A DNA stretch of 33,598 nucleotides from the NCBI GenBank assembly GCA_012689325.1, contig JAAYEA010000119.1, positions 1 to 33,598 on the forward strand, written 5' to 3'. Both the position numbers and the translations under genes were made by a program. Positions 1 to 33,598 of this stretch are shown piece by piece. Below the pieces are notes generated by a model. It was not told the origin of the DNA. It was given only the letters and a program-made list of their open reading frames with translations, and did no database searches. Position 1 is the stretch's first letter, and each line of letters opens with the position of its first letter. Source of the stretch: Chloroflexota bacterium (lineage in GTDB: Bacteria; Chloroflexota; Anaerolineae; JAAYEA01).

Positions 1-515
1 AGTTGCCGGGCTATCTCTCGGTTCGTTTTCCCTTGCGCCACCAAGGCGAGAACATGGCGCTCGCGGCGGGTGAGGTCTCCGGGCGCTGTCTCCGTCCTCA
101 GAGCGATGATCCTGTCGACGATGGACATGCTGTAGTAGCCTTTACCGACGGCGGTGGCCCTGATCGCCTCAATAAGCGTGTCGAAGCGCTTTATCTTCAG
201 GAGATAATCAGTAGCGCCAGCCTGGAACATCTCTTGAATACTCTCATCGTCGGCGTAGGCAGTGAAGGCCAGCACCCGGGTAGGCCAACCTCGCCGCGCG
301 ATCTGAGCGGCTATCTCGGCCCCAGGCATCCTGGACAAGACGCAGTCCAGGATCACGACATCAGGAAGCTGGGCTTCGATTAGGGCCAGAGCATCTTTAC
401 CCGTAGCCGCTTCGCCCACAACGACTATGTCTTGCACGGCATCGAGAAAGACACGAAGGCCCGCGAGCAGGGCCGGATGATCATGCACGAGGACCACGCG
501 TATTTCGTCGGTCAT
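1..515 (-). CDS. NarL/FixJ-family response regulator, C-terminus cut by window edge
   Basis: This is the cytoplasmic output half of a two-component system. The visible 171 residues hold a receiver domain (about residues 5-120) with acidic-pocket residue D12, phospho-acceptor D57 in ILDCVLSRMPG, and a conserved Lys near residue 110 in DYLLK. A LuxR-type HTH begins with LTRREREVL-like sequence (LTRRERHVLALVAQGKTNREI), and the window ends inside that helix-turn-helix. The ATG at 515 is chosen because an AGGGGG Shine-Dalgarno lies about 7 bases upstream. No cognate histidine kinase is in the window, although it could lie downstream of this gene beyond the window edge. A promoter about 150 bases upstream suggests transcription as the first gene of its unit. 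The family call is secure; the target genes are unknown. Confidence 0.93.
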   Translation of the reverse strand, partial: MTDEIRVVLVHDHPALLAGLRVFLDAVQDIVVVGEAATGKDALALIEAQLPDVVILDCVLSRMPGAEIAAQIARRGWPTRVLAFTAYADDESIQEMFQAGATDYLLKIKRFDTLIEAIRATAVGKGYYSMSIVDRIIALRTETAPGDLTRRERHVLALVAQGKTNREIARQ

Positions 516-819
516 CAGCAACCCCCTGGACCGGTAGTTCGGTGTGAGCAGGTTCGCCACAGGGGCAAAGCTAGAGTTGACCAGGAGTGGGCTGGCGAGG
601 ATCGAATCCGCTAGCAGTCATCCCACTCAGTAGGTCAGAAGCACCAAGATTTCTGAGCTATCCTCATTATAGAAAGACAGTTATCTCCAGGCAAACGCAA
701 CAACTCTCATGCATCGGCGGCGAGGAGGTGACATCACAAGCGCTTGAGGTGCAAGCCGCCGGAGGTTGCTGTGTCCCCTGGACGCCGCCGTACGGGTGAG
801 ACAACGCATGTGTGCAAAA
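516..819. other. Non-coding interval with response-regulator leader
   Basis: No convincing gene is seen here. On the minus strand the interval holds the promoter at 666-694 and a leader of about 140 bases. The leader carries a TAGCTCAG and a TTCGATC element that resemble tRNA A and B boxes, but I could not fold an acceptor or anticodon stem. The rest (700-819) is the 3' side of the small gene that ends at 820. Confidence 0.4.
666..694 (-). promoter_or_regulatory. Sigma70-type promoter for the response regulator
   Basis: On the minus strand TTGCCT (694-689) and a perfect TATAAT (671-666) are separated by 17 bases. Transcription would start near 658 and leave a leader of about 140 bases before the response regulator. 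The same -35/-10 style recurs at several other genes in this window, which supports it. Confidence 0.6.
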
Positions 820-1173
820 TCAGCGGACCCATTGAGGGCGCTGCAGCGAGCTTTTGACAGCATCGTAGGCAGGATCGGCGGCTCCAGGTTTGTGCGCTCG
901 GGGCTCTTCTCGAGCTGTTGCTGGGCTGCAGCGGCAGGGAAGTGGGAAAAGATACCGAACGAACACCCGCTTTCCTCTCCTGCCAGCGACTTGGGCGATG
1001 CGAAGCATGCATTCCTGAATGGCGAGGTTGTCGGACGGGATGACCAGCAGCCTCCCTTGGCAGGGCGGGACATGTAGATCGGGCCAACGGCGACGCTGTG
1101 CCCACAGCGATAGCGTGGTCAGCGTGAGCAAGCCCTGAAACTGTCTATCTTCTTCCCTTGCCTTTGTCGCCAT
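820..1173 (-). CDS. Small protein translationally coupled to the HerA/TraG-like ATPase
   Basis: This is a 117-residue protein of unknown function. Its ATG (1173-1171) overlaps the TGA of the upstream ATPase (1175-1173) by one base, the TGATG arrangement typical of translational coupling. That overlap is the main reason to accept it as real. The first 65 residues (MATKAREEDRQF, then LLVIPSDNLAIQECMLRIAQV) read like a folded soluble domain, whereas the last 40 are rich in Pro, Arg and Ala and may be poorly conserved. No motif was recognised. Because it is coupled to the ATPase it may be an accessory subunit, but that is inference. It could also be a decayed 3' extension. Confidence 0.5.
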   Translation of the reverse strand: MATKAREEDRQFQGLLTLTTLSLWAQRRRWPDLHVPPCQGRLLVIPSDNLAIQECMLRIAQVAGRRGKRVFVRYLFPLPCRCSPATAREEPRAHKPGAADPAYDAVKSSLQRPQWVR

Positions 1174-2630
1174 CACGGAGTGTCTCTGGTAACCGCCGGT
1201 TTCTTCACCGGCTCGTAGTAGCTCAGCGCGCAGTCGCCTGGCACGCCCTGTCGCTCCTTCAGGGCATCCTCCATCTGTGACCAGTGGAGGCCGGACGGTG
1301 CCGCCAGCTCCGTCTTGAGCGCCTCCAGCTCGCTTCGACTGATGTTGACCTCCGGCACCGTGGGTGTGCGCAGGGCCAGCACCCCGTCCCGCTCCGGCAG
1401 CTGCACCAGCGTGCGGCGCCGGGGCAGGCGCTGCGCCCGCTGGGTGAAGCGCTCCCACTGCTCTGACAGGGAGTAGAAGGTGGGGTGCGTCCGCTCGCGC
1501 TGATCCGCATCCTCCACCTCGTGTTTCACCTCCTCCATCTGGGGCACAAAAAGCTCCTCCACCAGCGCCTGGGCCGTCTGCCGCCCCGTGCCAAAGATCA
1601 CCTTGATCTGAGCGTTCTCCAACGCGCCCTGCATCCTCCCTCCACCCAGTTGGCTCAGCGTCTGATGGGCCAGCCCCAGGTGCAGGCCGAACTTGCGGCA
1701 TTCGGAGAGGATGCGCGACAGGGTCTGCACCGAGCCCTCGTTGGCGCAATAATCCTGGAACTCGTCGATCAGGAAGAAGAAGGGATGCCGCTCTCCCCTG
1801 GGCAAGTCCTTGCGCGCAAAGGCCGCCTGCTCCAGCCCGGTGACGATGAGGCTGCCAAGCAGCCGCCGCGTCTCGCCGTCCACCCGGCCCAGGTCGCAGA
1901 TCAGCACCTTGCGCCCATCCATGATCTCGCGGAAGGGCAGCCGGTTCCCGCCCTGCCCCAGCATGAGCCGCAGTCGGGGGTTGATGACGAAGGCGCCCAC
2001 CTTGTTGAGCACCGACTCAGCCATCACCGCCTGCTCCCGCCCCCAGCGGTCGTAGCGCTCGTGGAAGAAACGCACCGCCTCGGGGTTGGTGGCCTTGTCT
2101 AGCAGCCCCTCGCGGTAGTCGGGCTCGGTGAGCAGGCGGGGCATCTCGGCCAGGGTGAGGTGGTTGTCCACCAGCACCAGCAGCGCCGCCAGGACGATGT
2201 TGTCGAAGCGGGGAGCCACGGCCAGGCTCTCCGGCCAGGTGCGACGGAAGGCCTCCAGCACGTGCTGGGCCACGGTGTACGGCTCGTCTGGCGAAGCCAG
2301 GACATTGAAGGGCACCAGGTAGTCATCCCGCCCCGGCTGGAAGTAGATCACGCGAGCGCGGGCCGCCTCGTCCTTCAGGTAGGGGGCCAGGTAGCTCAGT
2401 AGGTCGTCGGCCAGGTCGGAATGGGGATCCAGCAGGCCGCAGCCCTGCCCCTGCACGATGAGCTGGTAGGCCACGTGCTCCAAGAACTTACTTTTGCCCT
2501 TTTTGGTCTTGCCCACCACGTACATGTGGGTGTCGAAGTCCTGCAGGGGCAGGTGGCACTGGCGCAAGCCGAAAGGCCCATAGGTGCCGAGGTTGATGCT
2601 GGGGGTAGGTTTCCTAAAGATGCAGGGCAT
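1173..2630 (-). CDS. HerA/TraG-like DNA-translocase ATPase
   Basis: This 485-residue P-loop ATPase belongs to the HerA/FtsK superfamily, resembling the TraG/VirD4 type IV coupling-protein branch. Walker A is GKTKKGKSK (residues 40-48), preceded by HMYVVG; Walker B is FFFLIDEFQDY (about 284-294, D289/E290); a motif LLDPHSDLADD follows Walker A, as in the family. No N-terminal membrane segment is present, so it would be a soluble hexameric motor acting on DNA in the cytoplasm. A second, larger homologue lies at 8586-10724. The ATG at 2630 lacks a clear Shine-Dalgarno. A TATAAT box lies just upstream (2662-2657). With no relaxase or other transfer genes nearby, a role in conjugation is unproven; a chromosomal DNA-processing or defence role is equally possible. 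Confidence 0.85.
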   Translation of the reverse strand: MPCIFRKPTPSINLGTYGPFGLRQCHLPLQDFDTHMYVVGKTKKGKSKFLEHVAYQLIVQGQGCGLLDPHSDLADDLLSYLAPYLKDEAARARVIYFQPGRDDYLVPFNVLASPDEPYTVAQHVLEAFRRTWPESLAVAPRFDNIVLAALLVLVDNHLTLAEMPRLLTEPDYREGLLDKATNPEAVRFFHERYDRWGREQAVMAESVLNKVGAFVINPRLRLMLGQGGNRLPFREIMDGRKVLICDLGRVDGETRRLLGSLIVTGLEQAAFARKDLPRGERHPFFFLIDEFQDYCANEGSVQTLSRILSECRKFGLHLGLAHQTLSQLGGGRMQGALENAQIKVIFGTGRQTAQALVEELFVPQMEEVKHEVEDADQRERTHPTFYSLSEQWERFTQRAQRLPRRRTLVQLPERDGVLALRTPTVPEVNISRSELEALKTELAAPSGLHWSQMEDALKERQGVPGDCALSYYEPVKKPAVTRDTP

Positions 2631-2656
2631 GGCAGGGCGAGGTTGTCCTCTGTCCC

Positions 2657-2662
2657 ATTATA
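2657..2662 (-). promoter_or_regulatory. Candidate -10 box for the HerA/TraG-like ATPase
   Basis: A perfect TATAAT on the minus strand lies 27 bases upstream of the ATG at 2630. No good -35 hexamer lies at 16-18 bases; the nearest TTGCCC is 22 bases away. The call rests on the -10 alone. Confidence 0.35.
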
Positions 2663-2695
2663 CGCGCCGGGCGTGGTATGGTATGGGCAAGAGAT

Positions 2696-2971
2696 ATGCA
2701 GAGGGAGCAACTGAGGGCCTTGCGCGCCGCGCGCAGCTACGCCCACAACCTGGAGCTACAAGCTCGCATCGAGAGTCGTCTGGAACGGGCGAAGGGATCA
2801 TTGGAAACCTACCTCCTGCTCAACGGCGTGGACTCGGCCCAGTTGGGCCGGTTCCGGGTGGCGCTGGATGACGGCCAACTGTCCGTCACCCGGGCACCGG
2901 CGGAGGGCTGCGAGCAGCTGGTCATGGCGGAGATCGTTGAGACTCGGAGCCGGACTGAAGCCGACCATTGA
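2696..2971 (+). CDS. Small hypothetical protein with helical N-terminus
   Basis: This 91-residue protein has no recognised family. The first 45 residues (MQREQLRALRAARSYAHN, then LQARIESRLERAKGSLETYL) are strongly charged and predicted helical, possibly a coiled coil. They are followed by a short beta-rich part (RFRVALDDGQLSVTRA). An alternative ATG at 2678 would add six residues; neither start has a clear Shine-Dalgarno. It is divergent from the HerA/TraG-like gene and 37 bases upstream of the DUF6573-like gene on the same strand, so the two may be co-transcribed. Codon use matches its neighbours, which supports coding. Confidence 0.6.
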   Translation: MQREQLRALRAARSYAHNLELQARIESRLERAKGSLETYLLLNGVDSAQLGRFRVALDDGQLSVTRAPAEGCEQLVMAEIVETRSRTEADH

Positions 2972-3008
2972 CCTGGCGCGCCCTGCCGCGTTACAATCAG
3001 GCCAACAT

Positions 3009-3383
3009 ATGGTGGAACGCCGAGAACAGGATGATTGGGCTATCTTTACCTACTCTGCCGAGCAGGCCGTCGCCGACGGCGTGCTGGTGGAGGTGGATCG
3101 GGAGCTACGGGAAGAGATGGGCTACCGCTGGCCGGTACGCCTGAGCCAAGACGTGGCGGCCATGGTCAACCCCAGCGAGGAGGATCGGCGGATGGGGCAG
3201 AGCAAGGAAGGGAGGTTGTGGGACCTCCTCTTCGTCTCCAAGCTGGCCCTCCAGGGGGCCGACCCGGACGAGCGCGTCGTGGCCTTCGATATCCTCTTCG
3301 GGCGGCGCACCTCGCGTCTATGGGCCTGCCTGGACACCACCAGCGGCCCGGCGATCCACATCATCACGCCAGAGGAGTATTGA
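3009..3383 (+). CDS. DUF6573-family protein
   Basis: This 124-residue protein resembles DUF6573, a family of small proteins of unknown function often found on plasmids, phages and integrative elements. The supporting signature is an aromatic start (DWAIFTYSAEQAVADGVLVE), then a Gly-Tyr-x-Trp-Pro-Val segment, and a C-terminal half with LWDLLFVSKLAL and a basic strand VVAFDILFGRR. The ATG at 3009 is used because the conserved start follows within 10 residues. It follows the small helical gene and precedes the alpha/beta hydrolase. The family assignment comes from recognised pattern, not a search. Confidence 0.7.
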   Translation: MVERREQDDWAIFTYSAEQAVADGVLVEVDRELREEMGYRWPVRLSQDVAAMVNPSEEDRRMGQSKEGRLWDLLFVSKLALQGADPDERVVAFDILFGRRTSRLWACLDTTSGPAIHIITPEEY

Positions 3384-3423
3384 GGCTCGCGATACCTCAA
3401 GGACGGCAGACCGGCCTGGGAAT

Positions 3424-3451
3424 TTGCCCAGGGCTGACTTGGCACTATACT
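3424..3451 (+). promoter_or_regulatory. Promoter for the alpha/beta hydrolase
   Basis: TTGCCC (3424-3429) and TATACT (3446-3451) are separated by 16 bases. The start would fall near 3458, just before two strong Shine-Dalgarno-like purine runs (AGGAGG at 3467-3472, GGGAGG at 3475-3480). Confidence 0.55.
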
Positions 3452-3485
3452 GGCATGGCTAGATCAGGAGGAGAGGGAGGGACAC

Positions 3486-4280
3486 ATGGAAACAGCTATG
3501 GGTCGCGCGGAAGTCAACGGCACTCGCCTGCGGTATGCGCTGTCAGGCTCAGGGGAGCCATTGGTGTTCATACACGGGTTTACGCTGGATCTGCGCATGT
3601 GGGATGCGCAGATGGAAGCCTTCACGCGTAACTACCAGGTGCTCCGCTACGACGTCCGTGGCTTTGGCGAATCTGCGCCGCCTACGGAGGAAGGACACTC
3701 TCACACAGATGATCTCAAAGCGCTGCTCGATCTGCTGGGTATCGAAAGCGCACATATCGTGGGCCTTTCCATGGGCGGCCAGATCGCCGTTGATTTCGTG
3801 CTGGATTACCCCGATGCAGTACGTAGCCTCACCCTGGTCGACGCGGGCTTGGGCGGGTATCGCTGGAGCCAGGAATTTGCGTCAATGTTCGGCGAGCTTG
3901 AAAGGTTGGCCAGGGAGTCCGGGATCGAAGCCAGAATGAAGTACTGGTTGGGTTGCCGGTTATTTGCCCCTTCTATGGAGCAGCCCGACGTGGCGCAGCA
4001 GCTGAGGGAGATGGTAACGAATTGCCCAACATGGCATTTGCACAAGAGTGCAAGGCGGCGGGAGGTCCCCGCTATCGAGCGACTTGGCGACATCGCCAAG
4101 CCTGTCCTGATCATTGTGGGAGAGCTGGACATGCAGGATTTTCACGCGATCGCCGCCAAGCTACGTCAGGAGATCCCAGGAGCGCGAAGGGTCGTCTTGC
4201 CCGGAGTAGGTCACATGTCCAACATGGAGGACCCCGCTGCATTCAACCAGGTCGTGATGGATTTCCTGGCGGGGCTATAA
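3486..4280 (+). CDS. Alpha/beta-hydrolase (3-oxoadipate enol-lactonase/esterase-like)
   Basis: This 264-residue soluble hydrolase has an intact catalytic triad. The nucleophile is S95 in GLSMGG, the acid is probably D215 in GELDMQDF, and the base is H243 in GVGHMSN. The oxyanion-hole element is HGFTL (30-34), and YDVRGFGES (55-63) is the conserved loop before the cap. Size and motifs fit the general esterase, lactonase and haloperoxidase-like group; the substrate cannot be read from sequence. It has its own promoter and a strong Shine-Dalgarno (GGGAGG six bases before the ATG), so it is probably monocistronic. It converges with the winged-helix gene at 4452-4880. Confidence 0.92.
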   Translation: METAMGRAEVNGTRLRYALSGSGEPLVFIHGFTLDLRMWDAQMEAFTRNYQVLRYDVRGFGESAPPTEEGHSHTDDLKALLDLLGIESAHIVGLSMGGQIAVDFVLDYPDAVRSLTLVDAGLGGYRWSQEFASMFGELERLARESGIEARMKYWLGCRLFAPSMEQPDVAQQLREMVTNCPTWHLHKSARRREVPAIERLGDIAKPVLIIVGELDMQDFHAIAAKLRQEIPGARRVVLPGVGHMSNMEDPAAFNQVVMDFLAGL

Positions 4281-4398
4281 CGACTTCCCCAGACCCTGTC
4301 ACCTGCACTTTGCCACGGGCAGGAGTAGGAGTCCCTTTTGCCCAGAGGATTCTAAAATCGAAAAGCAATTGGTTATTCTTTCTCTCTGGTTCTTCTTC

Positions 4399-4450
4399 GT
4401 GTCCGACGCCACCGTATCCGGTGGTGTCCGACACGGTCCGAATCGGACCG
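4399..4450. repeat. Nested palindromes and direct repeat between convergent genes
   Basis: The element starts with direct repeats of GTGTCCGAC at 4399-4407 and 4424-4432 flanking a hairpin CCACCG-TATC-CGGTGG (4409-4424). Next comes a 17-base palindrome CGGTCCGAATCGGACCG (4434-4450), which ends two bases before the stop of the winged-helix gene. There is no T-run, so a rho-independent terminator is not obvious. A protein-binding site or a structured RNA end is possible. Confidence 0.6.
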
Positions 4451-4451
4451 G

Positions 4452-4880
4452 TCATTTGCCCTTGAAACGGCGCGATTTGGGGAAAAGCTGGTAGGTGTTG
4501 CTGCGGAACTTGCCCGTCTCCCCGTCTATCCCCTGCACCCGGCTGATGTAGCCCCGGCGCTCCAGCTTGGCCAGGCATTTGCAGACCGTGTCCTTGTTGT
4601 AGCCGGTCTCGTGGGCGATGAGCTTGATGGAGGGCCAGGCCAGGCCCTTCTCGTTGATGTGCAGGGCGATGCAGACAAACACCCCCAGGATGGGGCCTTT
4701 CAGCTGCCTGAGCTGTGCCTCCCGAAAGCGCACCGAGAGCCTGACCGAGACCTCGGAGCGCGAATTCGTCTCCCCCGTGTCGGTCACATAGTATTCGTGC
4801 CCGTTGAAGATGGTGATGGTCGGCTCGGGCTTGGTGAGCTCGTCCATCCGTTTTGCTAGGATGCCTGCTACGTTTTGCAT
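4452..4880 (-). CDS. Winged-helix DNA-binding protein (HTH_36-like)
   Basis: This is a 142-residue protein. The C-terminal half (about 58-140) is a winged helix: GPILGVFVCIALHINEKGLAW is helix 1, SIKLIAHETGYNKDTVCKCL is the helix-turn-helix, and KLERRGYISRV is the wing lead-in. This arrangement is typical of HTH_36 domains, found in plasmid replication initiators and in regulators. The N-terminal 55 residues are unrecognised. It is the last gene of the minus-strand set and lies directly beyond the 8-bp repeat cluster (4902-5048), which is a candidate binding region. The ATG at 4880 lacks a Shine-Dalgarno; an ATG at residue 12 is an alternative. Confidence 0.75.
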   Translation of the reverse strand: MQNVAGILAKRMDELTKPEPTITIFNGHEYYVTDTGETNSRSEVSVRLSVRFREAQLRQLKGPILGVFVCIALHINEKGLAWPSIKLIAHETGYNKDTVCKCLAKLERRGYISRVQGIDGETGKFRSNTYQLFPKSRRFKGK

Positions 4881-4901
4881 AGGGTGTTACGGTTAATTGG
4901 T

Positions 4902-5048
4902 ATCATGGTCCCACGGCTCCCTTCTATCGTGGTAGGTTCCATGGAACCGTGAAGCCATGATGTCATGATACGGCGGCATCGAGAAACCATCGTATCACCA
5001 CATCGTGGCTCCAAGTCATGGTGATACCGTGGCATCACGGTATCACGG
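4902..5048. repeat. Cluster of degenerate 8-bp RTCRYGGT repeats, main block
   Basis: Copies of (A/G)TC(A/G)(C/T)GG lie on both strands at 4902-4908, 4926-4932, 4955-4961 (minus), 5002-5008, 5015-5021, 5034-5040 and 5042-5048, with further half-copies between them. The last two are in direct tandem with an 8-base period. The block fills the whole gap between the winged-helix gene and the small basic-protein gene. It resembles iterons or a partition site, but a dispersed simple-sequence repeat is also possible. Confidence 0.75.
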
Positions 5049-5066
5049 CACCATCACAGGTAGCTC

Positions 5067-5489
5067 TCAAGCCCGGAGTGCGGCCAGCACCTTGTGCAGA
5101 ATGCTGCTCCTGCTGTTGGCCTGGTGGTCCTGCAGAAGCCAGTTGATGCCGATGCGAGCGATCTCGTTCTCGCAGGTCTTGACGCCCTGCTGCCCATAGG
5201 TGAAGACGATCCGGGCGATGGCGTCCTTCTCCTCCCGCGTGAAGCGGTGAGTGGCGGCCTCCTTGCCCAGCTGCTTCACCGCCTTGCGGATGCCCTTGAT
5301 CATGGTTGGCGTGGTGGTGTCACGGTATCGTGGTGTCGTGGTATCACGCTTCGCATCGTGGGGCCGTGGCTTCGGCCTGGGAGCAGGGGAGGGGAGCGGT
5401 TTGGACGATGCCTTCGGTTCTTCCGCCGCCCTGGGCCTCTGCGTGGTCTCGGCTTTCTTGTCCAGTTCCAACAGCTCGTTGAAGGTCAT
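5067..5489 (-). CDS. Small basic protein with Pro/Lys-rich linker
   Basis: This 140-residue protein of unknown function begins MTFNELLELDKKAETT. Its ATG overlaps the stop of the ExeA-like ATPase by four bases (ATGA), indicating translational coupling and fixing the start. Residues about 20-65 are a Pro, Lys and Arg-rich linker (PLPSPAPRPKPRP). The C-terminal part is a compact helical domain (FTREEKDAIARIVFTYGQQG, then CENEIARIGINWLLQD). The linker segment KRDTTTPRYRDTTTPT is encoded by the 8-bp repeats, so repeat and protein have evolved together. A role as DNA-binding partner of the ExeA-like ATPase is inference from coupling. Confidence 0.75.
   Translation of the reverse strand: MTFNELLELDKKAETTQRPRAAEEPKASSKPLPSPAPRPKPRPHDAKRDTTTPRYRDTTTPTMIKGIRKAVKQLGKEAATHRFTREEKDAIARIVFTYGQQGVKTCENEIARIGINWLLQDHQANSRSSILHKVLAALRA
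5299..5361. repeat. RTCRYGGT repeats inside the basic-protein gene
   Basis: Further copies of the 8-bp repeat occur at 5299-5305, 5319-5325, 5327-5333, 5335-5341, 5343-5348 and 5355-5361. Those from 5319 to 5348 are in direct tandem with an 8-base period. They lie inside the coding sequence and encode its repetitive Thr/Pro/Arg linker. Confidence 0.75.
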
Positions 5490-6286
5490 AGTTCTTTGTT
5501 TGCTTTTATAACCATTTTGGCGGTGATCTGCCGCGACTTGCGCACCCAGCCTTGCAGCAGCGCCGCGTGGCACAGCTTGACCACGTGGCGGGGGTTGCCT
5601 TTGCTGAGCTGGTAGATCAGGTCGTAGGCCTTGGTCGTGAAGGGGGGATTGGCCCCGGCATGGCCGCCTGCGGCCACCGTCCAGCGGAAGCGGATCATCT
5701 TTGCCATATCCTCCCGCGTCATCTCGGTCACCGAGGAGGAGACCATCCGCGACTTGAGCGAGGCGTGGCGGCCGATGCGGTCGGCCAATTCCGGCTGGCC
5801 CACCAGGACGATCATCAGCAGCACCCGCTCGTTGGAGACGAAATTGAGCAGGTAGTGGATCAGCTTGAGCTCGTCCGTGTTCAGGTTCTGGGCCTCGTCG
5901 AGCAGGAGGAGGGGAAACTGGTCCTCTTTGGTCTGGGCGATGAGGAATGCCTCAAAGTTCTTGAGGCTTTGCCCGTAGCTGCGGGCGGTCTTGACGCCAA
6001 AGGCGTCGCAGATGATGCGCAGGAGCTGGTTGGACGTGCGCACGTTGGGCGCGATGACGTAGCGCGCGTTGGCCTGGGGATCACCGTCTACCTCCTGGGT
6101 AATGAGGCGCAGGAGCGACGTTTTGCCCGATCCGATGGGGCCATAGAGGTAGAGGGAGGCGGAGCGATCACGCAGGAAATAGAGGAGCTTGGACTTGGTC
6201 TCCAGGTAGGGCTCGGACAAGTACATGAAGCGCGGGTTGGGCAGGAGAGCGAACGGCTTCTCCTTGAGCCCGTAGAAGTCGAGCAT
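5486..6286 (-). CDS. ExeA/TniB-like AAA+ ATPase
   Basis: This 266-residue ATPase begins MLDFYGLKEKPFALLPNPRF, the hallmark N-terminus of the ExeA/GspA-like family. Walker A is GPIGSGKT (49-56), Walker B LLLLDEAQNL (D130/E131), and the GQPEL segment follows as sensor 1. Family members act as MuB/TniB-like target-selection factors in transposons, or in secretion systems. No PilQ, GspB or transposase gene accompanies it here. Its neighbours are an RHH-like protein, a winged-helix protein and repeats, which favour a DNA-maintenance role. An in-frame TTG at 6316 could add 10 residues; neither start has a Shine-Dalgarno. It is translationally coupled to the small basic protein. Confidence 0.88.
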   Translation of the reverse strand: MLDFYGLKEKPFALLPNPRFMYLSEPYLETKSKLLYFLRDRSASLYLYGPIGSGKTSLLRLITQEVDGDPQANARYVIAPNVRTSNQLLRIICDAFGVKTARSYGQSLKNFEAFLIAQTKEDQFPLLLLDEAQNLNTDELKLIHYLLNFVSNERVLLMIVLVGQPELADRIGRHASLKSRMVSSSVTEMTREDMAKMIRFRWTVAAGGHAGANPPFTTKAYDLIYQLSKGNPRHVVKLCHAALLQGWVRKSRQITAKMVIKANKEL

Positions 6287-6337
6287 ATATGAAGAGGATA
6301 TCGGGAGTTGGGGCAAGTGTCAAGGACAGGGATGGAC

Positions 6338-6757
6338 TTACTCCAACTCGATGGCCTTGTCGAGAGCCTCGGCACATTGGCCAATGCGGGATTTATTGCA
6401 GTCAATCCGAAAGCCCCAGCAGGCGGAGCAAGCACTTCCATGCCTGTTTCGCTCACCCATGAAGACAATGGTCCGAGTTTTGCGGTCCCTTGTCAAGCCT
6501 CGACGTGCGCAGATGCGCTCCCCGGTTGTAGAGGCAAACTCCAAGCCACTATCGCCTATGTAGTTATACACCACTTCAAAGGAATGCTTTGGGGTGAACC
6601 GACCTCCATCGCCACCATTTGGATGTGCCATCGCCTCACATACCTCCCGCCAGTATTGTCTGCGCATTTCGCTGCATTCCCATTGGAATGGGCCAAGGAG
6701 TGGGAAGGACTGGAATGCTGTGCACATGATACGCAGTCGCCGCGCTTCGTCAATCAC
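6338..6757 (-). CDS. Cys-rich hypothetical protein
   Basis: This 139-residue protein is unrecognised. The GTG at 6757 overlaps the end of the RHH-like gene (stop 6752-6750), so the pair is probably coupled; a TTG at 6766 is an alternative. The C-terminal third carries four cysteines in SACSACWGFRIDCNKSRIGQC-like order (CxxC, then C, then C), a possible zinc site. An acidic helix (CAEALDKAIELE) closes the protein. The central part (RYTPKHSFEVVYNY-like) is beta-rich. It sits 52 bases upstream of the ExeA-like gene on the same strand. Confidence 0.55.
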   Translation of the reverse strand: MIDEARRLRIMCTAFQSFPLLGPFQWECSEMRRQYWREVCEAMAHPNGGDGGRFTPKHSFEVVYNYIGDSGLEFASTTGERICARRGLTRDRKTRTIVFMGERNRHGSACSACWGFRIDCNKSRIGQCAEALDKAIELE

Positions 6758-7064
6758 AAACGCCAACCGAACGGGCCACGTCCGCGCTCAGGAGCCGGCT
6801 CGGCCTTCGCGTGGGTACGGGGGATAGACCCTCCACTTCAGGGTTAGCGGGACGCATGGCCTCTTCGGGGAAGGCGGCGCTCCAGTCGCGGTGGCAGTCC
6901 TGCCGGTAGTCCTCGATGAACTGCCCCAGCGCCCGGTCCACCAATACCGTGATGGGTTCGCCCAGCTCGTGACTGATCTGGTGCAGCGCGCGGATGCGCT
7001 GGCTGTGGATGCGGGGCTGGTAGAGCCGCTCGTCGCGATCCCAGTCCATTTGCTCGGGTGTCAT
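6750..7064 (-). CDS. Putative ribbon-helix-helix-like DNA-binding protein
   Basis: This is a 104-residue protein. The segment RIRALHQISHELGEPITVLV, followed by DRALGQFIEDYR, matches the helix-turn-helix spacing of ribbon-helix-helix (CopG/MetJ-like) proteins, with an N-terminal arm (RLYQPRIHSQ) as candidate strand. The C-terminal 40 residues are Pro/Arg-rich and unrecognised. It is the first gene of a minus-strand set that runs through to 4452. Its ATG lies only 8 bases after an extended -10 box, so the transcript is probably leaderless. Likely an autoregulator of this set, by inference. Confidence 0.6.
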   Translation of the reverse strand: MTPEQMDWDRDERLYQPRIHSQRIRALHQISHELGEPITVLVDRALGQFIEDYRQDCHRDWSAAFPEEAMRPANPEVEGLSPVPTRRPSRLLSADVARSVGVCD

Positions 7065-7072
7065 ATAGAGAC

Positions 7073-7081
7073 ATTATACCA
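7073..7081 (-). promoter_or_regulatory. Extended -10 promoter of the RHH-like gene
   Basis: TGGTATAAT on the minus strand (7081-7073) is a perfect extended -10 element. The ATG at 7064 follows after 8 bases, so the message would start at or within a base or two of the start codon. No Shine-Dalgarno or clear -35 is present. Confidence 0.6.
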
Positions 7082-7104
7082 AATCGCTGCCGCGGACCTG
7101 TGGG

Positions 7105-7401
7105 TCAGAGGTCATCTGGGGGGTGCTTGGTCTGGGCATAGCGCACGCTGAGCCAGATGAGCGCCAACCGCTCCGGGGCAGGCAGGTCCACCAGCTCGCG
7201 CATGGCAGGTAGCTCCGGCGGCAGCTCCCACGGATCCAGCGGCGCGGGCTCCAGGTATAGGTACTTCCCCTCCTGCTGGCAAGGTGGGCATACCTCGCGG
7301 CTGCGGTTGCCGCACCAGACGCAGATGCCCATGTTGCGGGGCTTGATGTCGGGATCGCGCGCCTCGATGGCCGGTGGCGGCTGTAGCTTTTCGGTGGTCA
7401 T
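7105..7401 (-). CDS. Small zinc-finger protein
   Basis: This 98-residue protein carries one four-cysteine zinc site: CVWCGNRSREVCPPCQQEG (CxxC, 7 residues, CxxC). It then has a Pro/Leu-rich, acidic stretch (PLDPWELPPELPAM) and a final helix (APERLALIWLSVRYAQ). The fold and role are unknown; comparable small zinc proteins mediate protein or nucleic-acid contacts. The ATG at 7401 lies five bases after an extended -10 box and has no Shine-Dalgarno, so it looks leaderless; an ATG at 7416 would lie within that promoter. It is upstream of the RHH-like gene on the same strand, but that gene has its own promoter. Confidence 0.65.
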   Translation of the reverse strand: MTTEKLQPPPAIEARDPDIKPRNMGICVWCGNRSREVCPPCQQEGKYLYLEPAPLDPWELPPELPAMRELVDLPAPERLALIWLSVRYAQTKHPPDDL

Positions 7402-7406
7402 GTGCG

Positions 7407-7415
7407 ATGATACCA
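7407..7415 (-). promoter_or_regulatory. Extended -10 promoter of the zinc-finger gene
   Basis: TGGTATCAT on the minus strand (7415-7407), five bases before the ATG at 7401. It resembles the extended -10 of the RHH-like gene (TGGTATAAT) with one change. No clear -35. Confidence 0.45.
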
Positions 7416-7464
7416 TGACAGAGGACGAGGAAGGCCGGACTGCCGCGGAAAGGCCATTCTCGCT

Positions 7465-7662
7465 TCACCAGATCGCCTCCAGGGGCTGCAATAGAGCCGA
7501 GGGGACAAAGAAGTGCCAGGTGAGTCGAACGTGCGCCACAGGCCCGATCTCGAGACGGAGTTGCTTTTGCCATGCGCGGGGGCTGTGATCGGTTTTAGAA
7601 ACTGCCTTTGGTGCGACTTGCCACCAGATTCTATTGATCATATAATGCCAGTTGTACGCCAT
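7465..7662 (-). CDS. Doubtful small ORF
   Basis: A possible 65-residue protein, starting MAYNWHYMINRIWWQ and ending LLQPLEAIW. Its Trp-rich composition reads like a real protein fragment, and it could be a remnant of a larger gene. However it overlaps the plus-strand promoter at 7618-7646, lacks a good Shine-Dalgarno and has no recognised family. The rest of the 7402-7774 gap holds only that promoter and a leader of about 120 bases for the membrane-protein gene. Confidence 0.2.
   Translation of the reverse strand: MAYNWHYMINRIWWQVAPKAVSKTDHSPRAWQKQLRLEIGPVAHVRLTWHFFVPSALLQPLEAIW
7618..7646 (+). promoter_or_regulatory. Sigma70 promoter of the membrane protein-HerA operon
   Basis: TTGCCA (7618-7623) and TATAAT (7641-7646) are separated by exactly 17 bases. 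Hexamers and spacing are identical to the comM promoter at 10748-10776. The leader to the ATG at 7775 is about 120 bases. Confidence 0.7.
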
Positions 7663-7774
7663 GATCTGCCTGGCATGGTCTCTGTGTCTGGTACGACTTC
7701 GACCCACGAGAGTTCCTGAAACGATTGCTGCGCGATATTGCCGGTTTTCCAGGATGACTCGAAAGGAGCGAAAC

Positions 7775-8575
7775 ATGTCTACCGAGCAAGGCAACGGTCA
7801 ACCGGATTCCGATCAAATCTCGCAGGCAGTTCAGTTTTGGCAACAGATGCCCACTATCGCCCGCGTCGGCCTTATCACGGCGTTGGTGGGCCTGATCGGA
7901 AGGTGGGCTTCCCCTCGCTACTCCTCCGGACACACTTTCTTCACTTTCGTGCTTGATGTCGGGATTTTGGTCCTCATCGTTTGGATCGCTCGGCTCTTCA
8001 TCATGCCTATCGTGCGAAAGCAGCAGATTGTCGAGGAATGGGGGATACTTATCCAGGGTGGCCAAGAGCATGCAGCCAAGATTCTGGAGCAGAGCCGCGA
8101 GCTGATCACGACCAGCAAAGCCCCCCACATCACCATGGAAGAGAAGGGGATTGCGGCAGGGTTCCTCCGTGGAATCACGGGGGAACGAAGGACCTTTCTG
8201 GTCGTCACGAATCGCACCAACGCCAACCTCAAGTCGTACGAGATGTACCTGAGCGCCAGAGAGTACGGGGACAACCTGCAGGTCTCCTGGTATGTGATCC
8301 ATTGGCCTAGTGTGGCCCAGGTCTGGCTGCGCCTCTCAATGTTTGCGCCTCTGGTGAACCTGTTTGTGTTACCCATCTTTGTGCTTATGCAGTTGCCCAA
8401 GGCTGGGCAGGCCGGCCTGCTCGACCTGGACTTTTTCGATCTGCAAGACCTCAAAGCCTATGTCACCAATGCCCATCATTGCGTGCTGGATGCAGTGGAC
8501 AAGCTGCTGCTGGACCTGAGCCAGGACCCCAGCAAGATCGAGCGCAAGTCGCGCGGCTTCCTGGGGATCTCCTGA
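7775..8575 (+). CDS. Membrane protein, partner of HerA/TraG-nuclease ATPase
   Basis: This 266-residue membrane protein of unknown family is preceded by a good Shine-Dalgarno (AAAGGAG, 8 bases before the ATG). It has two N-terminal transmembrane segments (about 27-45, and 53-80 with GILVLIVWIARLFIM) and a third hydrophobic segment (about 190-212, MFAPLVNLFVLPIFVLMQL). Between them lies a soluble domain of about 110 residues. The C-terminus is soluble and helical. It lies 10 bases upstream of the HerA/TraG-nuclease gene on the same strand, so the two form an operon. A membrane anchor or channel subunit for the ATPase is the simplest inference. It is not a recognised VirB-type component. Confidence 0.8.
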   Translation: MSTEQGNGQPDSDQISQAVQFWQQMPTIARVGLITALVGLIGRWASPRYSSGHTFFTFVLDVGILVLIVWIARLFIMPIVRKQQIVEEWGILIQGGQEHAAKILEQSRELITTSKAPHITMEEKGIAAGFLRGITGERRTFLVVTNRTNANLKSYEMYLSAREYGDNLQVSWYVIHWPSVAQVWLRLSMFAPLVNLFVLPIFVLMQLPKAGQAGLLDLDFFDLQDLKAYVTNAHHCVLDAVDKLLLDLSQDPSKIERKSRGFLGIS

Positions 8576-8585
8576 GGTTTGAGTT

Positions 8586-10724
8586 GTGAAACAACCAGGC
8601 AAGGATCGGCAGGAAGGGCAAAAGGGAGCGGCGAGGGCCGAGGTAGTTCCCGCCGACTCGGAGGGGCCGCCGGGGCGCTACAATGCGCCGATCCCCAACG
8701 CCCTTGACCTGGGCTGGTACTACAGCGAGACCAAGAACCAACTCCAGATGGCCAAGATCGCCCAGCGCGACCGGGCCACGCACATGTACGTCGTCGGCGC
8801 CAGCGGCTCGGGCAAGACCAAGTTCCTGGAGTTCCTCATCGCTCAGGACATCGAAGAGGGGAATGGCTTCGGCGTCATTGATCCTCACGGCGACTTGATC
8901 GAGGACATCAAGGGCATCCTGGCCTGTCGCTACCACGATGAGAAGGACGGGCGCGAGCTTGCCGAGCGCACGGTCCTGATCGATCCCACCGACCCCGAGT
9001 ACACCGCGATCTTTAACCCCCTGGAGGAGCTGCCCAATACTTCGGCAGCGGAGCAGGCCAACGAGTTGGTGGGGGCCTTTCGCCGCATCTGGTCCGATTC
9101 CTGGGGCGTCAGGATGGAAGACCTGCTGCGCAACGCCCTGATTGCCCTGGGCGAGGCCCGGTGCACCCTCCCCGACCTGCCTGCCTTCCTCACGCGCCAG
9201 TCCTATCGGGCCGAGGTCATGCAGCGCGTCCGCCACCCCGTGGCCTGGGAGTATTTTCAGGGATACGACGCCCTGACCGAGAGGGCGCAGTCCGAGCGCA
9301 ACCAGCCGGTGATGAACAAGGTCAACGCCTTCCTGTCTGACGACAGGATCAGGGCCATGTTATCCGCGCCCAAGAGCACCTTCAACATCCGGGAGATCAT
9401 GGACCAGGGCATGATCCTGCTGGTGAACCTGGATAAGGGCAAGCTCAAGGGGGCAGGGGACCTTCTGGGGTCGCTGCTCATGGCCAAGCTCCAGATGGCC
9501 GCCTTCTCACGGTCCGATGTCCTGCCCAACCGGCGACGCCCCTTCTACCTTTACGTGGACGAGTTCCAGAACTATGCCAGCGACTCGTTCGAGGTGGCGC
9601 TGTCGGAGGCGCGCAAGTACGGCCTCTCCCTGACCATGGCCCACCAGACACTGGGCCAGATCTCCAACGAGTTGAGAAGCCTGATCTTGGGGAACGCGGG
9701 TATCCAGGTCTATTTCCGGCTCAATCGTCAGGACGCCCAGTTGTTGGCCAAGGAGATATTCGAGTACTCCGGTTTCGAGGTCAAGTACTTTCACAGCCAT
9801 TCGCCAACCTTCTGGAGCCTGGGGGAGGAGTGGGAGCGCAAGACGGCCGAGCTGCAGCGCCTACCGCTGAGAGTGTGTTTGGCGAAACACAAGATCGAGG
9901 GTGGCTTGGTACTGTTGCACACGGCGGATATGAACCCTCCCTGGCAGGTGCTGGGGATGGATATCGGCGACTATCTGGAGTTCGTGAGCGAGCTCCCGTT
10001 TGGCCGCGGACATCTGGTGCCCAGACGCGACCTCCCGCTCTTCACCCGCGGCAGAGTGGCAGAGCGCGCAGCAGCCGAGGTAGTGAGGGAACCTCCAACC
10101 CCGACGCCTCCCAGTACAACCTCACCGGAACGCAAGCCCCGCCCGGACAAAGAGGCAACTGCTCCTGCCCGTGAGAGAGCGCCAGTCGCCGTGCCTCCGG
10201 CAGGGGAGGGGAAAGGTGGCCGCCAACACAAGTACTTGCAGAACCTCATCAAGAAGCTGGCGGAGGAAAACGGCTGGAGGGCCATCATCGAAAAGCCCAC
10301 CCCCGACGCGCAAGGGCAGGTGGATATCAGCCTGGAGCAGGATGGCAGCAGCATCGCCTGCGAGGTATCCGTAACCACGGGCGGGCAGCAAGAGCTGGGC
10401 AACGTCCGCAAGTGCCTGGCCGCTGGCTATGACCAGGTGATCTTGTGCTCGCCGGACAAGGGGAGCCTGCAGAAACTCGAAAAGGTGATCACGAAGGAGC
10501 TTGAGCCGTCTGAGCGCGAACGGGTCCTCTTCCTCGACCCCGAGGGGCTTCTGGCCCAACTCAGCCAACGAAGAGAGGAGGATGCGCCCACCGAACAGCG
10601 CATCAAGGGCTACAAGGTCAAGGTGCGGCGTCAGTTGGTAGACGAGGCCGATGAGCAGGCGCGGCGCGAGGCCATTGCCCAGGTCATCGTGCAGTCCATG
10701 AAGCGTCTGCGGGATGAGGACTGA
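8586..10724 (+). CDS. HerA/TraG-like ATPase with C-terminal nuclease-like domain
   Basis: This is a 712-residue protein starting with GTG. The ATPase core (about 35-470) has Walker A GASGSGKTK (71-79), VIDPHGDLIED and Walker B YLYVDEFQNY (D325/E326), and is homologous to the ATPase at 1173-2630. A Pro/Arg-rich linker follows (about 490-550). The C-terminal domain (about 552-670) resembles a PD-(D/E)XK restriction-like fold: GQVDISLEQ (D580) and IACEVSVTT (E593), then a helix ending NVRKCLAAGYDQVILC. The usual Lys of ExK is Ser595 here, so activity is uncertain. In such fusions a DNA motor delivers substrate to a nuclease, as in DNA-end processing or defence. It is co-transcribed with the upstream membrane protein. 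The fold call is from motif reading. Confidence 0.85.
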   Translation: MKQPGKDRQEGQKGAARAEVVPADSEGPPGRYNAPIPNALDLGWYYSETKNQLQMAKIAQRDRATHMYVVGASGSGKTKFLEFLIAQDIEEGNGFGVIDPHGDLIEDIKGILACRYHDEKDGRELAERTVLIDPTDPEYTAIFNPLEELPNTSAAEQANELVGAFRRIWSDSWGVRMEDLLRNALIALGEARCTLPDLPAFLTRQSYRAEVMQRVRHPVAWEYFQGYDALTERAQSERNQPVMNKVNAFLSDDRIRAMLSAPKSTFNIREIMDQGMILLVNLDKGKLKGAGDLLGSLLMAKLQMAAFSRSDVLPNRRRPFYLYVDEFQNYASDSFEVALSEARKYGLSLTMAHQTLGQISNELRSLILGNAGIQVYFRLNRQDAQLLAKEIFEYSGFEVKYFHSHSPTFWSLGEEWERKTAELQRLPLRVCLAKHKIEGGLVLLHTADMNPPWQVLGMDIGDYLEFVSELPFGRGHLVPRRDLPLFTRGRVAERAAAEVVREPPTPTPPSTTSPERKPRPDKEATAPARERAPVAVPPAGEGKGGRQHKYLQNLIKKLAEENGWRAIIEKPTPDAQGQVDISLEQDGSSIACEVSVTTGGQQELGNVRKCLAAGYDQVILCSPDKGSLQKLEKVITKELEPSERERVLFLDPEGLLAQLSQRREEDAPTEQRIKGYKVKVRRQLVDEADEQARREAIAQVIVQSMKRLRDED

Positions 10725-10747
10725 CTGCGTCTCGCAAACGCAGGATA

Positions 10748-10776
10748 TTGCCATAATCCAGGCATGACTTTATAAT
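10748..10776 (+). promoter_or_regulatory. Sigma70 promoter of comM
   Basis: TTGCCA (10748-10753), 17-base spacer, TATAAT (10771-10776). The predicted start is near 10783, 33 bases before the comM ATG; GAGGGCGGA serves as Shine-Dalgarno. Confidence 0.75.
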
Positions 10777-10815
10777 CAAAAGTGGCTTTGGTATCACATC
10801 GCTGGTGAGGGCGGA

Positions 10816-12339
10816 ATGCTGGCCAAGATCATGAGTTGCGCGTTGGTGGGGCTGGACGGCATGTTGGTGGACGTAGAGGTGGACGTCCACCCCGGCTTGG
10901 TGGGCATGATTGACATCGTTGGTCTGCCCGATGCCGCCGTCCAGGAGTCGCGGCAGCGGGTGCGCTCGGCTATCCACAACTCCCGGCTTCGATTTCCCGA
11001 CAAGCGCATCACCATCAACCTGGCGCCTGCAGACCTGCGCAAGGAAGGCCCTGCCTACGATCTGCCCATCGCCGTGGGCATACTGGCCGGGGCCGAGCAG
11101 ATTCCAGCTGACTACCAGGACAGCTTGTTCATCGGCGAGCTCTCGCTGGACGGCAACGTGCGCCACGTGAACGGCATCATCTCCATGGCCTCGGTGGCGC
11201 GGGAGAACGGCCTACACACCATCTATGTGCCGAAGGAAGATGCGCCGGAGGCGGCGCTGGTGCCCGATCTTCAGGTGATGCCGGTGGAGACGCTGGGGCA
11301 GTTGGTGATGCATCTGAACAACCTGCTGCTGATCGAGCCCTATGTGCCCGGCGACGACGACGTTGCCGACCGCGAACCAGACTATGCTACCGATTTCTCC
11401 GAGATCAAGGGGCAAGAGCACGTCAAGCGGGCGCTGGAGGTGGCGGCGGCGGGCGGGCATTGCGTCCTGATGACGGGGCCGCCGGGGTCGGGCAAGACGC
11501 TACTGGCCCGCGCCTTGCCCTCGATCCTGCCTCGGCTGACCATTGATGAGTCTTTAGAAGTCACCAAGATCTACTCGGTGGCGGGGATGCTGCCGCCGGG
11601 CCAGCCGCTGCTGCGCCACAGGCCCTTCCGCTCGCCGCACCACACCATCTCGCAGGCGGGGCTGGTGGGCGGCGGACACTGGCCACGCCCAGGGGAGATC
11701 TCGCTGGCCCACCGGGGCGTGCTCTTTCTGGACGAGCTGCCCGAGTTCGGGATGCGCACGCTGGAGGTGCTGCGTCAGCCGCTGGAGGACAAGGTGGTCA
11801 CCATCTCCCGCGCGACGGGGTCCCTGAGCTTTCCGAGCAACTTCCTAATGGTCGGCGCCCGAAATCCGTGTCCTTGCGGATATTATGGAGACGCCACACA
11901 TGAATGTACCTGTTCCCATGGCATGATAGAGAGCTACCAGAAACGCATCTCGGGGCCGCTAATGGACCGCATCGACATCCACGTCGAGGTGCCGCACGTG
12001 GATTACGAAAAGCTCTCCGGCCAGACCCTAGCCGAGACCTCGGCGGCGATCCGCGCCCGGGTGGAGGCAGCGCGAGAGCGGCAGCAGGCGCGGTTCAAGG
12101 GCACGGCGCTATACGCTAACGCCGACATGGGGCCGAAAGAGGTGCGGGAGCATTGCCGCCTGGACGAGGCGGGCAGCACCCTGATCCGCGCGGCCATGCG
12201 CCAGTTAGGGCTGAGCGCGCGGGCCTATCACCGCGTGCTCAAGCTGGCGCGGACCATCGCCGACCTGGCGGGCGCGGAGGGGATCGCCTCATCGCACCTG
12301 GCGGAGGCGCTGCAATATCGGAGGCGACTGGGGGAGTAA
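10816..12339 (+). CDS. comM: ComM/YifB family Mg-chelatase-like AAA+ ATPase, full length
   Basis: This is a 507-residue protein of the usual family length. The N-terminal ChlI-like/Lon-protease-fold domain (about 1-170) is followed by an AAA+ domain with Walker A GPPGSGKT (221-228), Walker B VLFLDELPEF and a sensor region. The C-terminal part starts at NPCPCGYYGD (350 onward) with a Cys cluster (CPCGYYGDATHECTC) and ends in the conserved helical domain (ANADMGPKEVREHC, LGLSARAYHRVLKLARTIADL). ComM is a hexameric helicase that extends branch migration during natural transformation. It has its own promoter. A divergent copy of its last 157 residues lies 4 kb downstream. The ATG start fits a typical MLAKI-like N-terminus. 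Confidence 0.96.
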   Translation: MLAKIMSCALVGLDGMLVDVEVDVHPGLVGMIDIVGLPDAAVQESRQRVRSAIHNSRLRFPDKRITINLAPADLRKEGPAYDLPIAVGILAGAEQIPADYQDSLFIGELSLDGNVRHVNGIISMASVARENGLHTIYVPKEDAPEAALVPDLQVMPVETLGQLVMHLNNLLLIEPYVPGDDDVADREPDYATDFSEIKGQEHVKRALEVAAAGGHCVLMTGPPGSGKTLLARALPSILPRLTIDESLEVTKIYSVAGMLPPGQPLLRHRPFRSPHHTISQAGLVGGGHWPRPGEISLAHRGVLFLDELPEFGMRTLEVLRQPLEDKVVTISRATGSLSFPSNFLMVGARNPCPCGYYGDATHECTCSHGMIESYQKRISGPLMDRIDIHVEVPHVDYEKLSGQTLAETSAAIRARVEAARERQQARFKGTALYANADMGPKEVREHCRLDEAGSTLIRAAMRQLGLSARAYHRVLKLARTIADLAGAEGIASSHLAEALQYRRRLGE

Positions 12340-12580
12340 AGACATCTCTCCTGATGCTGTCCTGCCTGGTTTGGTATAGGGCAGGCAGATGATGGCTAGC
12401 TTTATCCTTGGCCATATTTCAGAAGACCGGAATGAGTCGCCGAGACACAGGCCGCTATGAACTTCCGAGCCAATTCGGATGCTCTTGTTTGTCGCTGCGT
12501 TGATCAGGGTCAGCCTAGCCGACCCTGTGGGCATTGAAGCAGAAGCCATAGTGTAGGAGATCTAGGGAGTTGAGAATTCC
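12340..12580. other. Intergenic leader upstream of the SIR2-Argonaute gene
   Basis: This interval has no gene. A weak hairpin CCTGCC/GGCAGG lies just after comM, without a T-run. A perfect 7-bp inverted repeat, CAGGGTC (12505-12511) and GACCCTG (12521-12527), surrounds AGCCTAGCC. A Shine-Dalgarno-like AGGGAG (12564-12569) precedes the ATG of the next gene. No convincing promoter was found. Confidence 0.5.
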
Positions 12581-15500
12581 ATGCCCGACCTGACACTTTC
12601 GCTAGATGCTTTCGTCCGTGCTGTCGGTGTAGATTGTAGTTCGCCACACGCCATCTTCCTCGGAGCAGGCGCATCAGTGAGTTCGGGGATTCCTTCTGCC
12701 GGACAGTGTGTCTGGGAGTGGAAACGGGATATCTTCGTTACCAATAACCCAGGCCTTGAGCGGCAGTTCTCGGAGTTGACCCTGCCATCTGTCCGGGACC
12801 GCATTCAGCGGTGGCTAGATGCGAGATGTACCTATCCCATCAACGGATCACCCGACGAGTACTCCTTCTACATGGAGCAATGTTATCCTGTCAGCCAACA
12901 CCGACGACAGTATTTTGCTGACAAAGTTCGTTTGGCTCGACCCCATACCGGCTACAAGCTACTCTGCCTGATGGCTGAAGCAGGAATCATCGCATCAACG
13001 TGGACCACGAACTTTGATGGGCTGGTGTCCAGGACCGCAACAAGTTTCAACATAACACCCATAGAGGTCGGCATCGATTGCCAAGATCGTGCAATCCGCC
13101 AACCGCGGCGGGGGGAGTTGCTTTGTGTCTCCTTGCACGGGGATTATCGCTATGACGGGCTGAAGAACACGCACGCTGAATTACAGCAGCAAGAGTCTCA
13201 ATTGGAAGATGCTCTCATAGCGACGATCGAGGGTACATCCCTAATTGTGCTGGGCTATAGTGGTCGGGATCAGTCGCTTATGAAGGCACTGGAAACAGCG
13301 TATTCCCGGCAAGGCACCGCTAGCCTTTACTGGTGTGGCTACGGTACCGAGATCAGCGCGCCTGTTCGCAGGCTGCTGGAGACAGCGACGGTTGCTGGTC
13401 GTGCTGCTTTCTATGTACCAACGATGGGCTTTGACGACACTCTCGCACGATTGGCACTGCACTGTCTTACTGGGCAGCAGCATGAACATGCTCGGCATAT
13501 CTTGGCAGAGACGAGCCCAGAACTGCGCGACCGAAACGAGCCGTTCACTATTGCCGGGCTTCCTTGCACAGGTCTGATCAAGAGCAATATCTTCGAGGTT
13601 AGCTGCCCTCTAGAAGTGTTTGCGGTTGGCATCAGAGCATGGCCTGAAGAGCCGTGGAAATGGCTTGATAGTGTCACTGCCGGACAGAGGCTCGTCGCCG
13701 TTCCATACCGGAAGCAGGTATTGGCTATAGGCCTTTTGGATGAAATCCGCAAGGCTATCGGAGATCAGCTGATCAATTCGATAGAGCGAACGCCAGTAAC
13801 AGATGCCGACACGACGCTGGAACATGGGGCAGTGAACCGATTGATGCGCTGCGCATTACTCCGTGCGTTTGCCGAGGACCCACGTGTTGCCACTGATAGC
13901 AGGAGCCTCTTGTGGGAAACACAACCGTATTGCAGGAGACAGATTGGCGATCAGGATTACTGCATACACAAGGCGGCAGTTCTCTATCTGCGAATGGTCA
14001 CTGGGCGGTTAGGACTCGTGATCAAGCCGACTGTTGTGATCCACGATGCTGACGGCAATGAGCTTCCGGAAGACAGGGCGAGGATTCTCAGGGCGGGTAT
14101 TCTTGGATACGAACATAACAAGCAGTTTAACCAGAGCCTCAAAAGCTGGAGACAACTTCTCATGCCATCCAGTGGTACGATGGATATTGAGTTTCCTCCG
14201 AATTGCGGTTCGACCTTCCGGTTCAGAGTAAGAACAGCCCCGCAGTTTGCCCAGATTGGTTCGAGATTGGGTGGGAACCAGGTCCACATAGATGATCGGG
14301 TCCGCCCGCTCGTCAAACAGCAGGGTGTCGTAATCCCAGAGCCAGCGCTCCTATTTGCGGACCAGCGTGGGACTCGGTATGTGAGCGATACACATCCCTT
14401 GCGCGGCCTGCAACTGAATCGCCCCTTCGATTTTGCGTTGACTTCGCAGGGACTTGCGCCAAGCATCCGTCTTGGTGTGGTATGCCCCAAAGCAGAAAGC
14501 CAACCACTAAGTCAGTACCTCTGCCGATCTAGCCAAACTCATAAGCCGAATGATACGGAGACAGACTATCTGATCGACTATCCAGGATTTCAGCAGGCTT
14601 TTGGTGTCATGCTGGAGATTCCCCGGCCAGGAGAGGCTGGATGGGCAATCTGTCCAGAGCCCGGAGTCAAGGGGGCCAAGCTGGAGAGCTCTCTTCAATT
14701 GGCTCGCCTGATTATCGGCGAAATCGATTCTATCGTTGCAGCAGGAAAGCCGCATGTCGTGCTCGTTTTCATTCCTGATCGCTGGACTTCTTGGCGGGAA
14801 TATCAAGATAGTCAAGAACGTTTCGATCTTCACGACTTTGTCAAAGCATATTGTGTGCAGAAGGGAATTGCGACCCAATTCCTTGAGCAGCACACTTTGA
14901 ACAGCCAGCAGCAGTGCCGCGTGTGGTGGTGGCTGTCCTTGGCACTGTATGCCAAGGCGATGCGGACGCCTTGGGTGCTCGAGACGCTTGACCCTGACAC
15001 TGCTTTTGTCGGGCTGGGATTCACCATCGAGCACAATGCATCGACAAACCAGCGCGTGGTTCTAGGTTGCAGCCATCTGTACAACGCTAACGGAGAAGGG
15101 CTGCAGTTTCGTTTGAGCCAGATCGAGAGTCCGGTCATTGTGCGCCGTAATCCGCATATGTCATACGATGATGCCCGGCGAACTGCAGAAATGATCCGAC
15201 AGCTTTTCTTTGAGGCACAATTACGCCTACCTTCCCGTGTAGTTGTCCACAAGCAGACGCCTTTTCTGGATGCCGAGAAGCAAGGTCTCCTGGACGGTCT
15301 AGATGGTGTCAACGCAGTGGACCTGGTCGAGATCAACATTGATGCAGCACTTCGTTATGTTTCCTCTGTGAAGAAACCGGGCGGTTTCGACGAAGACAAT
15401 TATCCTGTGCGTCGCGGGACGGTGGTTCAGACAGATAGTCGAGAGGCTCTCGTCTGGTGTCACGGCGCGACAGACGCCTTGGCCCAAGGAAGGAGATACT

Positions 15501-15733
15501 TCCAAGGTAAGCGACACATCCCCGCCCCCTTGCTCCTACGCCGTCATGCTGGTAAAGCCGACCTTGAGTTGCTCGCTTCTGAGATTCTAGGACTATCCAA
15601 GATGGATTGGAACTCAGCAGACCTGTATTCGAAGCTTCCTGCTACAATCCACTCATCAAAACGGATTGCTCGAATTGGATCGAAACTGCAACGACTCGGA
15701 CCTGCATCGTACGACTATCGGCTGTTTATGTGA
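12581..15733 (+). CDS. Single-chain SIR2-APAZ-MID-PIWI short Argonaute (fused SPARSA)
   Basis: This 1050-residue defence protein joins both parts of a SPARSA system. The N-terminal SIR2-like NADase (about 20-300) has GAGAS (28-32), SSGIPS, TTNFDG (N144, D146) and SLHGD (H186). A long APAZ-like region follows (about 330-650). The MID domain holds HDFVKAYCVQKGIATQ (751-766), with Tyr/Lys/Gln positions suited to guide 5'-phosphate binding. The PIWI domain begins near AFVGLGF (808-814), where Leu replaces the first catalytic Asp, and ends in the typical SSKRIARIG ... YDYRLFM. Known SPARSA systems are activated by RNA-guided recognition of invader DNA and then deplete NAD+. I expect a non-slicing sensor Argonaute with an intact NADase. 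Its base composition is visibly less GC-rich than its neighbours, suggesting transfer. Confidence 0.93.
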   Translation: MPDLTLSLDAFVRAVGVDCSSPHAIFLGAGASVSSGIPSAGQCVWEWKRDIFVTNNPGLERQFSELTLPSVRDRIQRWLDARCTYPINGSPDEYSFYMEQCYPVSQHRRQYFADKVRLARPHTGYKLLCLMAEAGIIASTWTTNFDGLVSRTATSFNITPIEVGIDCQDRAIRQPRRGELLCVSLHGDYRYDGLKNTHAELQQQESQLEDALIATIEGTSLIVLGYSGRDQSLMKALETAYSRQGTASLYWCGYGTEISAPVRRLLETATVAGRAAFYVPTMGFDDTLARLALHCLTGQQHEHARHILAETSPELRDRNEPFTIAGLPCTGLIKSNIFEVSCPLEVFAVGIRAWPEEPWKWLDSVTAGQRLVAVPYRKQVLAIGLLDEIRKAIGDQLINSIERTPVTDADTTLEHGAVNRLMRCALLRAFAEDPRVATDSRSLLWETQPYCRRQIGDQDYCIHKAAVLYLRMVTGRLGLVIKPTVVIHDADGNELPEDRARILRAGILGYEHNKQFNQSLKSWRQLLMPSSGTMDIEFPPNCGSTFRFRVRTAPQFAQIGSRLGGNQVHIDDRVRPLVKQQGVVIPEPALLFADQRGTRYVSDTHPLRGLQLNRPFDFALTSQGLAPSIRLGVVCPKAESQPLSQYLCRSSQTHKPNDTETDYLIDYPGFQQAFGVMLEIPRPGEAGWAICPEPGVKGAKLESSLQLARLIIGEIDSIVAAGKPHVVLVFIPDRWTSWREYQDSQERFDLHDFVKAYCVQKGIATQFLEQHTLNSQQQCRVWWWLSLALYAKAMRTPWVLETLDPDTAFVGLGFTIEHNASTNQRVVLGCSHLYNANGEGLQFRLSQIESPVIVRRNPHMSYDDARRTAEMIRQLFFEAQLRLPSRVVVHKQTPFLDAEKQGLLDGLDGVNAVDLVEINIDAALRYVSSVKKPGGFDEDNYPVRRGTVVQTDSREALVWCHGATDALAQGRRYFQGKRHIPAPLLLRRHAGKADLELLASEILGLSKMDWNSADLYSKLPATIHSSKRIARIGSKLQRLGPASYDYRLFM

Positions 15734-15893
15734 GACTGACGGCTGCCGTAGATTGGCATCTGAGCGAGTAAGGCCGATGCACTGCATTCAACGGCTGTCA
15801 GCGTATTATGCAGCGCTTGTCACGATGGATGGGCGAAGAGCTCACCCACTCAAGACCTTTCGCCAAGCAAGCTGATACGTGCGATAGTGCCAG

Positions 15894-15911
15894 TTGTCAC
15901 TAGGCTGACAA
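15894..15911. repeat. Inverted repeat between the SIR2-Argonaute and HTH genes
   Basis: TTGTCA-CTAGGC-TGACAA is a perfect 6-bp inverted repeat. Its minus-strand reading contains GTCAGCCTAG, the same 10-mer found upstream of the SIR2-Argonaute gene at 12509-12518. It lies between two convergent genes and has no T-run. The rest of 15734-15931 shows no gene. Confidence 0.5.
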
Positions 15912-15931
15912 GTCGTCTATGTGCCAGGTGC

Positions 15932-16402
15932 TCAATACACATTCTGCATCTCCACTGTTTGGTCGTGATCAACCTGAACAAGAGGGAGGAAGCTCGCTAA
16001 CTGCTTTCGTAGCTTCGGCGATGGTAGCCCGTTCCCTCTCTCCCACCTGCCCAAAGTTGCAGGATCAATACCTAGTTGGCGAGCCAGCTTCTTTTGGCTC
16101 AGCCCCATCTTTTGCCGATAGGCAATGAGCCGCTGGCCGAGCGTGTCAGATGGCCTGGCACAGGGATCACGGCCTAGAAAAGCGATGATCCGTGAGATGT
16201 AGCGGATTTCCGGTGAGGTGTGGTTGAGCTCCCAGTTGACGATGGTGGCTTCGGCGACGTCGATCTGCTCGGCCACCTCCTGTTGCAGCAGGCCCAGGTC
16301 GAGCCGTCGCTTCCGGATGTGGTCACCGAGGGTGTTCAGCTGCACCGGACAGGGCAGGGGAGACGGCTTCGGGCCGGTCAGGGTGAAATGGCAAGATGGC
16401 AA
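15932..16402 (-). CDS. Double HTH (XRE/Cro-like) regulator
   Basis: This protein of up to 156 residues carries two HTH domains. The first (about 25-75) reads LGDHIRKRRLDLGLLQQEVA, then a turn and ATIVNWE; the second (about 88-138) reads LGQRLIAYRQKMGLSQKKLA, then ATLGRWERG. The first is followed by EIRYISRIIAFLG, a segment common to a widespread family of small regulators with this layout. The start is uncertain: TTG at 16402, or GTG at residue 20, just before the conserved part. It converges with the SIR2-Argonaute gene and overlaps the 5' end of the truncated comM fragment divergently. It may regulate the defence gene, but the pair could equally be co-acquired cargo. Confidence 0.82.
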   Translation of the reverse strand: MPSCHFTLTGPKPSPLPCPVQLNTLGDHIRKRRLDLGLLQQEVAEQIDVAEATIVNWELNHTSPEIRYISRIIAFLGRDPCARPSDTLGQRLIAYRQKMGLSQKKLARQLGIDPATLGRWERGNGLPSPKLRKQLASFLPLVQVDHDQTVEMQNVY

Positions 16403-16881
16403 CGCAACCTTGCCCCTGCGGCTACTATGGCGACCCTACCCACGAGTGCTCTTGCTCTTCCACCCTCATTTCGCGCTACCAGCGGCGCATCTCCGGCCCG
16501 CTCATGGACCGCATTGACCTCCACGTGGAGGTGCCGCGCGTCGAGTACGAAAAGCTGAGCAGCGACCAACTGGGCGAGCCCAGCGCCAAGATCCGCGAGC
16601 GGGTGGAACAGGCGCGCGCGGTGCAGCGCCAGCGCTTCGCCGGGACCAAGCTGGTCACCAATGCCGACATGGGGCCGAAAGAGGTGCGCGAATACTGCCG
16701 GCTGGACGAGGCGGGAAACACCCTGATCAAGGCGGCGATGCGACAATTGGGCTTGAGCGCGCGGGGGTTTCACCGCATCCTGAAGGTCTCGCGGACCATC
16801 GCCGACCTAGCGGGGAGCGAGAGGATCGAGACGGCGCACCTGGCCGAGGCGCTGCAATACCGGCCCAAGCGGCAGACATAG
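16396..16881 (+). pseudogene. comM: 3' fragment of a second comM/yifB gene
   Basis: This 161-residue reading frame matches only the last third of ComM (equivalent to residues 351-507 of the full copy at 10816-12339). It starts abruptly at the Cys cluster (PCPCGYYGDPTHECSC) and includes RISGPLMDRID and the C-terminal helical domain. It lacks the Walker A and B motifs and so cannot be an active ATPase. It has no Shine-Dalgarno. By eye the nucleotide match to the full copy over the same stretch is only moderate, so this is not a recent duplication. It is the remnant of a once complete gene or a xenologous copy, broken at its junction with the HTH gene. Confidence 0.88.
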
Positions 16882-16918
16882 CGATACTACATTGCTATGC
16901 GCCGCCCTGGATAACAAG

Positions 16919-16962
16919 AACGTCCGGGAGATCTGCCATCTCTCGGACGTTTTGCCGTTTTT
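16919..16962 (+). terminator. Strong intrinsic terminator, probably bidirectional
   Basis: The stem AACGTCCGGGAGAT (16919-16932) pairs with ATCTCTCGGACGTT (16938-16951), with one G-U wobble and loop CTGCC. It is followed by TTTTGCCGTTTTT on the plus strand. It lies between the truncated comM (plus) and the ECF S-component gene (minus), both ending here. Confidence 0.88.
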
Positions 16963-17014
16963 GCCCGCGCGGGCGCCTCTCCCAGTGCGGAGCGTCCGTC
17001 AGGCCCAGTCCGGA

Positions 17015-17560
17015 TTACCGCTTCTCCGCAAGGTAGGCGAAGAAACCGGCCCTCCGCAGCGCCCGCAAGGTTAGGCCGCCAAGCAGCCCGCCCAGCGCGC
17101 CAAAGACCAAATAGCCGAGCAGCGCCCGCGCGAGGCCCAATGCCACAAAGCCCACTGGCGCGCCGGTGATCGCGGCCATGCCCCACTTGACCAGGAACTT
17201 GGCCATGTGCCCCAGCGTGCCCGCCAGCGTCGCCACAACCAGGTTCTCCGGGTTCCGCAGCAGCCACAGGGCCAGGTCGGCGCCCACGCCCACTGCGGTG
17301 TAAGAGAGAAGCGTGTTCAGCGCGCCGAAGTCGCCCAGCCCCAGGAAAGCCGCCAGAATGCCCGAGGTCAGGCCGACCAGGCTCACAGCGCCCAACTTGG
17401 GGACAATCCCCGCGGCGACGATGATGATCGCCATCCAAAAGATGCCCGAATGGCCGGAGAGCTGCAGCGGAAGCCGCAGCGAGATCTTGGCCACCACGAC
17501 CAGCGCCGCCAGCAACGCCAGCAGGACCAGCTCAAAGGTGGAAAAATAGCGCTTCTTCAT
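17015..17560 (-). CDS. ECF transporter S-component-like membrane protein
   Basis: This 181-residue integral membrane protein has about five to six hydrophobic segments (LVLLALLAALVVVAKI, IFWMAIIIVAAGIV, VSLVGLTSGILAAFLGLG, VGADLALWLL, VGFVALGLARALLGYLVFG). Size and layout fit the substrate-binding (S) component of an energy-coupling factor transporter, with conserved-style small-residue patches near the N-terminus. It is the last gene after EcfT and an anchored protein in the tungstate operon. A Shine-Dalgarno (GGAGTGAGG) lies just before the ATG, five bases after the preceding stop. The substrate cannot be read from sequence; operon context suggests a molybdenum/tungsten-cofactor-related compound. 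Confidence 0.78.
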   Translation of the reverse strand: MKKRYFSTFELVLLALLAALVVVAKISLRLPLQLSGHSGIFWMAIIIVAAGIVPKLGAVSLVGLTSGILAAFLGLGDFGALNTLLSYTAVGVGADLALWLLRNPENLVVATLAGTLGHMAKFLVKWGMAAITGAPVGFVALGLARALLGYLVFGALGGLLGGLTLRALRRAGFFAYLAEKR

Positions 17561-17565
17561 GGGCC

Positions 17566-18069
17566 TCACTCCGATTCCCCGCGGGAGACGATCTCGATGC
17601 CATCCACGTCCTGCACCCACTCGTCGCGGACGTCCAGTTGGGGCAGGAGCGAGACCAGCTTGAGCGTGCCCCGCCCCGACAGGTCAAACATCACCATGTT
17701 GGCCGGATCATCCACCTCGGCCCAGATCACTTCCACGGTTTTGCCACGGCTCGAGCTGGAGACGCGGACCAGCGTCGTGGGCCTGAGGGCGCTCCGCTTC
17801 ACGCGCAGCAGCAGGACGTCGCGCAGCATCCAGCCATCCTGTGTCTTGCCCTCCTCAGCGTCCACAAAGCTGGCTTCCTGCAAGGCTTCCAGGTCGCCAG
17901 CGGTGAATCCGCCCACGAGACGGCCATCCATGCGGATGGGGATGCTCCCCGGCGGCAGCTCCGGCTCGGGGCCGAGTTGCGCGCGTTGCCAGGCGTCCAC
18001 TCCCAAGACCAGGGCCGCCAGCGCCACGAGGACGCCGAGGGCGATGAGGATTCGCGTTCGTTGTGTCAT
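17566..18069 (-). CDS. Membrane-anchored extracytoplasmic protein with oxidoreductase-molybdopterin-like domain
   Basis: This is a 167-residue protein. One N-terminal transmembrane anchor (ILIALGVLVALAALVLGV, about residues 7-24) precedes an extracytoplasmic domain. That domain reads FTAGDLEALQEASF, then GWMLRDVLLLRVKR, VEVIWAEVDDPANMVMF and WVQDVDGIEIV. The pattern resembles the C-terminal domain of TupA in this same operon and the molybdopterin-binding oxidoreductase fold, although without an obvious cofactor-ligand Cys. It lies five bases after ecfT and five before the S-component gene. Its position recalls CbiN, the small extra subunit of cobalt ECF systems, so an accessory subunit of this transporter is plausible. 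Homology is inferred by eye and weak. Confidence 0.6.
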   Translation of the reverse strand: MTQRTRILIALGVLVALAALVLGVDAWQRAQLGPEPELPPGSIPIRMDGRLVGGFTAGDLEALQEASFVDAEEGKTQDGWMLRDVLLLRVKRSALRPTTLVRVSSSSRGKTVEVIWAEVDDPANMVMFDLSGRGTLKLVSLLPQLDVRDEWVQDVDGIEIVSRGESE

Positions 18070-18074
18070 GTCGT

Positions 18075-18827
18075 TCACCCGTTCCATGCTGTCGTGTAAC
18101 GCCAGATCAGCAGCGCCGCCATGGCCGCCACCGATCCGATGAGCAGCCAAGTATCGAGGGGACGCCAGGCCAATCGGCGGTACGGTTGGCGATGCGGCGA
18201 GTCAAAACCTCTGGCGTAGGCGGCCTCCGTCATGGACCAAGCGCGCTTGGCGGCGAGGGTGATGGCGGGCACGGTCAGGGACACCAGGTCGCGCAAGCGA
18301 CCGCTCAGGTTGCGCCAGCCGGTTGGAGGGGTCCAGGCTCCGCGGGCCTGCTGGGCCTCCAAGATGGCGCGCCACTCGTCGCCCAACAGCTCCAGGCTCT
18401 GAAAGGCCAGGCTCAGGCTAAAGGCATAGCGGTACGGCAGCCGGAGCCACTCCAGCGCCAGCCGCAACTCGCCCGGCATGGTGCTGGCGAAAAAGAGGGA
18501 AAAGGCGCCCGCCAGGAGCGCCAGCCGCAGCGTGATGATCACGGCCAGGTCCAGGCTGACCAGGAGCCAATCCAGCAGGAAGAGGGCCAGCAGGATCCAC
18601 TTGAGCCGCCAGACCTGCCGGGCCGCCTCCGGCAGCAGCCGCGCCCACAGCAGGAGGCCGGCGAACGCCGCCATAAAGACGGCGAGCTGCTTCAGCGGCA
18701 GCATCACCGCCAGGGAGGCGCACAGGCTCAGCGCCAGCTTGGCGCGCGGGTCGGCCCAGCGCAGCGGCGAATCCTCCACCAACGCCAGCCCTCGCGCGCC
18801 CAACCTTGCCCGCCGTTGTCGTGGCAT
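18075..18827 (-). CDS. ecfT: ECF transporter transmembrane component EcfT
   Basis: This is a 250-residue membrane protein. It begins with the usual N-terminal pattern (LRWADPRAKLALSLCASLAV), has four to five transmembrane segments, and has two Ala-Arg-Gly motifs: QQARGAW and AYARGFD. In EcfT proteins these form the coupling helices that dock on the ATPases. The ATG at 18827 has a GAGGG Shine-Dalgarno. The gene is 148 bases downstream of tupA and five bases before the next gene. Its ATPase partner is encoded in the other operon (22207-23598). Confidence 0.88.
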   Translation of the reverse strand: MPRQRRARLGARGLALVEDSPLRWADPRAKLALSLCASLAVMLPLKQLAVFMAAFAGLLLWARLLPEAARQVWRLKWILLALFLLDWLLVSLDLAVIITLRLALLAGAFSLFFASTMPGELRLALEWLRLPYRYAFSLSLAFQSLELLGDEWRAILEAQQARGAWTPPTGWRNLSGRLRDLVSLTVPAITLAAKRAWSMTEAAYARGFDSPHRQPYRRLAWRPLDTWLLIGSVAAMAALLIWRYTTAWNG

Positions 18828-18843
18828 CCCGTCCCTCGCTAGC

Positions 18844-18876
18844 GACGGCGCGCCCGCGCCCCATGGCCGCGCCGTC
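18844..18876. repeat. Hairpin between tupA and ecfT
   Basis: GACGGCGCG (18844-18852) pairs perfectly with CGCGCCGTC (18868-18876) around a 15-base loop. It could reduce expression of the ecfT part or protect the tup messages, but it lacks a T-run. Confidence 0.5.
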
Positions 18877-18975
18877 TGGTCTGCAGATCGCGTGTGGCGC
18901 CGTGAAAAGCAGGCTGCGGCAGGATCGACTCTGACCCCGCCGCAGCACAAGCGATCACGGATGCCCGCGCCGGAG

Positions 18976-20343
18976 CTATTTGACCTGGATCTCCACCACG
19001 CCCTTGACCTGGGCCTTGTTGGACATCCCGGGCATGACCATGCTAAAGCCGCCCTGGTTGCGGAAGGAGACGATGCAATCCTTGCAGGCTTGCGCGTCGG
19101 CCAAGGGCACCTCGGCGGTAAAACCATCGTCAGCCACCAGGACCAGGGTAGCCGTCCCGGCCTGCACGCCGGCCAGCTCCAACAGGGCGTTCAGCGAGAC
19201 GCCGGTATAGGTGCTGGCGACGCCTTCCTTGTTGGTGGAGGTCGCTTCCATGGTGGGCATGGCCTTGACCTCGGCCTCGGTCCAGCTCATTTCCTTCGTC
19301 ACTTTGCCGGTGACCTTGAGCGCCGCCCCGGTGGCCGCCGCCCCAGCTTGGGCCTCACGCCAGGCGGTCGAGTCGGGCGTGAACAAGGGGGCCTTGAACT
19401 CGGCCACACCAAAGGTGGAGATCAGCTCCTGCGTCGGCAGGGAGATGATCCAGTCGACGAATTTGGTGGCCAGATCGGCCTTGATGTTCGGGTTCTTGGC
19501 CGGGTTCACGGTGATGACGCCGTAGGGATTAAAGAGGACCGGGTCGCCTTCCACCAGGATCTTGAGGTCGGTCCCTTCCAACGTGCGGGCCAGGTAGGTT
19601 GCCCGGTCGCTCAGGGTGTAGGCTTGCTGCTCATTGGCCATGGTCAGCACGGCGCCCATGCCCTGCCCGGCGGAGACGTACCAGGAGCCGGAGGGGGTGA
19701 TATTCGCGGCCTTCCAGATATCGTTCTCCTTCACGTGCGTGCCCGAGTTGTCGCCGCGGGAGACAAAGGTGGCCTTCTTGTCGGCGAGCTGAGCCATCGC
19801 CTTGGCGGCGTTCTTCATCCCCTTGATGCCCGCGGGGTCCTTTTCGGGACCGAGGATGACATAGTCGTTGTACATCACGTCCTCGCGGCGGGTGCCGTGG
19901 TTGGCCGCCATGAAGGCGTCCTCCTGGGCGCGCGCGTGGACCAACAGCACGTCGGCGTTGCCGTCCTGGCCGAGCTTGAGAGCCTGGCCGGTGCCCACGG
20001 CGATGATGTCCACCTTGACGTTGTTGGCCTTTTCAAAGTCGGGCAGGATGAACTTGAGCAGGCCCGAGTTTTCCGTGCTGGTGGTGGTGGCCAGGATCAG
20101 CGAGTCGTGCGCGGTCATGGCCGTCGGCGCGGCGGTGGGGGCCGCGGTGGGCGGGACCGGCGTGTTCGTCGCCGGCGCCACGGTCGGCGGGACGGCGGTG
20201 TTCGTCGCCGGGGCCACGGTGGCGGCTGAGACAGTCGGCGGGACAGCCGTCGCGGTGGGGGCTGCCGCTGGCGCGGCGCAGCCGGCGATCAGGCTGGCCA
20301 GCAGCGAAACGATCAGGAGCCAATAGACGATGTTCTTCTTCAT
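18976..20343 (-). CDS. tupA: TupA-like tungstate-binding lipoprotein with extra C-terminal domain
   Basis: This is a 455-residue lipoprotein. The signal peptide ends in the lipobox LIAG-C (C22), followed by a long Pro/Thr/Ala linker (about 23-78). The TupA domain starts at LILATTTSTENSGLL (82-96); TTTST (86-90) is the tungstate-binding motif, and SRGDNSGTH and PYGVITVNP follow. TupA proteins bind tungstate with very high affinity for TupBC. Normal TupA ends near residue 335; this one continues with about 110 residues (LKVTGKVTKEMSWTEAEV, then TGVSLNALLELAGV and ACKDCIVSF) that resemble the oxidoreductase molybdopterin-binding fold. The ATG has a strong AGGAGG. It is the third gene of the unit starting at tupB. 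Confidence 0.93.
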   Translation of the reverse strand: MKKNIVYWLLIVSLLASLIAGCAAPAAAPTATAVPPTVSAATVAPATNTAVPPTVAPATNTPVPPTAAPTAAPTAMTAHDSLILATTTSTENSGLLKFILPDFEKANNVKVDIIAVGTGQALKLGQDGNADVLLVHARAQEDAFMAANHGTRREDVMYNDYVILGPEKDPAGIKGMKNAAKAMAQLADKKATFVSRGDNSGTHVKENDIWKAANITPSGSWYVSAGQGMGAVLTMANEQQAYTLSDRATYLARTLEGTDLKILVEGDPVLFNPYGVITVNPAKNPNIKADLATKFVDWIISLPTQELISTFGVAEFKAPLFTPDSTAWREAQAGAAATGAALKVTGKVTKEMSWTEAEVKAMPTMEATSTNKEGVASTYTGVSLNALLELAGVQAGTATLVLVADDGFTAEVPLADAQACKDCIVSFRNQGGFSMVMPGMSNKAQVKGVVEIQVK

Positions 20344-20379
20344 GAGATCCTCCTGTGTCCAGTTTCAGGTTCCCAGTTC

Positions 20380-20467
20380 CAGGTTGCAGGTGACAGGCCC
20401 TACGTCGCGCGTCAGCAGCGGCCCCGGGCGGTCGACTTCTCACTTTCGACGTGGAACCTGCAACCTG
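20380..20467. repeat. Inverted repeat of a CAGGTTGCAGGT family between tupC and tupA
   Basis: CAGGTTGCAGGT (20380-20391) and ACCTGCAACCTG (20456-20467) are perfect 12-bp inverted arms. The left arm sits in a run of similar units (CAGGTTCCCAGTTCCAGG). The right arm abuts the tupC stop. The sequence looks like a short dispersed repeat rather than a terminator. Confidence 0.65.
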
Positions 20468-21196
20468 TTAGTACACCATCTCGCCGCGCACAAAGGCGGC
20501 GGTGCGCGGATCGGCGGGGGACTCGAAAAAGGCCTCCGCCTCGGCCAGCTCGACGAGGCGCCCCTCCAGCATCAGCCCCACGCGGTGAGCGAGGCGCTTG
20601 GCTTGAAAGACGTTGTGCGTGACCAGCACCAGCGTCGCGCCATGCTCCTGGTTGAGCTGGCGGGCGATCCCCTCGATCAGCCCGACATTGTAGGGGTCCA
20701 GGTTGGCGGTGGGCTCGTCCAGGAGCAGCACATCCGGCTCCAGGACCAGGGCCCGCGCCAGGGCCACGCGCTGGGCCTCGCCGCCGGAGAGGGTGCGGGC
20801 GCGCTGGTGCGAGAGGTCAGCCAGTCCCACCGTCTCCAGCGCACTCTTGACCCGGTCGCCCTCGCCGCGGCCGCGCAGGTCGAGCCCGTAGCGCACGTTG
20901 GCGGCGACGCTGCGGTTGAGCAGCACGGGCCGCTGAAAGACCGTGGTGACGCGGCGGCGCAGCTCCAGCGGCATGGCTCCGCCCGGCCGAACCTCGGCGC
21001 CCATGAAGCGGATGCTCCCGCTGTTGGGCGACTCGAGAAAGTTGAGCAGCCGCAGCAGGGTGCTCTTGCCCGCGCCGCTGGGCCCCACCAGCGCCAGGAT
21101 TTCGCCGCGCCGGATGTCCAGTTCGTCCAGGCGCAAGGCAAAGCCGTTGCCGTAGCTCTTGGTGATGCCGCGCAACTGGTAAATGGTCTCGTTCAT
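20468..21196 (-). CDS. tupC: Tungstate ABC transporter ATPase
   Basis: This is a 242-residue ABC ATPase. Walker A is GPSGAGKST, the signature LSGGEAQR, Walker B VLLLDEP, and the switch His lies in LVTHN. Its ATG overlaps the tupB stop by four bases (ATGA), so both are co-translated. The pairing with a TupB-like permease and a TupA-like binding protein supports tungstate (or molybdate) uptake across the inner membrane. The 125-base gap to tupA holds only the repeat described separately. Confidence 0.93.
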   Translation of the reverse strand: MNETIYQLRGITKSYGNGFALRLDELDIRRGEILALVGPSGAGKSTLLRLLNFLESPNSGSIRFMGAEVRPGGAMPLELRRRVTTVFQRPVLLNRSVAANVRYGLDLRGRGEGDRVKSALETVGLADLSHQRARTLSGGEAQRVALARALVLEPDVLLLDEPTANLDPYNVGLIEGIARQLNQEHGATLVLVTHNVFQAKRLAHRVGLMLEGRLVELAEAEAFFESPADPRTAAFVRGEMVY

Positions 21197-21906
21197 TCGT
21201 CAAAGCCCTTTCCCTGCAGGTAGAGCATGGCGACATTGGTGATGAACGAGATCGCCAACAGGATCACGCCGATGGCCAGGGCCAGATCGAAATTGCCTTT
21301 GCCGGTCTCTAGCACGATGGCGGTGGTGAGCATGCGGGTGCGGTGCTCGATGTTGCCGCCCACCATCATCACCGCGCCCACCTCCGAGATGATGCTGCCG
21401 AAACCGGCGATGACCGAGACGATGACGCCTACCCGCGCCTCGGAGAGGATGGCGACGGTGGTCTGCCAGCGGGTGGCGCCCATGGCTTGCACCTGCTGCC
21501 GGAGCGCCGGGTCCACGCCCATCACGGCCGCCATGGTAAAGCCGGCCACCAGCGGGAACGAGATGATGCACTGGGCGACGACCATGGCCGCCGGGGTAAA
21601 GAGGTTGGGGATGATGGACCAGTCGAGCTGCCCCAGCGGCCCGTTGCGCGAGAGCATCAGGTAGACGAAGAGGCCCACCACCACCGGCGGGAAGCCCATG
21701 CCGGTATAGAGCAGGGCGATGAGAAAGCGCCGGCCAATGAAGCGGCTGAGGCCCATGACGGCGCCCAGCGGCACGCCGATGAGGGTGCTGAAGAGCAGCG
21801 CCGTGCCCGAGACGCGCAGCGACAGCAGCAGGATCTCGAACAGGGCCGGGTCCTGCGAGACGATGAGGCGAATCGCCTCTTTCAGGCCGTTCCAGATCGT
21901 TTCGAT
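21193..21906 (-). CDS. tupB: Tungstate ABC transporter permease, apparent ATC start
   Basis: This 237-residue permease of the TupB family has five to six transmembrane segments and the typical coupling region (GATRWQTTVAILSEARVG). The TupB-typical C-terminal motif MVGGNIEHRTRMLTTAIVLET is present. The start is odd: no ATG, GTG or TTG lies in frame between the riboswitch terminator and the conserved N-terminus. The ATC at 21906 is chosen because a perfect AGGAG (21920-21916) lies nine bases upstream and the resulting N-terminus (IETIWNGLKEAIRLI) matches TupB. A later start is possible but would truncate the first segment. It is the first gene of the riboswitch-controlled tup unit. Confidence 0.92.
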   Translation of the reverse strand: METIWNGLKEAIRLIVSQDPALFEILLLSLRVSGTALLFSTLIGVPLGAVMGLSRFIGRRFLIALLYTGMGFPPVVVGLFVYLMLSRNGPLGQLDWSIIPNLFTPAAMVVAQCIISFPLVAGFTMAAVMGVDPALRQQVQAMGATRWQTTVAILSEARVGVIVSVIAGFGSIISEVGAVMMVGGNIEHRTRMLTTAIVLETGKGNFDLALAIGVILLAISFITNVAMLYLQGKGFDE

Positions 21907-21923
21907 GGTGGCTCGCTCCTGGA

Positions 21924-21959
21924 CAAAACAAAAGCGGCGACTCGGAAGTGAGTCGCCGC
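21924..21959 (-). terminator. Intrinsic terminator of the tup leader
   Basis: On the minus strand GCGGCGACTC (21959-21950) pairs perfectly with GAGTCGCCGC (21943-21934) around ACTTCC, followed by TTTTGTTTTG. It lies between the riboswitch and the tupB Shine-Dalgarno, the position expected for riboswitch-controlled termination. Confidence 0.9.
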
Positions 21960-21989
21960 AATGATCGATACCGATCCAAACCACAAGCG

Positions 21990-22130
21990 CAGGCATGCCA
22001 AAGGCATGTCCGGTTCTGGCGTATGCGGCAGATCTCCTTTCCAAACACGGGAGGCACGGCCGTTTCCAACCGCACCCTATCGGTCTCACGCCATGGACGC
22101 GCCATGGTCTACAGGCCATGAGACTCGGAG
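21990..22130 (-). ncRNA. Moco-riboswitch-like leader (tup operon)
   Basis: This leader RNA lies between the promoter at 22159-22186 and the terminator. Its core is a stem closing on GGAAAC (hairpin about 22054-22075), directly followed by a CTCC/GGAG hairpin (22034-22053) with the loop consensus CGTGTTTGGAAA. The same two-hairpin core stands before the mogA operon. An upstream stem GTCTCA/TGAGAC flanks it. These elements fit the Moco RNA motif, which senses molybdenum cofactor (variants may sense tungsten cofactor). Exact boundaries are approximate. Confidence 0.72.
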
Positions 22131-22158
22131 AAACTGCATCAGCTGTTCAACTGTCCCT

Positions 22159-22186
22159 AGTGTATCGGGAATCGGAAATCTGTCAA
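22159..22186 (-). promoter_or_regulatory. Promoter of the tup-ecfT operon
   Basis: A perfect TTGACA (22186-22181) and TACACT (22164-22159), with a 16-base spacer, on the minus strand. The start would lie near 22152, leaving room for a complete riboswitch before tupB. It sits just after the ecfA stop codon. Confidence 0.75.
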
Positions 22187-22206
22187 ACGCCAGCGGGACG
22201 ACGCCC

Positions 22207-23598
22207 TCAGGCGCGCAGCCACGGCGGGACCACAAGTCCGGCCTCGCGCCAGGCCGCAGGGTGGCCCAGCACCTCCGCCGTCGGCCCGTCATCCAGCACG
22301 CGGCCTCGACCAAGCAAGATGAGCCGGTCGGCGTAGCGGCTCGCCCAGTCGAGGTCGTGGGTGGCGGCGATGACGACATAGCCCGCCCCGGCCAGAGCGC
22401 GCGCCGCGCCGCCCATGATGGCGCGGTGGCCATCGTCTTGCCCCAGCGTCGGCTCGTCGAGCAGCACCCCGTGCCGGGGACGCCGCATCAGCAGGATAGC
22501 CAGGGCCAGACGCTTCTTCTCCCCCTCGCTCAAAAGGAGCGGCGGCGTCTGCTCGTAGGCGCCCAAGCCCAGCGCCTGCAGCGCCCAGGCGTACAGCGCC
22601 TCATCGGGGCTCGCCAGCCGGTAGCGCATCTCGTCGCGGACCGTCGGGTTGAAAATCTGCCAGTCGGGGTTCTGGAACATCAGCCCCAGCTCGGGCCGGG
22701 CGCCGTCCGCCGCGGCGATGCGCCCCCCGTGGGGGTGCAATCCGGCCAGCGCGCGCAACAGGGTCGTCTTGCCCACGCCGTTGCGCCCCACCAGCGCCAC
22801 CACCTCGCCGCCGCGCAGCCGCAGGTCAAGGTTGGCAAAGAGCCGTCGCTCCCCGTGTCCTAGCGCCAGCCCCTGGATCAGCACCTCCGCCTCCGCCGTC
22901 AAGGGTAGCGGGGGAGGGTGGGGCAGGTCGGCGGGCGACCACCGGCCAGGCATGGCATAGCGCCGGACGGCTCCACCGTGGAAGTAGGCGTCCCGGTGCT
23001 CGCAGACCACCACCGTGGCGCCTTGCGCCGCCAGCGCGGCCACGTCGGCGACGAACTGGGTCGCGGCGGCGCTGTCCAGCATGGAGAGCGGCTCATCCAG
23101 CACCAGGGCGCCAGGCTCGCGGGCCAGCGCGGCGGCCAGCATGAGGCGTTGCTGTTCCCCGCCGCTGAGGGTGTGGGGCGCGCGGCCGGCCAGCTCGGCC
23201 AGCCCAAAGCGCTCCAGGCCGGTCGCGATCCGGCTGGCGATCTCGGCCCGGGGGAGGCCGAGGTTCTCCAGGCCGAAGGCGAGCTCTTCCTCCACCGTGG
23301 AGGCCAGGCATTGCAGGGCCGGGTTCTGAAAGACCAGCCCCACCCGCTCGGCGAGCTGCCACAGCTCGGCCTGGTCGGTGCGCAGGTCGCCTACCCAGAC
23401 CCGGCCGCCCATCTGCCCGCGATAGAGGTGGGGGATCAGGCCCGCCAGGCAACGCGCCAGGGTGCTCTTGCCGCAGCCGGAAGGCCCGGTGACGACCCAG
23501 GTCTCGCCAGCGGCCGCGGCGAAATCGGTGGCGGCCAGGCCCAGCCCCTGCTGCGGGTAGGCATAACTCAGGCCCTCGGCGCGCAGCGCGATGGACAT
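22207..23598 (-). CDS. ecfA: Fused double ECF ATPase (EcfA-EcfA')
   Basis: This is a 463-residue protein with two complete ABC ATPase domains in one chain. The first has Walker A GPSGCGKS (38-45), signature LSGGEQQR and Walker B LVLDEP; the second has GRNGVGKTT, LSEGEKKR and LLDEP. Such fused pairs energise ECF transporters. The ATG (23598) follows the preceding stop by seven bases. It is the last gene of the Moco biosynthesis unit, whereas its membrane partners EcfT and the S-component are encoded in the next unit (17015-18827). The tup promoter starts directly after its stop, so read-through to that unit would pass the second riboswitch. Confidence 0.92.
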   Translation of the reverse strand: MSIALRAEGLSYAYPQQGLGLAATDFAAAAGETWVVTGPSGCGKSTLARCLAGLIPHLYRGQMGGRVWVGDLRTDQAELWQLAERVGLVFQNPALQCLASTVEEELAFGLENLGLPRAEIASRIATGLERFGLAELAGRAPHTLSGGEQQRLMLAAALAREPGALVLDEPLSMLDSAAATQFVADVAALAAQGATVVVCEHRDAYFHGGAVRRYAMPGRWSPADLPHPPPLPLTAEAEVLIQGLALGHGERRLFANLDLRLRGGEVVALVGRNGVGKTTLLRALAGLHPHGGRIAAADGARPELGLMFQNPDWQIFNPTVRDEMRYRLASPDEALYAWALQALGLGAYEQTPPLLLSEGEKKRLALAILLMRRPRHGVLLDEPTLGQDDGHRAIMGGAARALAGAGYVVIAATHDLDWASRYADRLILLGRGRVLDDGPTAEVLGHPAAWREAGLVVPPWLRA

Positions 23599-23605
23599 GG
23601 CGGCT

Positions 23606-24292
23606 TCAGTCCAGCTTGAGCGGCAGCCAATAGGGATCGCCGCGCTCCACATAAAGAACCGGGCGCCCGTCCCGCAGGGCCGGCCGCAGCTTGCCCCCGG
23701 TCTGGATCAGCCCCTCGGTGATGGGGTTGTCGGCCGTGTCCCGCACCGCCGTGATGCCAGCGGCCAGCACCGCCGCGATCGGCTGCACCCCATCCAGCTC
23801 GCGCATGGCGCCCACCAGGATAAAACGCCCATCCTGTCCGGAAGCCCCCAGCCCGACGGCGGAGAGCGCGCCGATGACGCCATCCTCGGTGCCGCCCAGC
23901 CCGCGCAGGAACAGCCCGTGTGCCGCGGCCAGTTGCCGCGCCTCCTGCTGGCGCACGAGCTCGGTTTGGGCGCGCCGGCCAAAGGCCGTGATGGGCGCTG
24001 GGACGCGGCGTGCGACGCAGACGCCGGGGTCGCTGCCCACGGGGCTGATCTCCCCCACATACTCGGCCACGAACTCGCCCAGCTCGTCCAGGCTGACGTC
24101 GCTCTGCAGGTGCAGGCAGGCAGAGCTGTTGCGCTTGGTCATGGGCACGCGAGGATCGACGAGCAGTTGGTGCCGCGAGATGCCAAAGACGACGCCAAAC
24201 CGTTCCAGGTCGGGAGCCAGTTGCCGCGCCAGCTTGCCGGTGCCACGCTCGAAATCCACCACATCCGTGTCGTCCAGCCCGATATAGATCAT
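23606..24292 (-). CDS. TiaS-like domain protein in Moco operon
   Basis: This is a 228-residue protein. The N-terminus [19 protein letters not shown] matches the IGxDDTD start of the TiaS/COG1571-like fold, a nucleotide-binding domain of tRNA(Ile2)-agmatidine synthetase. Only this domain is present; full TiaS adds RNA-binding parts. It has the SSAC-type segment (MTKRNSSACLHLQ) and a Gly-rich loop (GLGGTEDGVIGALSAVGLG). Its ATG overlaps the MOSC stop by four bases (ATGA). A role in bacterial Moco biosynthesis is not known to me; the co-operon position suggests a cofactor-linked function rather than tRNA modification. Confidence 0.72.
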   Translation of the reverse strand: MIYIGLDDTDVVDFERGTGKLARQLAPDLERFGVVFGISRHQLLVDPRVPMTKRNSSACLHLQSDVSLDELGEFVAEYVGEISPVGSDPGVCVARRVPAPITAFGRRAQTELVRQQEARQLAAAHGLFLRGLGGTEDGVIGALSAVGLGASGQDGRFILVGAMRELDGVQPIAAVLAAGITAVRDTADNPITEGLIQTGGKLRPALRDGRPVLYVERGDPYWLPLKLD

Positions 24293-24750
24293 GCGCCCGC
24301 CTCGCTGGTCGCCGAAAGAACCTCCACGGCGTCCCCCGTCGCCACGCTGCCCGGCTCCAGCACCTTCACAAAGATGCCCTCGCGGGGCATGACGCAATCC
24401 CCGGCCAGGTCATAGATGGCGCACTTGGTGTGGCAGACCTTGCCGATCTGGGTCACCTCCACCAGGGCGCCGCCCAGGCGCAGGCGCGTCCCCACCGGCA
24501 GGGTATAAAGCTCGATCCCCTCGGTGGTGATGTTCTCGGCAAACGAGCCCGGCCGCACCTTGAGCCCCTTGGCGCGCATCTTGTCGATGCTCTCCAGGGC
24601 CAGCAGGCTCACCTGGCGATGCCAATTGCCGGCATGGGCGTCGCCCTCCAGCCCCCAATCCACGCGCAGTTGGCCGGACTTGATATCGTGCTTGGGCACG
24701 CCCTTGCGGCTGCTGACGCAGACCGCGACCACCTTACCTTGTGGGTTCAT
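24289..24750 (-). CDS. MOSC-domain protein
   Basis: This is a 153-residue protein, the size of a stand-alone MOSC domain. The signature reads [22 protein letters not shown] and then [12 protein letters not shown], and the conserved Cys-rich segment is [21 protein letters not shown] proteins bind or transfer sulfur to the molybdenum cofactor. Its ATG at 24750 lies inside the moaC 3' end (17-base overlap) behind GAGAGGACG, a usable Shine-Dalgarno. Confidence 0.9.
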
Positions 24751-25228
24751 GTTCGTCCTCTCGTATCCATTCGCCGCTGCGCCCGCCGCTTTTGCGCAGC
24801 AGGCGGATGTTGTCGATGCGCATGCCGCGGTCCACGGCCTTGCACATGTCATAGATCGTCAGCGCCGCCACCGAGACGGCGGTGAGCGCCTCCATCTCGA
24901 CGCCGGTGACGCCGGCGCACTTGACCCGCGCGGTGACCAGCATGGCGCTGCGCGCCTCGTCGGGCCGGAAATCCACGGCCACCGCGGTGATCGGCAGCGG
25001 GTGGCAGAGGGGGATCAGCTCGGCGGTGCGCTTGGCGGCCATGATCCCCGCCACCCGCGCCACGGCCAGCACGTCGCCCTTGGGCATCCCGCCCTGCTGG
25101 ATCAGCGCCAGCGTCCCGGGCTGCATGAGCACCTCGCCGCCGGCCACGGCCTCGCGCTGGGTGACGGCCTTGTCCCCGACGTCCACCATGCGGGCGTTGC
25201 CCTCGGCATCCAGATGGGTTAGGGGCAT
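24734..25228 (-). CDS. moaC: Cyclic pyranopterin monophosphate synthase MoaC
   Basis: This is a 164-residue protein. The family start [20 protein letters not shown] is followed by conserved [19 protein letters not shown], then [31 protein letters not shown] and the C-terminal LRKSGGRSG. MoaC completes formation of cyclic pyranopterin from the MoaA product. It follows moaA by ten bases and overlaps the MOSC gene. Confidence 0.97.
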
Positions 25229-25238
25229 CTTGTCTCTC

Positions 25239-26237
25239 CTATCCGCCCGTCCGGGACATGAGCCGCTCGCCGGGGGCCACATGGTCTGGGGCATCGTGGC
25301 CGCGGGGCTTGGCCGCGATGGCCTCTCGAAACAGGTCGCGCAAGGCGGCGTCGTCCGCGCCCTGGCGCAAGGCGGCGCGCAGGTCGAGCTCTTGCTTTCC
25401 AAAGAGGCACGGGAGCAGCTTGCCATCAGCGGTCAGGCGCAGGCGGTTGCAGTAGGCGCAAAAGTGGTCGCTAATCGGGCTGATAAAGCCGATGGTGCCC
25501 GCATCCGGGGCATGAGCCCAGCGATAATAGCGGGCCGGGCCGTTGCCCGCCAGCTCGGCCGGCTCCAGGCTCCCCAGCGCCTGCTCGATGGCCTGGCGCA
25601 CCTCGTCGATGGGGACATAGCCGTCGCCGGACCAGTGCGCGCCCTCGCCCAGCGGCATCACCTCGATAAAGCGGACGTTCCAGCCCTGCTCCAGCGAGCG
25701 GCGGGCCATCTCCACCACCTCATCGTCGTTGAGCCCGCGCATCACCACCATGTTCACCTTGACCGGCTCCAGCCCCGCGCGGCGGGCCGCCTCGATGCCC
25801 GCCAGCGTCTCGGCCAGCTCGCCGCAGCGGGTGATCTGGCGGAAACGGTCGGGGCGCAGCGTATCCAGGCTGATATTGACCCGCGTCAGGCCCGCCTCGG
25901 CCAGCGGCGCCGCATACCGGGCCAATAGCGACCCGTTGGTGGTCATGGAGAGGTCCTGCACGCCGGGGATACCGGCCAGCATCCGCACCAGGTCCGTCAG
26001 CCCGCGCCGGGCCAGCGGCTCCCCGCCGGTGAGGCGGACGCGGCGAATCCCCAGCTCGGCGGCGATGCTCACCAAGCGAGCGATCTCCTCGTAGCGCAGG
26101 ATATCGGCGTGTTCCTGTAAAGGCAGGCCCTCGGCGGGCATGCAATAGACGCAGCGCAGGTTGCAGCGGTCGGTCACCGAGACCCGCAGATAGGTGATGG
26201 CGCGGCCCATACGGTCGGCGCAAGGCAAGGAAGACAC
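25239..26237 (-). CDS. moaA: GTP 3',8-cyclase MoaA
   Basis: This 332-residue radical-SAM enzyme catalyses the first step of Moco synthesis from GTP. The N-terminal 4Fe-4S motif is CNLRCVYC, the SAM-binding RLTGGEPL follows, and the C-terminal cluster ligands are [18 protein letters not shown]. It ends in the functional Gly-Gly (SRTGG). GTG at 26237 starts one base after the moeA stop and is preferred for coupling; ATG at 26210 is an alternative. It is followed by moaC. Confidence 0.97.
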
Positions 26238-26238
26238 G

Positions 26239-27456
26239 TTAGTCCACCTCGGGCAGGGTGATCAGGATGGCGACGGCTTCTTGCCCCTGGGCGAAATCGC
26301 TGACCCCCGCGGGCAGCTCCAACAGGGCGTTGGCCCCGGCCATGGACTTGAGCCGGCCGGAGACCTGGACGCCGGTGGTGGCGGCCCAATAGGCCCCATC
26401 GCGCTGGGCGACGACGGCGCGCTGGAACTCGGTGCGGTCAGGCGCGTGACGGATGGCGTGGCTCAGGCGGGCCATAACCCGCGGGCGGCGCAGCCTGGCG
26501 TGCCCGCCCATGATGCGCAGCGCCGGGCGCACCATGTTCTCGAAGGTGACCAGGGAGGAGACGGGAAAGCCGGGCAGGCCAAAGACCGGCTTGCCCTGCA
26601 CCGTCGCAAAGGTGAAGGGCTTGCCGGGGCGGCTGGCCACCTTGCCGAAATGCACCGCGCCCAGCTCCTCCAAGAGCGGCTTAACCAGGTCGCGGGTGCC
26701 CATGGAGACGCCGCCAGAGGTGATCAGCGCGTCGGCCTGGGCCAGGCCGGAGAGCATGGCGGCGCGCAGGGCTTGCTCATCGTCGGGGATGCGGCCCAGG
26801 TGGATCGCCTGGCATCCGGCGGCCTGCACCGCCGCCAGCAGCGCATAGCTGTTCGAGTCGCGGATTTGGCCGGGGCCAGGCTGCTGGTCCGGCGCCACCA
26901 GCTCGTCGCCGGTGGCCATCACCGCCACGCGCGGGCGGGGGTGCGCCAGCACGGCGATCCGCCCCACGGTGGCCAACAAGCCGATCTCGGCAGGGCCCAG
27001 CACCGCCCCGCGCTCCAGGACAACCTCCCCGGCGGCCACGTCTTGTCCGGCCGGGCGCACGTCGCGGCCGGCGGGGACGGCGGCCGTAAAGCGGACCCAG
27101 CCGTCCTGCTCGACGCTATCCTCCACCTTGATCACGGCATCCGCGCCCTCGGGCAGCGGCGCGCCGGTCATGATGCGCGCGGCGGCGCCTGGCTCGACGC
27201 GCAGAGGCAACTGGCGCCCCGCGGTCTGCTCGCCGATCACGCGGCGCGACGGCGTGGCGTCCGCGGCGATCACGGCATAGCCGTCCATGGCCGAGGCGGC
27301 GAAGGGGGGCATGTTTTCCGTGGCCTGCACGTCCTGCGCCAACACGCAGCCCAGGGCCTCGGCGAGCGGGATGAGCCGAGGCGGCAGCGGCCGCACGGCG
27401 GCGGCGATGCGCCGCCAGGCCTCGTCGAGGCTGATGGTCGGGTAATCTTGCGACAT
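26239..27456 (-). CDS. moeA: Molybdopterin molybdenumtransferase MoeA, second copy
   Basis: This 405-residue MoeA inserts molybdate or tungstate into adenylylated molybdopterin. The N-terminus ISLDEAWRRIAAAVRPL, the loop NMPPFAASAMDGYAV, the nucleotide-binding-like DALITSGGVSMGTRDLV and the C-terminal beta domain are all present. It begins 61 bases after the first moeA. In organisms with two MoeA, one may handle tungstate; sequence alone does not say which. Confidence 0.96.
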   Translation of the reverse strand: MSQDYPTISLDEAWRRIAAAVRPLPPRLIPLAEALGCVLAQDVQATENMPPFAASAMDGYAVIAADATPSRRVIGEQTAGRQLPLRVEPGAAARIMTGAPLPEGADAVIKVEDSVEQDGWVRFTAAVPAGRDVRPAGQDVAAGEVVLERGAVLGPAEIGLLATVGRIAVLAHPRPRVAVMATGDELVAPDQQPGPGQIRDSNSYALLAAVQAAGCQAIHLGRIPDDEQALRAAMLSGLAQADALITSGGVSMGTRDLVKPLLEELGAVHFGKVASRPGKPFTFATVQGKPVFGLPGFPVSSLVTFENMVRPALRIMGGHARLRRPRVMARLSHAIRHAPDRTEFQRAVVAQRDGAYWAATTGVQVSGRLKSMAGANALLELPAGVSDFAQGQEAVAILITLPEVD

Positions 27457-27517
27457 TTCGCTTATCCTATCGCGCGGGCGGAGCGGCCGCGCGCCTGTCT
27501 TTTCGTGTCCCTCGCGG

Positions 27518-28750
27518 TCAATCCAATAGCAGCACGCGCACCGGGCTGCCCGCGGGCAGGTGCGCCACGTCCTCCGGGATGATCGCCAGCCCGTCGGCCT
27601 GCACCATCGAGCTGACGATCCCTGCGCCCTGGTCGCCGGTCAGCTCGGCGAGCCAGCCCTCGCCTTGGCGGGCCAGCCGCACGCGCAAGTAGTGGCGGCG
27701 GCCGTCCTTGCGGGCGATGGGCTCGCGCAGCGTGGCCAGCACCGAGGGCCACTCCCAGGTGGTGTGCCCCGCCATCTTGCGGATGGCCGGGCGGCCCAAC
27801 AGGGCGAGGCTGACCATGGCGGCGACGGGGTTGCCCGGCAGCCCCAGCAGCGGCGTCCCGCGGATGGCGCCAAAAGCCACCGGCCGCGCCGGCTTCATGT
27901 TGACCCACCAAAAGTCGATCCGCCCGGCGGCGGCGAGGACTTGCTTGACCAGGTCGAAATCCCCCGCCGAGACGCCGCCGGAGGTGACCAGCAAGTCGGC
28001 GCCCAGCGCCAGGCCCTCCTCGAGCTTGGCCGCCAGCTCGTCGCGACGGTCGCGGGCGAGGCCGAGCAACAGCGGCAACCCGCCCCAGCGCGTCACCTGC
28101 GCCGCGCAGGCATAGCTGTTGATGTTGCGAATCTGCCCCGGGGCCACCGGCTCGCCCAGGTCGGCCACCTCATCGCCGGTGGCCAGGATCGCCACCCGCG
28201 GGCGCCGCACCACCTGGACCGTCGCGCGGCCCGCCAGGGCCAGCATGCCGATCTCGGCGGGGCGGAGGCGCGCGCCGGGTTGCAGCACCGTCTGGCCCTG
28301 ACGCACATCCTCGCCGGCGGCGCGGACGTTGCGCCCGCGCGGGTCGGCTACATATATCTCCACCGTGTCGCCGCTCTGGCGAGTATCCTCGAAGCGCACC
28401 ACCGTGTCCGACCCGGCGGGGACCGGGGCGCCGGTCATGATGCGCAGCGCCTCGCCAGGGCCGACGAACAAGGGCGAAATCTGCCCCGCCGCCAGCTCGC
28501 CGATGACGCGCAGGCGCGCGGGGGATTGCTGCGTCGCGTCGCGGATGTCCTCGGCGCGCAGGGCATAGCCGTCCATGCCCGAGTTGGCCAGCGGCGGCAC
28601 GTCCATATCGGCGACGATCGGCTCGGCCAGCACGCGGTCCAGCGCCTGCAACAGGGGCACGGATTCGGCCTCCAGAGGGCGCACCAGGGCCAGCACCCGC
28701 TCCTGGGCCTCTTCGACGCTGAGGACCGGATAGCGCTCGCGATCAGCCAT
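27518..28750 (-). CDS. moeA: Molybdopterin molybdenumtransferase MoeA, first copy
   Basis: This is a 410-residue MoeA, paralogous to the next gene. Its features are VLSVEEAQERVLALVRPL, MDVPPLANSGMDGYAL, LLVTSGGVSAGDFDLV, LLGLPGNPVAAMV and a full C-terminal domain (VLLLD end). The ATG overlaps the mogA stop by eight bases, so it is co-translated with mogA. Confidence 0.96.
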   Translation of the reverse strand: MADRERYPVLSVEEAQERVLALVRPLEAESVPLLQALDRVLAEPIVADMDVPPLANSGMDGYALRAEDIRDATQQSPARLRVIGELAAGQISPLFVGPGEALRIMTGAPVPAGSDTVVRFEDTRQSGDTVEIYVADPRGRNVRAAGEDVRQGQTVLQPGARLRPAEIGMLALAGRATVQVVRRPRVAILATGDEVADLGEPVAPGQIRNINSYACAAQVTRWGGLPLLLGLARDRRDELAAKLEEGLALGADLLVTSGGVSAGDFDLVKQVLAAAGRIDFWWVNMKPARPVAFGAIRGTPLLGLPGNPVAAMVSLALLGRPAIRKMAGHTTWEWPSVLATLREPIARKDGRRHYLRVRLARQGEGWLAELTGDQGAGIVSSMVQADGLAIIPEDVAHLPAGSPVRVLLLD

Positions 28751-29231
28751 GCTTGTGCTCCAAATCGCGCCCCTGGATCATCTGCACGGCGTGGGGCAGG
28801 ATGGGAGCCAGCGTCTCCATCCCCTCGCGCACGGCCTTGAGGCTGCCGGGTAGGTTGACGATGAGGCACTTCCCGCGGATGCCCGCGATCCCGCGGCTCA
28901 GCACCGCCAGGGGCGTCTTCTTATACCCCTCGAAGCGCAGCGCCTCGGCCAGGCCCGGCAGATCGCGCTCGATGACCGCGCGGGTGGCCTCCGGCGTGCG
29001 ATCGCGGGGCGCCGGGCCAGTGCCGCCGGTGGTGACGATGAGGTCCATGCCGAGCTGATCAGCTAGCTCCACCAAGGCGCCAGCGATCATCTCGGGCTCG
29101 TCGGGGACCAGACGCATGGCCGCCACCTCGGCGCCCATCCGCGCCAAGGCCTCGGCCAGCGCCGGGCCGCTGGTGTCCTCGCGCTGCCCGGCGTAGCCCT
29201 TGTCGCTCACGGTGATCACAGCTGCACGCAC
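28743..29231 (-). CDS. mogA: Molybdopterin adenylyltransferase (MogA/MoaB family)
   Basis: This is a 162-residue protein of the MogA/MoaB family, which adenylylates molybdopterin before metal insertion. The conserved parts are AAVITVSDKGYAGQREDTSG, IVTTGGTG (the nucleotide-binding loop) with APRDRTPEA, and NLPGSLKAVREG. GTG at 29231 is chosen because GGGAGGG lies just upstream. It is the first gene after the riboswitch terminator and overlaps moeA. Confidence 0.95.
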   Translation of the reverse strand: MRAAVITVSDKGYAGQREDTSGPALAEALARMGAEVAAMRLVPDEPEMIAGALVELADQLGMDLIVTTGGTGPAPRDRTPEATRAVIERDLPGLAEALRFEGYKKTPLAVLSRGIAGIRGKCLIVNLPGSLKAVREGMETLAPILPHAVQMIQGRDLEHKHG

Positions 29232-29249
29232 TGCACCCTCCCTCGAAAC

Positions 29250-29284
29250 AAAAAAGCCGACGCACTCGCAGGGAGAACGTCGGC
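29250..29284 (-). terminator. Intrinsic terminator of the mogA leader
   Basis: On the minus strand GCCGACG (29284-29278) pairs with CGTCGGC (29262-29256) around a 15-base loop, followed by TTTTTT. It stands between the riboswitch and the mogA Shine-Dalgarno. Confidence 0.85.
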
Positions 29285-29289
29285 AGGGC

Positions 29290-29446
29290 AAACACACAGG
29301 CCGATTCTCCTTCTCAGACACGGAGGGCATGGGCGTTTCCCCCCATACCTTTGGCCGCCTCGAAAAAGCGGCACGACGACCGCACGCCGTGGATTGCTCG
29401 GTAGGCGGAGCGGTTCGGAGAACCTTCGGATGCGCCGATCCGAATC
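29290..29446 (-). ncRNA. Moco-riboswitch-like leader (mogA operon)
   Basis: This leader begins near 29446. Two short hairpins (TTCGGAT/ATCCGAA; GGTTC/GAACC) lead to the core: an 8-bp stem GGTATGGG/CCCATGCC closing on a GGAAAC loop (29326-29349), then a CTCC/GGAG hairpin (29307-29325) with GTGTCTGAGAA loop. The same core occurs before tupB. It fits the Moco RNA motif upstream of Moco genes. Boundaries are approximate. Confidence 0.75.
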
Positions 29447-29452
29447 GCGCTG

Positions 29453-29481
29453 ATTATAGCATGGAAGGGCCGAGGGGTCAA
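29453..29481 (-). promoter_or_regulatory. Promoter of the mogA-moeA-moaA operon
   Basis: TTGACC (29481-29476), 17-base spacer and perfect TATAAT (29458-29453) on the minus strand. The start near 29446 opens the riboswitch leader. Confidence 0.8.
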
Positions 29482-29603
29482 AGCGCCCGGAAGGCACGCA
29501 GCTTCCCTCGGCCCTGCAAACCTGGTAACCGCGCATTTGCCGAGGGTGACGGATTAGCTACCATGAGATCACGGCCGGGGGGCGCAAAGGGCGTCCAGAG
29601 GAA

Positions 29604-29633
29604 TTGACACCGAGCCGAGATGTGGAGTATCAT
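29604..29633 (+). promoter_or_regulatory. Promoter of the zinc-ribbon gene
   Basis: TTGACA (29604-29609) and TATCAT (29628-29633) with an 18-base spacer. The leader to the ATG at 29744 is about 100 bases. The rest of the interval 29482-29743 shows no gene. Confidence 0.55.
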
Positions 29634-29743
29634 GGTCACAGAAGCGTGCAACTCCCGACGTCGACTTTTCGTGTCCGGCGCAGGGAGACCGTGCCGCCGC
29701 AAGCCCCGATGACAAGAGCTGATCAACCCTGGGAGATGAACCA

Positions 29744-30481
29744 ATGACAACTCGGATGCCTCGCTACGATGTGCGCAATGATGGGATGGGCCCGTATGCG
29801 GTCTTTTACTGCGAAAAGTGCGACCGCGAGTTTCGCAGCACGCCCAGCGTGGGCGGCACCATCGCCAAGGAGGTAGGGCGCAGCGCCCTGGGCGGGCTCT
29901 TGCGCAACGTGCCGATCGTCGGCTCCATGGCCGACCGCGCGCTGGATGACAATCGCTACACCACCACGATGACGCAGACGCAACTGGACGCCGCCTGGGC
30001 CCAGGTCGAGTCTCGCTTTCACGAGTGCCCGACCTGCAACATGGTCTGCTGCCCCAGCTGCTGGGATGCCCAGGCGGAGACCTGCAACGACGACTCTCCG
30101 CGCAGCGAAGAGATCGCCGAAGCGCAGGCGGAGCAGGCCGCCGGCGTGCTGAAAGGCATCGCCAGCGCCTTTGGCATCGATCAGGCGATCAAGAGCGCCG
30201 CCGAGGCGGCCAAGACGGCGAGCGCGAACATGGCCCGCTGCAGCAAATGCGGCAAGCCGCAGCCGCCGGGCACCAAGTTCTGCTCCGAGTGTGGCGGCCC
30301 GGTGGTGCAGCCCGCAGCGGCAGCCAAGTGCCCCAAGTGCGGCGCGGAGGTCAAGGGCGGCAAGTTCTGCGCCGAGTGCGGCGCCAAACTGGAGCCCGCG
30401 CCGACCGTCTGCCCCAACTGCGGCAAAGAGACCAAGGGCGCCAAGTTCTGCCCGGAATGCGGCACCAAGACCGGGGCGTAA
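29744..30481 (+). CDS. Multi-zinc-ribbon protein
   Basis: This is a 245-residue protein. The N-terminal part has CxxC motifs (CEKC, then CPTCNMVCCPSCWDAQ). The middle is a Gly/Ala-rich helical stretch (VLKGIASAFGIDQAIKSAAEAA). The C-terminus holds three zinc ribbons in a row: CSKCGKPQPPGTKFCSECG, CPKCGAEVKGGKFCAECG, and CPNCGKETKGAKFCPECG. Such proteins are common in Chloroflexota and Actinobacteriota; their role is unknown and may be protein-protein or nucleic-acid contact. It has a Shine-Dalgarno (GGGAG) and its own promoter. The following GH2 gene is 123 bases downstream. Confidence 0.9.
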   Translation: MTTRMPRYDVRNDGMGPYAVFYCEKCDREFRSTPSVGGTIAKEVGRSALGGLLRNVPIVGSMADRALDDNRYTTTMTQTQLDAAWAQVESRFHECPTCNMVCCPSCWDAQAETCNDDSPRSEEIAEAQAEQAAGVLKGIASAFGIDQAIKSAAEAAKTASANMARCSKCGKPQPPGTKFCSECGGPVVQPAAAAKCPKCGAEVKGGKFCAECGAKLEPAPTVCPNCGKETKGAKFCPECGTKTGA

Positions 30482-30604
30482 CCGCCCATTCGGCTCGGCA
30501 AGCGACGGCCAAGACCCACATCCTTTCGGCAGAGAGATTGCCGCTCTCTGCCGAACTGCTTGTCAGGATAGAGCGTGGACCAACAGGAAAGGTGGAACGC
30601 CGAT

Positions 30605-32983
30605 ATGACCACGAGCATCTCGCTGGATGGCGAATGGAAGTTGGCCCACTGGGCCGAGGGCGAGCGCGCGGTTTCCACGCCCGCCGAGCTGCTGGCCTCG
30701 GGCTGCTCATTTGTGCCTGCGCAGGTCCCCGGCAACGTCGAGTTGGACCTGGAACGCGCCGGGCAACTCCCCGATCCCTTCTTTGCCAATAACACCAAGT
30801 TGTTGCGCCCGCTGGAATACCACGAGTGGTGGTACACACGGACCTTCGCCGCGCCCCGGGCGCCGGGCGGGCAGCCCTGGGAGCTGTGCTTCGAGGGGCT
30901 GGACATCTATGCCACCATCTGGGTCAACGATGTCCAGGTCGGCGAAACGGAGAACGCGCTGGTCGAGCACCGCTTCGACGTGACCCGCGCCCTGCGCTTC
31001 GGCCAGGAGAACCGGCTCACCGTCCGCCTCGGCTCGGTCATGAACCGCGCTCGCCAGGCGCACTATGACGCCGTGCTCTCCACCAGCGAGCATCGCCAGG
31101 AGGCGCTGTATACTCGCAAGGCCCCGCACGTGTGGGGCTGGGACATCATGCCTCGCGCGGTCTCGGCGGGCATCTGGCGCCCCGTGCGGTTGCAACAGCG
31201 CCCGGCCACCGATTTCACCGAGATCTATTACTGGACCTTCGATATCCGCCCCGACGGCGCGACCATCGGCGTGCACCTGCAGTTCCACACCGACGCCGCG
31301 ATGCTGGACGGCTTCTCGGTGCGCTTTCATGGCGCCTGCGGCGACCACACCTTCGACTATGAGTGGCCGCTCGAGTTCAGCGCCGACCATTGCCGCATCC
31401 CCGTGCCCGGCGCCCGGCTCTGGTGGCCCAAGGGCTACGGCGAGCCAGCGCTTTACGAGGTGAAAGCGCAACTGCTGCACCATGGCCGCGTGGTGGCCGA
31501 GCGGACCGACCACGTGGGCCTGCGCAAGGTCCAGGTGCTGCGCACCGAGACCGCCAGCGGGCAAGAGCCGGTCAAGCCAGCGCTGGAGACCTCCGGGCGC
31601 TGCGACATCCCCCTGGACCCGCAGAGCCATTTCCAGTTCGTGGTCAACGATGTGCCGATCATGGTCAAGGGCACCAACTGGGTGCCGCTGGACGCTTTCC
31701 ACAGCCGCGACCGCGAGCGGCTGGCCGCGGCGCTGGCGCTGGTTGATGACTTGGGCTGCAACATGGTGCGCTGCTGGGGCGGCAACGTCTATGAAAACGA
31801 TGCCTTCTTTGACCACTGCGACGCCGCAGGCATCCTGGTGTGGCAAGATTTCGCCTTTGCTTGCTCCCACTATCCCCAGACGGCGGATTTCCTGGACCTG
31901 GTGCGGCGAGAGGCCGAGGTGGTGGTGACCCGGCTGCGCAACCACCCCGCGCTGGCGCTCTGGTGCGGCGATAACGAGATCGACGACAACTATAGGCAGG
32001 ATGCGCTGCCGCCGGACTATAACCGGATCAACCGCGAGGTCTTGCTGCGCGTCGTGCAGCGCTGCGATCCTCAGCGGCACTATGTGCCCAGCTCGCCGTA
32101 CCTGGCCCCGTCCATCGCCCTGCTGCCCAATGCCCGCCAGCGCGCCCCGGAGCAGCATCTCTGGGGGCCGCGGGGCTATTGCAAGAGCGACTTTTACGCC
32201 CATAACACGGCACACTTTATTGGCGAGATCGGCTATCACGGCTGCCCCAACGTCTCCTCGATCCGCCGCTTCATCTCGCCGGACAAGCTGTGGCCCTGGC
32301 AAGATAACAGCGAATGGCAGACGCACGCCGTCTATCACTGGGATCACCCGGCCATCAACCGCGACCGCATCGACTTGATGGTCAGCCAAGTGCGCGAGTT
32401 CTTTGGCCTGGTCCCGCAGAGCCTGGAAGAGTTGGCCCTCACGAGCCAGATCAGCCAGGCGGAGGCCAAAAAGTTCTTTATCGAGCTGGCGCGCCAGCGC
32501 AAGTGGTACACCAGCGGCATCCTGTGGTGGAACGTGCTCGATGGCTGGCCGCAGTTCTCCGACGCGGTGGTGGACTATTACCACGGCGTCAAGCTCGCCT
32601 ACCACTATATCCGGCGGGTGCAAGCGCCCATCTGCGTCATGTTCGCCGAGCCCGGCCGCGACAAGTTCCTGCCCGTGTTCATCGCCAACGATACCCGGCG
32701 CGAGGCCGAGGTCAGCTATCGCGTCTGGGACGCGGATAGCGGCGAGGAGGTTCTCTCCGGCACGGCGCAGGTCGCCCCGAACCAGAACTGGCAGGTGGGC
32801 CGGGCGCGCTGCTATGCGGGCGAGCAGCGGCTCTACCTGATCACCTGGGAAGTGGACGGCCAGTCGTATGGCAACCACTATCTCTCCGGGTACCCGCCCT
32901 TTTCGCTGCCGCAGTATCGCGACTGGCTCAAGCTCATCGCGACGCTGCCGCGGCCGTTCGCTGCCGATCAGGTCGCTCTCTAG
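30605..32983 (+). CDS. GH2 beta-mannosidase-like glycoside hydrolase
   Basis: This 792-residue enzyme (802 if the GTG at 30575 is used) has the GH2 order: sugar-binding beta domain (LDGEWKLAHW ... PGNVELDLE), Ig-like domain and TIM barrel. The general acid/base is E458 in LWCGDNEIDDN and the nucleophile is E541 in FIGEIGYHG. The WGxVYENDAFFDHCD segment is typical of beta-mannosidases. The product is a soluble enzyme hydrolysing terminal beta-mannosides; no signal peptide is seen. It is followed 36 bases later by a URO-D-like gene on the same strand. Confidence 0.93.
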   Translation: MTTSISLDGEWKLAHWAEGERAVSTPAELLASGCSFVPAQVPGNVELDLERAGQLPDPFFANNTKLLRPLEYHEWWYTRTFAAPRAPGGQPWELCFEGLDIYATIWVNDVQVGETENALVEHRFDVTRALRFGQENRLTVRLGSVMNRARQAHYDAVLSTSEHRQEALYTRKAPHVWGWDIMPRAVSAGIWRPVRLQQRPATDFTEIYYWTFDIRPDGATIGVHLQFHTDAAMLDGFSVRFHGACGDHTFDYEWPLEFSADHCRIPVPGARLWWPKGYGEPALYEVKAQLLHHGRVVAERTDHVGLRKVQVLRTETASGQEPVKPALETSGRCDIPLDPQSHFQFVVNDVPIMVKGTNWVPLDAFHSRDRERLAAALALVDDLGCNMVRCWGGNVYENDAFFDHCDAAGILVWQDFAFACSHYPQTADFLDLVRREAEVVVTRLRNHPALALWCGDNEIDDNYRQDALPPDYNRINREVLLRVVQRCDPQRHYVPSSPYLAPSIALLPNARQRAPEQHLWGPRGYCKSDFYAHNTAHFIGEIGYHGCPNVSSIRRFISPDKLWPWQDNSEWQTHAVYHWDHPAINRDRIDLMVSQVREFFGLVPQSLEELALTSQISQAEAKKFFIELARQRKWYTSGILWWNVLDGWPQFSDAVVDYYHGVKLAYHYIRRVQAPICVMFAEPGRDKFLPVFIANDTRREAEVSYRVWDADSGEEVLSGTAQVAPNQNWQVGRARCYAGEQRLYLITWEVDGQSYGNHYLSGYPPFSLPQYRDWLKLIATLPRPFAADQVAL

Positions 32984-33019
32984 AATCCGGAACCAGCCTC
33001 GAGACGAGAGGAGATCCAT

Positions 33020-33598
33020 ATGGCCAACACCACCTTTGACTATCAAGCCTGCTGCCGCCGCGTCTGCGGCACCTATCGCCGGGAAAAGGTCGACCGCATC
33101 CCGATCGTGTCGCCCATCCCCTGGTCGCCGAACGGCGATATCGATTCCACCGAGTTTGGCGATTGGCGCGACGAAGAGCGGTTCCGCCGGGCCGCCCGGC
33201 TGGTCCAGCGCCATTGCGACGTCAAGCCGCCGCATAACCATGTGAGGATCCCACGCGTCTTTGAGCCGCAGGGCTACCAGCGCTTCCTGGAGGCGCCGCA
33301 AGAGTACGTCGAGGTGCTGCCCCCCGAGAAGGTCTCGGACATCCGCACGCGGCACATCACCCTCTTGCACACGCCCAAGGGCGACCTGCGCTGGGTCTAT
33401 GAGGAAGACGAGGGCATCTTTACCCAGTGGGACATGGAAAAGCCGATCAAGACCCTGGAGGATGTGGAGAGGCTGCTCAGCGTCCCGCACAAGTTTGCCA
33501 AGCCCGATCCGGCCGAATTCGAGGCCTTCCGGCAGCATCGCGCCGAGATGGGCGCCAACGCCATCGGCGGCGGCAGCGTCAACTCGATGGTCGCCATG
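33020..33598 (+). CDS. URO-D-like protein, cut by window edge
   Basis: This gene is visible for 193 residues to the end of the window. It starts with ATG behind GAGAGGAG. The sequence (DYQACCRRVCGTYRREKVDRIPIVSPIPWSP, with regular acidic/aromatic spacing later) is like the uroporphyrinogen-decarboxylase-related proteins that accompany sugar-degradation genes in Chloroflexota and Planctomycetes. These are probably methyltransferase-like rather than haem enzymes. The rest of the gene is outside the window. Confidence 0.7.
   Translation, partial: MANTTFDYQACCRRVCGTYRREKVDRIPIVSPIPWSPNGDIDSTEFGDWRDEERFRRAARLVQRHCDVKPPHNHVRIPRVFEPQGYQRFLEAPQEYVEVLPPEKVSDIRTRHITLLHTPKGDLRWVYEEDEGIFTQWDMEKPIKTLEDVERLLSVPHKFAKPDPAEFEAFRQHRAEMGANAIGGGSVNSMVAM

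Follow-up and report, generated by a model that had tools for sequence, protein, structure and literature searches.

The locus and its single-chain Argonaute

The window (the whole stretch of DNA analysed, 33,598 nucleotides) is the entire contig C565 of a draft Chloroflexota assembly. Its left part contains several ATPase genes and an intact yifB/comM-like gene, followed by a long Argonaute gene, a convergent regulator and a fragment of a second yifB gene. The following features were assigned:

1..16407, no strand: right part, as visible on the contig, of a presumed integrated element whose left end would lie on another contig (C464)
1173..2630, minus: second TrwB/TraD-like ATPase
5486..6316, minus: AAA_22/TniB-like ATPase
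8586..10724, plus: TrwB/TraD-like (type IV coupling protein) ATPase
10816..12339, plus: complete yifB/comM-like gene encoding 507 aa, presumed to be element-borne; identity to the native-type yifB of the same-family genome G001 is ~70%
12581..15733, plus: SIR2-APAZ-MID-PIWI single-chain short Argonaute of the SPARSA clade S1A type, 1050 aa
12602..13471, plus: SIR2 NADase domain, residues ~8-297 (~1-300), with N144/H186 aligned to the catalytic N142/H186 of GsSPARSA
13568..14320, plus: APAZ region, residues ~330-580, with a weaker match past residue 433-536
14330..14989, plus: MID domain, residues ~584-803, with H751, K755 and Q766 aligned to guide 5'-phosphate residues of GsSPARSA
14990..15730, plus: PIWI domain, residues ~804-1050, without the catalytic tetrad (G813, K891 and S1026 at the Asp positions)
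15932..16402, minus: ORF resembling a tandem XRE/HTH_3 regulator, oriented towards the Argonaute gene (convergent); its true start is probably inside the ORF
16408..16881, plus: 3' portion of the native host yifB, beginning at codon PCPCG and 81% identical to G001; right end of the insertion

To the right of the yifB fragment lie genes for cobalt transport and for the molybdenum cofactor. A 943-aa ORF at 30707-33538 (minus strand) had zero Pfam matches and a GC3 of 0.66, below that of the nearby cofactor genes.

The Argonaute gene is a single open frame with an ATG start and zero internal stops. As judged by profile and structure comparisons, SIR2, APAZ, MID and PIWI are all carried in one polypeptide, in agreement with the sequence-only reading, which had proposed a 1050-residue protein joining an intact SIR2 domain, an APAZ-like region and an inactive MID-PIWI. 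Pfam SIR2_2 matched residues 141-257 above its cut-off (E 9e-10), and in a comparison with solved structures residues 23-297 matched the SIR2 chain (5e-29) and residues 584-1050 the Ago chain (8in8_C, near end-to-end, 3e-56) of GsSPARSA, the clade S1B SIR2-APAZ/Ago system of Geobacter sulfurreducens (PDB 8in8, 8jkz, 8jl0, 8k87, 8y80). A family profile of eight homologues improved the match to the Ago chain to 1.6e-73 and aligned residues 19-433 with the SIR2-APAZ chain (2e-43), reaching into APAZ, and a profile-profile comparison with two-gene SIR2-APAZ proteins covered residues 44-536 (100%, 6e-44); the thinning of the APAZ match after residue 433-536 sets a limit on this part of the assignment. 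The PADLOC full-length pAgo model extended over residues 4-1050 with 1315 bits, and the PADLOC SIR2-PNTD1-PNTD2 model also matched, with 675 bits. With an AF2 model, whose confidence was modest (pLDDT 66.7), the structures retrieved were GsSPARSA Ago, its SIR2-APAZ chain (~620 columns) and also long Agos (830-870 columns); matches to long Agos are what one would expect if APAZ takes the role of N-L1-L2. By these matches, the closest solved relatives of the protein are the two chains of GsSPARSA, which has the same SIR2, APAZ, MID and inactive PIWI domains but consists of two polypeptides and is ~30% identical or less. Pfam Piwi remained sub-threshold on this protein (14.6 bits vs a cut-off of 28.9), and the PIWI domain would have gone undetected with this model alone.

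The SIR2 motifs GAGAS (28-32), TTNFDG (142-147), HGDYRY (from H186) and GYSGRD (225-230) were all found; GAGAS, TTNFDG and His186 had been noted from the sequence alone. Residues N144, F145, D146, H186, Y226, S227, R229 and D230 align with N142, F143, D144, H186, Y226, S227, R229 and D230 of GsSPARSA, which are catalytic or NAD+-contacting (PMC10781750), and R190 is also among the kept catalytic or NAD-contact residues. In the MID pocket, H751, K755 and Q766 correspond to the GsSPARSA guide 5'-phosphate residues H166, K170 (appearing as K70 in the source paper) and Q181. The PIWI slicer residues are absent, with VGLGF at the first Asp (GLSY in GsSPARSA), HKQT at the second and HSS at the last. 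The Asp positions are thus filled by G813, K891 and S1026, the last of which we take to be the final slicer position from the numbering of the AaAgo catalytic Asp. All eight homologues share H186, D146 and the residues of GYSGRD without exception. N144 is not invariant, being replaced by Asp in the homologue at L005.

The GsSPARSA mechanism (PMC10781750, PMC10474274) served as the model for a proposed function, and from it we infer guide type, activation and NAD+ depletion. MID would be loaded with a small guide bearing a 5' phosphate, by analogy an RNA, and complementary invader DNA would pair along APAZ-PIWI and be sensed without cutting. Movement of a sensor loop would then open the SIR2 pocket, and the opened site would hydrolyse NAD+, so that the cell stops and the population is spared (abortive infection). 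SIR2 domains of this kind were seen as nucleases in early literature (PMC6299218), and a nuclease or deacetylase activity instead of NADase might be considered, but the checked NAD-contact and catalytic positions match those of GsSPARSA, a proven NADase, which makes this alternative very improbable. Published accounts of SPARSA oligomerisation differ: no higher-order assembly was seen in a 2023 study (PMC10474274), a tetramer was deposited later as PDB 8y80, and tetramerisation is spoken of in a 2025 paper (PMC12205087).

Relatives of the fused protein

Nine full-length relatives with 49-61% identity were identified in a scan of GTDB contigs from Planctomycetota, Pseudomonadota, Chloroflexota and Hydrogenedentes. 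Seven of them (49-62%) are intact single frames of the same length as the 1050-aa protein, and the remaining two (L006 and L009) are broken by one-base shifts, so that a natural two-gene version at these loci was rejected. Plasmids of Sagittula sp. P11, Rhizobium ruizarguesonis and Bradyrhizobium japonicum carry relatives encoded as two genes, divided at the same boundary and ~32% identical; both halves are homologous to the window protein. Such a split might suggest that the fusion is an artefact, in which a two-gene SPARSA was joined through a lost stop codon or a sequencing error. This explanation has almost nothing to recommend it, because the same single frame occurs in seven independent genomes, on which an assembly-artefact fusion was rejected, and because the broken homologues show single-base shifts and no natural splits. 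In a 13-row MID-PIWI tree, moreover, the fused proteins formed one clade on a branch separate from the two-gene relatives (support 100/98), within which phyla were mixed; this tree is small, has two split rows with long branches and was built without a named S1A reference sequence.

The fused architecture had been regarded as unusual in the sequence-only reading, which is overstated. SIR2-APAZ-pAgo fusions are named as clade S1A of short pAgos (PMC12205087), and in 2018 Ryazansky et al. had put the number of short pAgos carrying APAZ together with SIR2 at 102 (PMC6299218). Single-chain and two-chain short pAgos are described as coexisting, with no known difference in function between them (PMC10954474). 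On its domain order and length, which are those of clade S1A, of the group Ia SIR2-APAZ short pAgos of Ryazansky et al. and of PADLOC PDLC02384, the window protein is a member of an already catalogued design; no structural or mechanistic difference from clade S1A was found, which leaves its host lineage and its setting in a yifB element as the sole distinctions. The fused SPARSA branch thereby gains a member. The searches yielded no solved structure for this branch, the SPARSA structures retrieved here being all two-chain, and a one-gene system would be convenient for biochemistry. A fused protein from Paraburkholderia graminis was reportedly tested alongside GsSPARSA in 2022.

Defence or mobility genes, such as GmrSD, DEAD/restriction, AbiJ and integrase genes, are often neighbours of the homologues. 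No partner gene recurred across 10 loci, which suggests that the protein is self-contained, and a conserved partner was rejected, as nothing was found beyond an AbiJ-type pair common to two Alphaproteobacteria. In this pair (L002 13147-14756 and L007 13080-14752), the first gene has an AbiJ N-terminal domain, and the two proteins are 71% and 79% identical between the loci. A viral origin was also rejected, since an exact-pattern scan of viral contigs gave zero matches to the protein and phage records gave partial matches only, the best being to residues 1-616 in an unannotated 7.3-kb record (34%). The homologue at L005 (3125-6274, from a metagenome assembly of Hydrogenedentes) departs at two key positions, with Asp at N144 and Arg at the guide-phosphate residue H751; it may be inactive or mis-sequenced, and the family may thus not be uniformly active.

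The broken yifB gene and the presumed element

A search of the genome for yifB placed the missing 5' part of the native gene on contig C464 at 6972-8030 (locus L038), where it aligns over residues 1-354. The gene has a single interruption, of which the left flank (ATGAACCCCTGGGGTT) and the right flank (ACGCAACCTTGCCCC) were both recovered, and in each the break falls in the same NPC codons (native sequence, ATGAACCCCTGTCCC). Identity to the G001 yifB is 82% for the part on C464 and 81% for the fragment in the window, vs ~70% over both halves for the intact window copy. The native yifB thus seems to have been split into two pieces, and the intact copy is a different yifB.

A 499-aa large serine recombinase (CcrB/XisF-like) at C464:5507-7006 abuts the break near 6972, and inward of it lie the type I restriction genes HsdR (1904-5155) and HsdS (636-1907). 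By Pfam, no recombinase was detected among the ORFs scanned in the window. In NCBIfam the C464 recombinase is most like CcrB (2e-42), with 145 bits vs the 900-bit CcrB cut-off. The arrangement resembles SCC-type elements, which use Ccr serine recombinases, in that a CcrB-like recombinase lies directly against a conserved gene at the point where that gene is broken. The target of SCC elements is rlmH. Here it is yifB instead, and the score is far below the CcrB cut-off; nothing relevant on serine recombinases in yifB/comM was found in the literature.

The simplest reading, for which continuity between the two contigs is inferred, is that one serine-recombinase element spans C464 and C565, the former being only 10.5 kb long in this draft assembly. 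With the yifB 3' half in the window and the 5' half next to the recombinase on C464, the Argonaute gene most likely lies at the right end of the integrated element, which most likely also carries its own intact yifB. Such a setting would illustrate a mode of carriage, in which the gene rides at one end of an element that breaks up a conserved gene of the host and brings along a copy of that gene.

Composition differs across this boundary, with a GC of 0.60 over 1..16407 vs 0.68 to the right. The Argonaute gene has a GC of 0.538 and a GC3 of 0.557, against a GC3 of 0.69-0.92 for most neighbouring genes; the gap from the adjoining TrwB-like gene (0.83) and the intact yifB (0.84) suggests that it probably reached the element separately. 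Among 100 genomes searched, the full-length protein was found in the window's own genome only. A foreign origin of the gene is thus supported by its GC3, the lack of a full-length copy in the other relatives, the cross-phylum tree and the split yifB. The sequence-only reading had taken the lower GC content as a sign of recent acquisition; composition supports the acquisition but not its date. The foreign GC3 might also be taken to indicate an intact yet silent or inactive cargo gene, but the 1050-codon frame is intact and the key residues are kept, and this explanation is improbable.

The reading strongly favoured by this analysis is that of a single-chain SPARSA which would carry out guide-directed NAD+ depletion leading to abortive infection, and which a serine-recombinase element in the host yifB carries as cargo at its right end. 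Its role would very probably be suicide defence against phages or plasmids. The position of the gene at an element end, the type I restriction-modification genes at the other presumed end (C464) and the restriction of the full-length copy to one searched genome also fit a main job of guarding the mobile element, and not the host, against competing plasmids, phages and elements. We regard this as the less likely emphasis, although the two are non-exclusive: the mechanism would be the same, and sequence cannot separate them.

Displaced yifB 3' ends in related genomes

Most of 150 genomes have a single yifB copy. In G011 (L039 4831-10419), the order is an intact yifB, a defence-like gene of NTPase type (944 aa) and a displaced yifB 3' end, which begins at the same codon as the window fragment. 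Extra or displaced yifB 3' parts were also detected in G124 (C4:18941-21152), G027 (C1:1122622-1181812), G022 (C254 and C424), G063 (C276), G099 (C11) and G140, with starts that are not all the same. Their occurrence across the class suggests that yifB is a repeated integration site. No close relative of the C464 recombinase was found in 30 relatives, implying that the recurrent breaks do not come from one close recombinase family.

A bolder proposal, to which we give somewhat less than an even chance, is that the NPC codon of yifB may be a recurrent class-wide attachment site for defence elements that displace the 3' end and bring a working yifB, the SIR2-Argonaute described here (G000) and the NTPase gene of G011 being interchangeable cargo. 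If so, the host would keep a functional yifB after each integration. In another genome, G021 (L040 26-2952), the interruption of yifB lies elsewhere, close to residue 328, and consists of a stretch with a 268-aa ORF.
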